Positions 1 through 64,000 of a DNA stretch of 64,000 nt are shown one piece after another. Under the pieces are notes generated by a model that was not told where the DNA came from, did no database searches, and saw nothing but the letters and a program-made list of their open reading frames with translations. Location: the IMG/VR virus record IMGVR_UViG_3300047476_001768, positions 1-64,000 of that record; one strand, 5' to 3'. The translations under genes and the position numbers were made by a program. This DNA comes from a virus. The first letter of the stretch is position 1; each line of letters begins with the position of its first letter.

Positions 1-1960
1 TTTGGAATATACCGGTCATTTTACCAGGCATCAGCTGCATGGCCAATGTAAGAGCTGTTAGTCCCGCAGTAATCAGTGGCAGATACTCTAGAAGCTTTGC
101 CATGATTCCACCTGGGCCGCCACCGCCGCGACCATCAAGTGCAGCAATAGCATCATCAAACGCCTTGGTCATTGCAGCAGATAGCATTGGCAATTTGTCT
201 ATTACCTTTTCCTGCAACATCTTGGCTGCCACGGCGCCTTTTTCAACTGCTTCTAGCAGCAGTGCAGTAGGATCTGCCTTGTCAGTTGGTTTAGCTGCTT
301 GCTCCATCTGTGTCTGAATATCTTTTGATGCTTTGTTAATATCGGCATTTATTATTCGTTGTGTGCCAGTCATACTTTCTGACATGGCCTGTGACACTTC
401 TGTGTAGGCACCCACTGCATTTGATGCTTTACCAATAGTACCAGAAAGATTAATGGCTTGATCCATTTCTTCTTTGGAATGTCGTTTTCTGGTTTCTAAT
501 GCCTGCTTTGTACTTGCACTGCCATCTTGCAAGGCTTTGTTGTTTTCTTTAACAATCTTATTAAAACCACTATTAGTAGCCATTTGTATGGCTAGATTTT
601 TATCAACCACTGTGCCATAGAACTGCATTTGATATGCAGCCTTGCGCTGTTGATCTGTCATGCCTTGTAATTGCAGTTGAAATGCAGCGTACTTTTTAGG
701 ATCGTCACGTTGCATTTTAGCCATTTGGCCTTTGATAAAAAATTCTTGTTGCTCGGCCTGCATCTTCTTACGACGCTCTTTCATGTCTTCGCCGGCTACT
801 TCTGCTACCAAGCGCATGCTCTTGGCCATATCAATTGTGGCTTGTGCTACTTCTTTTTGATTTACTTGCCTGCCCCCTAATGCCATTTGTGCCGCAGTTT
901 CTGCTGCTAATTCAGCTTGTTCTTGATAGCTGAATCCTAACGACAACAACTGCTTGTCCATCTTGGCAAACTGTCCGGTTGTGGATGCAAAACGTTTTGC
1001 CACTCCGCCAATCAAATCTGTGGCTTGGCTCATGCCTATACCAACATCAGCAAAACTGTCTCGGTTTTTTGCAACCACGGCACTCATTTCTTCCAGTCGC
1101 AGTTTTGTCCCGGCAGTGGCATTGATCAAACCTTTCATGCCGTTGCCATATATCACTCCTGCGTTGGTTAATTCATGATGTGTTTTGATCAGCTTGTCGC
1201 CTTCTTGGGCCATGATTCTGATCTGTGTTTGTGCTAGAATTTTTTGTGCGTCTGCTGCGGCCTGTGCTGCATGTCCTAAAGCAGTCAAAGCCATACCGGC
1301 CAGAGGTGCAAATCTGCCACCCAGTTGTCCTAAACTTTGTCCTGCACTCTGAGCAATCTGTGCCATGGTACTCTGCATGGCATGCATTTGGTTAACAGCA
1401 TTTTCCATTGCAGCAGCAGCCATCTGAAAGCCGCTGCCACCTTGACTCACAATGTTAAGTAGATTAGCCTGGTATTCGGCCTGCATTACGCCTAGGCGTA
1501 AAAATGTATGTCCTATCTGTGCAGCACTGTTTCTAATGATCTCTGCACCAGTGGACTGTGCATTGTACATTCGCTCCTGGCCTTGCAGGACCTTGAGATC
1601 TGCCTGCACTTTTTTATACTGAGTACTAGTAGCGGTATGACCTTGTTCTGTGAGTTGATCTAGTGCTCGTTCATGCTGTGCAATGGCCTGACGCAACTGA
1701 CCCATGTTACGTTGAGCCATTTCTGTACTCTTACCAAACAGCCCAGCAACAAAACTACCTGCCTGCTGTCGTTTGGTGTATTCTTTTTGAACACTGAGAT
1801 AGTTCTGCATGCTGCTGGCAGTTTGTTCCAGACTTTTTTGCAGCCTATCTGCTTCATTAGCAGCACCACCCATTCCACCGGCGCGACCACTACCGCCTCC
1901 TTCGCCAAAGTAGCGGCGAAATAGATCTTCCATTTGTTGTGCGGTTAAGTTATCGGCCAT
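1..1960 (-). CDS. Tail tape-measure-like protein (partial, C-terminus off window)
   Basis: The frame starts at an ATG at 1960 (MADNLTAQQMEDLF...) and stays open to the left edge, giving about 653 residues with the C-terminus missing. The visible part is rich in Ala, Gln, Met and Lys, is predicted helical, has a Gly-rich patch near residues 20-30 and another near 610-620, and then a hydrophobic stretch (LPLITAGLTALTLAMQLMPG). Long helical, Ala/Gln-rich proteins with a late hydrophobic segment are typical of tape-measure proteins, which set tail length and help DNA pass the inner membrane. T4 gp29 is 590 residues, so this one is already longer. It is divergent from the gp26-like hub gene, which fits a tail-core role. 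I infer the function from composition and context, not from a diagnostic motif. A generic coiled-coil structural protein is the alternative. Confidence 0.6.
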   Translation of the reverse strand, partial: MADNLTAQQMEDLFRRYFGEGGGSGRAGGMGGAANEADRLQKSLEQTASSMQNYLSVQKEYTKRQQAGSFVAGLFGKSTEMAQRNMGQLRQAIAQHERALDQLTEQGHTATSTQYKKVQADLKVLQGQERMYNAQSTGAEIIRNSAAQIGHTFLRLGVMQAEYQANLLNIVSQGGSGFQMAAAAMENAVNQMHAMQSTMAQIAQSAGQSLGQLGGRFAPLAGMALTALGHAAQAAADAQKILAQTQIRIMAQEGDKLIKTHHELTNAGVIYGNGMKGLINATAGTKLRLEEMSAVVAKNRDSFADVGIGMSQATDLIGGVAKRFASTTGQFAKMDKQLLSLGFSYQEQAELAAETAAQMALGGRQVNQKEVAQATIDMAKSMRLVAEVAGEDMKERRKKMQAEQQEFFIKGQMAKMQRDDPKKYAAFQLQLQGMTDQQRKAAYQMQFYGTVVDKNLAIQMATNSGFNKIVKENNKALQDGSASTKQALETRKRHSKEEMDQAINLSGTIGKASNAVGAYTEVSQAMSESMTGTQRIINADINKASKDIQTQMEQAAKPTDKADPTALLLEAVEKGAVAAKMLQEKVIDKLPMLSAAMTKAFDDAIAALDGRGGGGPGGIMAKLLEYLPLITAGLTALTLAMQLMPGKMTGIFQ

Positions 1961-1969
1961 GTTTTTGCT

Positions 1970-1977
1970 TATAAATA
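1970..1977 (+). promoter_or_regulatory. T4-type late promoter (TATAAATA)
   Basis: Exact match to the T4 late promoter core TATAAATA, 31 bases before the ATG at 2008. The sequence element is seen directly. Use by the gp55-like sigma factor encoded at 6940-7830 is inference from T4 biology. Confidence 0.65.
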
Positions 1978-2007
1978 TTCATACTTCAATTATTTATGGG
2001 GATCAAA

Positions 2008-2877
2008 ATGCAGTCTTTTCCACAACAGCAATCTGTTAATCCAAACCCACTGAGCAAGATGTTTAGGCAGCCGGCCATTTACATATCATTGCCCAGTGGT
2101 GGTGAGTACTGGCCCAAGGGTGCAGTTCAAATACCCGAAACCGGCGAACTTCCGGTGTTTCCAATGACCACTAGGGACGAAATTGTGCTGCGCACACCAG
2201 ACGCACTGATCAACGGACAGGGCATGGTTGATGTAATACAAAGCTGCTGTCCGAGTATCAAAAATGCCTGGCAGATGCCTGCAACTGATGTGGACGCTGT
2301 GCTAATAGCCATTCGTATTGCCAGCTACGGTCACAATATGGAATTTGAAAGCCGGTGCCCACATTGTGAGGAAACCCACACCTATACCATGGATCTACGC
2401 AGTATGCTGGGCGCCATACAGCCTGCTGATTTCAAGAACGAACACATAATTTCGGACTTGATCATAAAATTTAGACCACAAGCCTATTACGGTGTAAACA
2501 AAAACAGCAAGATCAGTTTTGAAATTGCCAAACTAGGACAAGCCATTGATGCCATGGAAGACGATGACGAACGCACCAAAGAAGCTATTGCACAAATGAA
2601 TCGCTTGGTTGATTTGAATCTAGAAGTTCTCACAGAAGCTACAGATTATATTGCACTCATGGAAGAGCCTGCACAAAAGGTCTACGATAAGCAGTATATT
2701 TTGGAATTTTACAAAAACATTGACAGCAAAATGGTAACCAAGATACAAGAAACTTTTGCCGAAGTTGCATCAAAAGGAGCAGTTCCTCCACAAGAAACCA
2801 CTTGTGCTGGTTGTAGTCAACCCATTACTGTGGCAGTTACCTTTGATTATGCAAATTTTTTCGCTCCCGGCTCTTGA
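2008..2877 (+). CDS. 26: Baseplate hub subunit, gp26-like
   Basis: A 289-residue protein. I chose the ATG at 2008 rather than the in-frame ATG at 1996, because a GGGGA Shine-Dalgarno-like stretch sits just upstream of 2008 and the earlier start would place this inside the coding region. It carries two CxxC pairs, RCPHCEETHTY in the middle and TCAGCSQP near the C-terminus, which look like a split zinc ribbon. This layout, with an N-terminal beta-rich region (PSGGEYW...GELPVFPMTTRDE), matches the T4 gp26-type baseplate family in marine T4-like phages. The protein would act in hub assembly. It is followed with a 4-base overlap by a small partner gene. The family call is from recall of pattern, not a search. 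Confidence 0.6.
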   Translation: MQSFPQQQSVNPNPLSKMFRQPAIYISLPSGGEYWPKGAVQIPETGELPVFPMTTRDEIVLRTPDALINGQGMVDVIQSCCPSIKNAWQMPATDVDAVLIAIRIASYGHNMEFESRCPHCEETHTYTMDLRSMLGAIQPADFKNEHIISDLIIKFRPQAYYGVNKNSKISFEIAKLGQAIDAMEDDDERTKEAIAQMNRLVDLNLEVLTEATDYIALMEEPAQKVYDKQYILEFYKNIDSKMVTKIQETFAEVASKGAVPPQETTCAGCSQPITVAVTFDYANFFAPGS

Positions 2878-3092
2878 ATCTTGACCTAAACGGCATTGAA
2901 AAACTGCTAGAAAGCATGGATAAAGAGGCAAGAGCCATACGCGATGAAGCATTAAGAACCACTTGGTGGATGCGTGGAGGACTCAGTTATGAAGACGCCA
3001 TGATGCTTAGTCAACACGAAAAAGAACTCATAGGCGAAATAATCAAAGACAATATGAAAGCAACAAAGGACAGCGGCCTCCCGTTTTTCTAA
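2874..3092 (+). CDS. Small tail/baseplate accessory protein
   Basis: A 72-residue protein starting at TTG 2874, overlapping the TGA of the gp26-like gene by three bases, so probably translationally coupled. It is helical and acidic/basic mixed, with a central TTWWMRGGLSYEDAMML segment and the ending KATKDSGLPFF. Short proteins with this WxMRGG(L)SYxDA pattern directly after gp26 homologues occur in T4-like phages and may act as assembly factors. T4 gp51 (hub assembly catalyst) is longer, so I do not give it that name. Immediately after its stop, a +1 frame continues for 35 codons (see the next entry and findings). Confidence 0.5.
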   Translation: MNLDLNGIEKLLESMDKEARAIRDEALRTTWWMRGGLSYEDAMMLSQHEKELIGEIIKDNMKATKDSGLPFF

Positions 3093-3198
3093 AACGTCAG
3101 AAGAAACTAAACAAAAAATGCGTAAGCCTAAATCTCCAGAACATATCCAAGCAATACTAGATGCTAAGGCAAAAAAGAAATTATTATCAACCTTTTAA
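3091..3198 (+). other. Open +1-frame extension, NUMOD-like basic peptide
   Basis: Directly at the TAA stop of the preceding gene the +1 frame is open and reads a basic peptide beginning KTSEETKQKMRKPKSPEHI and ending KKKLLSTF before TAA at 3196-3198. The frame opens at 3058, after a TGA at 3055. No ATG or Shine-Dalgarno lies in a good place upstream. The peptide resembles the DNA-binding NUMOD3-type repeats found at the ends of homing endonucleases. It is either a remnant of such a nuclease or the product of a +1 ribosomal frameshift at TTC-TAA. I cannot decide between the two. Confidence 0.35.
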
Positions 3199-3622
3199 GA
3201 TCTCTATAGAGATCTATCACTTTCGCTATCGCTCAGTGATATCATTTTAATTCATGCGCGAAGCGCGAACGTATATCATCTAGATTAAGTGGTCACTCTT
3301 TGCCCAGGGCGGGCAAAGCTGTACATCATCTGAGTAGCACAGTCACTGATATTAACGCATTACAGAGGCGGTTGTCCGGTACCTCGAGCGCAGTCTTTAT
3401 TACAACGGCGGCCTGTTTGATGTATATCAGCACAACAAACAAACGTGTTCTATCGCTAGAACGTCTTTTTAGCCTTTATGAATCCTGTTCAAACAATCAA
3501 ATGGCGGCATGTGCCATCTTCATCCTTGCGGGTAGTGATTGAGTGCTTGCTGTAGCGGCAAGACTTCCGTCCCTGCGATCCTGGATCCAGGTATAGGGCA
3601 CACGTGATTGGCCTGTGCGAGC
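3199..3622. other. Non-coding, hairpin-rich intergenic stretch
   Basis: About 420 bases without a credible gene. It holds a perfect 18-base palindrome at 3198-3215 (AGATCTCTATAGAGATCT), a hairpin ATCACT/AGTGAT at 3216-3240, a GCGCG-AA-GCGC motif near 3256-3267, a perfect 8-bp stem with 5-base loop at 3298-3318 (CTTTGCCC/GGGCAAAG), a terminator-like hairpin at 3447-3470, and the 12-base palindrome CCTGGATCCAGG at 3580-3591. By eye it looks more GC-rich than its neighbours. The one open frame here (3300-3542, TTG start) has no recognisable features. It may encode a structured RNA, but no known family was recognised. Confidence 0.5.
3447..3470 (+). terminator. Candidate Rho-independent terminator
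   Basis: GTTCTA-TCGC-TAGAAC gives a 6-bp stem with a 4-base loop, followed by GTCTTTTT. It is downstream of the gp26-like operon and upstream of the convergent nuclease gene. The stem is AT-rich and short, so strength is uncertain. Confidence 0.4.
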
Positions 3623-4057
3623 CTAACTACTTAATTTGCCTTTGATGTGTGAGCCATGTACACGAACTTGAATGTGTCCGTTATAGTAGTCATCTGATTC
3701 AAGAACTCGTTTTGTAAACTGTTCTCTTGCTTCAATATAACTACATTCTGCCTTGGAATAACAATAATAGAGTATTTCTCTGGTGAATTTATCAGCGCCT
3801 AGTTGTTGTACATCTTCATTTAAAATATCATTAGAGCCGTAATAGGTGAGCCAGTCTGAAGGTATTTTGCTTTTAACACGTTTGCGTTTTTTTGTGCCAT
3901 TTTTTAATTTGACTGTTCGATAAGAAGTTTTTGCAAATTTGGCTAATTTTTTACCAATATACTTGCGTCCAGTAGCAAGATTAACAATCTCATAGACAAA
4001 ACCCACACAATCGTCTGGTAACTCTTCTACAGGTTGTCCTTGATATGTCCATGTCAT
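3623..4057 (-). CDS. GIY-YIG-like nuclease
   Basis: A 144-residue protein from ATG 4057. The N-terminal part has GFVYEIVNLATGRKYIGKK, a variant of the GIY...YIG core in which the first element reads FVY. Basic residues follow (KLKNGTKKRKRVKSK), then DWLTYYGSN, and a Glu in SYIEAREQF at about residue 108-116 that could be the metal-binding Glu. Family members in T4-like phages include the Seg homing endonucleases and small uncharacterised nucleases conserved next to replication genes. Length and lack of a DNA-binding tail argue for a stand-alone nuclease domain. It lies downstream of gp47-gp46 on the same strand, 43 bases after the gp46 stop. Function in DNA processing is inferred. Confidence 0.6.
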   Translation of the reverse strand: MTWTYQGQPVEELPDDCVGFVYEIVNLATGRKYIGKKLAKFAKTSYRTVKLKNGTKKRKRVKSKIPSDWLTYYGSNDILNEDVQQLGADKFTREILYYCYSKAECSYIEAREQFTKRVLESDDYYNGHIQVRVHGSHIKGKLSS

Positions 4058-4100
4058 TTGCTAACATAATTATCTCCAGTTGTGCCATGATTAAATTTTA

Positions 4101-5876
4101 TTATTTGGAATCTATGTCTGTGCCATATTCTGTAAATCCATTGCTCTTGGTTACGGTGAGCACGTTGTTAACTCTGCTGATCAGTTCATCTTTATGACTC
4201 ACTAACCAAACACTTTTGTTGCGTTCTCTACTCATTTTCTTTAGAATGGCTAGACTGGCTTCTACACCAGAACTGTCCATGCCGGTATCAATAACTTCAT
4301 CCACAAACAGTAGATTTATAGGCTGATATAGGCTTTCCCACACATCCCTAAATGCCCAACTCAAGCTCAAAATCAGCCTATTTCGCTCGCCTCTGCTGAG
4401 ATTATCAAAGTCTAATTCACGCCCTAGTTCTGTAATATTCACCGTTAAATCGTTCAAAAACGTCACAGTGTGCGGAAGCCCAATCCTATCTAAGTAGTCA
4501 CTTAACCGTGTGTTGAGGTAGGTTAAATTCTGATCTATTATGCGTTTGCGCACAAAACTGTCCTTGCTTGTAAGCAATTTCAATAGGAAATCCTGGTGAT
4601 CACGCAGTCTTACCAGATCGTTCATTGTAGTATAATCAATGTCTGCAAGCGCCTGAGCCTGCATTTCAGCAATTTGATCCACATACGGATCTGCTTCATC
4701 TTGCTTGGCTGTTAGCTGGCTCAGCACATGGCTCATGCTTGCACGATGCTCAAATGCGTCACTTTCCTGCTTATAAAACGTAACAGGTGCTGGCCCAGGC
4801 TCGCCTAACTGCTGTAATGCTCCGGTCAGTTCTATCAGCTGCCCGTTAGTTGCTAGAGCTTGCAGTGCAGCTTCTTGTAAACTCTTGCGCTTGTCTGCTA
4901 GCACTTGCTCATGTTTTTCATCGTGCAGGTCCTGTCCACACGCATAGCACTTGTGCGCTTCCAGTTGCTCAATTTCTGCTTTTAGTTTGTTAACTGTTTT
5001 GACTTCTTTTGTTTCGTCAAGTTCGCAGCGAGCAATGGCTTTTTGCAAATCGGCCCGATCCTTGAGCAATTGAGCATGTGCGGTTAGAGCCTGGTGCGCA
5101 GCAAGTTCCGCTTCAATGTCCAGTTTGTCTAACTCGTTAAAGGCTGCTTGAAATCCAGCAATATCCTCATTGTGCTTTTTTTGCCATAGACCTTGTCTGC
5201 GTTTTAAATTTTCAATTTGATCCAGCATGCGTTGGTTAGCATCTTGTTCGGCCTTGATACGAAACTCTTCTTGTGTAATTGCATCTTTGGTTGCTTTGAT
5301 CTGTTCTTTTAGCGCCTCTGCTTTTTCGCTCAACTGAGTGATGCCTAATAATTGTTCAATCATCACACGTTGATCGGCTGCTTTGAGTGCCAGGAAAGGT
5401 TCGGTATAGGTGTTCAAGGCCACAATATGCTTGAACATGTCGTGACTCATGCCTAACATGCGTTCAATCTCTGCTTGTGTTTCTCTTGAGTCGCCTTGGC
5501 TTTCGTCGTCCTTTTGCTCTTGCTCAATGTCGCCCACAAAGAACTTGGTCACATTAGGCTTGCGTCCACGTTCAATCTTGTAACCTTGCCCGTCCTTTTC
5601 AAACTCAATGGTAACCAACATGTTCTTGCCGTTAGTCTTGTTGATCAAGTTTTCTTTACGTATGCGAGTAAGAGCTTCGCCGTAAAGTGCATAAGAAAGA
5701 GCATTGATAATAGTAGTCTTGCCTGTGCCATTACGTGCGCCAGTGTCGTCGCCACCTAGATCTAGATTTTGCCCTAGTACCAAGGTAAGGTCGTTACGGT
5801 CAAATTTCACAGCCTGTGTGGCATTGCCCACACTCATGAAATTCTTCACGGTTAGTGTCTTGATTTTAAAAGTCAT
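4101..5876 (-). CDS. 46: Recombination endonuclease subunit gp46 (Rad50/SbcC-like)
   Basis: A 591-residue SMC-type ATPase. Visible motifs in order are Walker A GARNGTGKTTI (about residue 47), a long coiled coil, a zinc hook CYACGQ near residue 310, the ABC signature LSRGERNR near 490, and Walker B NLLFVDEV near 525. With gp47 it forms the T4-like Mre11/Rad50 complex, which resects DNA ends for recombination-dependent replication and helps degrade host DNA. The ATG overlaps the stop of gp47 by one base (TAATG), so the two are translationally coupled. The length is close to that of T4 gp46 (560). Confidence 0.93.
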   Translation of the reverse strand: MTFKIKTLTVKNFMSVGNATQAVKFDRNDLTLVLGQNLDLGGDDTGARNGTGKTTIINALSYALYGEALTRIRKENLINKTNGKNMLVTIEFEKDGQGYKIERGRKPNVTKFFVGDIEQEQKDDESQGDSRETQAEIERMLGMSHDMFKHIVALNTYTEPFLALKAADQRVMIEQLLGITQLSEKAEALKEQIKATKDAITQEEFRIKAEQDANQRMLDQIENLKRRQGLWQKKHNEDIAGFQAAFNELDKLDIEAELAAHQALTAHAQLLKDRADLQKAIARCELDETKEVKTVNKLKAEIEQLEAHKCYACGQDLHDEKHEQVLADKRKSLQEAALQALATNGQLIELTGALQQLGEPGPAPVTFYKQESDAFEHRASMSHVLSQLTAKQDEADPYVDQIAEMQAQALADIDYTTMNDLVRLRDHQDFLLKLLTSKDSFVRKRIIDQNLTYLNTRLSDYLDRIGLPHTVTFLNDLTVNITELGRELDFDNLSRGERNRLILSLSWAFRDVWESLYQPINLLFVDEVIDTGMDSSGVEASLAILKKMSRERNKSVWLVSHKDELISRVNNVLTVTKSNGFTEYGTDIDSK

Positions 5877-6889
5877 TAGCAGTTTCTATAGATATCTAGT
5901 AGCAGTGCAGGATCAAAGTGATCGCTTTCAATTGCGTTGATTTGATTTTGCACGATTGTGTCGATGCTTTCAAATATGATTTCGCCAGTAGCGTCCTCTA
6001 CGACATTCACCTGCTTGTTGGGAATAAGACTCAGCTCGCGCAGTTTATAAGTATCCACAAAGGTTTCCTTGATAAAGTTGGCTTCCTCGTAGCTGAGATC
6101 AATGTCAATGTTTACTCGTGCATGCATACGTGGCTTGAACACGTTGGCTGCATTGTCTACAATCTCGCTGAGTCCTAGCACACGGTATGTGGGCTGGTTG
6201 GGCCACGCATGATACTCAGGCTCTTTGCCCCATTCTAGGATCATCATGCCGCGAGCTTCGTCGCCAGCGTCAGCGTAGTTGTGCGGAAAACAGTTACCAA
6301 TGTAAGTCACATTGCCTGCACTCTGTCGCTTGTGAAAGTGTCCAGTGAACACATGCTCAAACCCCACAAGATCTTCACGCTTGGCTTCGCCTGTGTCCGG
6401 CATTTGTACCATGGCATTCATGTAGTAGCCGGGCAGTTCAAAGTGACCAAAGCAGTACTTGCCACCTTTTTTGGCCAGACGCTTGTGATCGTCACCTACT
6501 AACCAAGGAGCGATAACCACGTCGCCGCTAACAAACCAATCATTGCAAATGTGAACGTTGGGGAGGTGTCGCGCCCACTCAACGCTTTGTACATCTCGCT
6601 TGTCTCGATAGTAAAGGTCGTGATTGCCAGGTATGAAATACACAGCAGAAAAATTATCATTCATGTGCTCCAGTGCTTTAAGACTGTAGTTGAGCGTAAG
6701 AATGTTCAAGGCTGCCCGATTGTTGTGCCAGTCGCCCAGGAAGAAACAGGTATCACATCCTTCTTCCTGGGCTTTGGCAGTGGCCCACTTCACAAATTCC
6801 AAACAGTCTTCGTTGTGTACAACACTATTAGATTTCAAGCCAAAGTGGATGTCAGTCCACACGGCTGCTTTTTTGAAAAGATTAGTCAT
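5876..6889 (-). CDS. 47: Recombination endonuclease subunit gp47 (Mre11/SbcD-like)
   Basis: A 337-residue calcineurin-type metallophosphoesterase from ATG 6889. The metal-binding motifs are in the expected order: TDIHFG (residues 12-17), GDWHNN (52-57), GNHD (88-91) and GHFHKR in the middle. T4 gp47 is 339 residues. It provides the nuclease activity of the gp46/gp47 complex. It is the first gene of the gp47-gp46 pair and is located 50 bases downstream of the late sigma factor gene on the same strand. Confidence 0.93.
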   Translation of the reverse strand: MTNLFKKAAVWTDIHFGLKSNSVVHNEDCLEFVKWATAKAQEEGCDTCFFLGDWHNNRAALNILTLNYSLKALEHMNDNFSAVYFIPGNHDLYYRDKRDVQSVEWARHLPNVHICNDWFVSGDVVIAPWLVGDDHKRLAKKGGKYCFGHFELPGYYMNAMVQMPDTGEAKREDLVGFEHVFTGHFHKRQSAGNVTYIGNCFPHNYADAGDEARGMMILEWGKEPEYHAWPNQPTYRVLGLSEIVDNAANVFKPRMHARVNIDIDLSYEEANFIKETFVDTYKLRELSLIPNKQVNVVEDATGEIIFESIDTIVQNQINAIESDHFDPALLLDIYRNC

Positions 6890-6939
6890 AGCACCACAGT
6901 ATAAAGATTTCTATCCGAATTCGCAACGGTTTTGACAAT

Positions 6940-7830
6940 CTATTCCTCGTAGCTCATACTGCCGCCTGCACCCCAACTGCTGTTTTGATTCTGGCGAGTG
7001 TAACTGGGATTGAGGTTGTTCATTTCCAAGATATCATCTCGTAAATTTTGATTGCGCTTTTCAATGTTAAGGACTCTAGTAAAGGAATTAGTAATAGCAG
7101 CAGTATAATAAGCAAAAGGATTTTGTGACTTGCTCTCATCAAATTGCAGTCCAATCTGCGATAATTGTAATAGTGCTTGCGATCGCATTTCGTCATTGTA
7201 GGTATACCCACGCCAATTGCTACGTGTGGCATAACGTTCACACAGTTTCATGAACATCAAGGCTAACTTTTTGGTCATGGTGCCGTGTTCTCTACTGAAA
7301 TTGCCTGTGGGCTGATCTTTGGGCCAATGCCAATGACTCATACCAACCACATAGTACTCTCCAGCTTCGTTAATCTTCCAATGTTGAAATGGCGGAAAAT
7401 TTACTTTGACATACTTAGCAGGCAGCTTAACCAGCTCTTCTGTTCCTGTATCGTATTCGGTTTCAGTTGGATTGTTTTCTTCCTCTACTGGTAGTTTTTT
7501 GTTTTTACTTTCATCTATAGGCACATGACTCCAGGTCATCACTCTAAATACAACATCTGTTTCTGGAATCTTGGTATACTTGATTTCAAATTCTTCTAGT
7601 TTGCGTTTTGTGCCATCGGCAGTAGCAGCTTCGTGCGCCAGCTTAGCCAGTCGCTCTGCACGATTTTTACGCCCTTGCAATAAGTCTTTTTTGGCTATGG
7701 TTCCTTTGTTGTTTAATGACACTATGATATCATAGTCTGCATCTTCTGGTACTGCATACCAACAATAGGTGTTTTTACTTTTGTGTATCTCCTTCAGTAT
7801 GTCTTTGTTGTTAAGATAATTGTGCTTCAT
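6940..7830 (-). CDS. 55: Late-transcription sigma factor gp55-like
   Basis: A 296-residue protein. The last ~130 residues contain a reduced sigma region 2: TMTKKLALMFMKLCERYATR, then NWRGYTYNDEMRSQALLQL, then QNPFAYYTAAITNSF and LNIEKRN. This matches T4 gp55 and its marine homologues, which direct host RNA polymerase to TATAAATA promoters. T4 gp55 is 185 residues. The extra N-terminal half here (residues 1-150, with repeated Lys/Glu and a segment FPPFQHWKINEAGEYYVVG) is not part of the sigma domain that I recognise. It may be a family-specific extension. The start at 7830 has an AAGGA sequence upstream on its strand. NATAAATA elements before several genes in this window support the role. Confidence 0.85.
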   Translation of the reverse strand: MKHNYLNNKDILKEIHKSKNTYCWYAVPEDADYDIIVSLNNKGTIAKKDLLQGRKNRAERLAKLAHEAATADGTKRKLEEFEIKYTKIPETDVVFRVMTWSHVPIDESKNKKLPVEEENNPTETEYDTGTEELVKLPAKYVKVNFPPFQHWKINEAGEYYVVGMSHWHWPKDQPTGNFSREHGTMTKKLALMFMKLCERYATRSNWRGYTYNDEMRSQALLQLSQIGLQFDESKSQNPFAYYTAAITNSFTRVLNIEKRNQNLRDDILEMNNLNPSYTRQNQNSSWGAGGSMSYEE

Positions 7831-7870
7831 GGGTTAGTATTCCTTTATAAAACTACCACATATTTTAATG

Positions 7871-7878
7871 AATAAATA
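7871..7878 (+). promoter_or_regulatory. T4-type late promoter (AATAAATA)
   Basis: NATAAATA-type core 29 bases before the ATG at 7907, at the head of the long plus-strand baseplate block. A GAGAGGA ribosome-binding site follows at about 7890-7896. Confidence 0.5.
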
Positions 7879-7906
7879 ATAAAAAAGCAAGAGAGGATTA
7901 GTACTT

Positions 7907-8854
7907 ATGCCAGCAGTAACACCTGGAGGATATGGAAGATTCGTTGATAACCCTGCGGGTCTAACCAGCGGCAATCCGCCCTCTTCAAATGATGGTCCTG
8001 CAAAGCCCGGTCCAGATATAAAAAATGGTGGAGGATATGGAAGATTTGTTGATAGCCCTGCCGGTTCAGCCCAAAGCAAACTATATCCTGGAGTTGATTT
8101 TACCAACATGCGATTGCAAAATGCTGGACTAAATCGTGGCGGTGCAAACTCTCAAAAATCAAGAACAGTTGAACCAGAAATTAAAAGTGGAGTCACATCA
8201 ACATCTTTAATTCCTACAGAAGACGATTGGAGAATACGAGTAAGTTTGCCAACCAAGTCGCAAATTTTTTATCAAGATCCTAATCGCAGCCAGCTGGTAC
8301 TTAAACCAATTATTGATAGTGGTGTTAATGGAGTGGTATTTCCTTATACACCATCAATACAAGTGGCACACAATGCAAGATACAGCGAAGCGTCACTTAC
8401 ACACGCAAATTACAAAAGTTATTATTACGAAGGCAGTGACGTGGCAGCGATAACCATCAGCGGCGAATTCTCAGCACAAAATGAAAGAGAAGCCGCCTAC
8501 GTGCTAGCATGCGTACATTTTTTAAGAGCATGTACAAAAATGTTTTTTGGTCAAAGTGTATCATTGCCAGTTGGCACACCGCCGACTATTGTGTTTCTTG
8601 ATGGTTACGGACAGTTTTACTTTCCGCATGTGAGTTGTGTGGTTACAAACTTTTCACATACTCTGCCAGCAGATGTAGATTATATTCCATTAAAAAATAT
8701 TTTTCAAAACACACGAATTCCTACTTTGAGCACAATCAGTATCACTCTACAACCAGTGGTCAGTCGCAAGCGCATACATGAAGACTTTAATCTTGACTAT
8801 GTGGCACAAGGTTTGTTGCTAGGTGACAAGAAAGGTGCAGGAGGATTTTTATAA
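7907..8854 (+). CDS. Baseplate tail-tube cap/initiator (gp48/gp54-like)
   Basis: A 315-residue structural protein. The conserved part runs from about residue 95 (DDWRIRVSLP) through ISGEFSAQNEREAAYVLA, HFLRACTKMFFGQ, PPTIVFLDGYGQFYF and LPADVDYIP to the C-terminal GGFL. This pattern is shared by gp48/gp54-type proteins of marine T4-like phages, which cap the hub and nucleate tail tube growth. I cannot separate gp48 from gp54 by eye. The first 65 residues are different: low complexity, with two copies of GGYGRFVD(N/S)PAG encoded by a 36-base direct repeat. The ATG of the gp53-like gene overlaps its stop. Confidence 0.6.
   Translation: MPAVTPGGYGRFVDNPAGLTSGNPPSSNDGPAKPGPDIKNGGGYGRFVDSPAGSAQSKLYPGVDFTNMRLQNAGLNRGGANSQKSRTVEPEIKSGVTSTSLIPTEDDWRIRVSLPTKSQIFYQDPNRSQLVLKPIIDSGVNGVVFPYTPSIQVAHNARYSEASLTHANYKSYYYEGSDVAAITISGEFSAQNEREAAYVLACVHFLRACTKMFFGQSVSLPVGTPPTIVFLDGYGQFYFPHVSCVVTNFSHTLPADVDYIPLKNIFQNTRIPTLSTISITLQPVVSRKRIHEDFNLDYVAQGLLLGDKKGAGGFL
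7925..8065 (+). repeat. Pair of 36-base direct repeats in the gp48/54-like N-terminus
   Basis: Copies at 7925-7960 and 8030-8065 match at 33 of 36 bases. They are in frame and encode GGYGRFVDNPAG and GGYGRFVDSPAG. Confidence 0.85.
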
Positions 8855-9165
8855 TGGCAACCAAAAGAATTGAGTATGCTAAAACAAGTCCCTATTATAG
8901 CACAGCTAGATTTGGTAATTTTTTAGACATAATAGAATATCGTAGTATACCCTCTAGAGCAGATGATGTGCAGTACATAATTGATCGTGTGTATAAAAAT
9001 CGTCCTGATTTATTAGCATATGATCTTTATGGAGATGCTGCTCTCTGGTGGGTGTTTGCTGCACGTAATCCTAACGTGTTAAAAAATCCCTTAGGCGATT
9101 TTGAACCAGGCGTGCTTATCAGTATTCCAAAAAAAGACACAATTGATGCTGCGTTAGGGATATGA
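8854..9165 (+). CDS. 53: Baseplate wedge subunit gp53-like
   Basis: A 103-residue protein with the gp53 signature in the centre: VYKNRPDLLAYDLYG, ALWWVFAARNPN, then DFEPGVLISIP. In T4-like phages the related segment resembles a LysM-type fold and is part of the baseplate wedge. T4 gp53 is 196 residues, but short forms are normal in marine T4-like phages. It overlaps the previous gene by one base and is followed after 3 bases by the large hub-associated gene, so all are in one operon. Confidence 0.8.
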   Translation: MATKRIEYAKTSPYYSTARFGNFLDIIEYRSIPSRADDVQYIIDRVYKNRPDLLAYDLYGDAALWWVFAARNPNVLKNPLGDFEPGVLISIPKKDTIDAALGI

Positions 9166-9168
9166 TAA

Positions 9169-12012
9169 ATGGCCATATCCTATTCACTGCCTCTTAAAAT
9201 AACAACTGATGAGGATACTGGGCTTTTACTGCTAGTTGACTCTACCGGTAAAACTCTATCACGAGGCGCATCGCCTACTATTGTAAACAATCTAGGATTA
9301 GAAAAAGGAGTAAAAAGCACAGACTTACCTGCTCCTGTAGATCCACGAGAACCACCTCCTGCACCCACACCACCTTCAGCTAGTAAAACCACTGATACAG
9401 CAGCATCGTCAGTTCAAGATCAATCTGGAACCACAACCGAACAGCCGTTGAGCTCAACCGAAGCTGCACGTATCAAAGAAAATAAAACAAACGCTCCGCA
9501 AGAAGCAACACCAGATGCCGGAGACGAATTTGGCAACAGTAGAAAAGTCACACTAGGTGCTGGTGTGTTAGAAGCTCAAAGTGCCAGTAATACTGCTGAT
9601 GTTACCAACAACAAAAAAATAGAAGTTGGAACCAGCAGAACAGTAGCCCCTACTGTGGGAACCAATCTGTTACATCAATTTGCTTCCTATACCTATAATA
9701 TCAGTTTGCACATGTTGAGCAAGGAAGACTTTAACAAAATGGGAAGAGATCCTGATAGCAACTGGGTACCTTCAAAAACTCTTATTGGCGGAGCAGGCAA
9801 ATGGGGAGTTCCTGGATTCAATAGAGATCAAAATTTTCTAGACGATTTTTACTTTGACAATCTCAAGATGACTACCATAATTGGTAGCACAGCAGGAAAT
9901 CAAGGAACCAATGCTGTAGAATTAAATTTCACAATCATTGAGCCTCATGGTGTTACACTTTTGGATAGATTGATTGATGCCTGTTTGGATCCAGCAGTAG
10001 ACGGAAAAAACTATCTTGAAATACCCTACTTGATACAAATTGATTTTTTTGGATATGATGACGAAGGCATAGGAAAGCATCTTGTAAAACAAAGAAAATA
10101 CATTCCTATTAATATTTTGACCATGGGTATCAAAGCAAGTATTAAAGGAGCAGAGTACCAAATAGGTGCAGTGCCATATGCACACTCTGGTTTCCAAGAA
10201 AGTGTAGCAGCTACTCCGGCAAACTTTGAAATCACAGCCAGCACATTACAAGAATTTTTTAAAGACGTTGATGACGTCAACGATGCCAAAGCAGCAGATA
10301 AAGAAAATCAGAGATTAGAATCAGAAAAAAAAGCCAAAGAAAAAGAAGAAAAAACCAATCCTAACAAAAACAACAACGCAAGAAAAACTGGCAAGGAGAC
10401 CAGCAGTGCAACTGGTGACGATACCAGCACTCCTACCTACACTGTTAAAAGCTATGTGAGTGCATATAATGCATGGGGGCAAGCGTCAGTGAGAAACAAT
10501 CACGCTACAGACTATAACAAAATAGCAGTGGTGATTGACGATTTTATTTTAAAGGCCGCTAACGGCAACGGCGGGAAGATTGTAAATCCAAAAAATCAGC
10601 CTACTAGTCAAGTATCAGAGTACAATCCAAAAAACAAAAAAGAACTAGCTGCAATGGTAAGAGCCAATGCAGGCAAAGCCACAGCACAGCCAAATCTTGG
10701 ATTTAGTAAATTCAATATCACCGGACAGACCAGCGTGATGGCAGTGATAAACAACATCATGCTCAGCAGCGAATACATTCGGTCACAGATGATAGATACC
10801 ACTCAGGATGCATCACAAAACGCTGATAATCTTAAAAAACCTGTAAACTGGTGGAAAATAATTCCAGATGTAAAACTGCGCAAGTATGATCCTCAAAATG
10901 GTAAATGGTTTATGGACATAACCTATTATGTTAAACCTTACACGGTGTATAATCGTACTCATCCTAATGCACCTAAAGATTTACCCACTGGCTATCATAG
11001 AGTGTACAACTACATCTATACCGGACAAAACAACGACATACTGGATTTTGCTATTGATTTTGACACAGCATTTTATACCGCAGTGACCATTGACCGAACC
11101 AGGGTAGCATCCACACTCACACAGGCCGGTCCAGACATTGAAAGCAGTCAGGTGCAAAATCCCAACCCCAGTGTGGAAGATTTAAAAAAAGGTCTTTTCA
11201 GCGGATTTCAGCCCAAAACCACTATACCCACGTCTGATAACCTGGCAGTTGCCGGGCAACTTACAAATAGAAAAGATGGTGTTGGCATGGCCACAGCATC
11301 ATATGCAGAACATCAACAGAATGGTGCCAGTGCCGATCAGTTAGCAATCAAATTAAAAATTATTGGCGATCCACAGTTTATAAAACAAGATGAAATCTAT
11401 TATAGCCCGGCCGCTCGTAGATACAGCGAAGTACAAGGACAGACCAGTAACTATGTTGCAGATGAGAACAGCAGCATCGCCATGGACAACGGCGAGGTAC
11501 ACATTAAATTGAATTGGAAAACACCAGTTGATATTGATGAAGAAACCGGTGGCATGAAAACCAATACAAAATATTTTCAATCATCATTCAGCGGCATATT
11601 TCAGGTGCTCATGGTTGAAAGCACTTTTGCTCAAGGTAAATTTGAACAAACGCTAGATGCAGTGCGATTGCCAGATCAGCCGGATGAAAAACAAAATACA
11701 GAAAAAAGCAGCACGGACATAAGATCTGACAATTTACCTAGCACAGCAAAAAACAGTACATCCCAAGGTTGGGCAGCACTTGACAGCCAAACAGTTGAGC
11801 AACAGAAAACCACAGTGCTTACCAAACTGTTACAAAATAAAACTGTCAGTACTCCAGTTGAAGGAAATAACAACAAACAAAAAGTAGATACCACACCAGA
11901 AGCAGACGCAAGAGGTTACGGTGAAGAGTATCAAAACAGTCAGGCCAGTGCTTTGTCCTCTGTGAGAGCAACTGCACCAACTCAGAATGCTAGTGATTTT
12001 TTTGGTATCTAG
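9169..12012 (+). CDS. Large baseplate hub-associated structural protein
   Basis: A 947-residue protein between gp53- and gp5-like genes. The first ~150 residues are low-complexity Ser/Thr/Ala/Glu. A structured region follows with ASYTYNISLHMLS, AVELNFTIIEPHGVTLLDRL, a segment IPYLIQIDFFGYDDEG and PINILTMGIKASI. A charged linker rich in Lys/Glu/Asn occupies about 370-425. The C-terminal ~100 residues are again Gln/Ser/Thr-rich. The block with LNFTIIEP(H/Y)GVTLLDR is seen in conserved virion proteins of marine T4-like phages. Position next to gp5 suggests it does the job of the hub protein gp27, but I see no gp27 motif that proves this. Confidence 0.6.
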   Translation: MAISYSLPLKITTDEDTGLLLLVDSTGKTLSRGASPTIVNNLGLEKGVKSTDLPAPVDPREPPPAPTPPSASKTTDTAASSVQDQSGTTTEQPLSSTEAARIKENKTNAPQEATPDAGDEFGNSRKVTLGAGVLEAQSASNTADVTNNKKIEVGTSRTVAPTVGTNLLHQFASYTYNISLHMLSKEDFNKMGRDPDSNWVPSKTLIGGAGKWGVPGFNRDQNFLDDFYFDNLKMTTIIGSTAGNQGTNAVELNFTIIEPHGVTLLDRLIDACLDPAVDGKNYLEIPYLIQIDFFGYDDEGIGKHLVKQRKYIPINILTMGIKASIKGAEYQIGAVPYAHSGFQESVAATPANFEITASTLQEFFKDVDDVNDAKAADKENQRLESEKKAKEKEEKTNPNKNNNARKTGKETSSATGDDTSTPTYTVKSYVSAYNAWGQASVRNNHATDYNKIAVVIDDFILKAANGNGGKIVNPKNQPTSQVSEYNPKNKKELAAMVRANAGKATAQPNLGFSKFNITGQTSVMAVINNIMLSSEYIRSQMIDTTQDASQNADNLKKPVNWWKIIPDVKLRKYDPQNGKWFMDITYYVKPYTVYNRTHPNAPKDLPTGYHRVYNYIYTGQNNDILDFAIDFDTAFYTAVTIDRTRVASTLTQAGPDIESSQVQNPNPSVEDLKKGLFSGFQPKTTIPTSDNLAVAGQLTNRKDGVGMATASYAEHQQNGASADQLAIKLKIIGDPQFIKQDEIYYSPAARRYSEVQGQTSNYVADENSSIAMDNGEVHIKLNWKTPVDIDEETGGMKTNTKYFQSSFSGIFQVLMVESTFAQGKFEQTLDAVRLPDQPDEKQNTEKSSTDIRSDNLPSTAKNSTSQGWAALDSQTVEQQKTTVLTKLLQNKTVSTPVEGNNNKQKVDTTPEADARGYGEEYQNSQASALSSVRATAPTQNASDFFGI

Positions 12013-12046
12013 TTTTCAACTACATAGTGTATTAACGGAATAATCA

Positions 12047-13507
12047 ATGGGAACAACAGATAAAATTTATGGCAGCAAAGTACCAAAACGTGCCAAAGCC
12101 AACGAAGCTGCTGGTACTAATATCAATCCTGGTCCGTATGAAGCAGTAATCAAAAATGTGCTTGATACTACAAGATCAGGACGTCTACAGGTTTGGATTC
12201 CAGAATTGGGTTCCGGCGACCAAGACAACATCAGCAACTGGTACACTGTGAGCTATGCCAGTCCATTTGCCGGTACCACTTCGCAGCCACCTGGATTTGA
12301 CAAAGTGGTATCAAATTTCTATGCCTATACACAACACACTTATGGATTTTGGGCAGTGCCACCTGATGTTGGCAATGTGGTATTGGTAATTTTTATCAAC
12401 GGAGATCCTAACAGAGGCTACTGGTTTGCCTGTGTGGTAAACAAACTGGGCAAAAACATGATTCCTGCTATTGGCGGTGCAGGTAAGAGCAAGATTGATG
12501 ATAGAGAAATTGGCAGTCCTGAAATAAAAAAAGCTCTTACTGATGACAGTGTGTGGCCTTTATCTGAAGCCAACGAGAATGAAGGTGCAAATGTACAAAG
12601 TGACTTTTTAGACATTAAAAAACCTCCTCACGAGTTTCAGGTCAAACGCTATATTCAACAGGGACTAGACAGAGATCCACTAAGAGGAGCAGTTAGCAGT
12701 TCAGGGCAGAGAAACATACCCAGCGCAGTTTACGGGTGGAGTACCCCTGGAAGACAATTAAAAGGAGATCCTGCCGAAAATCCCGAACTACAGGCCAAGG
12801 TAGAAAGTGGAGATATTGGACCTGAAGATGTGTTTGCACTGGCTAGAAAAGGCGGTCATACATTTGTCATGGATGATGGAGATTTCTATGGCAAGAGTCA
12901 ATTGGTACGTATGCGCACTGCGGCTGGGCATCAAGTGCTCTTAGATGATACCAATGGCATGACCTATGTGATTAACAGCGAAGGCACCTGTTGGATAGAA
13001 CTGGCCAAGAACGGGCAGATGCATATTTTTACCAGTGGTGGATTCAATGTGCGCAGCGAAGGCGATATTAATTTTCACAGTGACACTAATATTAAAATGC
13101 ATGCCGCAGACAAAATTAAAATATTTGCAGGAAATCAAATTGATATCAACACTAAAACTTTTATTCAGTTAAGCACTGACTTGAGTAAAATTTACGCTAG
13201 TAAAGTACAGGTAGGGGGCAGCAGCACAGTTAATATTAGTGCTGGTGGTGTGGGCAGTTTTAAAGCAGGAGAACTGTTGCAGTATACCGGTGGAAAAATT
13301 CATCTAAACACCAGCACAGCTCCGGTGGTGCAAAAACCAGAACCAATACCTAAATTTTTGCACACCGATACTCTGTTAAACACCAACAACGGGTTGTGGG
13401 AAATTTCGCCAAATAAAATAAACAGTATTGTGAACATAGCACCCACACACGAACCCTGGTCAAGGGAAAGTGGATCCAGTCAAACTGACAAGGCTTCGGG
13501 AGGATAA
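12047..13507 (+). CDS. 5: Baseplate hub / needle protein gp5-like, without a lysozyme domain
   Basis: A 486-residue protein. Residues about 25-140 look like the gp5/VgrG OB-fold: YEAVIKNVLDTTRSGRLQVW, then FWAVPPDVGNVVLVIFINGD and RGYWFACV. Residues about 270-420 contain GHTFVMDDGD, LDDTNGMTYVINSEG and a run of short beta repeats (FTSGGFNVRSEGDINFHSD, IKMHAADKIKIFAGNQIDIN) typical of the triple beta-helix spike. No T4-type lysozyme domain lies between the two, unlike T4 gp5 (575 residues). The next gene may supply the peptidoglycan activity. An ACGGA ribosome-binding site precedes ATG 12047. Confidence 0.85.
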   Translation: MGTTDKIYGSKVPKRAKANEAAGTNINPGPYEAVIKNVLDTTRSGRLQVWIPELGSGDQDNISNWYTVSYASPFAGTTSQPPGFDKVVSNFYAYTQHTYGFWAVPPDVGNVVLVIFINGDPNRGYWFACVVNKLGKNMIPAIGGAGKSKIDDREIGSPEIKKALTDDSVWPLSEANENEGANVQSDFLDIKKPPHEFQVKRYIQQGLDRDPLRGAVSSSGQRNIPSAVYGWSTPGRQLKGDPAENPELQAKVESGDIGPEDVFALARKGGHTFVMDDGDFYGKSQLVRMRTAAGHQVLLDDTNGMTYVINSEGTCWIELAKNGQMHIFTSGGFNVRSEGDINFHSDTNIKMHAADKIKIFAGNQIDINTKTFIQLSTDLSKIYASKVQVGGSSTVNISAGGVGSFKAGELLQYTGGKIHLNTSTAPVVQKPEPIPKFLHTDTLLNTNNGLWEISPNKINSIVNIAPTHEPWSRESGSSQTDKASGG

Positions 13508-14281
13508 ATGTCTAGCGTTAATGATATAAGTCTTCCAATACGACAAAAAACGGAAGAAGAATGCATTCCAAATAATGTGGTTAGAGATTCCTCAGGAAAT
13601 CCTATAAAATTGCCCAGCGGCTTGTTTTTAACCAGCGGCGAAGAAATACTAGATCCTGGTCCGCAAATTTCTAAAAATCAAGTTTTATCTTTAAATCTAC
13701 AAGTACCAAAACATGTGCTGGCCAGTGTGCTTAATCCTGACCCCCCGGCAGGTATAGGCAGACTGTCTAGACTGCACGTGAAAGCTATAAAGACCATGAT
13801 AGCAAATGCAACCAGTGGGTTCAGCTATCGGTTTATTGGTCCAGCAAACTATGTAGGCAAGTATCAATTGAGTGCTGTTATTCTAACCGATCTTGGTTAT
13901 ATCAAAAGCGAATATGTGGACTTGTTTGGATCTGACTCGGTGAAAAAAGCGTCGGCATGGACCAACAAGGACGGAGTTGGTAACCTTGAAAGCTACTTCA
14001 GAAGTGAAGGTGTGCAAGAAAACAGCATGTTTGATCTACTGGAAAAAAATTATCAAGCCATGGAAAAAAATGGAGCAATCAAGGCCGATGATAATCTTTG
14101 TACCATTGCTGGTATGTTGTGCGTGGCACACATACTTGGACCCGAACTTGGGACCGAACTAGACCCAGGAGCCAAAAGATGGCGCAACACTGGTAGTGGC
14201 AAAGATGTTAATGGAAATTATGGAACTGTGTTTTTTCTACTAGGCAGATATGCCATTGACGTTCTAGCCAGAGTGAATTAA
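13508..14281 (+). CDS. Baseplate-associated protein, putative muramidase-like domain
   Basis: A 257-residue protein starting right after the gp5-like stop. Residues about 105-215 read FIGPANYVGKYQLSAVILTD, LGYIKSEYV, then WTNKDGVGNLESYFRSEGVQ and a helical NYQAMEK segment. The GKYQ...L...LGY(I/V)...W(T)xKDG...SxxxF pattern resembles transglycosylase or peptidoglycan-hydrolase-like domains in phage tail proteins, where GKYQF is a hallmark. The usual catalytic Glu before that motif is not visible here. The last 40 residues include RWRNTGSGKDVNGNYG. I infer a tail-tip cell-wall role from the domain pattern and the position beside a lysozyme-less gp5. It may be purely structural. Confidence 0.45.
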   Translation: MSSVNDISLPIRQKTEEECIPNNVVRDSSGNPIKLPSGLFLTSGEEILDPGPQISKNQVLSLNLQVPKHVLASVLNPDPPAGIGRLSRLHVKAIKTMIANATSGFSYRFIGPANYVGKYQLSAVILTDLGYIKSEYVDLFGSDSVKKASAWTNKDGVGNLESYFRSEGVQENSMFDLLEKNYQAMEKNGAIKADDNLCTIAGMLCVAHILGPELGTELDPGAKRWRNTGSGKDVNGNYGTVFFLLGRYAIDVLARVN

Positions 14282-14297
14282 AAATAAATAAAATACT

Positions 14298-14693
14298 ATG
14301 GCACTGTACAACGGATTCAGCACTTACAATAGGTACAAAAAGTTCAAACTCACAGACTTTGAACTGGTACGACAGGATCTTTTTAATCATTTTAACATTC
14401 GCAAGGGTGAAAAGCTGATGAATCCTGAATTTGGCACTATTATCTGGGGCATGCTGTTTGAACCGTTTACTGATGATGTACGCAAAGCCATCACAGACGA
14501 TGTTAGGCGCATAGCCACATACGACCCAAGACTGGCAGTTGACAGCATACAAATTGATGAATATCAACAAGGTGTACAAGTCACACTAGTGGTCACTTAT
14601 CTTATTGAAAACTATACCAGCACACTGTTACTAAATTTTGATCGCGACAGTCGTACTATCAGCACTGGCGTTTACGGCAACGCATCCAATTAA
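14298..14693 (+). CDS. 25: Baseplate wedge subunit gp25-like
   Basis: A 131-residue protein of the gp25/W-family wedge type. The hallmark is GEKLMNPEFGTIIWGMLFEP followed by DDVRKAITDDVRRIATYDPR. T4 gp25 is 132 residues. It bridges wedge and hub/sheath initiator in contractile systems. An AATAAATA element at 14283-14290 is very close to the start codon, so it may be chance. Confidence 0.93.
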   Translation: MALYNGFSTYNRYKKFKLTDFELVRQDLFNHFNIRKGEKLMNPEFGTIIWGMLFEPFTDDVRKAITDDVRRIATYDPRLAVDSIQIDEYQQGVQVTLVVTYLIENYTSTLLLNFDRDSRTISTGVYGNASN

Positions 14694-14713
14694 AAGCAGC
14701 ATATTTTGTTGTG

Positions 14714-14721
14714 AATAAATA
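14714..14721 (+). promoter_or_regulatory. T4-type late promoter (AATAAATA)
   Basis: NATAAATA-type core 21 bases upstream of the gp6-like ATG at 14742, in the 48-base gap after gp25. Confidence 0.45.
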
Positions 14722-14741
14722 CTAGAAATGGGTAAATTCAC

Positions 14742-17700
14742 ATGGCTGCTACCACAAGACAAACTAATCTACTGATCCAGCAGGACTGGAAAAAGATCTA
14801 TCAGAGCTTTCAAAATGCTGACTTTCAAAGCTATGACTTTGAAACTTTGCGCAAGAGCATGATTGATTACCTGCGCACATACTACCCTGAAGATTTTAAT
14901 GACTTCCTGGAAAGCAGTGAGTACATTGCTCTTATTGATCTAATTGCTTTTTTGGGACAGAGCTTGGCATTTCGTGCAGATCTCAATGCCAGAGAAAACT
15001 TTTTAGACACTGCCGAGCGTAGAGACAGTGTGCTCAAGCTGGCTAGACTGATCAGCTATAACCCTAAAAGAAACACCAATGCCACCGGCTTGTTGAAATT
15101 TGAAGCAGTATTCACTTCAGAAAATCTGTTTGACAGCAACGGAACCAATCTTAGCAACTTGCCTGTATCATGGAACGATCCTGGTAACGACAACTGGTTA
15201 GAACAGTTTAGTCTGATTATCAATACTGCACTCATAAACAGTCAGACTGTGGGCAAACCGGGAAACACACAGAATATTAGCGGTGTGCGCACAGAAGAAT
15301 ACAGTATCAATCTGCTACCAAACATTGTACCAGCATTTAAATTTCAAACCTTGGTAGAAACTTCAAACATGAATTTTGAAGTGGTTAGTCCTACCAGCGT
15401 GAATCAAAGCTATCTATACGAGCGAGATCCAAATCCCTCAAGAGTTTTTAACATATTGTATCGCAATGACAATCTTGGCAACGACAGCGAAAACACCGGC
15501 TGGTTTTTATATTTCAAACAAGGAGACATTGGTCAGTTGGACTTCACACTTACCGACAGTCTTCCAAACAGAACCGTAAGTGTAAATGTTGACAATATTA
15601 ACAACACTGATGTTTGGCTGTTTAAACTGGATGCCAACGGCGAACCAACTGAAAAATGGACCGAAGTCCCAAATGTGGCAGGGTTTAATGTTATCTACAA
15701 CAACAGTCTTGAAAGAAACATTTATCAGGTTAACACAAGAGCCAATGATCAAATTGATGTGGTGTTTGGCGATGGCGCATTTGCAAACATACCAATTGGT
15801 ACATTTAGATTATACTATCGTGTGAGCAATGGATTGAGTTACAAGATCACACCTGAAGAAATGCAGAGCATAATCATACCACTAACGTATGTGAGCAAAG
15901 CAGGCAGAGCAGAAACTATCAGCATTAGAGCCAGTTTACAGTACACTGTGAACAACGCAAGTTCACGCGAGACATTGGATGATATCAAGACCAAGGCTCC
16001 GCAACAGTATTACACTCAAAATCGCATGGTCACAGGGGAAGATTATAATATCTTGCCTTTTACGCTGTTTAACAACATAATCAAAATTAAAGCAACAAAC
16101 AGAAGTAGTTCTGGTGTGAGCAGATATCTTGATACTATTGACGTAACCGGCAAATATAGTTCAACCAATGTGTTTGGTGAAGATGGAGCTTTGTATAGAC
16201 AGGAAACTATTGACGCACAAGATTATGTACCTCCAGTAAATGGTGATGTGGTTGGCAGTCTCAATCAAGTGATAAACAACAAACTACTGGTAGACAACTA
16301 TGTTTCGTTTACTCAGTTCATATACGAAAAATTTTCTAGATACAGCACACGAGATGCCGAAGTTAATGGAACCATTTTTGATACCAATTGGGTACAACTT
16401 ACCACAGGTACAAATCAAAGCACAGGATATTTTACCACGTCTACAAACTATAGGTCTGCAGAATTACTAGGTTCTTTTGCTACTCCTGTTAAAGTTGGCA
16501 CAGCCAGTTCAACAGCTTTAAGATTCATCACCAAAGGTGCAATTATCAAGTTTCGTGCATCTGTGGATGTTACTACTACGCCAGCCTATTTTGATAAAAC
16601 CAATGACATAAAATTTGGTACTCCTGGAGTTGCCGGTGATCGTGTGTACATATATGCCACTGTGGTTAAAATTGAAGGAGATGGAACTGCTAACGGTATT
16701 GTTACAGCCAACACCCCGGGTCCTATTTCTCTGAGCACTTTTATTCCTCCGGGTGCATACATTGAAGAAATTATTCCTCAGATTTACAATGTGATTCCAA
16801 ACGATATACTTAGATCTGCGGCCACCCTTGTGAACAGTAAGAAAAACTTTGGATTGCGATTTGATCAATTGAACAAAGTGTGGAAAGTGATACAACCGCA
16901 AGATCTAAAACTTTCTCAGCCAGGCAGTCCTTTGTTGGGCAATTCAGGAATAAATGCAGAATACAATCAAGCAAAAGCAGGCGACACCACAGCCAGCAGC
17001 CTTGATAGTAGTTGGCTAGTGGCATTTGTAAGTACCAATCTTGGATATAAATTGTACTACAGACAAATAAATTATGTGTTTGAAAGCAAAAGAGAGACCA
17101 AGTTTTATTTTGACCCTAAGGTCAGAGTGTATGATCCAAAAAGTGCTCAAATTATAAATGATCAGATCAAAGTGCTGAGATCAAATTCTGCACCTGACCA
17201 AACTGGATCATTGTACGATGATAAAATTTTCTTTATCTACAAAATGATCATTGATGCAGATGGATACGAAAACACCAACAAGATTTATGTAAAATATCCT
17301 GACACCAACAGAGATGGGATACCTGACAACCCCGATCTGTTTAAGGAAATTGTCAATCCTGAGATTAATCCCACAGAGAAAAAGATTTTCTTTAGAAAAC
17401 TTTATACTGCTGGTAGCTATATTACATATCAAATAATAGATGATGGTGTGGTTGAAACCGGATTCGTTTCGCAGGCAGATATTGTTGATGTTATTGATCA
17501 ATACGACGATGGGCAAGTGTTTTACGCCAGTGGGGAAAATTTATTCTATACTCTGATAGTAACCACAGTGGCTAATGTAACCAGCAAATCTTTAGAATCT
17601 TCTGAAAACGGAGAAACATACTTACTATTGCAAGGTAGACAGGATTTGTATTTCCAATATCGGCATACTGCTCCTGCCACACGTAGAATTGACCCAAGCC

Positions 17701-18254
17701 CAAACAACATCATTGATCTTTATGTACTAACCAAGCAATATGCAACGGATTATCAAGCATGGGCACAAGATAGTACTAGTAGAGTGGCGCAACCTGAACA
17801 GCCTACAACAGAAGAACTACAACTTCAATACGGAACACTAGACAATTACAAAGCCATTAGCGATTCTTTGATATTTGCCAGTGCAAGATTTAAACCACTG
17901 TTTGGCACCAAAGCAGATCCTAGTCTAAGAGCAACATTCAAGGTAGTTAAGAATCCTAATGTGGTTGTAAGTGACAACGACATAAAGACTGCGGTAATAT
18001 CTGCAATTAATCAATATTTTGATGTGTCCAACTGGGACTTCGGAGAGCCTTTCTTTTTCAGTGAACTCAGCGCCTACTTACATCAAGTGCTTACTCCTAA
18101 AATTGCCAGCGTGATCATTGTGCCTTCAAACAATGGATTAAGTTTTGGTAATCTATATCAAATAAATGCTGAACCAGATGAAATCATGATAAGTTGTGCC
18201 ACAGTGGATAATGTTGAAATTATTTCGGCGATCACTGCTGCAAATCTGTTTTAA
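14742..18254 (+). CDS. 6: Baseplate wedge subunit gp6-like
   Basis: A 1170-residue protein. The N-terminal region is typical of gp6/baseplate J: DFETLRKSMIDYLRTYYPED, FLESSEYIALIDLIAFLGQS, LAFRADLNARENFLDTAERR, DSVLKLARLISYNPKRN. The centre includes QIDVVFGDGAFANIPIGTF and YKITPEEMQ. The C-terminal part contains DIKTAVISAINQYFDVSNW, typical of gp6 C-termini. T4 gp6 is 660 residues. Marine T4-like versions are longer, so the extra ~500 residues in the middle are insertions in the arm of the wedge. It forms the dimeric iris of the baseplate. Confidence 0.9.
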   Translation: MAATTRQTNLLIQQDWKKIYQSFQNADFQSYDFETLRKSMIDYLRTYYPEDFNDFLESSEYIALIDLIAFLGQSLAFRADLNARENFLDTAERRDSVLKLARLISYNPKRNTNATGLLKFEAVFTSENLFDSNGTNLSNLPVSWNDPGNDNWLEQFSLIINTALINSQTVGKPGNTQNISGVRTEEYSINLLPNIVPAFKFQTLVETSNMNFEVVSPTSVNQSYLYERDPNPSRVFNILYRNDNLGNDSENTGWFLYFKQGDIGQLDFTLTDSLPNRTVSVNVDNINNTDVWLFKLDANGEPTEKWTEVPNVAGFNVIYNNSLERNIYQVNTRANDQIDVVFGDGAFANIPIGTFRLYYRVSNGLSYKITPEEMQSIIIPLTYVSKAGRAETISIRASLQYTVNNASSRETLDDIKTKAPQQYYTQNRMVTGEDYNILPFTLFNNIIKIKATNRSSSGVSRYLDTIDVTGKYSSTNVFGEDGALYRQETIDAQDYVPPVNGDVVGSLNQVINNKLLVDNYVSFTQFIYEKFSRYSTRDAEVNGTIFDTNWVQLTTGTNQSTGYFTTSTNYRSAELLGSFATPVKVGTASSTALRFITKGAIIKFRASVDVTTTPAYFDKTNDIKFGTPGVAGDRVYIYATVVKIEGDGTANGIVTANTPGPISLSTFIPPGAYIEEIIPQIYNVIPNDILRSAATLVNSKKNFGLRFDQLNKVWKVIQPQDLKLSQPGSPLLGNSGINAEYNQAKAGDTTASSLDSSWLVAFVSTNLGYKLYYRQINYVFESKRETKFYFDPKVRVYDPKSAQIINDQIKVLRSNSAPDQTGSLYDDKIFFIYKMIIDADGYENTNKIYVKYPDTNRDGIPDNPDLFKEIVNPEINPTEKKIFFRKLYTAGSYITYQIIDDGVVETGFVSQADIVDVIDQYDDGQVFYASGENLFYTLIVTTVANVTSKSLESSENGETYLLLQGRQDLYFQYRHTAPATRRIDPSPNNIIDLYVLTKQYATDYQAWAQDSTSRVAQPEQPTTEELQLQYGTLDNYKAISDSLIFASARFKPLFGTKADPSLRATFKVVKNPNVVVSDNDIKTAVISAINQYFDVSNWDFGEPFFFSELSAYLHQVLTPKIASVIIVPSNNGLSFGNLYQINAEPDEIMISCATVDNVEIISAITAANLF

Positions 18255-18298
18255 TTTTATGATTAAATAATATATTAAGTTTTTGAGAGAACAAAAAG

Positions 18299-21200
18299 AT
18301 GGCCTCAATTAAAAGTATTAATTTACTACCAGAAATATTTAGATCCGATACCAACAAGAAATTTTTGGCTGCAACGGTTGATCAGTTGATTTCAGAACCT
18401 GGTCTTAAAAAAATTGACGGATTTGTAGGACGTAAATTTGCTCCAACTTTCAAATACAATGATTCTTATATAGAAGAACCCACACAAGACAGACAAAATT
18501 ATCAGCTTGAAGCCAGTTTTGTAGTTCAGGATCAAAACAAAAATGTAGAATTTTATTCTAGCTATATTGATCTGATTCAAAAAATTAATTATTACAGTGG
18601 ACTGACCAATGATCACAGTAGATTGTTTGAAAACGAAAGCTACAACTTTAATGGTTTGTTTGATTTTGATAAATTTGTTAATTTCAATCAATACTATTGG
18701 CTCCCTGATGGTCCTCCGGAAGTAGCAGTAAGTGCCAGTGCTATTACAGAAGTATTAAATTTTTCTGTGCTTCGCGACACAAAACAAACAGCTTATACAT
18801 TTTCTAATGACGCCAGAGATCCTAATCCTGTTCTTACTTTAATCAAAGGCAATACCTATAGGTTCACATTAAATCAGCCAGGTAATGGATTTTGGATTCA
18901 AACCGAGCCAGGCAAAACTGGCACCAGATCAACTGAAGCCGAAGCTTTATCAAGAGAAGTATTTGGTGTTGAAAACAACGGCGAAGACAGTGGTGTCGTG
19001 GTGTTCTCTGTACCAGCATCAACTGCACAAGACGACGAACGATTTGCATCAAGAATAGCCACAGTAAACTATGCTACAGACTTGCCGTATGCCAGAGTTC
19101 AGAATCACCTTCTCACAATAATTAAACAAGCAGGCGGGATTGATGGCGCTACTGCTAGGTCTTTAAATGGATCTACTTTGATATTTCTTTCAAGGTCAGA
19201 CAACGATACTGATTGGACAGACAAAGGTACCTTTGATTTTGATAGATACGATCAAGGATCACCTTATGTTGATGGCACGTACGAACAAGGTGATCTATTA
19301 GAAGCATCAAAAAGATATGACATTTTTCGTATTAGAATAACAAATGTAGGAACCAATAATGGTTTAGTGCAACTGGAGCATCTGCAATCTGTAAACACCA
19401 ATGAAAAAGTTTATGTTAGTGGAGGCACTAATAATGCTGGCGTTGAATTTATAAAAAATGCTGAGGGCTATTGGGAGAGGGTGAAACAAATTACATCTCC
19501 TCTTACAGAATTGTATTACCAAGATGCCAACAGCGACAGCTACAGCGGTGTTATTAAACTTATTGAGCCTACTGATGCACGATTGGATGTTGAAGGAGTA
19601 ATTCTTGGCAGAAAAAACTACACAAGTCCAAACGGTGTAAGATTTACCAACGGATTAAAAATACGATTTGACAGTACTGCATTTCCTAGCGAGTATGCGA
19701 ATAGTGTGTATATTGTTGAAGGTGTAGGTAAAAGCATACGATTGGTTGGTACCGGAAATCTCACAGTGCCAGAAGACTATGCGCTAAACGATAATCTTGC
19801 CACCCCTGACTATATCACAGTGTCAAGAGGAAGTAAAGATCTAAATGCATGGAGTAGAAGCAACCGTTGGTTCCACAGCGAATTGATTGAATTGGCAGCC
19901 CAATACAATAATGACCCAAATCTTTTGCTTGATACTCCAGTAAGAGCAGTACGTCCAATTATTGAATTTGAATCAGATCTATATCTGTTCAATTACGGAC
20001 AAAGATCCAAAGCACCAGTAGATGTGTTGGATTATACAATCACAGATGCGTTTAAAGAAGTTGAAGGCAAAGAAACTTATGTGATCACTTTGCCTAATAA
20101 TGTGTCACGTCCATTAACTGATGGCACAAGAATAATATTTGCTGCTGATAAAAATCCTGAAGTTAGAAATAAAATTTTTAAAGTAACGTTTATTTCTATT
20201 GCAGACAGAACACAGATTCATTTGGTTAGCGAAAATACCGAGCTGTTGCCTACTTACACAGTGTCTTCTACACAGATAATAGAAGATACCACAGTGGCTT
20301 TTATAGGCGGAAATCCAGATTTTCCTGCCACTGCTACACTTATTGTGGATCCTGTTACTGGTGAAATACAAGATTTAGTTTTTAGCAATGTTGGCGTTAA
20401 TTACAGAAGCATCCCAGAAGTTGGTTTTGTTGGTGGTGGCGCAGGGGTCGGAGCAGAAATCACAGTCACAGTTGAAAACGGATCAATCAGCGATTACCAA
20501 ATTGTTTCAAGAGGTATAGACTACTCAGTCGCTCCTTTATATGATTTTGTCCCTACAGTAACTTTCTCTAGACCTGTGCCCAGCATTGGCGCAGTACAAG
20601 CCACAGGTACGGCAGTAATGGAACCTACCAGTGTAGACAATATTACTGTAGGCTACAGAGGATTAAATTTTGTCGCAGATCCATATGTTAAAATTGATAC
20701 CCCTAACACACAAGATGCACGTATTGATCCTGTGTATTCTGCCTACAAGCATGTGGATTATGTGCGTATCACCAGCAGTGGATCGGGCATTGGAACCATA
20801 GCCACGGCCAATATTGGTAGTCCTAATAGCCTAGAAAAATTAACAGTTTACGCAAACGCAGCTACTTTTACCAGCAACATCATTGTACTAGATAATACCA
20901 CCGGACTGGCAGCCGGGCAATTGATTTACGGCAGCGGAATCACCGGCGGCACAGTTATTAACAATGTGCTAGGTGCAAACTCAATTTTAATTTCTAGTCC
21001 TGCGTCATTGTCAAATGATGTACAGTTGGTTTTTAAAGCATCTGAAGCAACAGCAGTAACTCTTAGAGCTGTGTATGGAAATAGCGCAGTTTTCAGTACT
21101 CAGTTGTTATCTTTAAATTCTGTCACAGGACTTGCTACTGGATATAAAATCTATGGCGACGGTGTGCCAGTGGACGCCACAGTTGACGATATTTTTGGCA

Positions 21201-24200
21201 ACTTGGTGGTAAAAATTTCAGACTTGGTACAAGTTCAAAACAATCGTAATTTTATTTTTAAACCAGCCGGGGTTCAAACTGCAACTGTGGTGGCCACTTC
21301 TAGAAATAGTACAACCGTTACTGTTGATAATAGCAATGTGGCCGGAATTGACATGTACATCACTGGCGGGGCACTGCCACTTGACATTGCAAATATTGAA
21401 ATTGATAACCCGGTAATTCTTACTACCACTGATGCACACAATCTGATTGACGGTGACGAAATCACCATCAGAGGTGTACTAGGCACAGTTGAGATGAATA
21501 ACAATACCTATTGGGTAGAAATCGTTGATCCTTTTACACTGCGTTTGTATGCAGACGAAGCACGTTCTGTAACCCTTGACGGTAGAAATTATACCACATA
21601 TATCAGTGGGGGTGTTGCGGCAGCTTTTACAATTGAATCAGATATAAAAGTTGTACAATTGTTGGATGAAAATCGTGTGGTGCTATCAAGACCGGTAAGC
21701 GTAAAAGTTGGCACTACTGTGGCTTTTGTGGGACGGCGAGCACAAGCCACAGTTTACACAGACGGTAGTGAAGCTTATGCAATCGCTGTAACTGACCCTG
21801 GTGCAGGTTACACCTCTGTTCCATCTATTACCATCTCCCCTTCAGGCATTTCAGAAGCAACTGCCACGGTTGTACTCAATAACGATGTACTTGAGTATTT
21901 TAAAGTGGTTTCGGCCGGCTCCGGATATCAAATCAATCAAGATCTAACTACCAGCATTATTACTAGCGCCACTTTAACCACAGCGTCTACTACATCATAT
22001 CAAAGTAATACACTGATTGTAACCAATATACCCGAAGCTACTTATGTTAAAGAAGATTGGTTGGTTTTTCTAGTAGTAGAAGAAAATGAAAATATCAGTT
22101 ATAGAGATTTTTCAAGAGTTCCGTACGTAAGCACAGATATTACTGGACCAAATTCCAATTTATATCAGTATTATATGGATGTGGCACTGACACAGGCCAA
22201 CATTCTTAAAGTAACTGGAGTACAAGAAGTTCTTGATAGTAATCTTGAAACGCAGTATGAAATCACTCTTGATGGTATCATTGACAGTTTGGATTCAGAC
22301 GGCGAACCAATTGACTTACCGGCAGGTACAAAAATCTTTATCACAGCCAAAAATAGATTTTTTGTTGAAGGATTCTTTGGTGACAATAATCCTATTGGAG
22401 ATGTCAAGAGTAATTATTTTATAAAACAACCAGTAAACAACACTTCTTTGGTTGTGCTTGAAGATGTCACTGGATTGCAAAAAGGAATGTTGATAAACGA
22501 CCTTGCTGACTCTCTTGGTGAAGGTTTGATTATTGAAACTGTAAATGCGGTTAGTAACGAAATCACTTTAAACAGAAGAATAAATGCAGCAGCAGGACTA
22601 GCATTACAAGCATCAACTGCCACTGCGGCAACTGTTAATCTTAACCCAAGTAAAATTCAAGCAATTGCAGTTGACAACATTGGCGCAGAATACACTTCAG
22701 CTCCCCTAATCACAGTTGAACCAGCTGTGCCGTCGGTGGTAAAGTTAGCATCCAGTTTTGGTACAGATAGACTCTTGGTATCTGACCTAGATGGTATAAT
22801 TGTTGGCATGACGGTAACCAGCGAGTATAACACATCCGGCAATGGAGTAACCACTGGCTCTATTGTACCAAAAGTAATTGGAGTAGATACTATTCAAATT
22901 GGTGCTGCTGTATTTGAATATTATGTAATATTAAATCAAGTTCAGCCAGAATTTGCTGGACTGCTGGTTACATTTAATTATGCTACCAAAGCCATAGCTC
23001 TCATAGCAGATGCACGATCAAGAGTGGTCAATACTAATGATGTAACTCCTGATACTTATGAAAGCGATGATACGGTTATTGTGTCTCTACCAACCACCGG
23101 ACAAAATGCAATTAAACAAAAACAAATTGGAGTAAATGTTTACAATCAATATTGGTACACAGGCGAAGAATGGGTTCCTGCACAGCAAAAAACATCTTAC
23201 AATCAATCACCTTTGTTTGATCTGTTTAACGACGACGGAGTTTCTATTTCTGATACTGCGGCATTCCTTGGGTCTAAATTTGAAGGGACAAAGATATTTT
23301 CCTATCTTGAAGGCACTGGTCAAAGAGACGCAGCATTAGGATTTTCATTAAGTTATAAAAATTTCCAAAATGTTGGAGATATTGTTTTTGCAAACAATTA
23401 TGATACTGATAGTTTTGCTTTTATTGAGAACAAACTGTCTACATCATTACCTCTAAACCAATTTTTATTCAAACAAAAAACAGACAGTGGATTTGTTTAT
23501 AGAAATATTTGGAAAAAAACCGCAGAAAAAACCAAACAATATCAAATTATTACAAAATTTTTTGATGGAAATACAAATTACTTCCAAATAGACATTGACC
23601 CTAATGCTAGTGAAACTATTCCTTATCTGAAAGTTTATGTTGATAACAGACTGTTAGCAGAATCTTCATACACAGTTACAAAGTATGAACAACTGGATGT
23701 GATAGTAATTGATGAGTCTGAATTAAGTTTTGACCCGCCAAGCAAGGTTGATATTTTAATTTTTAGTTCTAGTGTTTCGGAGCTGGGTTATTATCAACTG
23801 CCATTAAACATTGATTTAAACACCGAAAATAAAAATTTTAACACACTGACTCTTGGACAACTAAGACAACATCTAGTGGCAATGAGTCAAAACAACTACG
23901 GATTGTCTGGCAATATTTTAGCTAAAAATAATCTTAGAGACCTTGAAATTAAAGATTGGACCGGTTGCATTTTACAACATGCTTCTCCAGCGATGTACAG
24001 TGGACTGGCATTCGGAGATCAAGGTTTTGAATTCGTTGAAGCTATTGAATATGCTCAAAAAGAGTACACCAAATTTAAAAATAAATTTTTAGATCAAGCT
24101 CTAAAAGTTGAGATAAACGTAAGCAATATTCCTGAAGCAGTTGACAAGGTAATGGAAGTGGTAAATCTGGGTAAAAACACCACCATGCCCTGGTACGACA

Positions 24201-27200
24201 GTGACATGATTCCCTATGGCAAGGCCTTTACAAATAGCAGAATTCCAGTAGTTGATATTAGGCAGTTAAGATATCAAATTCCAAGTTTGTATAATGACAC
24301 CGTGCCAAGCAGACGTAGTGTATTGGTGTATCTAGGAGATACTGCCACAGGCACCTATGTACAGTTGGCAAAAAATAAAGATTTTACTTTTAATCAAACC
24401 ATTGCTGCGATTGACTTATCTGAAACAGTGTCTTTAACCTATACATCATACATTGAATTGATTGATAGACCTAGCACAGTAGGAAGTTATGTGCCTGAAA
24501 CACCTAGCAAACTGGGACTGTATCCAAGTTATGTTCCAAGAATGTTCGTTGATGATAGCTACCAAACTCCAAGACAAGTGATACAAGGGCATGACGGTAG
24601 TATCATGCCAGCCTTTGGGGACTATAGAGACGATCTACTATTGGAACTTGAATTAAGAATTTACAACAATATCAAGGTAAGATATACCAATACCATATTG
24701 GACATAGTTGATAGTATTCCTGGTAAATTCAGGAAAATAAACTACTCTCTAGCAGAATTCAACCAACTACTGTCAAGAAATTTCTTACGTTGGGTTGGAA
24801 TTAATTCGGTTAATTATTCTACAAACGATACCTTCCAAAGTAACAATGCATGGACCTGGAACTACAAGTTCTTGAAAGATAGCAATGGCGAATTTCTACC
24901 AGGGTTCTGGAGAGGAATTTATTTCTATTATTTTGATACGGATCGGCCACATCTTGCACCTTGGGAAATGTTGGGATTTTACGAACAACCAAGCTGGTGG
25001 GAAGATCGTTATGGTCCAGCACCGTACACCGGTACAAACACTGTACTGTGGGATGATCTAGAACTAGGCTTTATTGCACAAGGCACCAGACAAGGTGTTG
25101 ACTCTAGATTTGCTAGACCAGGATTATCACGATATATTCCAGTTGATGAGTATGGTCAACTAAAAAGCCCAGAAAAATTTGCTCCGGCGAGTTTTGATGC
25201 AACACGATTAAGTTCTGGTTGGGCGATCGGAGATCAAGGTCCAGTTGAAACAGCCTGGAGAAGAAGCAGCGAATATCCGTACGCACTTCAGGTTGCCATA
25301 GCACTAAGTAGACCAGCGTTTTATTTTGGATCTCTCATGAATACTGTTGGGTATCTGCGCAACAGTAATATAGATCAATTGGTGCTGTCAGATACCAAAC
25401 AAAGAATCAACAAAGACAATTTTGTAATACCTGATGATGGACTGAATTCAGGAGTGGTGACTTTAACCGCAGGATACATCAACTGGGTAAGAGATTGGTT
25501 CACAAACAAAGCCATAGACGGAACAGCCAAGATTACTAGTCTTGTGAGAAATCTTGAAGTAAAGCTCAGTTATAAGATGGCCGGTTATAGCGACAACAAC
25601 TTCCTTACTGTGGTTGCAGATCAAAGTTCTCCAGTGAGCAGAGCCAGCAGCATAATTTTACCTCCAGAAAATTATAAAATTTTCTTAAACAAATCTGCTC
25701 CTGTAGAAAAAATTTCTTACAGTGCAGTGGTTATTGAAAGAACTGCTACAGGCTTTGCAGTACGTGGGTATGATCTAGAACAACCATATTTCACAATAAT
25801 TCCTAGCAAGCGTAATAATAATGCGTTCTCTATAAGTGCCATTGAAGAAACTGCAATTATCTATAGAGATTTTGAATTTACCAAAGTAATTGTTCCTTAT
25901 GGATTTGAATTTGCCACGAAGCAACAGGTTGTGGATTTTCTAATCAGTTATGGTAGATATTTAACTGCGCAGGGTTTGGTGTTTGATACCTTTAATGCCG
26001 ATCTTGAAACAAAACAGACCTGGATTTTAAGTGCGCAGGAATTTCTAGTGTGGAGCCAACAAGGTTGGGCCAGCGGCAATCTTTTGGTATTAAGTCCAGT
26101 ATTCAACAGTATCAAAATTATTAACACTGCTGGTGTGGTTGATCATGTGGTTAATTCCATAAGTGCAAGTAAAATTCTTGATCAAAATTTTAATATAATC
26201 AAGAACAGTCAGTTTTCAGTATTGCGAGATGATAATGTTTTCCAAATAACCTCTGTGTTTGGGCATACCATCGGATTGGCCGTGTTTAATCTTGTGCAAT
26301 ACGAACATGTGTTGTTGATGGATAATAACACCGTGTTCGGAGATATTATCTATCAACCTGAACTTGGAAACAGACAGTACCGTTTACGACTGATAGGAAA
26401 CAAAACCAATAACTGGACTGGTCAGTTGAATCCTGGTGGATTTATTTACAATAACGATATTATTGATGAATGGCAGCCTGGTAGAAACTATAGAAAAAGT
26501 GCGTTGGTTAGTTTTAAAGAAAAGTTTTATTTTGCAATTAGCGAAGTACCTGCTTCGGTAGAATTTGATTTTACCTATTGGAGCAACATTGATAAATCAA
26601 AGATCAAAACAGGACTGTTACCAAACTTTTCTTATAATGCTGAAAAATTCAACAATGTCTATAACATTGATGACACTGTTGCAGATGCTGCACTTGACAG
26701 TTTAAGTTCAGGTATAACTGGTTTTAGAGAAAGATCATATTTTCAGGACTTTAAACTTGACAATGTGAGTCAGACTAAATTTTATCAAGGGTACATCAAA
26801 CAAAAAGGTTCTATTAATGCGATTGACGCATTAACCACCGCACGGTTTAATAATCTTTTTAGTAATATCGAACTGTATGAAGAATGGGCTCTAAGAGTAG
26901 GCGATTATGGTGCTTTGGGCAGCGACCAGGCTGTGGAGTTTCAACTACTAGAACAAGACTTAAAAAATAACCCATCAACACTGGTTCTAAAAAACAAAAC
27001 CGATCCAGATCAAGAAGGACTGATTAATGTAGAGATTGGACAGTTGTACTATGCACCAGATAATTTCATTGACAAGAATGTTATTTCTCTAAGACAAGAT
27101 GTTAAGACCAGAGTATCTGATGCAGTAACCGCTGGGTATCCTAGACTTGATGACGTTGATGCAACAATTTTTGATATCACAGACTATGCCAGCTATGCAG

Positions 27201-30200
27201 ATCTTGTGAACATAATAGGCGCTGGATTTAAAATTTGGGTAGCCAGAGACTTTAATAAAGATTGGAATGTTTACAGAGTAAATGAAACTGATGTTTTGAT
27301 AAACCAGTTTCAAATTGGACTGGACAACAGAATAACTGTAACCACTAATGTTCCGCATGGTCTCGTAGCAGGCACCGTTATAATTGTGAAAAATTTTGAT
27401 ACTGATTACAACGGTTTCTACCAGGTAATAGCAGTAACCAATAATGATCAGTTTGTGGTAGAAGGATATCAAAATCTACAGAGACTGCGTTCTCAGCAAT
27501 TTGTTGATGGCACCGGAGTGTTACTTTCTCTAACATCAGTAAGATTTTCAAGAATAAATCAATTGGTAAACTTTGTGCCTAGACACGGCTGGAGAGACAA
27601 GGACAAGATTTGGGTTGATAATGATGTAGGCGACAAACTATGGGCAGTGTTTGAGAAGAACGCAGGTTGGAGCTTTGACAAAATTTTGCCTTTGCGAGAA
27701 GGAGAAGCACAGTCGCAACAGGGGTACGGCGAAGCCATCGCTATTAACAATGATCAAAAAATTGTGATCAGTGGTGCCAAAGATTATTCAGATGGCGGAG
27801 TTTCTGGACTGAGAGTCTTAAACCCTGGATTTTTGTATGATGTTCCTGAAGCAACTTTTAGTTCTCCGGACTTAGAAAATGGAAAAACCGTTACAGCCAC
27901 ATTGGACACAGAATCTGGTACTTTGTTGACAGCAAGACTGACTGCCGCAGGAAGTGATTATGATCTGCTGCCTAATATTGAAATTGTTGATTTTAATCTT
28001 GCTGTTACTTCAGCAAACACTTATCAAAGCAATACCATTCCTATATCTTCACTTAGTGTAAGTGTTACCAAATTGGTATATTCTGATGTAGTAGATTCTA
28101 AGAGTGTGATATTAGCCAACTCAAATGACATTTGGGTAGGCGACACAGTTACAGGCAGCGACGGCGCAGGTAACACTGTGGCAGCGGCAATAGTGGCAAA
28201 TATCAATTACTCAAGTAACACAATTACTTTAACTGATAGTATCACATGGTCTATTGTCAATTCGCAATCTCTTACTTTCACACATTCTAGAGTGTTTTTA
28301 AATGATATTGTGACTGGTACTGATGCCACCGGCAATGTGATTCCAGAGAATACAAAAATCACTGCTATCAACACTTTAACAAACACAGTTGAAACAGGCC
28401 CGATACTGATTAATTTTGATGGCGGGTCTACACTGAGTTTTTCGCGTGGTACCGGCGGTAACGTACAGGCAAGATTGTCTCCAACATTTATTTCAAGTGT
28501 GGAAGTAATAAACGGAGGCAGCGGATTTGTTACTCCGCCAATTGTGGAAATTGTTGGCGGTGGCGGAACTGGTGCACAAATAATAGTGAATTTGGTAACC
28601 ACCGGCGCAGGAACAGGCTCTATTAGCTCCTGCACTATCCTGAACCCAGGTACTGGCTTTACCCTACCACCTGAAATAAATCTTATTACAACCAATGCCA
28701 ATCATGGAGCGATTCTTAGAGTGAAGCTAGCTCCTAGTGGAGTAGAGAACCTGGTGGTGGCGGCTGCCGGACAAGATTATCGCTTTCCTAGATTGCAGTT
28801 TTCTACGGTATCTGGCGGTGCTGGATCAGGTGCCGCCGGTAATGTTAATGTTACTAACGGATCTGTGACTATCGCTCGACTTAGAGAATTCGGGCAAGGA
28901 TACTCAGACACCCCCACAGTGATAATTACAGATTCTGTTGGGAATGGTGCTGGGTGCGAATTGGAGATCGTAAGAACCACTGGAGCGGTAAGAACCTTTC
29001 AACTAGAGGAAGGCAGTTTCACTCAAGTGCAAAATCTAAGTGCATTTGGTCTTGATGCTGAAGAATTTGGATTCACGTTAGATCTAGGTAGTGCATATGG
29101 ATTTGTTGGAGCTCCTGGAAGTTTTAATCAACAAGGTGCAGTGTTAATATCCAAGAGTACTGGTTCTAACTGGATATCTCAACAGGTATTAAATCCTGCC
29201 GACCTTGAAAACAATGATAGATTTGGACATGCATTGGTTGTGTCGGATGACGAAAACTGGTTATATGTTGGTGCACCGGGTGCAAACAAAGTTTATGTGT
29301 ATACTGCTAAAACCACATCAACTAATCAGCAGAAAATAGAAATTATAACCAACCAAATCAGTTATATTACCAATTATGTTTTGGTTAAAACCAGCGCAGA
29401 AGTAAAAGTTGTAGGCGACTCTGGTAAACTATACGAACCAGATTTTGATTATACCGTGATAGCAGGTGTATTGACCTTTAGAAATTTTGGAACCATTGAA
29501 AACGAAAAATTCCTATACCTATCACAGATATATCCTACAACTGCTATCACACCAACGGTGATTAGAGGAATTTTGCAAACTTCCTATGTACTGGCTACCA
29601 CTCCTGTAGAAATTGAGCAGATAAACGTGGTAGGTGCTACTGGTAGAATCTTTATTCCAGATCTTGATTACACCTTGACTGGAGTTACACTGAATTTCCT
29701 TAATGATGATTTTGCCACCGAGGCTAGTTTGGCTGTGAATGTGTTAACCAAGTATTATATTTTGGTTACCACACTTGAACCAACAGATCAGGTTATCTGG
29801 GAAGACGGGGTACAATTTAACAGTGTAGCAAGGCAACTGTTAGCAGCCACAGTAAACACCTATGGTGCAATGGTCGCTGGTAGTTATCAGGTTGGCGATA
29901 TTATTAAAGTTTTGAATACTGATGGAGCCAGTGCAGGATCATATCAGTTGTATAAAAAACTTGCTGGCGGTGCTTTTGCTTTGCAAGGAACCGAAAATCG
30001 CAAGGTAACTAGGGGAGTGGCAAAATTTGGCTGGTCACTGGCTATAGATAAAGAAGGATACCAAGTGGTCGTAGGAGCTCCTCAAGCAGGCGCAACTGAT
30101 AACGACACTGACATCATTAGAGTAGGTAAAATTTATATCTTTGACCGAGAGTACCAGGTGTTTGTTGGTTCAGTTGCAACAAACACCAATACTTATAAAA

Positions 30201-33200
30201 CCTTGAGAGATATTGTAGGAGTTACAAAAATAACCATTGACGGGTTTGAACTTGTTCAAGGAATTGATTATCAAGTAGGATCTATAGGACAATCTGGAAT
30301 CTCCAATATTGTGCTTATTGACGGCGGCGCAAATTATGTCAGCGCACCAACTGTGGTTATTTCTGGCGGCGGCGGAACCGGAGCCACTGCTTCTGCTAGC
30401 ATTGATGTTACTACAGGTAAGGTCACAGGCATTGTGGTGAATAATGCCGGTTCTGGTTACACATCGGTGCCTACTGTGGTTTTATCTGGCGGCGGTCCGG
30501 TTGACCCGGAAGATGTGGCTACTGCTTATGTGGTCCTGCCTGAACAAACCGCAATTACATTTACAACTGCTCCACAAAGCGGTGCTAAGATAAAAGTTGA
30601 TGTGAATCAATTTGGGCTGATCCAAAAGATAGAAAATCCTGACATAGTCAAGGACAGTTATTTTGGCCAAAGCGTAGCAATTGACCAGTCAAGAAAAAAT
30701 ATATTTGTTGGTGCCCCTGGTTACAGAGACATTGATTACTATAACGGAAAAGTATACCGATTTGTTAATAGACCATTGGCATTCGGTAAAGAAATTGGAG
30801 ATAATGCCAGCATCACAGTTTTACAAGGCGATTATATTAGAATAAATGACATTCCTGTGGTATTCCAGGAAAGTGATGGTAACAGTGAAAAGGTTGTTAA
30901 AGATATTAACAACCGAAACATAACCGGTTTGTTTGCTCGCACCGATGGCGTGAGCAATCTAGAATTTTTATCTGATCTTGGTATTCCTTTAAGAGGATCG
31001 GGCTATTTTGAGTCCAATGTGTCTATAGTGATAGGCGATCCGGACCAAATTGAAGACGCTGTTACGGCCACAGTAGGTAACATTACATTGTTTGCGAACG
31101 GAGCTATCAACGGATTTGAAATTACCAACAGAGGTAGTGGATATACTTTTGCTCCTACAGTAACAATAACTGGTGCGAACACCGTGTTGGCCAGAATGTC
31201 ATCAACTATCGGGGCGTCTCAAATTACTGTGCTGGCTAATGCAACTGCTAAATCAAACAGCATCAACATATTGCCTGGCGCAGGTACTGCACTACAAGAT
31301 ATAGGGTTCTCTATCTATACACCAGTTCAAGAATTCACACATCCGGATCTTGGTGCTCCGGAAAGATTTGGTACTCTTATTAAACTGGATAATGCAACTG
31401 GAGAAACTTTACTGGTATCTAGTGAAGGCGGCGTTACTCTTAAGAAAAGCACATTTGATAATCAAGCAACAGTTTTTGACAAAGACACTACAAGATTTAT
31501 TGATCTTTTGAAAAACTCTGGAGCTGTTTACATTTATGACTACCTGCCGATTCCAAACGAGACTATAAATTCGCCAAGCCAATATCTATACAACCAGGTA
31601 TTACAGAATAGTAATATTTTCTTTGACGACAATTTTGGCTCTGGAATTGAAATAAGAAACAACTGGATCATTGTGGGTGCTACCAAGAGCGATTACTATA
31701 ATGAAAATGCAGGACTGTTGCATCTCTTTGTCAACGCCAACAATCAAAAAGGCTGGAGCAAATTAAGATCAAGAACAGACAAAGTTGACATTGATTACAT
31801 TAATCAAGGATTTTTATACAATCGCAAGAGTCAAACCATTGTTACAGATCTTGATTATTTTGATCCAGTTAAGGGCAAGATACTAGGAATAGCCGATCAA
31901 GATTTAGATTATAAAACTATCTATGATCCGGCAGTTTACAATAGAGGTAATGGAACCACTCAAACATTTGATGAAAACAGCGTTTGGAATGATTTGCAAG
32001 TGGGTAAAACCTGGTGGAACCTAGACAAATGTAGATATATTGATTATGAGCAAGGAGACCTATCATACAGAACAACCTTCTGGGGAGAATTATTTCCAGG
32101 CAGTGAAGTAGAAGTATGCGAGTGGGTTGACAGCTACGTGCTGCCTAGTGAGTATCAAACCTTGATTGGTAATGGTGAAGCATTGTATGCTGATGACAGT
32201 GCTTATGTAGAATTTAACTTTTTAGACAATCAGTCAGGGTTAATACGTACCAAATATTATTATTGGGTTAAAAACAAAATCACAGTAGACACAGTAAGAA
32301 CCAAACGAACAAACAGTGTGGCATCGTTGGCAAAAATTATTGCAGATCCAAAAAGTCAAAATCTGCCTTACTTTGCTGTGGTTGCCGCTAATGCATTCAG
32401 TTTATACAATGTAAACAGATATTTGTTAGCTGACGAAATAATTTTCAAAATAGATTATGGCATTACTGTAAATGAAAATATTGCGCACAGTGAATATGAA
32501 CTGGTTCAGCAAGGAAACGCACTCAGTCCAATACCTGAAAAATATATTAATAAACTGATTGATAGCCTTGCAGGGGAAAATATTGTCGGCGAGGTAATAC
32601 CTGACCTATCCTTGAGAGAAAGCACACGTTATGGTGTTTCTCTTCGTCCTCGTCAGAGCATGATTAAAGATACCATAAAGGCCACAGAAGTATTTGTTAA
32701 TTATGTGAATCGTTTTCTTAAGGATCAGTTGATTGTAAAATATAAAGATTTAAGTATCTTAAAAAATGCAGAACCAATACCGCCAGATGCTGCTGGTTTT
32801 TACAATCTTATTGTTGACACCAAAGACGAACTTCTATATATCCAGACAGAAGAACTGCAAGCAGGGTACAAAGTATTAGTAAGATCTGACTCAGATTACG
32901 AAGCCTACTGGACCATATACGAGTATACTCCAGATTCTGACTACGATATTTGGTCGTTGATAAGAATTCAAAGTTACGACAGCAGTCGTTATTGGTATTA
33001 CGACAATTGGTATGCCAGCGGGTATAACGAAACAACCACGATTGATTATATTGTTCCAGAATTCAAGGATACAGTTACACTGACCTTGGTGCCAGGAAAC
33101 GTGATAAAAGTACTTGATGACGGAAACGGACAGTTTGAATTGTATGTGACCAATGCAGATTTATCATTAACTGTGATTGGAGTTGAAAATGGAACCATAC

Positions 33201-36200
33201 AAATCAGTGCCGCACTTTATGATTACGACCTAAGTCTTGTTGGGTTTGATAATGCTCCGTTTGACACTGTTGGATTTGCTAAAACTATTGCATTAGAATT
33301 AAGAAATATTGTACAAGGATTGATTGCCGGAATATTCACAGACACAGATATTATACAGATAAACAAGTTGTTCTTCACATTGATCAACTATATTTTGAGC
33401 GAACAAAGATCTTTAGATTGGTTGATCAAGACCAGTCTGGTTTCGGTAGTACACAAGATACGTAAACTAGAAACCTTTTCGTCGTATATCCGGGATGAGC
33501 AAGATTACTTTGAAAACTATATCAATGAAGTAAAACCATACAGAACCCAACTGCGCAATTATCTTTTGGATTATGAAGGACTTGACACTGTAAATGCCAA
33601 TGCTACAGATTTTGATTTACCAAGCATTTATGATGTAGACCAACAAAAATATCGCACACTTGACATAAACAGCTCAACAGATGCAAATTTAATTGCCAAT
33701 AGTTATGCAGTTAATTGGTCAACCAATTACAAATATGTGCTAGAGTCCGTGATTGTGGTCAGTCCTGGCGAAGGTTATGTAAGAGCTCCTAGTGTGTTCA
33801 TAACCGGTGGCGGCGGCACCGGTGCTACAGCAGTAGCCACTATTGACAATAGCACAGGACAAGTGATTGAAATTGATTTAGTGAACAGAGGAACTGGTTA
33901 CACAAGTCAGCCTATTGTGACTATTGAAGGTGGCGGCGGATTTGGTGCTAGAGCATATACAGTATTGTCAAGCATTGGAGGTGATGTTTCATCTAGTACT
34001 GTGAATAAAACTGTTAGAAATATTAAAACCTTGATAAGTTTTGATAGAGTAACTTATGCTTCGCAAGTGATCAAGTGGAAACCTTATACTACCTATCACA
34101 CGGATGATATCGTAGTGGTGCCTGACGTTACTTCGGTATTCTTCAATAATTTACCAGATCAGTCATTACCAAGGTACAATTATGCTTATAAAATATTGAA
34201 AACAGTACTAGGATCAGGAACACTTGATTTGAATCTGTTCAATGATTCGTCTGTGGTGCAAAAACTGTCAGGGGTTGATATTGACAATGCCATTGACAGA
34301 ATTGCAGTGTACAATCAACCTGGAAGTCCTGATATTGCGACCTTGTACAGCAGCCCTGACAGCCAACGATTGGATGCAAGCAACACAAATGAAGCTGCTA
34401 TTAGTCAAAACAATGAATGGAACAAGGTTCTGCACAGCGGTGGCGTTGCTTATCTGCATGAATATCAATATCTAGCAATTGGAAATAGATCTTTACTGGC
34501 TGTGAGTCAAACAGGCGAAACCTGGACTTATGTGCCTGTAAGAGAAAATGACATTGATCTTAGAGACGGGTGCTTTTTTGACGGTAATGTATGGATAGCG
34601 GTAGGTAATCAGGGCAGCTTGTTAACCTCAACAAATGCGTTGACTTGGACCAAAGAACAAGTTACTGAATTTAAATTCAGTCCAGACGCTAACAATCCTG
34701 AAGGTGCTGTACAACAAAATGCAAATCAAGTGGTGGACTTTGTGGGAGTAGTAGCGGTATCAACCACACGATCAAACTATGTAATAGCTGTAGGTAATGG
34801 AAACAGTATTTTAGTGAATCCATATGATACATCAGATGATGTTGCGCAAGGTTGGTATAGTGCTAAACCGCAGCCAAACATTTTTGCTTCTCCAAGACAA
34901 CTCTTAACAGTGCATGCTGTAGACTTTGGTACCTTAACTGATAATAATGGTACGCAATACACCGTGGATCTTCAATCGTCTGGTTACTTTACGTCAGGTA
35001 CTCAGTCCTTAATGAAACAGGGGTTTGTGATTATTGGCGGAGTAAACGGAAACATGTTTATTACCAGTTACAATCGTTTAGACGATTTGATTCAAGGATA
35101 TGCCAAGTCCTATAATTATGATTCTGGTAAACTTACCGATCAGTCTTATCCATGGATCTCTATGGCGGTTCCAGCTGAAATAAGAGGTCAAGGCGACGGA
35201 ACGTCAGGAGAACAAATCAACGGTATAGCAGTTAGCACCACATTTGACAGGTATATTGTGGCAGTTGGATCTGCAGGCACATTGCTTTGGAACAGAATTG
35301 ACAGTCCTCTTGAAGTACAAAATGGAACAGCAGATCTTGCAAGTGACACCATTGGAAAAACTGTAGTGGATCATGGAATTTATGTGTATAAGAATTTTAG
35401 ATATTTTAACGCAGATAATTTTGTTAGTCCACTAACTCCAAGTGCGCTGGAAAAAATTGATTTTACAGACATTGCATGGGACAATGAAAAATTTGTAGTA
35501 ACAGGAACTGGCAGTACCACCATCTGGGGATATCCTGGATCACAAAGCGAAGCTTACATAGAACTAGGAAATATCAATCCAATTCTATCTGCTGAAACAA
35601 GATCTGGTTCGTCTACAGAAACACTGGCTAGATGGGATGCTGTAGTATCTGCGACCTCAGTTGAAATTGTTATTAATGGATCAGCTCTTATAGGGTGGAT
35701 AATTCCAGGTATGACGGTGACCTCTACACATCTACCAACAGACAGTGTGGTAACCGCAGCTAGTTACGATGCTGGTACTGACGAATGGACGGTAGATGTT
35801 GCATTTGCTTCAACATCGTTTATTTCACGAACAGGACAGAACATCAGTTTTGCCTATGTGTTTACTGAAAACATTCCGGTGGGAACCACACTAACCTTTA
35901 CAGGTCCAAATAATGAAACCAAAACTCTAGTAACCAGTAGAGCTGTACTAAGAGGTGAAAACACAGTGTATGTGACAGGGTTTGATAAAGTTGCAGCCAA
36001 CTGGGCTATATCCGGCACTGGCATACCAGTAGGTGCAAGAATTAAACAAATTGGCAGATTCCCTGCATTTACTTGGCAGTATGCTGAAGGAAGTGGTAGA
36101 AATCTCAATATTGATTATAACAGTATAAGTGTAAACACAACCACAGTACAAATTAATCAACCGTTTACTGCAAATATTCCTGCAGGGTCTTTAATTACTT

Positions 36201-37165
36201 TGTTTGATACCACAGGATTAAAATCTCAATATGTTGCTGCGCAGGCGTTGCCTAAAAATTCTAGAACTTTAGTGTTTGCAAATGCAGTAGCAATCACAAC
36301 AGGCTTTACTCTAGAAGCAAATACCACTTTAGGAATTCAAGGTGGCACTAGCGTGATTGGAGCAAAACTTTATACTATTGGTGGTGTGCTGAATCATTTG
36401 GCTAAGGATATTCCTGATCTGATACCAGGAACAAGCTATAGCGGTGTAAAAGTACTCGGCCAGCCGTTTACTGAAACCGGATCTGATATATTAAGTTTAG
36501 ATACCACCATCAGTAGCGAGTACGTTGATACTAATCTTGGTACTAGACCTGAAGACATTGTTATTAACGGTGGTCAATTTATTGATACATACAGTAGCCA
36601 TGCACCTCAAGAACTGGTGCCTGGACAAGTGATTGACAGTTTACAAATGAATGTTTTCACTGCAAATGTGGTCAATGGTAATGTTGATTACGGTAATGTG
36701 ATAGCTTACAAGATATTCACTGATTATAAAAAACCAACTGTTTATTATAGATTGAGTCAGGCAAATACCACAGTATTGGCTTCTAGTTTATCGTATGATG
36801 ATACAGAAATCATAGTTGACGATGTAACAAAGCTGCCAGAGCCAAATGCAGTGCTAAATCAACCTGGATCTATATGGATCAATGCAGAACGCATTAACTA
36901 TTTTGGAAGAGATGTAGGAAGAAATGCTATTACGGACATACGTAGAGGTGCTTCAAGAACCAGTATTCCATTAACACATGAAGCAGGTAGTTTGATCAGC
37001 GATGCAAGTCAGGCGCAAGAAATCACAAGAGATACGGTGTTAACCATACTGTCTGACCTTACAGTGAACAATGGATTTGATGGAACTGCTAATTCTGTAA
37101 CATATCAAACCAGTATAAGCAACCAGGTACCTCAATCAAGTATTTGGCTAGAACCAGGAACATAA
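18299..37165 (+). CDS. Giant tail/baseplate structural protein with repeat modules and two beta-propellers
   Basis: A single open frame of 6288 residues (about 690 kDa), preceded by a GAGAGA sequence 12 bases before ATG 18299. It follows gp6, the position of gp7 in T4. The N-terminus ([20 protein letters not shown]... [18 protein letters not shown]) resembles large virion proteins of marine T4-like phages. Repeated beta modules of the form GxGYxxxPxVxIxGGGGTGAxAxA occur around residues 690-750, 1160-1220, 3400-3560, 4000-4080 and 5150-5220. Residues about 3140-4490 carry seven FG-GAP-like blades such as [11 protein letters not shown]...LYVGAPG. Residues about 5390-5760 carry BNR-like blades such as [20 protein letters not shown]. 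It probably forms the peripheral baseplate or a host-contact appendage. The gp7 role is inference. A missed frameshift is unlikely because the frame stays open over 18.9 kb. Confidence 0.75.
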
Positions 37166-37166
37166 T

Positions 37167-38249
37167 ATGAGTGTAGTTGCAAACATAGTTGTAGCATCTT
37201 CCAATGCTAATGTTTATATAGATTCTGTAATAGGCATAGCAGTGGCCGATTGCGTTATCACTAATAGCGTGCCACGAAGTGACAATATTAGAGTTGAAAA
37301 AGTATTTGCTAGTTCAAATGTGATTCAAGTGTCTAGCAATTTGTCAACAGGTATCGGAGACACAGTTACCTTTCAAAAACTGGTATCCAATGTTGGACTG
37401 TATGCTACTAATACATTTGAAACAGTTTTTCTTAAGGTACTGCCTTCTTACAGTACCAATGTTGATCCTAGATTGCCCAAATATGATTTTTTAACTAGTA
37501 ATTTAACAGCATGGAGCAATGCAGAAATAGCTGTGAGTAATATTGCTTTGTTTCCTGCCCCAAGCAGCATAACAGCCAACAGCACAGTGAGTGCCAATAC
37601 CTATTTTGCCAATGGGATACAAATAAACAGTAATCTATGGATGCCGCTATCTAGCACAGTTAACGTCAATGTAGGTGATAAAATTGTTACTGCTAATATT
37701 CCTAGTACAGCAAACAGTATAGTTCAAAGAATATTTTCTAATGCTAGTGTACTAATACAAAATCTAACTGCTAACACTAATATTATTGTTTCGGCGAACG
37801 AGACTTGTTATTTTTATCCAAAAAACTTTACCATTAGAAATCTACGCACTGTTAGTTCAAACACCTTGTTAGCCAACACTCTTGTACTCACTCTTGAAAC
37901 TGTGGACAATATAAAAATAGGCAGTTTAATAGCTACAGCCAACATAGTTGCTTTGGTGTCCGATGATACTCTAACCACAGTGCGTAAAATTTTTTCAGCC
38001 AACAACACTGTGATTGTACAAAATATTGATGCAAATGTTACTGTGTCCGCAGGCGAATACTTGTATTTTAGCAATAGGCCCACAGTAGGTGCTGTTAGGA
38101 TTGCCAGTGAGGTAATTTGGTATGAAAAAATCTGGACAGCCAACAGCAGATTAACTGATTTAACCAGAAATGTAGGTGGGACCACCCACAGTACTATTTC
38201 TGGAAACGTATTTGCTGGTAATCTAGTGAGCATTTTAGGCTTGCGTTGA
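37167..38249 (+). CDS. Virion structural protein, paralogous to the giant protein C-terminus
   Basis: A 360-residue Ser/Asn/Val-rich protein made of short beta repeats (VSSNLSTGIGDTVTF, TVNVNVGDKIVTANIPS, NTIIVSANETCYF-type strands). The C-terminal ~50 residues (GAVRIASEVIWYEKIWTANS, LTDLTRNVGGTTHST) parallel the C-terminal part of the giant protein ([35 protein letters not shown]). It starts one base after the giant gene's stop, so the two are in one operon. It likely sits on the same substructure. No enzymatic feature is seen. Confidence 0.65.
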   Translation: MSVVANIVVASSNANVYIDSVIGIAVADCVITNSVPRSDNIRVEKVFASSNVIQVSSNLSTGIGDTVTFQKLVSNVGLYATNTFETVFLKVLPSYSTNVDPRLPKYDFLTSNLTAWSNAEIAVSNIALFPAPSSITANSTVSANTYFANGIQINSNLWMPLSSTVNVNVGDKIVTANIPSTANSIVQRIFSNASVLIQNLTANTNIIVSANETCYFYPKNFTIRNLRTVSSNTLLANTLVLTLETVDNIKIGSLIATANIVALVSDDTLTTVRKIFSANNTVIVQNIDANVTVSAGEYLYFSNRPTVGAVRIASEVIWYEKIWTANSRLTDLTRNVGGTTHSTISGNVFAGNLVSILGLR

Positions 38250-38274
38250 ACACTTAATTACAGGATTCATTATT

Positions 38275-38436
38275 ATGCTAAATAAGGATATGAATAAATT
38301 ACCCGAAAATACGCAGCCACAGGAACCAGTTCAGCACTCACAAAAACCAAATGAACTAGGTGGTTTTGACATTTCTGGAGTCGTAAAAATATATGACCCC
38401 GAAACCAAGCAAGTTTTTGTTGAGGTTAGAACATGA
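38275..38436 (+). CDS. Small 53-residue protein resembling the N-terminus of the next gene product
   Basis: ATG at 38275 (CAGGA sequence upstream) to TGA 38434-38436, which overlaps the next ATG as ATGA. The first ~30 residues are Pro/Gln/Asn-rich. The end, GFDISGVVKIYDPETKQVFVEV, matches the next protein's GFVKIFDPHSGEVFVDKKN. The conserved motif, tight overlap and ribosome-binding site argue that it is a real gene. It could be a truncated paralogue or an interaction partner. Function unknown. Confidence 0.6.
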   Translation: MLNKDMNKLPENTQPQEPVQHSQKPNELGGFDISGVVKIYDPETKQVFVEVRT

Positions 38437-39047
38437 TAACACAAGGTTTAATCAAAGTTGAAGGTTTTGTAAAGATTTTTGATCCGCACAGCGGCGAAGT
38501 TTTTGTAGACAAGAAAAACGCTATTCATTACGAAAACATGAGCGAGGCGATTGCATTCGCACTCAGTCACAGAGATGCACAATACATGTACGAAATGCAT
38601 TTTGGTAATGGTGGCAGTGCTGTGGACAGCACCGGGGTTATTACATATTTGATTCCAAACACTACCAGTGTGAATGCAACCTTGTACAACCCAACTTATT
38701 ACAAGATCATTGACGATACTGATACTGATAACTCAGATCCAACTAATAATAAAATGCAAGTGCGTCATGTTCCAGGAAATCCATACAGTGATATAATTAT
38801 CAGCTGCTTGCTGGATTACGGCGAACCTGCTACCCAAAGTGTGTTTGACAACAGTACTACACTAAACGATACATTTACTTTTGATGAACTGGGGATCAAG
38901 GCCAGAAGTCTTGATGAAACTTCAGGCACAGGAAAATTGTTAACACACGTGATTTTTCACCCTGTACAAAAAAGTTTGAACAGGTTGATTCAAATTGATT
39001 ACACTGTGCGTATTCAGACGTTGACCAATTTGAGTGCAATAGGATAA
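38433..39047 (+). CDS. Virion structural protein (conserved in marine T4-like phages)
   Basis: A 204-residue protein. The N-terminus has GFVKIFDPHSGEVFVDKKNA and SEAIAFALSHRDAQYMYEM. The middle has HFGNGGSAVDSTGVITYLIP. The end has LNRLIQIDYTVRIQT. Proteins of this type lie next to tail-fibre genes in marine T4-like phages and are annotated as structural. It overlaps the preceding small gene by 4 bases and is followed after 6 bases by the first long fibre. It may serve as a fibre adaptor. The function is inferred from position. Confidence 0.6.
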   Translation: MITQGLIKVEGFVKIFDPHSGEVFVDKKNAIHYENMSEAIAFALSHRDAQYMYEMHFGNGGSAVDSTGVITYLIPNTTSVNATLYNPTYYKIIDDTDTDNSDPTNNKMQVRHVPGNPYSDIIISCLLDYGEPATQSVFDNSTTLNDTFTFDELGIKARSLDETSGTGKLLTHVIFHPVQKSLNRLIQIDYTVRIQTLTNLSAIG

Positions 39048-39053
39048 TAAAAA

Positions 39054-41468
39054 ATGGCTTATATTATAACAAAAACCAATGGCGATGCTCTTGTAACAGT
39101 TCCAGATACTGAAAAAAACACTGATTACGGAGTTACTCTGGTCGGCAGAAACTATTCAGGTTATGGTGTTTTTCTAAATGACAACTTTGTTGCTCTTATG
39201 GAAAATTTTGCCAGCAGCACTGCTCCGGTCACACCACTTGATGGACAGCTTTGGTTTAATACCACAACAAAAAATCTAAGTCTATGGGAAGGCAATGCCT
39301 GGAAAGTAATCAGTTCAATAACCAGTAGTGAATCAGAACCTGGATCTGCAGGTAGAAAAATTGGAGATTTTTGGTTTGATAACAATACCTACCAGTTAAA
39401 AATATGGACTGGAGAAACAGTATTTCAAAGAAATGTAACAGCAAACAGCTCTGGAAATATTGCCACAATCACCAGCACCACCAGTTTACTCGCCGACGAT
39501 ACAGTCACACATGCCAACATCAGTTTACTTAATGATGTAAGAATCAGTCAAATTTTAAATTCAACACAGTTACGTCTAAGTGCCAACGCGAATCTAACAC
39601 TAAATGATGCAATAAATTTTACTCGCGGCAGTGGTTGGTACACAGTAGGGCCTGCGTATGCTCGCGGACAAAAGATCAACGGCATTATACCCAGCACAGT
39701 AACCGATACCAACGCCACAAGTCATATCGTTGGCTTGATATATGTAGATGGTTCAATAGTTGGCACTGCAAGTAATGATTTAGAATATACTCCTGCGGTT
39801 GAATCAGCGATTTCTGGTTTTTCAACAATCAAGCCTGGTTTGCAGCTAAGATCATCCACATCAATACAAATAGTCAAGGCTGTACAAAGTTACTCGGTTG
39901 GATCTGCTGGACAGACTTTAATTCAGTTGGTTTCAAACCAAGATTTGCTAGTTGGCGATAGATACCTGTCAGCAAATGTATCAATCGGTGCTGGAGCAAT
40001 AATATCTGCACTGTATCCTAATAATGCAGTAACCGTTAATACCACTACCACAGTATATGTTAATGAAGATGTGACTTTCCAACGGGGCAGTACCACTGTT
40101 GCTCTATATAATGGAACCGCCACAAACTCTCAAAAATTAGCTAATAAATCTGCTGATCTATATGCTCAATTGGACACTTATTCAAGATTCCTAGACAATG
40201 TTGATATTGAAGGCAATCTTGTGCTTGGCAGCAATATACAACTGATACAAAATCTTGGTAGCCTAACAATTAGAAATACAGTAAGCGGAGCAAATATCAG
40301 TTTTATTAGCAACGTTCCTTCAGTGGGATCAACAACCACAGTATTAAACATTGATGGCAGCGATGGATTATTAACAGTTCGCGCAGATCCTACTGCTAAT
40401 CTTGGAGTTTCTACCAAGCAATATGTAGACTCCACAAAAGACATACTCACAGGATTTATTGCAAGTAATGTTGCGTCGTTGATCAATTCAGCTCCGGTGT
40501 CTCGTCAAGACTTTGGAAATGTTAGCAATATCATTGACAACGTCTATAGTAATCTAGCCACTCTTACCACAGCAGTAGGCCTACGTGCAACTATAGATAA
40601 TCCTACATTTACAGGCGCACCAATTGCAACAACTGCTCCAGCAGGAACTGCAAATACACAAATTGCAACAACAGAATTTGTTACAACAAGAGCTGATGCT
40701 GATAACAATGCAATGACTGCAAATATCACAGCAGCCAATTTAGAAATTGCACTGAGAGCCACAACAGCTAGTCCGACGTTTACTGGAATCCCACTGGTTC
40801 CAAATGCAGCACCAGGAACCAACTCAAGACAAATTGCAAGTACCGCATGGGTTAACAGCACTATTGCTAATATTAACCTGGCAACCTATGCTACATTATC
40901 CAGCCCAACATTTATTAATGTTCCTAGTGCTCCAACTGCAAACATTTCAGCAAATACCACACAGTTAGCAACCACAGAGTTTGTACATAGACTACTGCCG
41001 GTGGGCATGATTATCATGTGGTATGGTAATGTTGCTACTATACCTTACGGATGGGCATTGTGCAACGGCGATTCAGGCACCCCAGATCTGCGCAATAAGT
41101 TTGTTGTTGGTGCCGGCGATACCTACAATCCAGCAGCCACTGGTGGCGCAGCAAGCGTAACAGCAACCACAGCAAACAACGGAGCTCACACGCATTCGGG
41201 TATTACTGGAAACACTGCATTAAGCATTGCTCAAATGCCAGATCATACTCATGCAGGCAGTGCCACTGTAATGACACCTAGTGGCTCGGGCCAATCTGTA
41301 CATAATGCTAGCAATCAGCGAGGAACTACAACACTCACAGTTGCAAACACAGGCGGCGGGCAAGGACATACACATACTATTAGTTCAGATGGCGCACATA
41401 CTCACAGTGTTGTGGTATCAACTGTGCCACCTTACTATGCACTTTGCTACATCATGAAGGTAATTTAA
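39054..41468 (+). CDS. Long tail fibre with C-terminal tail-collar domain
   Basis: An 804-residue protein. The N-terminus (YIITKTNGDALVTVPD, GYGVFLNDNFVALMENFA, PLDGQLWFNTTTKNLSLWEG) is the baseplate-attachment module shared with the next gene. Middle repeats include PTFTGAPIATTAPAGTANTQ followed by IATTEFV, a pattern typical of fibre shafts. The C-terminus has a phage tail-collar domain (GMIIMWYGNVATIPYGWALC, NGDSGTPDLRNKFVVGAG) and then a His-rich tip (NGAHTHSG, MPDHTHAG, GHTHTISSDGAHTHSV). The HxH repeats resemble the metal-binding needle of T4 gp37. This is probably the receptor-binding fibre or part of it. Confidence 0.85.
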   Translation: MAYIITKTNGDALVTVPDTEKNTDYGVTLVGRNYSGYGVFLNDNFVALMENFASSTAPVTPLDGQLWFNTTTKNLSLWEGNAWKVISSITSSESEPGSAGRKIGDFWFDNNTYQLKIWTGETVFQRNVTANSSGNIATITSTTSLLADDTVTHANISLLNDVRISQILNSTQLRLSANANLTLNDAINFTRGSGWYTVGPAYARGQKINGIIPSTVTDTNATSHIVGLIYVDGSIVGTASNDLEYTPAVESAISGFSTIKPGLQLRSSTSIQIVKAVQSYSVGSAGQTLIQLVSNQDLLVGDRYLSANVSIGAGAIISALYPNNAVTVNTTTTVYVNEDVTFQRGSTTVALYNGTATNSQKLANKSADLYAQLDTYSRFLDNVDIEGNLVLGSNIQLIQNLGSLTIRNTVSGANISFISNVPSVGSTTTVLNIDGSDGLLTVRADPTANLGVSTKQYVDSTKDILTGFIASNVASLINSAPVSRQDFGNVSNIIDNVYSNLATLTTAVGLRATIDNPTFTGAPIATTAPAGTANTQIATTEFVTTRADADNNAMTANITAANLEIALRATTASPTFTGIPLVPNAAPGTNSRQIASTAWVNSTIANINLATYATLSSPTFINVPSAPTANISANTTQLATTEFVHRLLPVGMIIMWYGNVATIPYGWALCNGDSGTPDLRNKFVVGAGDTYNPAATGGAASVTATTANNGAHTHSGITGNTALSIAQMPDHTHAGSATVMTPSGSGQSVHNASNQRGTTTLTVANTGGGQGHTHTISSDGAHTHSVVVSTVPPYYALCYIMKVI

Positions 41469-41471
41469 TAC

Positions 41472-41479
41472 CATAAATA
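41472..41479 (+). promoter_or_regulatory. T4-type late promoter (CATAAATA)
   Basis: NATAAATA-type core 24 bases before ATG 41503, with GGAG downstream as ribosome-binding site. It lies in the 34-base gap between the two fibre genes. Confidence 0.55.
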
Positions 41480-41502
41480 TTAGATAAATTGGAGTTTACG
41501 GA

Positions 41503-43488
41503 ATGAGTTATAACATTATCAAAACGGACGGGACACCCTTAGCCACAGTGGCAGATGGGCAAACCAATAGCACGGCCAGTAGTTTAACGCTGATTGGTAA
41601 AAACTATGCTGGTTATGGCACGTTCCTAAACGAAAATTTCATAAGACTACTTGAAAATTTCGCCAATTCAAGCGCACCAAGCAACCCTATTGTGGGTCAG
41701 CTATGGTGGAAAAGCGACACAAGACTGTTGCAAGTTTATGATAGATTTGGTACCTGGAAAACCATAAGCGGTGCTCAAAGTTCCAGCGATGCACCGTCAA
41801 ATGCTATTGCAGGGGATCTATGGTTTGATACTGTAAATCAACAGTTGAAAGTGTACAGCGGTGCCAGCTGGATTATTATTGGACCCAGCTTTACAGCTAC
41901 CACAGGTACATCGGGTGCTATTGCTGACACTATTGTAGACACCAGCTTGATCAGCCACGTGGTGGTTAAGTTTTTTGTACAAAATCAATTGCTGGGAATA
42001 ATGAGCAAAGATGCAGTGTTTACACCAAATTCAACACTGCCTGGATTTGCTACAGTCAAGCCTGGATTTAATTTGGCAACAGATAGAATTCCTGCATTGA
42101 CTTATAACGAAAATGCAAACAATGCAGCCTATTTAGGCGGTATCATTGCCAGCAACTATTTAACCAAGACCACTCCTGTTATTGAAGCTCAGTTAGAAAT
42201 TCAAAATCCTGACGGTTTGATTATTCAAGAAACTGCTGGTACAGTTGATTATTTTGAAATCAATGTTGCAGGTAACAACGTGAACTTGGCCAGTCTGTTG
42301 CGTGGAAATGGTTTAATTATTAAAACCAAGCCAGACAATGCAGGCGGTCTAAGCATCAATGCAATCACTATTGACAGAACCACTGGTCTAGTGAGTGTTA
42401 GTGCAGACCCTACAGCAGTGCTAGGTATCGCAACCAAAGGGTATGTTGACACCAATGACACTGCAATCAAAGGATTTATTGCTGCCAACGTTAATACACT
42501 GAACACAACAATTAACACACAGTCAGCAAATGCATCTTTGGTTTACAGTAATGTGCGAGTGATTCAGAGCGAGCTAGGCATAGTAGGCGGACCTTTAAGC
42601 GGATTCGCTAATACCACACCATGGACACAGATTACAGGTCCGGCAGGTTCGGGTGGTGCAAGTCAAACCATTGCAGCAAACATTGTGGCTTTATGGTCAA
42701 ATGTTGCAGCAATTCATAGTAATGTACTGAGTGCAACTGGGGTTTCTCCTGCTGCTACTGCCAGTATGTTTTCTAATGTAAGAGCATTGCAGAACGGTTT
42801 AAGCAGTCTTGGAACATCAGCAATTTTACGTGATGGTACTAGAAGTGTTCAAGGAACACTGTTACCAGACACCACAGAAACCTACGACTTTGGCTCTACT
42901 AGTTTAAGATATAAAGATTTCTTTGGTCGTATAGTAAACACAACTGGTAATGTGTATTCTGGTGCTAATGTAGTGGCTGGCCAAAGTGTGGTTGCCTTGA
43001 GCTCGCTTTATACCCCATCACTAATAGCCAATGCTGCAGGTGCCACAGGCACAGTAACCGGGACTTGGACTTTAACTTCTGGATCAAGATGGCAAGCTAC
43101 ATACGCTGACTTAGCCGAACGTTATGCAGCTGATGCGGTATACCCAGCTGGTACAATTGTAGCTCTTGGTGGTACACATGAAGTGACACAAGAAAACACT
43201 GCACTAAGTGAAGAAGTATTTGGTGTAGTCAGTCATGACTTTGCATATCTGATGAATCAAGAAGTAGGCGACAACGATACACATCCTCCAGTTGCATTAA
43301 CTGGACGAGTAAAAGTGCGTGTGATCGGCAGAGTACGTCAAGGACAGCGCATAGTAGCAGCTGGCAACGGTTGTGCTCGTGGTGCTGGTGCAGGCGAAGC
43401 CACTCCGTTCAATGTTATTGGACGAGCTATCACAGCCAAGACCAGTGACGAAGAATCACTACACGAGTGCGTGGTTAGTATTAATTAA
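41503..43488 (+). CDS. Long tail fibre, paralogous N-terminus, intramolecular-chaperone-like C-terminus
   Basis: A 661-residue protein. The N-terminal ~200 residues (YNIIKTDGTPLATVADGQTN, NYAGYGTFLNENFIRLLENF, PIVGQLWWKSDTRLLQVYD) are paralogous to the previous fibre. The shaft includes LPDTTETYDFGSTSLRYKDF. The last ~150 residues (SRWQATYADLAERYAADAVY, VALGGTHEVTQENTALSEEV, FGVVSHDFAYLMNQEVG) resemble C-terminal fibre domains of the peptidase-G2 / intramolecular chaperone class in marine phages. It is the last plus-strand structural gene. Its end overlaps the convergent AcpS gene by 8 bases, which marks the start of the accessory island. Confidence 0.8.
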   Translation: MSYNIIKTDGTPLATVADGQTNSTASSLTLIGKNYAGYGTFLNENFIRLLENFANSSAPSNPIVGQLWWKSDTRLLQVYDRFGTWKTISGAQSSSDAPSNAIAGDLWFDTVNQQLKVYSGASWIIIGPSFTATTGTSGAIADTIVDTSLISHVVVKFFVQNQLLGIMSKDAVFTPNSTLPGFATVKPGFNLATDRIPALTYNENANNAAYLGGIIASNYLTKTTPVIEAQLEIQNPDGLIIQETAGTVDYFEINVAGNNVNLASLLRGNGLIIKTKPDNAGGLSINAITIDRTTGLVSVSADPTAVLGIATKGYVDTNDTAIKGFIAANVNTLNTTINTQSANASLVYSNVRVIQSELGIVGGPLSGFANTTPWTQITGPAGSGGASQTIAANIVALWSNVAAIHSNVLSATGVSPAATASMFSNVRALQNGLSSLGTSAILRDGTRSVQGTLLPDTTETYDFGSTSLRYKDFFGRIVNTTGNVYSGANVVAGQSVVALSSLYTPSLIANAAGATGTVTGTWTLTSGSRWQATYADLAERYAADAVYPAGTIVALGGTHEVTQENTALSEEVFGVVSHDFAYLMNQEVGDNDTHPPVALTGRVKVRVIGRVRQGQRIVAAGNGCARGAGAGEATPFNVIGRAITAKTSDEESLHECVVSIN

Positions 43489-43846
43489 TTGATAGGACCG
43501 CGTTGGCGATCAGTAGATCGCCTTCGTGGCTTATGCTTACATTGCACAAGCAACCACTTACACGTTTGCCAAGTTCGTGCCCAAAAGAAATTAACGGTTG
43601 CCCTTTAGGTGATTTGCTTAATTGAATATTTTTCCAAACAACATCTTCGGCAATACCTGTTCCAAATGATTTAGACACAGCTTCTTTTACTGCCCACGCA
43701 CGAGCAAGAAACTTGCCTTGGTCGTTGGATAATAAAAACTCTTCGTGTTCTTTTTCCGTTAGTATACGTTCTGCCAGTCGATCCTTGCGTGGCATTTCAC
43801 GAAATCTTGATACGTCAACTAAGTCTATTCCTGTGCCTAAAATCAT
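43481..43846 (-). CDS. acpS: Holo-[acyl-carrier-protein] synthase (AcpS)
   Basis: A 121-residue protein with the full AcpS pattern. The N-terminal ILGTGIDLVDVSRF holds the Mg-binding Asp (residue 8), FLARAWAVKEAVSKSFGTG holds the KEAxxK motif in the middle, and NVSISHEGDLLIANAV is at the C-terminus. Bacterial AcpS is about 120-130 residues. It transfers 4'-phosphopantetheine from CoA to the conserved Ser of an acyl carrier protein. It starts 2 bases after the stop of a desaturase on the same strand, so the two form an operon. A predicted ACP gene is divergent from that desaturase. All catalytic positions look intact, so an active enzyme is likely. Confidence 0.92.
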   Translation of the reverse strand: MILGTGIDLVDVSRFREMPRKDRLAERILTEKEHEEFLLSNDQGKFLARAWAVKEAVSKSFGTGIAEDVVWKNIQLSKSPKGQPLISFGHELGKRVSGCLCNVSISHEGDLLIANAVLSIN

Positions 43847-43848
43847 GT

Positions 43849-44628
43849 TTACACCTTAAAAAATTTATCTATAATCCATGCAGCAGGATCATGTTCTCCT
43901 GGCATCATGGCCTGATTATAACTGCGCATGTTGTGATGATGATTGTTGTGTAAACCTTCACCAAATTGAAATCGTTGAATCCATTTATTATTCCAACTGT
44001 TATCACCTGTGTTAAAGTTTTGATATGAGCCTGGAATTTTCCAATGACTGATTAAATTTGTAACAATGTTACCATGTAGCAAACTCCAACCAGCAGGAGA
44101 TATCAATCCAAACAGCAATAATTTCCAACTGACTGTGCCGACTAATATACACAGCACGACCCAGATTGAAAAATAATTGTGATGGATAAAAGTTAACAAT
44201 GAATTTTTAACAAGATGTTTTGGACTCAGACCGATAGACTTTTCATTTGCAAAATAATTTTCTCCGCGTAAAGGCCAAAGCAGCGCAGTGTGCAACCACC
44301 CGTCGCGAGGACTGTGGAGGTCTTGTGTGGTATCACTGTGCCTATGATGATAAAGATGATGGGTACTCCAGGATATTGGACTACCTTGCCCGGTTAACAC
44401 ACTGCCACATGCCAGTAGTATTGATCTCTTTGTCCCAGTTACAAAACTATTATGAGCAAAATATCTATGCAGACCAATTTGTAAAAAAACAAAATTGATT
44501 ACCTTGGTCCAAGCAAAACTTGCGATCAACCACCACCACATGGAATATTGTACGGCAATTATTACACTAATTGGTACACTGAGCAATGCCAAGAGGTAAA
44601 ACAGTCTATACTGAATATTAAATTTCAT
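43849..44628 (-). CDS. Membrane fatty-acid desaturase (copy 1, AcpS-linked)
   Basis: A 259-residue integral-membrane diiron desaturase. The three His boxes are HRYFAH (residues 54-59), HLYHHRHSD (91-99) and GLHNNHHHN near the C-terminus. Hydrophobic segments at about 9-45 and 150-195 would span the membrane. This box pattern is that of delta-9-type acyl-CoA/acyl-ACP/acyl-lipid desaturases, which insert a cis double bond using O2 and an electron donor. The protein is shorter than typical bacterial enzymes (about 300 or more). The next gene downstream is acpS and the divergent neighbour is an ACP, so acyl-ACP is the likely substrate. No ribosome-binding site is evident before ATG 44628. Confidence 0.88.
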   Translation of the reverse strand: MKFNIQYRLFYLLALLSVPISVIIAVQYSMWWWLIASFAWTKVINFVFLQIGLHRYFAHNSFVTGTKRSILLACGSVLTGQGSPISWSTHHLYHHRHSDTTQDLHSPRDGWLHTALLWPLRGENYFANEKSIGLSPKHLVKNSLLTFIHHNYFSIWVVLCILVGTVSWKLLLFGLISPAGWSLLHGNIVTNLISHWKIPGSYQNFNTGDNSWNNKWIQRFQFGEGLHNNHHHNMRSYNQAMMPGEHDPAAWIIDKFFKV

Positions 44629-44634
44629 AGCGGT

Positions 44635-44650
44635 AATATTTATAAATATT
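44635..44650. promoter_or_regulatory. Bidirectional T4-type late promoter (palindromic)
   Basis: AATATTTATAAATATT is a perfect 16-base palindrome that presents TATAAATA on both strands (plus core 44641-44648; minus core 44644-44637). It sits in the 36-base gap between the divergent desaturase (ATG 44628) and ACP (ATG 44665). On the plus side it is followed by a strong TAGGAGG site at 44651-44657. On the minus side the leader would be only a few bases. Confidence 0.65.
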
Positions 44651-44664
44651 TAGGAGGTTATATA

Positions 44665-44928
44665 ATGAACTCAATTGAACAACAACTGCTTGAAATAGTC
44701 AAACTGCATTTTAATAAAAAGAAATTGCCTAAATTGCATCTGGATCTAACTTTTCGCAAGGATCTGGGGCTTGATAGTCTAAGCCTTACTGAATTGATTT
44801 TGGCATGCGAAGAAAAATTTGAAGTTGAAATTGATGTAGAACATCCATTAACTGCACAAGCTAAAACGTTACGCGACTTGTATAATGCTTTAGAGATGCT
44901 TATCGGTCACTTCGAATCAAGTAAATGA
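44665..44928 (+). CDS. Acyl carrier protein
   Basis: An 87-residue protein from ATG 44665, preceded by the strong Shine-Dalgarno TAGGAGG. An upstream in-frame extension exists but lacks such a site. The phosphopantetheine attachment motif is DLGLDSLSLTEL, with Ser38 as the modified residue, followed by the acidic helix ACEEKFEVEID typical of ACPs. The N-terminal part (IEQQLLEIVKLHFNKKKL) is more basic than in FabF-type ACPs. It carries acyl chains as thioesters on the pantetheine arm. Neighbours are a divergent desaturase-acpS pair and a convergent second desaturase, which overlaps its end by 29 bases. This suggests a specialised ACP for acyl desaturation rather than general fatty-acid synthesis. 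Confidence 0.9.
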   Translation: MNSIEQQLLEIVKLHFNKKKLPKLHLDLTFRKDLGLDSLSLTELILACEEKFEVEIDVEHPLTAQAKTLRDLYNALEMLIGHFESSK

Positions 44929-45679
44929 GCCAAGCGGTGGGGTCAAGTTCCCACCAGCGTTTGCCAAAATTACTACTGCTAGCAACTCCGTGATGATTAT
45001 TATGCCAGGCTTCGCCTAGTATCAAAGGCCAAAGCCAAATCACGTTCATGCTATGATCTTTGGTTTCAAAATTACGATATCCTAATTTGGTATAATGATT
45101 TACACTGGTATTCAAAGCATAGCTGTGAAATGCAATAAAAGCTGGAAACATCACGCCCCATAACCATAACACCGGACTGATACAAATTAAAATAGCATGA
45201 CTGATCCAAAAGATAGAAAGATAGTGATTGTGTGCAAAAACCACGTCTGGATCCCGCATGAGATCAACCACATACTTAGGACTCAAACTGTCCTGCTTCA
45301 TTTTAAACATCCATAAAAAATAAGCATGCCAAAATCCCTGATGCGGGCTATGAGGATCACGATCGGTGTCTGACAGCCTATGATGATAGCCTCTATGTAT
45401 CAATACCCAGTAGATTGGGCTGCCTTGTCCACTCATGATAGCACACCATATCATAAAACATTTACGCAATCTGCCAGTTTGGAAACTTTTATGACTAAGC
45501 AGTCTGTGATAACAAGCACTAAGTCCTAACATCATGAGTAGTATATAGCCAACGATACTATATATCCACCAATAGGTACTTGGCTCGGTGGTCAGCAGAT
45601 ATATTGAATAGATTCCTGCTGCTTGTATAGGTAACCATCCGCCCCACATAGGAGCCCAAAATTTTATTTTCTCGACCAT
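44900..45679 (-). CDS. Membrane fatty-acid desaturase (copy 2, ACP-linked)
   Basis: A 259-residue desaturase if started at ATG 45679 (MVEKIKFWAPMWGGW). The frame also allows ATG 45724, which would overlap the upstream gene by 61 bases. The His boxes are HRLLSH (58-63), HRGYHHRLSD (95-104) and AWHNNHHG near the C-terminus. There are several hydrophobic segments (about 15-55 and 140-185). The ending LDPTAWLIYLI matches desaturases of the acyl-CoA type. It overlaps the GNAT-like gene upstream and converges on the ACP gene. It is diverged in sequence from copy 1, so this is probably not a recent tandem duplication. Confidence 0.87.
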   Translation of the reverse strand: MVEKIKFWAPMWGGWLPIQAAGIYSIYLLTTEPSTYWWIYSIVGYILLMMLGLSACYHRLLSHKSFQTGRLRKCFMIWCAIMSGQGSPIYWVLIHRGYHHRLSDTDRDPHSPHQGFWHAYFLWMFKMKQDSLSPKYVVDLMRDPDVVFAHNHYLSIFWISHAILICISPVLWLWGVMFPAFIAFHSYALNTSVNHYTKLGYRNFETKDHSMNVIWLWPLILGEAWHNNHHGVASSSNFGKRWWELDPTAWLIYLIRSDR

Positions 45680-46209
45680 TGTTCTAAAAGATTCTGATTT
45701 CCCTGATACACAATACGTTGCCAACAGCTTTCATCTGTTGCGTTATCGCACACTTGGTAACGATGATGATCATATTCAAATTCTAGGTTGTAATTGTGCT
45801 TATACTGATCCACCGTCCACTGTTGCCAATTGGGTGCTTCTCTGCTGATAAAGATTAACTCAACTTCTGTGTGTTCTTTTAACCAATTAATCTGAGAACG
45901 CAACAGATGTTCACCTTCCGGCATAAGATTACGTATAGGCCCTTCACTGTGACTCACTGACCACAATCTATTTATAATACGATAAGTGTTGGACGGCCAG
46001 CACGACCGATTTAATATACTGGCACATAGTACAGGCATACCGTACTGATTAAATGCGATGGTTAGTGCCAAACATTCATTATAAAAATGATCTTGATTAT
46101 AATTTTTCCATAACGGATGATCTTGATTTCTATAATTTCGTTCTCTTAAATGTTCAAACAGTGGATCCCAAAGTGTATCGGTTCCCGGACGCCAAGTTAT
46201 TGCATGCAT
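45664..46209 (-). CDS. GNAT-like hypothetical protein
   Basis: A 181-residue protein. Residues about 40-75 (FYNECLALTIAFNQYGMPVL, CASILNRSCWPSNTYRIINR) look like strands of a GNAT-type fold. No clear acetyl-CoA loop (Q/RxxGxG/A) is visible. The N-terminus (ITWRPGTDTLWDPLFEHLRE) and the end (ATDESCWQRIVYQGNQNLLEQW) are typical of uncharacterised marine phage proteins. It shares the operon with desaturase copy 2, overlapping it by 16 bases. The function is not assigned. The GNAT suggestion is weak. Confidence 0.4.
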   Translation of the reverse strand: MHAITWRPGTDTLWDPLFEHLRERNYRNQDHPLWKNYNQDHFYNECLALTIAFNQYGMPVLCASILNRSCWPSNTYRIINRLWSVSHSEGPIRNLMPEGEHLLRSQINWLKEHTEVELIFISREAPNWQQWTVDQYKHNYNLEFEYDHHRYQVCDNATDESCWQRIVYQGNQNLLEQWSRK

Positions 46210-46281
46210 AAATTAATTTTTGAAAATGGTTTAAAGTAAATATACGTATACTTAGTTTTCCTATTGGCATCTTTAAATTAT

Positions 46282-46800
46282 ATGAAAAATGATCATGAGT
46301 TTTACTACGAATTAATTAACGAGTTTCTTGACATTGATGCTCTAATGGATTTTTATAAGAACACCAAAGACACTGATTGGAGAATGCATCATGGATTTAG
46401 AATGTGTTTTGTTCCTCTAAATTCAATATTATGGAAAACAGCTTTTTTACAAAAACTTTTTGACAATTATAGAATAGATATAAATCTTTTTGAAGTAGAT
46501 CCTTTAACGTTCTATGTCTGGCACGTTGACATTCCTAGACAGACATGTATAAATGTTTTGCTACAAGGATATGATGGCTACACTTTTTACTCGTCGCCAA
46601 AAGTCATTAACGAAAAACAAATTGGGCAGCTAAGACAGATTACAGAAGTAAAATATGCTCCAAACAAAGCATTGCTTTTGAATGTAAGAAAAGAGCATTG
46701 TGTTATGGTTAAAGAGCAAAAAAGATTATTAATGTCAATGTCGGTTTATGGAACCACATATGACGAGGTATTGAAATTCTGCAAAGAAAATAACATATAA
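46282..46800 (+). CDS. 2-oxoglutarate/Fe(II) oxygenase-like protein (1)
   Basis: A 172-residue protein from ATG 46282. An upstream TTG at 46264 is possible but less likely. FYVWHVDIPRQTCINVLLQG contains an HxD pair (HVD), and LLLNVRKEHCVMVKEQKRLL contains a distal His followed by an Arg about ten residues on, the layout of the Fe(II)/2OG facial triad. The end, TTYDEVLKFC, is shared with the related protein at 47715-48260 (NTYNEVLEN). Such oxygenases hydroxylate or otherwise oxidise peptides, bases or small molecules. It heads a six-gene plus-strand operon. The upstream gap contains the palindrome TATACGTATA at 46241-46250. Confidence 0.6.
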   Translation: MKNDHEFYYELINEFLDIDALMDFYKNTKDTDWRMHHGFRMCFVPLNSILWKTAFLQKLFDNYRIDINLFEVDPLTFYVWHVDIPRQTCINVLLQGYDGYTFYSSPKVINEKQIGQLRQITEVKYAPNKALLLNVRKEHCVMVKEQKRLLMSMSVYGTTYDEVLKFCKENNI

Positions 46801-46804
46801 TAAA

Positions 46805-47713
46805 ATGTTCCATTATCTTGAAAACAATTGGATGAAGTGGTATTACGACGACGACCCGTCTAACCTTTTTAGAACCAATACCAATCAAATTTTTAATATT
46901 GACTTTGAATTAGATTCTGCTCCTTGTCTGGATCTTAGAACAGAAATGATTCGCGCATGTCATAGCATTAGAGATTATTATCCAAATGATAAATTTAGTT
47001 TGATGTTGTCTGGAGGTAGCGAAAGCGAGATGCTGGTTAGAGCCTTTAAAGAGTCTGGTGTGCCTTTTGAGGTATATATTGGAAGATATGAAAACCATTT
47101 AAATATCTATGATGTGTCTTACGCGGTAGTGGCATGCGAAACTATGGGTGTTCCTTATAAATTTATTGACTTTAATACTAAAAAATTTTTTGAAAACGAT
47201 GTTGTGGAGTGTAGTATAAAGGCAGAAATTACAATTCCACCAATCTTGGTTATTTTGGCATTGACTGATAAAGTGGATGGTATTCCTATACTTGGAGATG
47301 GTAACCCAGAACTTTGGAGATTTACTCCAGGGTACGAAAAGACTGGAATCTGGGCTAATGTAGAAATAGAATACGACTTTGGAAGAACCAAGTATTTTAT
47401 GCGACAGAACAGAATTGGTATATCTGATTGGTTACGTTGGTCGCATAGATTATTAAAAGCCTATGCCAAAACCAAATGGTTCGGAGACTTAACATCGGAT
47501 CGTATAATTGGCAAAAGAGGAGTGCATTCAACCAAAATACAGGGCTACCGGGAAGCCTGGCCAGAAATGACTAATAGAGTTAAAAAGCATGGATTTGAAG
47601 ATATACATGATTATCTTTTTAATGATCTTCAAAAAGAACTTGCATTAAATTATCACGGTGGTTGTTTATATAGACAGGTAGTGCTTTCTCCAATAGACAA
47701 AATTTATTTTTAA
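46805..47713 (+). CDS. PP-loop ATPase-like protein (asparagine synthetase type)
   Basis: A 302-residue protein. KFSLMLSGGSESEMLVRAFK near residues 60-80 is a PP-loop (SGGxxS) for ATP adenylation, with Glu in place of the usual Asp (SGGSES). The middle has a strand-rich core (VVACETMGVPYKFIDF, GIPILGDGNPELW) and the C-terminal half is Lys/Trp-rich. Asparagine synthetase B, beta-lactam synthetase and tRNA thiolation enzymes use this fold to activate a carboxylate or carbonyl by AMP transfer. No glutamine amidotransferase domain is present. Being sandwiched between two 2OG-like oxygenases suggests a shared small pathway. The substrate is unknown. Confidence 0.6.
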   Translation: MFHYLENNWMKWYYDDDPSNLFRTNTNQIFNIDFELDSAPCLDLRTEMIRACHSIRDYYPNDKFSLMLSGGSESEMLVRAFKESGVPFEVYIGRYENHLNIYDVSYAVVACETMGVPYKFIDFNTKKFFENDVVECSIKAEITIPPILVILALTDKVDGIPILGDGNPELWRFTPGYEKTGIWANVEIEYDFGRTKYFMRQNRIGISDWLRWSHRLLKAYAKTKWFGDLTSDRIIGKRGVHSTKIQGYREAWPEMTNRVKKHGFEDIHDYLFNDLQKELALNYHGGCLYRQVVLSPIDKIYF

Positions 47714-47714
47714 C

Positions 47715-48260
47715 ATGAATCAACACTCTGGATACTTTGTACAAACGCCAAATTGCATTGAAGTTGATTTCGGCATGGTTCAGACCATGAAGGATCGTCA
47801 AGTAAACCAGTATGGGGATGATACAGTGCTTACCTACTTTGCAGTAGACTACAAAAAACTCACGCATCTTGTGTTTAGAGATTTTTGTAAAATACCTCCT
47901 ACTTATGTAGTATATGCGGAGATTCTTGGAGGATCTCTTCTATCTCCGCATAAAGATCATAATGTGTATGCAAGTTTAAACTATTATGTTTCTGCCGGCC
48001 AGGATGAAACAATATTTTTTGAGAAAAAAGATAAAAATATAAAAGGATATCCTGCATCTGGACAAACCATGGATAATATTTTTAAAATAGAAGATCTAGA
48101 TGAAATAACTAGTTTTATAGCAAATACCAACGAAACCTATTTGTTAAATGTAGAAAAAATACATTGTGTTAAAAAGTTTTCAACTCAAGTAAGATCTTTT
48201 ATTGCATTTCAGTGGTGTCATAATACATACAATGAAGTTTTGGAGAATTTAATCATATGA
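47715..48260 (+). CDS. 2-oxoglutarate/Fe(II) oxygenase-like protein (2)
   Basis: A 181-residue paralogue of the protein at 46282-46800. LLSPHKDHNVYASLNYYVS supplies HxD (HKD), and YLLNVEKIHCVKKFSTQVRS supplies the distal His and Arg. The end TYNEVLEN matches the first copy. It begins one base after the PP-loop gene and overlaps the next gene by 4 bases, so it is part of one tight operon. It is soluble by composition. The oxygenase assignment rests on the facial triad spacing; the substrate is unknown. Confidence 0.62.
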   Translation: MNQHSGYFVQTPNCIEVDFGMVQTMKDRQVNQYGDDTVLTYFAVDYKKLTHLVFRDFCKIPPTYVVYAEILGGSLLSPHKDHNVYASLNYYVSAGQDETIFFEKKDKNIKGYPASGQTMDNIFKIEDLDEITSFIANTNETYLLNVEKIHCVKKFSTQVRSFIAFQWCHNTYNEVLENLII

Positions 48261-48733
48261 CAACTTTATGCGAAAGCATTTTAGTGGACAACGTAGAAGT
48301 TAAAATTTGGCATTCGCCACACATACATCTAAGATTGGTTCTAAGTTCAGTAATGAAAAAAATAGCAGACATGCTTGATAAAAAACAACTATTTTCTAAT
48401 TTAGATTGGGGAAAATTTGGAGAATCACAAGTGGTCTGGGCCACAACACCCAACGATCTAATTATAGGTGGTATTTGTTTTTCTATAGATAAACCGCATA
48501 ATATGGCACAGATTGACTTTGTGTTTACTGAAAACGAAAGTTTGTATAACGCAGAAATTAACAATCTGTGCATGGCTCATGTTAAATTAATTTCTAAAAA
48601 ACTTGGATTAACTGGGATAATGCAGCACATACATGTTGATAACAAACAAGATATTCAGCTAGCACAAGATGCTGGAATGACAGCATCTTTTTATTTGTTA
48701 ACTCGACCTTTGATTGATGATCATCTGTTATGA
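48257..48733 (+). CDS. Putative GNAT-like protein (1)
   Basis: A 158-residue protein overlapping its neighbours by 4 bases at both ends. The layout suggests a GNAT fold: LIIGGICFSIDKPHNMAQID for strands 3-4, a helix EINNLCMAHVKLISKKLG, and a C-terminal VDNKQDIQLAQDAGM segment reminiscent of the N-x(n)-A-x-x-AGF part of GNATs. The acetyl-CoA binding loop (Q/RxxGxG/A) is not obvious. It lies beside another GNAT-like gene and may be a diverged duplicate. Function unknown. Confidence 0.4.
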   Translation: MTTLCESILVDNVEVKIWHSPHIHLRLVLSSVMKKIADMLDKKQLFSNLDWGKFGESQVVWATTPNDLIIGGICFSIDKPHNMAQIDFVFTENESLYNAEINNLCMAHVKLISKKLGLTGIMQHIHVDNKQDIQLAQDAGMTASFYLLTRPLIDDHLL

Positions 48734-49206
48734 CTATCTCTTTATTAGGAACTCATGCAGATAAAGCTGGAAACAATATTCATGTGTTTTTTTCTAACAA
48801 TATTCCATCTACTCCGGCATGCAGTTTATTATTTAGAACATACAGAGAGTTACTAGAAAATAATCTTGGAACACAGAGATTTTATTGGGAAGAATTTTCT
48901 AAATGTTATATTATTTGGGGCGAAGACGATGATAAAAATGTTCTGAGTGGACTAGTTTTTGGATTAATAGATGGGTGGAAAGCTTCTTGTGTTTATACTG
49001 CGTTTTCGGAGCCAACAGCAAGAAATAGAGGCATCAGCAAAATATGCTTTCCTTACTATCTAGAAAAGTCTAAAGAAATTGGCGCCATTCGAACCATGAG
49101 TTGTGTGTCGGTGAATAATCAAGACGTGATTAAAAATTCAAATGGAAAGTTAGTTAGTTATTCTGGCCCCCCTCCTACAATGATAATTTTTACAACAAAA
49201 ATTTAA
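48730..49206 (+). CDS. GNAT acetyltransferase-like protein (2)
   Basis: A 158-residue protein. LSGLVFGLIDGWKASCVYTA is followed by FSEPTARNRGISKICFPYYL, where RNRGIS matches the acetyl-CoA loop of GNAT motif A (R/QxxGxG/A), and then a helix, the strand TMSCVSVNNQDV and the tail. The order strand-loop-helix-strand-SxNN is GNAT-like. Acetylation of an amine on a small molecule or peptide is the usual activity. It sits between GNAT-like protein (1), overlapping by 4 bases, and the hydroxylase-family gene, which starts one base after the stop. Confidence 0.55.
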   Translation: MTISLLGTHADKAGNNIHVFFSNNIPSTPACSLLFRTYRELLENNLGTQRFYWEEFSKCYIIWGEDDDKNVLSGLVFGLIDGWKASCVYTAFSEPTARNRGISKICFPYYLEKSKEIGAIRTMSCVSVNNQDVIKNSNGKLVSYSGPPPTMIIFTTKI

Positions 49207-49207
49207 T

Positions 49208-49648
49208 ATGTCAGTTGTTTTTATATTCCTTACCTGGACTTTTTTGCTGTATTGGATCCATAGAGCGGTTCATAAAATTCCTGTTATAAACTCGTTACAT
49301 TGGGATCATCACAAATACATCAACACCCACGAAACCTTTTGGCATTGGAACAACATTTTTTTATTCAATGACACTTGGGCAAGCACTGTTGATTTATGGA
49401 TTACTGAAGTGGTTCCGACTATAATTTTTAGTTACTGTACCGGCGAGTGGTGGATTTTTATTTTTTATTATGCGTGGGCTGCATTTTTACAAGAGACTGT
49501 AGAACACAACAAAAAATTTAATTGGTATCCATTTTTAACCAGCGGCAGATGGCATTTGTTGCATCATAAGAATAATAAAATAAATTTTGGATTATTTTTT
49601 CCTGTGTGGGATATACTGTTTCAAACACACAAATCTTTAAAAACTTAA
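49208..49648 (+). CDS. Fatty-acid hydroxylase / sterol desaturase family protein
   Basis: A 146-residue integral-membrane protein. The His motifs of the FA_hydroxylase superfamily are all visible: HRAVH (18-22), HWDHH (31-35), VEH near residue 100, and HLLHH (116-120). Hydrophobic segments surround them (about 3-16 and 65-95). The family uses a diiron site to hydroxylate or desaturate lipids, sterols and carotenoids. At 146 residues it is a minimal form. It is the last gene of the six-gene plus-strand operon and its end overlaps the convergent gene by 12 bases. With the desaturases it makes five diiron lipid-type enzymes in this island. Confidence 0.8.
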   Translation: MSVVFIFLTWTFLLYWIHRAVHKIPVINSLHWDHHKYINTHETFWHWNNIFLFNDTWASTVDLWITEVVPTIIFSYCTGEWWIFIFYYAWAAFLQETVEHNKKFNWYPFLTSGRWHLLHHKNNKINFGLFFPVWDILFQTHKSLKT

Positions 49649-50239
49649 AATTTCTTTTCTATATTCTTGTTTTAAGGTTCCTGCTCGTATTCTTAAATCC
49701 AGCGGCCAAGTCTGATATCCCATAAGCCAACGCATATATTCGTATGGTGGATTGGTATTCGCTAAAATTTTATATTCATCAACCCAGTGATATTTTTTAA
49801 TTTCTGGAACTTGATTGTGCCAGGATGCGATCTTATTTTTCATTTTGCCCGTGGCATCGCTGGTAAAGGATGGAAAATTATCTCTAGCTAGATAGATGCA
49901 AGAACTTAGTTTTCTTTTAATAGCTTCTAAAAACATCTCGTTAATTATTTCAAGTCCATGCGTGGTATTAAAGTTAGTATAAGTCATTTTAATATTGGCA
50001 TAGTATAACCAAAACCAAGTTGGAGCATGAGGGGTTTGAAACAAGGTAGTCATACTTAATAATTTACCGCTCTTAATCCATCCAATTGAATATGCCTGAC
50101 TGTGACAAATACGTTCATTAAAAAATAGTACGTTATCAATACGATTGTCGTATTCGAGCCCTAGTTTCCATTGCCCTGGGTTATTATCTTTTAATTCAAG
50201 AAACAAATCTAGATGTTGACTAGTAAGACGTGTTAACAT
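49637..50239 (-). CDS. Hypothetical protein, possible GNAT fold
   Basis: A 200-residue protein. The N-terminus (MLTRLTSQHLDLFLELKDNN) and YSIGWIKSGKLLSMTTLFQT followed by a Trp/Tyr-rich segment (APTWFWLYYANIKMTY) suggest an alpha/beta protein of acetyltransferase type. No acetyl-CoA loop is certain. Its start overlaps the upstream 2OG-like gene by 20 bases on the same strand, so they are coupled. Function unknown. Confidence 0.4.
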   Translation of the reverse strand: MLTRLTSQHLDLFLELKDNNPGQWKLGLEYDNRIDNVLFFNERICHSQAYSIGWIKSGKLLSMTTLFQTPHAPTWFWLYYANIKMTYTNFNTTHGLEIINEMFLEAIKRKLSSCIYLARDNFPSFTSDATGKMKNKIASWHNQVPEIKKYHWVDEYKILANTNPPYEYMRWLMGYQTWPLDLRIRAGTLKQEYRKEILSF

Positions 50240-50690
50240 AGTTTGTACCTAACGTAATAGCGATACGTGTCAGTCCTGGTGTGATATTTGATGCATTGTG
50301 TGGAACAGACCCATCAAAGTAGTGCCATTTTTCTGGGGCAACACAATGTCTTTCGATTAAACTATGATCGTTGTTATAAAAATTAGTATAAACGTTGTCG
50401 CCACCTGTTTGAAAAATATAGTTAACTTTGAATCGTTCAGACATAAAATCTTGATGTATAACAAGATCGTTGGAAATTACATGCAAATGAAAACAAGACC
50501 CAAACTCTATTGGTATGTTTAATTTTATCCAATTCGCAAGTTCCCCATTTAGAGGGTGTAGTTTGTAAGGATCATACGATTCGCCGACAAACTTTTCCAA
50601 TTCGTCGTTTGTTGTTTGAACAATCCGAGAGACCTCAGTATATAGATCTCTAGGTATAGAAGGCCAGTTTGGTAAATATTGTAAAATCAT
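50220..50690 (-). CDS. 2-oxoglutarate/Fe(II) oxygenase-like protein (3)
   Basis: A 156-residue protein from ATG 50690. An upstream in-frame TTG at 50723 is possible. CFHLHVISNDLVIHQDF contains HQD as HxD, and VPHNASNITPGLTRIAITLG gives the distal His and an Arg 11 residues later. The spacing and beta-strand pattern fit an aspartyl/asparaginyl hydroxylase-like 2OG oxygenase. T4-like marine phages carry many such genes near tail fibres; substrates are mostly unknown. It is the first gene of a two-gene minus-strand operon that faces away from 50744. Confidence 0.65.
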   Translation of the reverse strand: MILQYLPNWPSIPRDLYTEVSRIVQTTNDELEKFVGESYDPYKLHPLNGELANWIKLNIPIEFGSCFHLHVISNDLVIHQDFMSERFKVNYIFQTGGDNVYTNFYNNDHSLIERHCVAPEKWHYFDGSVPHNASNITPGLTRIAITLGTNYVNTSY

Positions 50691-50693
50691 TAA

Positions 50694-50701
50694 GATAAAT
50701 A
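50694..50701 (+). promoter_or_regulatory. T4-type late promoter (GATAAATA)
   Basis: NATAAATA-type core 43 bases before ATG 50744, in the divergent gap between the 2OG-like gene and the plus-strand pair 50744-53001. Confidence 0.5.
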
Positions 50702-50743
50702 AATTTGTAAGATATTTAGCCAACTAACTTTATTGGACAAACA

Positions 50744-51112
50744 ATGTACACTATCAAAAATACTTATGAAAAAGAAAATGCAGATGTTTTGCTAGAACAT
50801 TTTCTTGGAATAGTTGACAACGAATCAAGCATATTTTCCGATGCACGGGTAACATCCATCACATGGTTTAGATCTGAAGATAGGTCCTACGGAGAAATGT
50901 ACATGACCTTTGAATCAAAAGCAGTTTTTGACTCATGGGAGGCTGAGTATCACGAAGCTCATACTGCATTCAAAGAGCATATGGAACAGTACATGGAAGA
51001 TATGGGTATAGCATTTCAAAGAATTTATCTGCCAGAAAATACACAGTGGGAAGTAACAGATTCAAGATTACAAGGTCTTGAACCTATACCATTTGAACAA
51101 ATCTTTGAATGA
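50744..51112 (+). CDS. Hypothetical protein
   Basis: A 122-residue acidic protein. It begins YTIKNTYEKENADVLLEHFL and contains ITWFRSEDRSYGEMYMTFES, a helical Glu/His-rich segment YHEAHTAFKEHMEQYMEDMG and an IYLPENTQWEVTD end. The alternation of one beta strand and amphipathic helices could be a ferredoxin-like fold, but no motif supports a function. It overlaps the next gene as ATGA, so it is probably coupled to the bipartite oxygenase-like protein. Confidence 0.5.
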   Translation: MYTIKNTYEKENADVLLEHFLGIVDNESSIFSDARVTSITWFRSEDRSYGEMYMTFESKAVFDSWEAEYHEAHTAFKEHMEQYMEDMGIAFQRIYLPENTQWEVTDSRLQGLEPIPFEQIFE

Positions 51113-53001
51113 TACCCGTCCCATTTGATCATACAGGGAAACCTAAACCTGAGTATGTCTGGTTGGATAAAAAAACACAATATCAATTAATTGATCTAGA
51201 AAGAAAATACAGCGATATACCCTGGGTACCTTTGGATATTCCAAGTCTTGTGCCTGATGATCTTGAAAAGTTTGTAAGATTTTTTCAAGAACATGCAATA
51301 GATGGGATAAGAACAATTTCATCTTTTGATGAGCCACATGTTGATCCGTATGATTCTTCAAGCAGTTACAATAATCCGTATTGGAAAACTTTAGAGATCT
51401 ATAAATCCGAATCAGCTAAAGATTGGTTTGGCACAGATACTATAAAAAATCTTACCATTGATATTAAAGAACTTTTTCCTAAGTTCTATCAACAGATATT
51501 TGATACACTTCCTTACAAAGAAATATTTTTTATAAGGTTTTGGTCAACTTGCCGAACTGTAGGACCTCACAGAGATCAAGATTGGACATATAACGTTCCA
51601 TTAAGTTTTCGTTCAGTAATTTTTGATACTAACACAGATTCTACTTTTTATCTTTCAAAGAAAAAAACAAATGATATTCAAGCACGACATTACGTAAAGC
51701 TACCAAGCGAAACAAATTCTTTTTTGTTTAACAATGGTGCATTTTACCATGGCGCTGATTATTATGATGATCATTTTAAGATTTTAATGGTGGCAAGTGG
51801 TATACCAGACATTGAAAAATTTGAAAAAATCTTGAAATCAAGTACAGAAAAATATAATCCTAGTAGATCAATTAACATTGAATCTCGGTATTTGGTATAC
51901 AATATTACTTTTAAAAAAGAAAAAATTGATAACCCACATTCATGGCAAGATGTTTTTGATCTATACAAGTTATTACTTGGTTCTCCAGAGGTGGTAAATG
52001 TTGAAGAGCACCATTCTTGGGATCAGTTGAGATCTGAACTTAGGGTAATATTCTGGAATCAAGAAGAGTATTTTAAATTTTCTAAAAGAACACACGATGA
52101 ATATAACAAAATAATTCAACGTTTGAATAATAATTATTTAAATCTTCCTGTTGAATTTTTTCGTTACACATCCAATGATAACTATCAAAGCGAGTTTCCT
52201 GAAACGGTCTATCCCGACGGAAACCAACTAATAAATTGGACGTTAATTCCTTTACTTAAGAAATGGGTTGTTGATAATATTATGCCACTTGGCAAAGTGC
52301 AACAGTATCTTGGCCACGGAAAATTTTCTGATACCAGTATCACCGGTTGTAGATTTTTTTACGAGCGGACCGGAAATATAGAACGTTTGGATCCTAGTAA
52401 AAAATCAATGAATGATTTTCCAGATCTAATAACATATGATTTTGAACACTCGTTACAATTTGCAATTGGAAAACAACCTTACATTTATAATCGTTTTACT
52501 GCACTCAGTAGAAAAGTTGAAGAGTTTGCAGAAAATTATATTACAGATTGCGAACACTCGGCTGTGTTAGTCGGACACAATTCGTTAGGCAAAGAAATAA
52601 ACGTACACACACACAGATTTAGTGATATAAAAAAGTTTACTATGACAATAATTGTACGTTTAACCTTTAATGATGAACCTGTGCGTTATGCTTTTTATCA
52701 GCCAATAGCAGACGATGATCCTTTATTGGATCAGTATTACACCAAACCAAATCTATTACAAAAGTACATTAAAAACAAATCACCAGAAATTATACAAACA
52801 AAAGAAAGATCAAGTGTGTTAATTTTCAATGCAGCATACACCCCACATAGTGTTGAATACAGTAATGATCTCTATTTGTATTTTGTCTACGACAATGTGA
52901 CATTCAAGCCAGGGGTCTTAGAAGATATAGAAAATACAAGCAAAACAGTTCTTTTTGGTAATCAACCACAGACAGATAGATTATATTTTTACGATTTATA
53001 A
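51109..53001 (+). CDS. Bipartite 2OG/Fe(II) oxygenase-like protein
   Basis: A 630-residue protein that seems to hold two related beta-barrel halves. In the first (about 100-245), FWSTCRTVGPHRDQDW has HxD, and FLFNNGAFYHGADYYDDHFK has the distal His. In the second (about 380-630), FAENYITDCEHSAVLVGHNS and INVHTHRFSDIKKFTMTIIV precede SVLIFNAAYTPHSVEYSNDL. The second half keeps His residues but its HxD pair is not clear, so it may be inactive or may bind metal differently. The closest general class is aspartyl beta-hydroxylase / 2OG oxygenase. It converges on the SDR gene with a one-base gap. Confidence 0.5.
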   Translation: MIPVPFDHTGKPKPEYVWLDKKTQYQLIDLERKYSDIPWVPLDIPSLVPDDLEKFVRFFQEHAIDGIRTISSFDEPHVDPYDSSSSYNNPYWKTLEIYKSESAKDWFGTDTIKNLTIDIKELFPKFYQQIFDTLPYKEIFFIRFWSTCRTVGPHRDQDWTYNVPLSFRSVIFDTNTDSTFYLSKKKTNDIQARHYVKLPSETNSFLFNNGAFYHGADYYDDHFKILMVASGIPDIEKFEKILKSSTEKYNPSRSINIESRYLVYNITFKKEKIDNPHSWQDVFDLYKLLLGSPEVVNVEEHHSWDQLRSELRVIFWNQEEYFKFSKRTHDEYNKIIQRLNNNYLNLPVEFFRYTSNDNYQSEFPETVYPDGNQLINWTLIPLLKKWVVDNIMPLGKVQQYLGHGKFSDTSITGCRFFYERTGNIERLDPSKKSMNDFPDLITYDFEHSLQFAIGKQPYIYNRFTALSRKVEEFAENYITDCEHSAVLVGHNSLGKEINVHTHRFSDIKKFTMTIIVRLTFNDEPVRYAFYQPIADDDPLLDQYYTKPNLLQKYIKNKSPEIIQTKERSSVLIFNAAYTPHSVEYSNDLYLYFVYDNVTFKPGVLEDIENTSKTVLFGNQPQTDRLYFYDL

Positions 53002-53002
53002 A

Positions 53003-53665
53003 TTACCAGTTTATGGCGTTAGCATAATGATTGTCAATTACCAGCTCGGGAATATTAATCCAATCTGGTTGGTCCAACATCCATTTTACAATTTTGGCTA
53101 CCTCCTCGGGGCGAGTCCAACATATACTTGATTCCCAGTTGTAGTTCAAGTAATGATCTTGCAGAGGAGTATAATTATTTGAAATTAATTTAATCATGTC
53201 AGTATCAGTTGCTGCTGGACTGATACACATGACTTTGGTTGGTTTATTTTTACTATAAGATAATGCAAGAGATGTTTCTTTAAGATATTTTTTAGCACAT
53301 GCGTATGCAATGCGCAATGCTGGTTCTTTGGCTAAAAAACTTTTTTCGGCACTGATACTGCTAACATTTATAATTTTACCATGATCCATTTTTTCATAAA
53401 ATCGCATTAGTAACTCAACTGCAATTGATCCATTCATGGACATCATGAGAGATAGATTTTTTGATAGTAGTGCAGCGTTGTTTACAAATATATAAGGAGT
53501 ATATTTTTTGAGTAGATGTTCTCTAAACTCAACATCTAACAAATCGCCTTGTTCGGTGGCAGAACTTGATCTCCCAACAGTGATTACTTCATACTCGTCG
53601 GCTAGTAAGTCTGCAATAGCTTTTCCTATACCTCGTGTGCCGCCAGTGATTAGAGCTTGTTTCAT
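53003..53665 (-). CDS. Short-chain dehydrogenase/reductase (SDR)
   Basis: A 220-residue protein from ATG 53665; an upstream in-frame ATG at 53704 would add 13 residues before the Rossmann strand. Classical SDR motifs are present: TGGTRGIGKA (nucleotide-binding), NNAA, INVSSISAEKS (catalytic Ser) and YACAKKYL (YxxxK). The length is near the usual 240-250. It oxidises or reduces a carbonyl/hydroxyl with NAD(P)(H). In lipid pathways this family includes FabG-type 3-oxoacyl-ACP reductases, which is a possible link to the ACP, but nothing specific shows that here. It is divergent from the B12-type radical SAM gene. Confidence 0.88.
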   Translation of the reverse strand: MKQALITGGTRGIGKAIADLLADEYEVITVGRSSSATEQGDLLDVEFREHLLKKYTPYIFVNNAALLSKNLSLMMSMNGSIAVELLMRFYEKMDHGKIINVSSISAEKSFLAKEPALRIAYACAKKYLKETSLALSYSKNKPTKVMCISPAATDTDMIKLISNNYTPLQDHYLNYNWESSICWTRPEEVAKIVKWMLDQPDWINIPELVIDNHYANAINW

Positions 53666-53682
53666 AAGATGTACATGGTCCT

Positions 53683-53702
53683 GAGTATAAGTAATTATAC
53701 TC
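53683..53702. promoter_or_regulatory. Perfect inverted repeat in divergent gap
   Basis: GAGTATAA-GTAA-TTATACTC, an 8-bp perfect inverted repeat with a 4-base loop, lies between the SDR start (53665) and the radical SAM start (53725). It could be an operator or a hairpin in the radical SAM leader. If the SDR used the earlier ATG (53704), it would be inside its coding region. Confidence 0.4.
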
Positions 53703-53724
53703 AAAATACTATATTCAAAAAAAA

Positions 53725-55173
53725 ATGTCTATTGATTTCGTGATACTCACAAACACCTCTGGTCCAACTTGGCAGCGATCAATTGGTGCATATCAGGTGG
53801 CATATCATTGCCGACAATATGGATTCTCATGTCAGGTTATTGATTTTACTGATCATTTTTCTTTTGATGAATTGACTAATGCTATACAAAAATTTGTTGG
53901 TAGTAACACCTTGGCTATAGGAGTGTCAACTAGTTTTTACTCAGGTAGTACTAAGAAAAAATACATTAGTGCTGATCGGAGTTTTGATAGTATAATCCCA
54001 GATACTGTAAGATCTTGCCTTGTGGCCGTTAAACAACAGTTTAAGAATATTAAATTACTAGCTGGCGGAGCTCAAAGTTATCAAGTGCAGTCTGATGATT
54101 TGTTTGATGCAGTATTTCATGGATATAGTGAACAAAGTGTGCTGGAATATTTAATTTCATTAAAAACAGGAAAAAAAAGACTGTGGCCAGTCCAAGGGCA
54201 AACTGATATAATTAACGGAGCAACTGCACATTTTGACATTCAAACACTAGCACATACCTGGAGCAAACATGACTGTATATTGCCTCAAGAAACTTTGCCA
54301 ATAGAAATCAGCCGTGGGTGTATTTTTAAATGTAAATTTTGTTCTTATCCATTAAACGGAAAAAAGAAATTTGATTACTTGCGCAGTGCAGAATTAATAA
54401 AAGAAGAATTAGAAACAAACTATAGATTATATGGTACAACAAACTACTATTTTACAGACGATACATTTAATGATTCTACATATAAACTAGAGCAGTTGCA
54501 CAAGGCAATAACATCGTTACCTTTTAAAATAAAGTTTGTGACTTATTTGAGATTAGATTTACTTTATCGGCATCAAGAACAAATAAAACTTCTTTACGAA
54601 ATGGGACTAGGATCTGCATTCTTTGGTATAGAAACATTAAACTGGCAAACAGGAAAAGCCATTGGCAAAGGAATGAACCCTCAAAAAATTAAAGAATTCT
54701 TAGTTGAGTTACACGATGTCAAATGGAAAAAAGAAATACCAATTACTTGCAGTTTTATAATTGGCTTGCCTCACGAAACAATTGAAAGTGTACAAGCAAC
54801 ACACAAATGGTGCGAGTCTGCTCCTATTAACGATGTATGGTTTCCTTTGTTTATTCGTTCGGATACGCATTATAAAAGTGAATTTGATATAAACTTTTCA
54901 CAGTATGGGTATAAGATTGATCAAAACGAAGAATGGTACAATGATAATTTTAAGTACGCTGAGGCATTAGCATTAGCAGAAGAATATAACCAAACTGGTA
55001 TGTACCATAATAAGTTTCCATCAACATGGTTTCTTTTTAGTCTATTAAGCTATGGATATACTATTAATGAACTAAAAAATATTGCCTCTAAGGATTTACC
55101 CTGGAGACAATACACAAGAGATAAAAAACGATTGGTTGAACAATATAAAAAATTATTATTTAATTTATCTTAA
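53725..55173 (+). CDS. Radical SAM protein with B12-binding-like N-terminal domain
   Basis: A 482-residue protein. Residues 1-160 form a Rossmann-like domain (YHCRQYGFSCQVIDF, LAIGVSTSFYSGS, KLLAGGAQSY, DAVFHGYSEQSVLEYL) of the kind that binds cobalamin in B12-dependent radical SAM enzymes, although no DxHxxG is visible. The radical SAM cluster motif is CIFKCKFC (CX3CX2C, about 198-205), followed by YYFTDDTFND, FFGIETLNWQTGKAIGKGMN and ITCSFIIGLPHETIESV, all typical of the TIM barrel. Members methylate unreactive carbons or build unusual bonds in natural products and lipids. It converges on desaturase copy 3 with a 4-base overlap. Confidence 0.82.
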   Translation: MSIDFVILTNTSGPTWQRSIGAYQVAYHCRQYGFSCQVIDFTDHFSFDELTNAIQKFVGSNTLAIGVSTSFYSGSTKKKYISADRSFDSIIPDTVRSCLVAVKQQFKNIKLLAGGAQSYQVQSDDLFDAVFHGYSEQSVLEYLISLKTGKKRLWPVQGQTDIINGATAHFDIQTLAHTWSKHDCILPQETLPIEISRGCIFKCKFCSYPLNGKKKFDYLRSAELIKEELETNYRLYGTTNYYFTDDTFNDSTYKLEQLHKAITSLPFKIKFVTYLRLDLLYRHQEQIKLLYEMGLGSAFFGIETLNWQTGKAIGKGMNPQKIKEFLVELHDVKWKKEIPITCSFIIGLPHETIESVQATHKWCESAPINDVWFPLFIRSDTHYKSEFDINFSQYGYKIDQNEEWYNDNFKYAEALALAEEYNQTGMYHNKFPSTWFLFSLLSYGYTINELKNIASKDLPWRQYTRDKKRLVEQYKKLLFNLS

Positions 55174-55943
55174 GGCTTTGGCGATTTTGAAAGCAGTTTA
55201 CCAATGTAGCCTTCAACATCAATTTCCCACCAACGCTCATGTAAAACAAGTTTTCCAGGGTTAGCGTGATGATTATTGTGCCAACCGAATCCCATACCAA
55301 ACCATCCAAGCCATACATTGTTTGTACTTGAATCGTTTGTTTGATAATTTTTATATCCTCTATCATGGCAGAAATAGTTTACTAATCCTAGTTTTAAAAA
55401 GTCTAAGCAATAAGCAAGACAATAAAGGCATACCAGTATTGGATTTAGTAATAATAAAATCAAACAGAACGAGTAAATTATAATGTAATGATATTGATGA
55501 AAAAAACAGAACATACTATCTCGCATTTGTCTTGCCGCAAGAACTTTGGCCCATCTGTGTTTTAAATATTCTTGCTGGTTATTTCCTTGTGGAAAAGTCC
55601 ACGCATAAAAAACTTGAAATATAGATTTATGCTTTGGCGAATGAGGATCAAGATGCGTATCTGAAAATAAATGATGTGCTTTGTGTTGGATAGTCCAATA
55701 ACTTATCGGGCCAATGCCTCCTAGAGTGGTTAACAATGCTAACACCCATCTAACTGGTTTCCAAGTTTTAAATTGACCGTGTGCAAAATATCTATGTGCT
55801 GCAACACCATTGCCAATTACCCCAAATACAAACCAAAAAATAAAGAGAGTGAACAAATGATCTAGTGCATAAAACAGCCCTACTAGTCCCAAAAGGTGTG
55901 CAGGGAGAAACCACAACCAAAAGTTTTTACCGTACGTTTTCAT
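55170..55943 (-). CDS. Membrane fatty-acid desaturase (copy 3)
   Basis: A 257-residue protein. The His boxes are HRYFAH (50-55), HKAHHLFSD (87-95) and GWHNNHHANPG near the C-terminus. Hydrophobic segments lie at about 8-45 and 140-180. It is the last gene of the long minus-strand operon and overlaps the upstream desaturase by 4 bases (ATGA). The final residues (WWEIDVEGYIGKLL) fit delta-9-type desaturases. Copies 3 and 4 are adjacent but clearly different in sequence. Paired desaturases can act in turn to give a diene or a triple bond; this is inference. Confidence 0.88.
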   Translation of the reverse strand: MKTYGKNFWLWFLPAHLLGLVGLFYALDHLFTLFIFWFVFGVIGNGVAAHRYFAHGQFKTWKPVRWVLALLTTLGGIGPISYWTIQHKAHHLFSDTHLDPHSPKHKSIFQVFYAWTFPQGNNQQEYLKHRWAKVLAARQMRDSMFCFFHQYHYIIIYSFCLILLLLNPILVCLYCLAYCLDFLKLGLVNYFCHDRGYKNYQTNDSSTNNVWLGWFGMGFGWHNNHHANPGKLVLHERWWEIDVEGYIGKLLSKSPKP

Positions 55944-56692
55944 TTTTTAATAGCCCAAATAATCATTGCCGGTATATCCCATTCCCACCAACGTTCCCAG
56001 TTACTCCAGGAGTACGGCTTCGCATGATGATTGTTATGCCACCCTTCACCCATGGTGATTAGATTTGCTATCCAACTGTTTCTACTTTCATCGTTGATAG
56101 AGTGGGTCTTATATCCATGACGATGAGCAATAACAATAATTGCACTAGAAGAATGTAAACATAAACAGGCTGGAATGCAATAGGCAAAAATAACAAGCCA
56201 GGGATTGATTAAGAATAAAATTAAGCAATAGGTTAGTATTATATAGAAATAATATTTGTGTAATTTTCTTTGAAATGATTGTTCTCTTAAATCTCTGATC
56301 AGTTTAAGATCTAGTCTTATTTTAGGCCAGATGCCAAACCAAGCACGCCAGTTTCCGATCAAATAAGGACTGTGAGGATCTCCTTCGCGTTCGGCACGTC
56401 TATGGTGCTGCCGATGAATAGCAACCCATGCCAGCGGAGATCCTACTGTGGTAATCACCCCAATAACACTTAAAATTCTTTCAATAACTAATGATGTTTT
56501 GAATGAACGATGACTAAGCAGTCGGTGAAACCCAATATTAATGCCTAAAATTCCTATGGCCCAGTAAACAAACAAAGCGGTCCATAACAAATACCACTGG
56601 TCATGGAATATAGCATAGCAAAGTCCCAGTATGCCCACTGTATGATTTATTACTTGCAGCCCTCTAACTTGAAAATTATGCGAAATGACCAT
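55940..56692 (-). CDS. Membrane fatty-acid desaturase (copy 4)
   Basis: A 250-residue protein. The His boxes are HRLLSH (56-61), HRQHHRRAE (93-101) and EGWHNNHHAKPYSW near the C-terminus. Hydrophobic segments lie at about 15-55 and 145-185. Of the four copies its first box is most like that of copy 2 (HRLLSH). It overlaps the QueC-like gene by 17 bases and desaturase copy 3 by 4 bases, so it is translated from the same message as the radical SAM and glycosyltransferase genes upstream. Confidence 0.88.
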   Translation of the reverse strand: MVISHNFQVRGLQVINHTVGILGLCYAIFHDQWYLLWTALFVYWAIGILGINIGFHRLLSHRSFKTSLVIERILSVIGVITTVGSPLAWVAIHRQHHRRAEREGDPHSPYLIGNWRAWFGIWPKIRLDLKLIRDLREQSFQRKLHKYYFYIILTYCLILFLINPWLVIFAYCIPACLCLHSSSAIIVIAHRHGYKTHSINDESRNSWIANLITMGEGWHNNHHAKPYSWSNWERWWEWDIPAMIIWAIKK

Positions 56693-57308
56693 TTTTAATA
56701 GGATCCTGTTTTTCTAATTGATTAAATCCCCACTCGCGCTCTTTACACCCATTGCATCTGCCGCAAGGTACAAGCTCATGTTGATCGCAACTGTGAGTAA
56801 AAAAAAGTAATTGTTCTATTCCTAATTTATAATATATATCTATAATATGACTTTTTTCTAAATTTTTAAATGGAACTAGTACTTGCGCATGCTCGGGCAC
56901 TGGTATGTGTTCAAACCCAATCATATGTTCAGGTCTGTTGTGTATTACTCCAATATAGACCGTATCAAAGTAAGGAGGAAAATTAAATGCCTGCTTAACA
57001 GCCGAAGATACTTGTTTGATTTCTGGAAGAATAGTATTACCAAGTCTTAGAGGAGCTATCTCAATATTAAAAAGTTGATTTACTAAATTAATAATATTCT
57101 GGGCAAAATATTTTGATCCTTCTTTACGATTTATTTTGATTGGTTTTACAAGCTGATTACCGTTGGTGTTTTTCTTTTCAAGAAGCAGCAAATAATATAA
57201 TAAAGCACTATCAATTCCGCCGCTAACAAATACTCCAATTTTTTTTGTTTGCGGTAAGGTTAATTTTAAACTTCTTTGATCGTGCGCTGGACCGCAAACA
57301 ATTTCCAT
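56676..57308 (-). CDS. QueC-like PP-loop ATPase
   Basis: A 210-residue protein. The PP-loop is VFVSGGIDSALLYYL (about 27-41). The C-terminal end has THSCDQHELVPCGRCNGCKERE, the four-Cys zinc site plus the CGxCxxC(K/R)xR motif of 7-cyano-7-deazaguanine synthase (QueC). The centre differs: the QueC segment around the substrate pocket (NAxDYSGYPDC) is replaced by IHNRPEHMIGFEHIPVPEHA. QueC makes preQ0 in tRNA queuosine and in phage 7-deazaguanine DNA modification. No QueD, QueE or FolE is in this window. It may act on another carboxylate. It is located between a methyltransferase and two desaturases. Confidence 0.75.
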   Translation of the reverse strand: MEIVCGPAHDQRSLKLTLPQTKKIGVFVSGGIDSALLYYLLLLEKKNTNGNQLVKPIKINRKEGSKYFAQNIINLVNQLFNIEIAPLRLGNTILPEIKQVSSAVKQAFNFPPYFDTVYIGVIHNRPEHMIGFEHIPVPEHAQVLVPFKNLEKSHIIDIYYKLGIEQLLFFTHSCDQHELVPCGRCNGCKEREWGFNQLEKQDPIKNGHFA

Positions 57309-57311
57309 AAA

Positions 57312-57866
57312 TTATTTAATACCAATTATCATGTAACGATCAAAACTCCAATCAGGATAAACAAATGGCAGTTTACCACGATAGATTTCCAAGGACAATG
57401 GAAATTGATCGCAAAAATCTTCTAAACATTCAGTAACACTTGCATGATCGTCATGATTCATGTTATTACCTTGTAGTGCTACAGCAGTCCCGGCTGGAAT
57501 ATTTTCCCACCAATTTTTATCTTTAAAATGTTCGGTTGATGTATTTATTACTAAATCTGCTGTGGTATGCAAGCTGTTGCAATCTTCAGTAAATGCTTTG
57601 AATCGCCAATCCTGCCAGACCCAATACTCGTTTAACATGTCTGCTATTGGTTCGCATGTAGGGTCAACATCATAACTGCGTATGCGTTCAACATTGAACT
57701 TTCCGCGACTGAGCAACAAAAGAGCAGTGAGCCCGTACCAGCCTCCATATATGGCAGTTTCCTTGCTGTACAAATCAGTTAGTTCCAGTTGTCGGCAAAG
57801 CCATAATTTACTGCCTATTTGTCCACTGCTAAAAGCATCCTGATTTAATTGATATAACTTATTCAA
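57312..57866 (-). CDS. SAM-dependent methyltransferase-like protein
   Basis: A 184-residue protein that probably starts at TTG 57866, with GGAGA seven bases upstream and no early ATG. ETAIYGGWYGLTALLLLSRG resembles motif I with a GGWYG loop, and ERIRSYDVDPTCEPIADML resembles motif II with an acidic residue (DVDP). TADLVINTSTEHFKDKNWW matches motif IV. Similar short class I methyltransferases occur beside radical SAM and glycosyltransferase genes in marine T4-like phages. The substrate is unknown. The start overlaps the radical SAM gene end by 8 bases. Confidence 0.6.
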   Translation of the reverse strand: MNKLYQLNQDAFSSGQIGSKLWLCRQLELTDLYSKETAIYGGWYGLTALLLLSRGKFNVERIRSYDVDPTCEPIADMLNEYWVWQDWRFKAFTEDCNSLHTTADLVINTSTEHFKDKNWWENIPAGTAVALQGNNMNHDDHASVTECLEDFCDQFPLSLEIYRGKLPFVYPDWSFDRYMIIGIK

Positions 57867-59034
57867 AGTAGGTCTCCAGTTCTTTTAGTTCCTGTGGTAT
57901 CAGTTGAATGATACTTTCATTTCGCACTTGATCGTGAATTAGAAATTGTTTGTATTCTATGCATATATCTTGATCAGACGGCTGTTCGCTGTGCATGAAG
58001 TTGATAATTCCTTGTATGTCTTTCTCGTACTGGCCCCAATGGTATCTACGCCATTTTTGTTCAATTTTATTTTTAACATGTTTGGGTAACATGACCAAAC
58101 TCATGTGTCTGGGTCTATGTATGATATTGTTCCAGATACGAAACCTTGGAGTTATGTTTTTAGCCCAGGTATGAAACTCGGGCAAGGTCCAGGCGTTGAC
58201 CCAACTAATAGTATGAGAGATAGAGAAGTCAACATTTTGTATATTGTGATATTTTAGTAGTATGGGTTTTACTTGATCCCACTGCGCTGGATGTCTAAGA
58301 TAATTGTAAACGTGGCCTATGCCATCTATGCTCAATCCAACGCCAAGTGTTTTAAAATTACTGGCTAATTTGTTAATTATGTAACTGGCGTCTATGGTAA
58401 CATTGGTACTTAGATCTAGCACAATGTCTTTACTTCTGCCAATATCAATTAGTTCGTTCCAAAGCGTTTGCCATTTTGAAATATAAAATGGTTCTCCGCC
58501 AACAACTTCTAATCTTTGTATGTGTTGCATCCATTCTGATCTATCCTGCCACAGTACTGAAGTTTGGTCACTAGGTTGTCCGTGGGACATTTGATAACCA
58601 GTGTTGCCCCAGAGAACTTTATACTCGGCCTGCCAGCTGTTACTATGACTTGGTGTACAGGATCTGCATTTTAAGTTGCAGGCGTTGCTGATGATCATTT
58701 GATACTCAACTGGAAATTCTGGTTCCTGATCAAAATCAACAGAATTGCCTAATGCAACAGAATATGTTTCTCGTTTGCTTTTTGACCCATGAGATTCATC
58801 AATAATACAAACTTCGCAATGCTTGGGCTTGTTTCCGTTACGAAATTCATTGCGCAACTGTTTCATATAATTACTGGAAAAAATTTCCTTTACGGAATGA
58901 GTTTGAATATAAAACGGATCTCCGTTATCCTGACGTATAACATCTCTATAGATACAACATGGGCGAACTCTGCCATCAGGATCGTTGCTGAAACCTCTCC
59001 ATGGAAGATTGCAATACCAATGATTATTCGTCAT
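57859..59034 (-). CDS. Twitch-type radical SAM protein (1)
   Basis: A 391-residue protein from ATG 59034 (a TTG two codons earlier is less likely). The N-terminus has WYCNLPWRGF, DGRVRPCCIYRD and HCEVCIIDE, auxiliary Cys residues placed before the radical SAM domain. The core cluster motif is ACNLKCRSC (CX3CX2C, about residues 115-122), followed by LEVVGGEPF and LGVGLSIDGIG, as expected for the SAM barrel. Twitch/SPASM-like proteins modify peptides or sugars. It overlaps the second radical SAM gene by 11 bases, so both are likely made together. Confidence 0.82.
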   Translation of the reverse strand: MTNNHWYCNLPWRGFSNDPDGRVRPCCIYRDVIRQDNGDPFYIQTHSVKEIFSSNYMKQLRNEFRNGNKPKHCEVCIIDESHGSKSKRETYSVALGNSVDFDQEPEFPVEYQMIISNACNLKCRSCTPSHSNSWQAEYKVLWGNTGYQMSHGQPSDQTSVLWQDRSEWMQHIQRLEVVGGEPFYISKWQTLWNELIDIGRSKDIVLDLSTNVTIDASYIINKLASNFKTLGVGLSIDGIGHVYNYLRHPAQWDQVKPILLKYHNIQNVDFSISHTISWVNAWTLPEFHTWAKNITPRFRIWNNIIHRPRHMSLVMLPKHVKNKIEQKWRRYHWGQYEKDIQGIINFMHSEQPSDQDICIEYKQFLIHDQVRNESIIQLIPQELKELETYFE

Positions 59035-60394
59035 GTTCAATAGACTGATACCAGTTTACCAAGAGGCTACTAAAAGTATCTTCAAAACATTTGCCTCGGC
59101 GTTGGTCATACTGTATGAAAAAATTTTTAAAATCCTTTTCTGCCTGATTTCTATCAAACCCTTCTCCGTGCGGCACCTCAATCACTCTTAAGTAATTTAA
59201 TAGTCGCTTGATGTGATTTTTTTCCAGGTCAGAAAGTGTTTGATCGTGCTCATAACGAGCCAACCAATCTTCAATCTTGATTGCATAATGATCTCTGATA
59301 TTTTGAGGTAAAGTTGCTAGTCCTTGAAAACTTGGAAATCGCATGATGTTCAAACTAAAATACACGTTAGAGTATTTCTTTTTCCAATCCATTACAAGAT
59401 CTAAAAAGTCTGTCAAGGTGTCTAAACAAAGAGCGTTGATGGTACACATGATGTTAAAACTTTGCAGTCTTTTAGATTGCATCAAATATTCAGAATTTGT
59501 AATCCATTGTTCCCAAATCAAACCATCTCGTATGTATTCTGCTTGCTTGCCCATGCTTTCATTGCTGGTGTACAATGTCAGTTGATTACCGCTAACCGAG
59601 TCTAGTAATCTATTCAATACGCCAATCTCAAATCCAAGATTGCTATTAATTGCCAGTTGAGTACGACTGGAATTTTTGTGATCTTTAAACCAGTCAAGCA
59701 GTTTCCAGGTATACCCACTCATTAATGGTTCGCCACCTGTAATTCTTAATTCTACCAAGGTCTTGTGTAAATCTGCTTCCCACCAGGCAAAAAAAGCCTC
59801 CACATAAGGATTTGTTTGATTGATATCGTACAGTTGGTAATGTTCGTGATCGTGAGTAAAATGCGATCTTCCGTCTGTGGTTAAATTTTTGTAGATTCCA
59901 TTCTTTTTAATATCTTTAACCCATGTGCTGGAAAATCCTGGGTTACAATAACTGCATGCAAATTGACAGGTTCTGTCAAATGATATTTCTAAAGTTTTTA
60001 AATTGAAGTCCTCTTCAACAGGAGCATTTTTGGCTTTGCGGAGATCATGAGGACTATAGATCATACTTTTATAAGGACGATCACTAAGAGCATCAACATT
60101 CATGTCTTCTATTTTCCAACAATATTCGCAGCCAGCAGGTCTTTGTCCTTGTTGCATCATCAAACGATCTTGTTTTTTCTGCTCAGTATTGTGCAACATT
60201 TTATAATTTTGTTTTATTGACTCAACTGAAACTCTTTGTGCAGGAGGATGATGGCAACTGGTGGTTTTACCTGCTCCTAACCATATGGTAGCGTTATACC
60301 ATTTGGCTCCACAAAAGCTAGGTGAGATAGCATCAAGGACTCTTTTTTTATATTCAAGATCCGTTTCACCTGGTTTTTTATAAACTAGAACCAT
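59024..60394 (-). CDS. Twitch-type radical SAM protein (2)
   Basis: A 456-residue protein from ATG 60394 (MVLVYKKPGETDLEYKKR). The N-terminus has FCGAKWYNATIWLGAGKTT, SCHHPPAQRV and GCEYCWKIEDM, conserved Cys/His of the phage family. The SAM cluster motif is CQFACSYCNPGF (CX3CX2C, about 144-151), followed by LRITGGEPLMSGYTW and QLAINSNLGFE. It pairs with radical SAM (1). The sequence pattern is one I recognise from marine T4-like phages, where it is annotated only as radical SAM; the substrate is unknown. The start overlaps the glycosyltransferase gene by 17 bases. Confidence 0.82.
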   Translation of the reverse strand: MVLVYKKPGETDLEYKKRVLDAISPSFCGAKWYNATIWLGAGKTTSCHHPPAQRVSVESIKQNYKMLHNTEQKKQDRLMMQQGQRPAGCEYCWKIEDMNVDALSDRPYKSMIYSPHDLRKAKNAPVEEDFNLKTLEISFDRTCQFACSYCNPGFSSTWVKDIKKNGIYKNLTTDGRSHFTHDHEHYQLYDINQTNPYVEAFFAWWEADLHKTLVELRITGGEPLMSGYTWKLLDWFKDHKNSSRTQLAINSNLGFEIGVLNRLLDSVSGNQLTLYTSNESMGKQAEYIRDGLIWEQWITNSEYLMQSKRLQSFNIMCTINALCLDTLTDFLDLVMDWKKKYSNVYFSLNIMRFPSFQGLATLPQNIRDHYAIKIEDWLARYEHDQTLSDLEKNHIKRLLNYLRVIEVPHGEGFDRNQAEKDFKNFFIQYDQRRGKCFEDTFSSLLVNWYQSIEHDE

Positions 60395-61988
60395 GTTCAA
60401 ATAACCTTTGTAAAAAATCAAAATCGTTTATTTTTGATAATTGATTTTTATCATGTTTGTTTTCAGTACCAAAATTTTTACCAGCGACTGCACCTTGCAA
60501 GCAGTGTATTGCATGATCTCCGTGTGCTCTAGTTATCCATTGATTTAGTCTTTTTTCTGTATCTTGATTGTCTTGATTATCAATAATTTTGGAACTTAAT
60601 TTGACACATTCTCTAAACGCACTGCGCCATGTATCAAATGCGGTGGTATTAAATCTAGTAACACAACTTACAGTAGGTATCACTTCGATATCTCCCACGG
60701 TGGTAGTCATGTCTATATAGTCAACAGTTTCTTTTTCAAAAACATGTTTTGGAAAAACTTTAACGCCTCCGTGCCCATAGCAAAGATCATTCACAGGGTT
60801 CACACTATGATACACATAAGTTTTGGTTTCGTCTGCAAAGTTATCATCAAATCTAAAAGTGTCTACTATCCATGCATCGGCATCAACCACATAAAACATT
60901 TTTGATTTAGCCAATTCAGCTGCTTGTCTATGTGCATTATAAATGCCCTTAACGTTACTCACATGATACAATCTATTGTTTAACGGCAACTGTTGTTTAA
61001 GGCGCTGATAGTTTTCGTCAGCATTAGATTCTCCATTAGAGATAAACACCACATCATATGATTCATGTGGTTGTATTTTAGTTACATAGCCTTGAGCAAA
61101 TTCTATTAATCTTTTGCTACGTGGCATGTTTTGATAAGTGGTTTTGAAAAATTTGCTCTGACTGTCGTGTAGGTCTGTAATAGGTAAGTTCAATCTAGAT
61201 TGTAATTCTTGTTTTAACTCATTTGACCGATTGATATCTTGATCTTGAAACAAGTTGTTGAGATATTCAAAGTCTTTGACTTGAGTGTAATCCCAGTTGG
61301 TTAGATTGGTCATGTAGCAGCCCAGTCTAGCACCATATATTGCCCACTCACCGTGTTGAACATCTTGTCCAACTGAGCACCAGATTAGTAATCTTTGGTA
61401 ATTCTGTTCAGGTATGCTTTTGGAAAAATTATTCATTCCACTGGCATTTAACTTGATTCCATTGATTAGACTCATTTTAACACCTTCTCTAAATCCGGCT
61501 CTAAAAGCCTGAAGCGAAGATGCATTGTTGTATACTATACTAAAACATCCATCCATATGATGGTAACTACGGTCCCAACAAAAGTCCACTTGATTAGTAT
61601 CATCTTGTGCAGCTTCGTGAGTGCGCATGTTCCATACATGTTCTCTGGTCCAGCATTTAACACCGCCATTACCATAAATCAATCCGTTTATATGATTACG
61701 TGCGCTCCAACTTATCTGACTTTTATCTAGCGTGGACAATGTATTAAAATCAACTTCGTGATCAAATAGTCTAGAGTCAACAATGTTATCTCCGTCCACG
61801 GTGATAAAATGTTCGGTATCGCTGACATCAGCACAGGCCTTGTGTGCAGCATCGCTGCCTTTAACTCCATGCACACGCTTGGCCCACGGTACTTTGGTTA
61901 ATAGGTCTGCGTAGTTGTATTCTGCATTTGGTTCATCGTAACTGAGAAAAACACAGTCAATATCGGATAATTTAATTTTATAGCTCAT
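60378..61988 (-). CDS. Internally duplicated glycosyltransferase-like protein
   Basis: A 536-residue protein from ATG 61988; an upstream frame extension is available but would overlap the previous gene by 59 bases. Two homologous halves (about 1-285 and 300-536) each have a nucleotide-sugar-type strand ending in an acidic motif: HFITVDGDNIVD in the first and MFYVVDADAWIVD in the second (DxD). Further matching pairs are LIYGNGGVKCWTREHV / LCYGHGGVKVFPKHVF and FRAGFREGVK / WRSAFRECVK. This indicates tandem duplication of one GT-A-like domain. It would transfer sugars to an unknown acceptor. Confidence 0.7.
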   Translation of the reverse strand: MSYKIKLSDIDCVFLSYDEPNAEYNYADLLTKVPWAKRVHGVKGSDAAHKACADVSDTEHFITVDGDNIVDSRLFDHEVDFNTLSTLDKSQISWSARNHINGLIYGNGGVKCWTREHVWNMRTHEAAQDDTNQVDFCWDRSYHHMDGCFSIVYNNASSLQAFRAGFREGVKMSLINGIKLNASGMNNFSKSIPEQNYQRLLIWCSVGQDVQHGEWAIYGARLGCYMTNLTNWDYTQVKDFEYLNNLFQDQDINRSNELKQELQSRLNLPITDLHDSQSKFFKTTYQNMPRSKRLIEFAQGYVTKIQPHESYDVVFISNGESNADENYQRLKQQLPLNNRLYHVSNVKGIYNAHRQAAELAKSKMFYVVDADAWIVDTFRFDDNFADETKTYVYHSVNPVNDLCYGHGGVKVFPKHVFEKETVDYIDMTTTVGDIEVIPTVSCVTRFNTTAFDTWRSAFRECVKLSSKIIDNQDNQDTEKRLNQWITRAHGDHAIHCLQGAVAGKNFGTENKHDKNQLSKINDFDFLQRLFEHGSSL

Positions 61989-62508
61989 GTGAATAACTGT
62001 TAAAAGTTTTAAAAACATACAATCTAAAATTATCACTGCCTTGGTACTCTATAACGGTAGGACCACTTGATAGTTCCTTGGCATCAATAATTTTAAACCA
62101 CAACGGCCAGTAGGGGTCATTGTTTACACAAGCAGATATTACAATCATTTTTGAAAAAGAGTCAGATCTAGCAATTTGCACATTTGAAAAAATTTCAATG
62201 GTTTTATTTGACGTGTGTTGTTTCAAAACAATTTCTGCTGATGGCAAATGATAAGGTACAAGAAAAAATTTTTCTATTTTTGTAGTTGTTGTTACATTAA
62301 AATTTTTGTTTACTTCAACCAATTTTCCTATATTCTTTTCTTGATCAATTACCTGCACAGTGAACCGTTGAGGAATAAATTTATTTTTTTCCAATAGCTC
62401 TTGATCCTTCGCATCAAGCACAATGTACGGATCCAAACTGTGTTTATCAATCACAGGGGACAGTTGGGTAATCAAAAAAGATTCTGAATTATAATATACA
62501 ATGTTCAT
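61978..62508 (-). CDS. Hypothetical protein
   Basis: A 176-residue protein of unknown function. It begins NIVYYNSESFLITQLSPVID and ends LYVFKTFNSYSHEL. It is beta-rich with several Val/Thr/Ile strands (RFTVQVIDQEK, FNVTTTTKIEKFFLVPYHLP), and may be a beta-sandwich. It overlaps the gene upstream as ATGA and the gene downstream by 11 bases, so it belongs to the glycosyltransferase operon. No catalytic motif is visible. Confidence 0.55.
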   Translation of the reverse strand: MNIVYYNSESFLITQLSPVIDKHSLDPYIVLDAKDQELLEKNKFIPQRFTVQVIDQEKNIGKLVEVNKNFNVTTTTKIEKFFLVPYHLPSAEIVLKQHTSNKTIEIFSNVQIARSDSFSKMIVISACVNNDPYWPLWFKIIDAKELSSGPTVIEYQGSDNFRLYVFKTFNSYSHEL

Positions 62509-63305
62509 TTGAATATGGATAGTATTTTATTGTCTACAAAATCTTTATTCACATAATGTAGAATTCCTGATTGTAAAAAACTACCCAAGCGAATGTTGTC
62601 GCTGGTAGCATATACTGGTAGAGTTGACTGCCAATCGCTGGTACTTCTACGCCATCCTTGACAGTGCGACTTCATGTGAGTGAATGTTGGATAATTTCTA
62701 CATGACGTTACTTCATGTTCAATACCTAGTATTTTGATAGCAATAGCTGCTGCCACATCCATACTAGGAAATGTTTGTCTAGAGTTAGGGGTGTATTTTA
62801 ATGTCCATGTATCCCAATTGGTGATAATACTTTTTGTTAAATCAAAAAATGTTTCAACCAAAGGAGTTTTTTTAAAATACACAAATGCTGAATATACATT
62901 GGGTAAGTTGTTATCTTGAAAAGTTTTTCTATAATAATTATCTTGAACCAAATGATTTCTGTAGGTCATAACTTTGTTGGTTAACAGTAACTCATATCTA
63001 GACATACTGTTCCACCAATAGGACACATCTGTAAGAAACAGCATGTCTGCATCTAAAATCACAGTTTCATCATAAGGACTTAAATCATAAAAGCGACAAC
63101 GATTGTGTATTTTCCAATCAGAGTCTTTGGCCAAATCTTGGTCAGGAACAGCAATCACTTGATCAAACAATTGTTTATTACAATCACCATCAGTAATAAC
63201 ACTGATATTTTTTATTTCACTCTGGGTAGACCAAATACTTCTCGCCAGATGCTCGGCCAGGTGAGTGTAATTGCCTTGTGCCATTACTAGGTAACCACGA
63301 GTCAT
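62505..63305 (-). CDS. Glycosyltransferase family 8-like protein
   Basis: A 266-residue protein. YDETVILDADMLFLTDVSYW holds the DxD motif (DAD) for metal and nucleotide sugar binding at about residues 84-87. NVYSAFVYFKKTPLVETFFD and FPSMDVAAAIAIKILGIEHE follow as in GT8-like enzymes. The N-terminus (YLVMAQGNYTHLAEHLARSI) has the usual first Rossmann strand and helix. It is paralogous to the partial protein on its right (YDETFIMDTDIII). It overlaps both neighbours by 4 bases. Confidence 0.75.
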   Translation of the reverse strand: MTRGYLVMAQGNYTHLAEHLARSIWSTQSEIKNISVITDGDCNKQLFDQVIAVPDQDLAKDSDWKIHNRCRFYDLSPYDETVILDADMLFLTDVSYWWNSMSRYELLLTNKVMTYRNHLVQDNYYRKTFQDNNLPNVYSAFVYFKKTPLVETFFDLTKSIITNWDTWTLKYTPNSRQTFPSMDVAAAIAIKILGIEHEVTSCRNYPTFTHMKSHCQGWRRSTSDWQSTLPVYATSDNIRLGSFLQSGILHYVNKDFVDNKILSIFK

Positions 63306-64000
63306 GCAATTACTCCTAGTTCTGTTTCAACAAAATGCATAAGATCAAATTTGTTCATTACATGTAAATCTTTATGAGATACTTTACATGGCCCAATGTC
63401 TTGCTTGTACATGATTGTGGAATCATGGTCCATGGAAAAAATACCAGCATCATCTGTGGCATAGTGCAAGTGCCATGGTAAAGATTCACACCAGGTGTCG
63501 TGATTGATGCCGCCTTGGTGATGAATGGCCATGGACCAAACATGGTCGTTTCTTAAATATTTAGGAGAGCTAAGTGAGTGTAATCCACTATACCAATCGT
63601 AATTGTTTTTGATGTGTTTGCAGGTATTAAAAAAAATTTCTGCCTCGGTATTTTTTTTAAAATAAAATTGCGTGGCCCAGTAAAAATTAATATCAATGTC
63701 ACTTAATTTTTCAAATTCTAAAATTTTATTTTTAGGGTTAAAAATTTCAACTGCATGCTTGCAAAACAACAATGAACTATTTGACTTCCATACTTTGTTA
63801 ATATCACTGCTTTGAATAATAATATCAGTGTCCATGATGAATGTTTCATCATAAGGAGTAAGATCAAAGGCATTAACTCTGTCAGTATTGTAAAAAGTTA
63901 GATATTTTTCAATATATCTTTTTTGTTGTGTAGTGGTGACACCATTATCGTGAACAATGATTTTATCAAAATAAGTTTCTAGTTTAGGATATTTTTCAAA
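63302..64000 (-). CDS. Glycosyltransferase-like protein (partial, N-terminus off window)
   Basis: The frame is open from the right edge through to the TAA/TGA region at 63302, giving at least 232 residues. An internal ATG at 63835 is not the start: upstream codons read RVNAFDLTPYDETF directly before the DxD motif IMDTDIII, as in the neighbouring GT8-like protein. Later segments are FYWATQFYFKKNTEAEIFFN and SLSSPKYLRNDHVWSMAIHH. It is the first visible gene of the operon that ends at the two desaturases. Confidence 0.65.
   Translation of the reverse strand, partial: FEKYPKLETYFDKIIVHDNGVTTTQQKRYIEKYLTFYNTDRVNAFDLTPYDETFIMDTDIIIQSSDINKVWKSNSSLLFCKHAVEIFNPKNKILEFEKLSDIDINFYWATQFYFKKNTEAEIFFNTCKHIKNNYDWYSGLHSLSSPKYLRNDHVWSMAIHHQGGINHDTWCESLPWHLHYATDDAGIFSMDHDSTIMYKQDIGPCKVSHKDLHVMNKFDLMHFVETELGVIA

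Follow-up and report, generated by a model that had tools for sequence, protein, structure and literature searches.

Several described systems resemble parts of the locus examined here. In the JamABC alkyne cassettes and in polyyne clusters, a membrane desaturase adjoins an acyl carrier protein (ACP) (PMC8406139). Phage desaturases are known from cryopeg brine and sea-ice viruses, where they were proposed to act on membrane lipids (PMC7300359), and from cyanophages (Roitman 2018, as cited in PMC7300359). Phage-carried carrier proteins have been reported as a lone ACP gene in Erythrobacter phage R6L (PMC5463345) and as acpP-fabF-fabG in prophages (PMC8224337). Until now, lipid genes in phages have been interpreted one by one, as steps borrowed to adjust host membranes, and in the literature searched we found no description of a phage unit joining holo-ACP synthase (AcpS), ACP and desaturase.

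The window, a stretch of 64,000 nucleotides, comes from a 71-kb record that is a fragment of a T4-superfamily jumbo phage. Directly after its tail-fibre genes, as in the related loci L001 and L002, four intact ORFs at 43481-45679 encode an AcpS, an ACP and two desaturases with full His boxes. This confirms the existence of the four-gene block noticed in the sequence-only reading, and the AcpS Asp and KEAxxK, the ACP DSL serine and the His boxes are all as described there. AcpS (121 aa, 43481..43846, minus strand), a 4'-phosphopantetheinyl transferase, lies above the curated cut-off for PF01648 (3e-16), scores 88.1 bits against the NCBIfam equivalog TIGR00516 (cut-off 59.8) and matches AcpS entries in the PDB. 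Asp8, Glu55 and KEAVSK are present, with D8, E55 and K59 invariant across 10 viral homologues. The ACP (87 aa, 44665..44928, plus strand) carries Ser38 in DSLS, a motif whose DSL is invariant, serine included, across 8 viral homologues. It exceeds the cut-off for PF00550 (PP-binding; 2.7e-9, 37.6 bits against 20.8) and, at 39.4 bits, falls below that for TIGR00517, the canonical fatty-acid-synthase ACP equivalog (70.45).

Desaturase 1 (259 aa, 43849..44628, PF00487 6e-11) and desaturase 2 (259 aa, 44900..45679, PF00487 3e-12) are both on the minus strand and belong to the SCD/DesC superfamily, with PF00487 scores above cut-off and conserved His ligands; desaturase 2 matches SCD1 among PDB sequences (8e-16). 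The ACP gene converges on desaturase 2 and overlaps it by 29 bp at its 3′ end, and lies on the strand opposite to the desaturases, not in one transcription unit with them. Orthologues of desaturase 1 adjoin AcpS in L001 (63% identity) and L130 (62%). In a quick tree of a small sample, desaturase 2 is a member of a virus-only clade (support 100) outside the sampled bacterial ligase/ACP-linked (JamB-type) clade, which joins five of the six ligase/ACP-linked enzymes sampled with three of unknown context (support 99). It is also outside the sampled cyanobacterial DesC (acyl-lipid) clade, a placement that agrees with the earlier idea of an ACP-linked unit. The best bacterial plasmid relative of desaturase 2 is flanked by a fatty acyl-AMP ligase on one side and an ACP on the other.

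The sequence-only reading was right about these four genes but left the unit incomplete, overlooking a fifth core gene for a GNAT-fold putative N-acyltransferase (181 aa, 45664..46209, minus strand). The 3′ end of this gene and the start of desaturase 2 overlap. The core in the window is therefore AcpS, desaturase 1, ACP, desaturase 2 and the GNAT-fold gene. An AF2 model of the fifth protein (pLDDT 92) has the GNAT fold; its Foldseek matches are GNAT acyltransferases, including an acyl-homoserine-lactone synthase (PDB RpaI), and superpositions onto solved structures are loose (rmsd 5-8 Å). The CoA pyrophosphate loop, [QR]xxGx[GA], is absent in 14 of 15 family members, and the one match is chance-like. 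FeeM/FeeL and LuxI-type N-acyl synthases are GNAT-like fold enzymes that draw on a carrier-bound acyl donor. When PDB sequences were searched with a profile, no meaningful match emerged between the phage protein and a solved acyl-ACP-using enzyme, FeeM/LuxI-type included. The GNAT-fold protein is virus-specific. A cellular origin was considered and rejected, as the sole genome match, on a 3.5-kb contig assigned to an actinobacterial MAG, shows the same pairing of GNAT with a desaturase and is probably viral sequence that was binned wrongly.

Other lipid genes in the window had likewise been passed over and are possible accessories: a fatty-acid hydroxylase superfamily protein (49208..49648, plus strand, PF04116 3e-15), a FabG-like SDR and possible ketoreductase (53003..53665, minus strand, PF00106 7e-13) with conserved TGGTxGIGKA and YxxxK, and membrane desaturases 3 (55170..55943, minus strand, PF00487 2.8e-15) and 4 (55940..56692, minus strand, PF00487 1.9e-18), both with intact His boxes. 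A PP-loop protein with an SGGxxSE motif (46805..47713, plus strand) resembles an asparagine/carbapenam synthetase domain, with carbapenam synthetase and asparagine synthetase as top Foldseek matches (AF2 pLDDT 85); its gene often neighbours the module, and its membership is uncertain. The region also carries radical-SAM and QueC-like genes.

All 11 informative ACP-anchored viral loci, meaning those whose contig continues, have a desaturase gene that converges on that for ACP, with AcpS close by and the GNAT gene present. Of 40 loci from an AcpS-anchored scan, 27 have an ACP and 25 a desaturase; a single-sequence AcpS scan of IMG/VR gave no matches and an alignment-based scan did. Of the 20 closest informative loci (desaturase-2 identity at least 46%), 17 have the GNAT gene next to the desaturase. 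Gene order is rearranged among diverged phages, AcpS flanking the block on one side or the other, and in L130 the slot is filled by a desaturase of a different clade while GNAT, ACP and AcpS are retained. In one close pair of relatives dN/dS is 0.14 for AcpS, 0.16 for ACP, 0.18 for GNAT and 0.07 for desaturase 2, and with this purifying selection on the tested genes the block is more than chance. Taken together, it is strongly supported that the AcpS-ACP-desaturase genes form a real conserved unit in phage, and the sequence-only proposal to this effect was borne out by co-occurrence in relatives. Despite sequence divergence, rearrangement and desaturase replacement, one viral lineage has kept ACP and AcpS linked with a desaturase and with a predicted acyltransferase. 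Several viral records, some of 95-400 kb (G008, G013, G014), have the GNAT-desaturase pair but neither ACP nor AcpS, so an ACP is not an absolute requirement.

In about ten relatives the unit is joined by a beta-ketoacyl synthase (KAS), a FabZ dehydratase and a further ACP, whose catalytic residues are intact, and linkage to the condensing enzyme and FabZ points towards chain building there. KAS and FabZ were not found in the window record, its closest 355-kb relative or G002. AcpS and KAS matches in GenBank phage records were set aside as apparently bacterial contamination or flanking host DNA; these were small unannotated Listeria, Enterococcus and Staphylococcus contigs, an E. coli prophage record in which beta-ketoacyl synthase I is annotated, and a contig labelled 'Acinetobacter phage' that carries btuB and baeS.

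Our preferred reading, held tentatively and at a little short of an even chance, is that these genes make up a dedicated carrier-protein pathway in which a chain is desaturated while ACP-bound and then passed by the GNAT-fold protein to an amine. Phage AcpS would transfer phosphopantetheine onto Ser38 of the phage ACP, and the host fatty-acid synthase would presumably load a fatty chain onto it; in some relatives, the chain may be at least partly built by the phage condensing enzyme and FabZ. The membrane desaturase(s) could then add double bonds to the ACP-bound chain, after which the GNAT-fold protein may form an N-acyl product by transferring this unsaturated chain onto an amine. The intact genes, catalytic residues, linkage, selection and GNAT fold are observed. 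We infer that the substrate is ACP-bound and that the GNAT-fold protein uses acyl-ACP, and likewise what the product is and what it serves. We count in favour the ACP-anchored loci, the AcpS scan, the GNAT adjacency, the L130 replacement, the relatives with KAS, ACP and FabZ, the missing CoA loop, the fold match to an acyl-homoserine-lactone synthase and the plasmid ligase-desaturase-ACP relative. Counted against are the ACP-less GNAT-desaturase records, the missing GNAT sequence match, the loose superpositions and the opposite strands.

It could instead be that the desaturases remodel host membrane lipids, that ACP and AcpS boost host fatty-acid synthesis and that lipid genes are simply stored in one variable region. 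The SCD/DesC class includes acyl-lipid enzymes, many relatives have desaturases without ACP or AcpS, and the brine and sea-ice desaturases were proposed for this very task (PMC7300359). However, this leaves unexplained a divergent ACP, below the fatty-acid-synthase cut-off, with its own AcpS, as well as the tight ACP-desaturase convergence and the conserved GNAT gene, and desaturase 2 is outside the sampled DesC clade; we consider this reading unlikely, though a serious contender. The position after the tail-fibre genes and the radical-SAM and QueC-like genes would fit a carrier protein for another task, such as surface glycan, tail protein or DNA base modification, with the desaturases as mere neighbours, but ACP, desaturase and GNAT genes stay adjacent in phages that lack this tail-fibre neighbour, such as L005, L006, L009 and L093, and we hold this reading to be improbable. 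Independent cargo genes, functionally unconnected and piled up in a hyperplastic region, would account for the highly variable gene content; the AcpS, ACP and desaturase unit genes are absent from 56 marker-anchored relatives read beyond the tail fibres, with other genes at the site. Against such hitchhiking, which we regard as quite improbable, stand the recurrence of these genes together in diverged phages that differ in gene order, the replacement in L130 and the purifying selection on the tested genes.

Least probable, and only a slim chance in our view, is a JamABC-like acetylenase or terminal desaturation that turns host-made acyl-ACP into an alkyne-tagged chain, even though the nearest plasmid relatives of desaturase 2 are in ligase-desaturase-ACP clusters, one of them polyyne-type. 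An AMP-binding (PF00501, JamA-like) ligase is absent from the 71-kb record, extending what had been noted for the window, and from its closest 355-kb relative; one is present in 6 of 49 records, none of the six with a window-type ACP/AcpS block. Acetylenation is unsupported because no ligase is found and desaturase 2 is in a virus-only clade outside the JamB-type and DesC clades. Late expression is unsupported because the T4 late-promoter octamer TATAAATA is not enriched (4 observed against 5.6 expected). The earlier interpretation thus stands for the conserved unit and the lack of a ligase, and falls for acetylenation and late expression.

The conserved gene block suggests that these jumbo phages make their own unusual fatty-acid product, beyond tweaking host membranes. 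A bolder version, possible but rather doubtful, is that this phage group carries a transferable natural-product-like pathway whose product, an unsaturated lipo-amide specified by the virus, serves during infection; this would amount to viral secondary metabolism, as opposed to a step borrowed from the host. The pathway would combine the phage's own AcpS and one or two ACPs with a condensing enzyme, a dehydratase, desaturases, the GNAT acyltransferase and an amide former resembling asparagine synthetase. If the product is confirmed, it would have to be accepted that viruses produce acyl metabolites of their own, and with four or five small genes the substrates of phage-encoded ACPs and desaturases become directly testable.

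Compared with known systems, the block shares with R6L and the prophages a phage-carried carrier protein, and the prophages also have a condensing enzyme and reductase; they keep the bacterial fab order, and no AcpS, desaturase or GNAT unit is reported for either. Phage lipid desaturases (brine and sea-ice viruses, cyanophages, Pelagibacter phage Mosig) are likewise viral membrane desaturases with three His boxes, but their assumed substrate is membrane lipid and, in the literature searched, no ACP, AcpS or GNAT partner is described; in Mosig, no ACP or AcpS is annotated within 6 kb of the desaturase. With FeeM/FeeL and LuxI-type enzymes the phage GNAT-fold protein would share the carrier-bound donor, though no sequence similarity to a solved member was detected. 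The JamABC/polyyne-type comparison loci (Polaromonas JS666 L135, Streptomyces Mg1 L136, Pseudonocardia L143) are alike in that a desaturase of the same SCD-like superfamily adjoins an ACP. They differ in having a fatty acyl-AMP ligase, which the phage block lacks, and their desaturases fall in separate clades, whereas the phage block brings its own AcpS and GNAT-fold protein.

The AcpS (43481–43846, minus strand), ACP (44665–44928, plus strand) and two desaturases (desaturase 1 at 43849–44628 and desaturase 2 at 44900–45679, both minus strand) claimed by the sequence-only reading are all intact at these positions, and all four products pass the curated family cut-offs. The AcpS matches both the AcpS equivalog model and solved AcpS structures, with Asp8, Glu55 and Lys59 unchanged across ten viral homologues, while Ser38 of the ACP lies within an LDSLS motif that is invariant among its viral homologues. 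Against the curated model of fatty-acid-synthase ACPs it scores 39 bits, under the 70-bit cut-off, which makes the window ACP a divergent carrier. The conserved His ligands are kept in all four desaturases of the window, and desaturase 2 matches human SCD1 at 8e-16. Late expression, also proposed from the sequence, found no support, as the T4-late-type octamer is not enriched across the window. Desaturase 1 and the ACP gene are separated by 36 bp, and this gap does hold a palindrome, TATAAATATTTATA (44635–44648), in which two T4-late-type octamers overlap in opposite orientation.

A fifth core gene (45664–46209, minus strand, 181 aa) overlaps the start of desaturase 2 with its 3′ end. No family in Pfam, PHROGs or NCBIfam recognises this ORF and a profile search found no sequence relative with a known structure, but its AlphaFold model (pLDDT 92) has a GNAT fold, with RimJ/RimI-type, AAC(6′) and other GNATs among the Foldseek matches and, at rank 35, a CoA-dependent acyl-homoserine-lactone synthase. 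Of 15 family members, 14 lack the usual motif of the CoA pyrophosphate loop. There are 20 informative loci in which the desaturase shares 46% or more identity with desaturase 2, and in 17 of them the GNAT gene adjoins the desaturase (exceptions L008, L015 and L059). Among cellular genomes the protein was found only on L132 (WLDB01000107.1), a viral-looking 3.5-kb contig of an actinobacterial MAG that carries the GNAT-desaturase pair and is probably a misbinned phage contig.

The co-occurrence in relatives that the sequence-only reading had asked for is present. With the ACP as anchor, 12 loci emerged from viral contigs. Eleven of these lie on contigs that run on, and in each the ACP gene faces a convergent desaturase gene, with AcpS and the GNAT gene close by. 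Gene order varies. In the window, its closest relative (L001) and L002, AcpS is found beyond the ACP, but it adjoins the GNAT gene in L006, L009, L014, L086, L093 and L130; in L090 and L091 GNAT and AcpS are side by side with the desaturase ~8 kb off. Anchoring on AcpS instead placed an ACP in 27 and a desaturase in 25 of 40 loci within the fetched flank, counts that are not fully independent given several copies of one virus and an AcpS query built from desaturase-bearing loci. As a control, loci were chosen by a structural marker gene; of 80 relatives, 56 had at least 3 kb past the last tail-fibre ORF, and none of the four gene types (ACP, AcpS, desaturase, GNAT) was present in what was fetched, whereas the window, L001 and L002 hold all of them at exactly that site. 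In the closest usable pair, L014 and L017, the genes are under purifying selection (dN/dS 0.07–0.18). L130 keeps GNAT, ACP and AcpS, but the desaturase beside its GNAT gene falls in another desaturase clade, a replacement which argues that the slot matters; in this locus a desaturase-1 orthologue adjoins AcpS.

GNAT-desaturase pairs without a detected ACP or AcpS occur in several records, some of 95–400 kb, and many other phages of the set have at least one desaturase, in some cases several, but no ACP, so the ACP is an optional component of a wider viral desaturase system. One 96-kb record (G048, that of L070) carries the pair with two AMP-binding enzymes and a ketoacyl synthase, and has no ACP or AcpS match. 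At ten loci, some of them overlapping on one contig (L005, L006, L009, L086, L090, L091, L093, L095, L099 and L130), the GNAT, desaturase, ACP and AcpS genes are accompanied by a run of three more, for a beta-ketoacyl synthase, a second ACP (~120 residues) and a FabZ-like dehydratase. The synthase Cys, two His and Lys, the HFPxxxIMPG/Glu site of FabZ and the DSI serine of the second ACP are conserved. The run would amount to a small viral type II synthase for fatty acids or polyketides. The synthase is found in 15 and FabZ in 10 of 42 records; neither is in the window record, the 355-kb contig of L001 or the record of L002. Surroundings of L093, L130 and L005 (head maturation protease, ATP-dependent DNA ligase, endolysin, ribonucleotide reductase) fit phages. 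L023/L113 (contig 3300013006_001903), L110 and L111 have six to eleven membrane desaturases per locus with AcpS and a ketoacyl synthase, joined at L023/L113 by an ACP.

The PP-loop protein near the block (46805–47713, plus strand) has a model similar to carbapenam and asparagine synthetases, which hints at amide chemistry, but it is a widespread neighbour of viral desaturases and its link to the block is tentative. A Rieske-type protein (CxH...CxxH) adjoins the PP-loop gene in L002 (7831–8538) and nine other loci, and is a possible electron donor or oxygenase serving the desaturases. Radical-SAM, QueC-like and SPASM/radical-SAM genes also lie near the lipid region (53725–55173, 56676–57308 and 57859–59040).

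The IMG/VR record holding the window is 71,366 bases long and encodes a T4-type late sigma factor, SbcCD-like proteins, and baseplate wedge and hub proteins. A structural protein of the record is nearest to Atu_ph07 and other jumbo phages (~340–490 kb) and is shared at 99% with the 355-kb contig of L001, and given this jumbo-phage-like content the record is probably a fragment of a larger genome. The tail/structural region includes one ORF of 6,288 codons (18299–37165, plus strand).

AcpS puts phosphopantetheine on ACP, and membrane desaturases of this superfamily can use chains carried by CoA, lipid or ACP. The phage has kept an AcpS of its own, which suggests that its ACP requires an enzyme matched to it. 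In the most economical reading of the block, the host fatty-acid synthase, or in some relatives a phage synthase, would load the phage ACP, the chain would be desaturated while on the carrier, and the GNAT-fold protein would transfer the product. The core of the earlier proposal, a dedicated carrier-bound unit with desaturases, stands without its details of acetylenation and late expression, and the find is bigger than first described, as it takes in the GNAT gene and, in relatives, genes for chain building. Phage desaturases (PMC7300359), lone phage ACPs (PMC5463345), a prophage acpP-fabF-fabG (PMC8224337) and viral fabF/fabG/fabZ in AMG catalogues (PMC10653327, PMC12783922) have been reported; a literature search of limited reach found no published phage AcpS-ACP-desaturase unit, an absence that is no proof of novelty. 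Several GenBank "phage" records with bacterial housekeeping genes (H2/H3, H4–H11, H88), including Acinetobacter phage MD-2021a and small Listeria, Enterococcus and Staphylococcus contigs, look contaminated.

Among plasmid sequences, the best relatives of desaturase 2 belong to bacterial clusters that also contain an ACP and a fatty acyl-AMP ligase (Polaromonas, Pseudonocardia, Streptomyces), the Streptomyces cluster having the make-up of polyyne clusters (PMC8406139). In a tree of 86 desaturases, which covered every locus where a GNAT or ACP gene is adjacent and a sample of the others, viral desaturase 2 forms a fully supported virus-only clade of 17 rows, the contig L132 among them. This clade is separate from the ligase/ACP-linked clade, the cyanobacterial acyl-lipid (DesC) clades and SCD1. 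The tree is a quick search with several long branches and uncertain deep placement; membership of either the JamB-type or the acyl-lipid clade, the comparison suggested earlier, is not indicated. As noted from the sequence, the window has no acyl-ACP ligase, and a search for AMP-binding ligases came up empty in both the window record and the 355-kb relative. With no ligase in these records and desaturase 2 outside the ligase/ACP-linked clade, acetylenation is unsupported and, on these tests, the block does not qualify as a JamABC terminal-alkyne cassette (ligase, desaturase, ACP), though it could function likewise, given host-made acyl-ACP.
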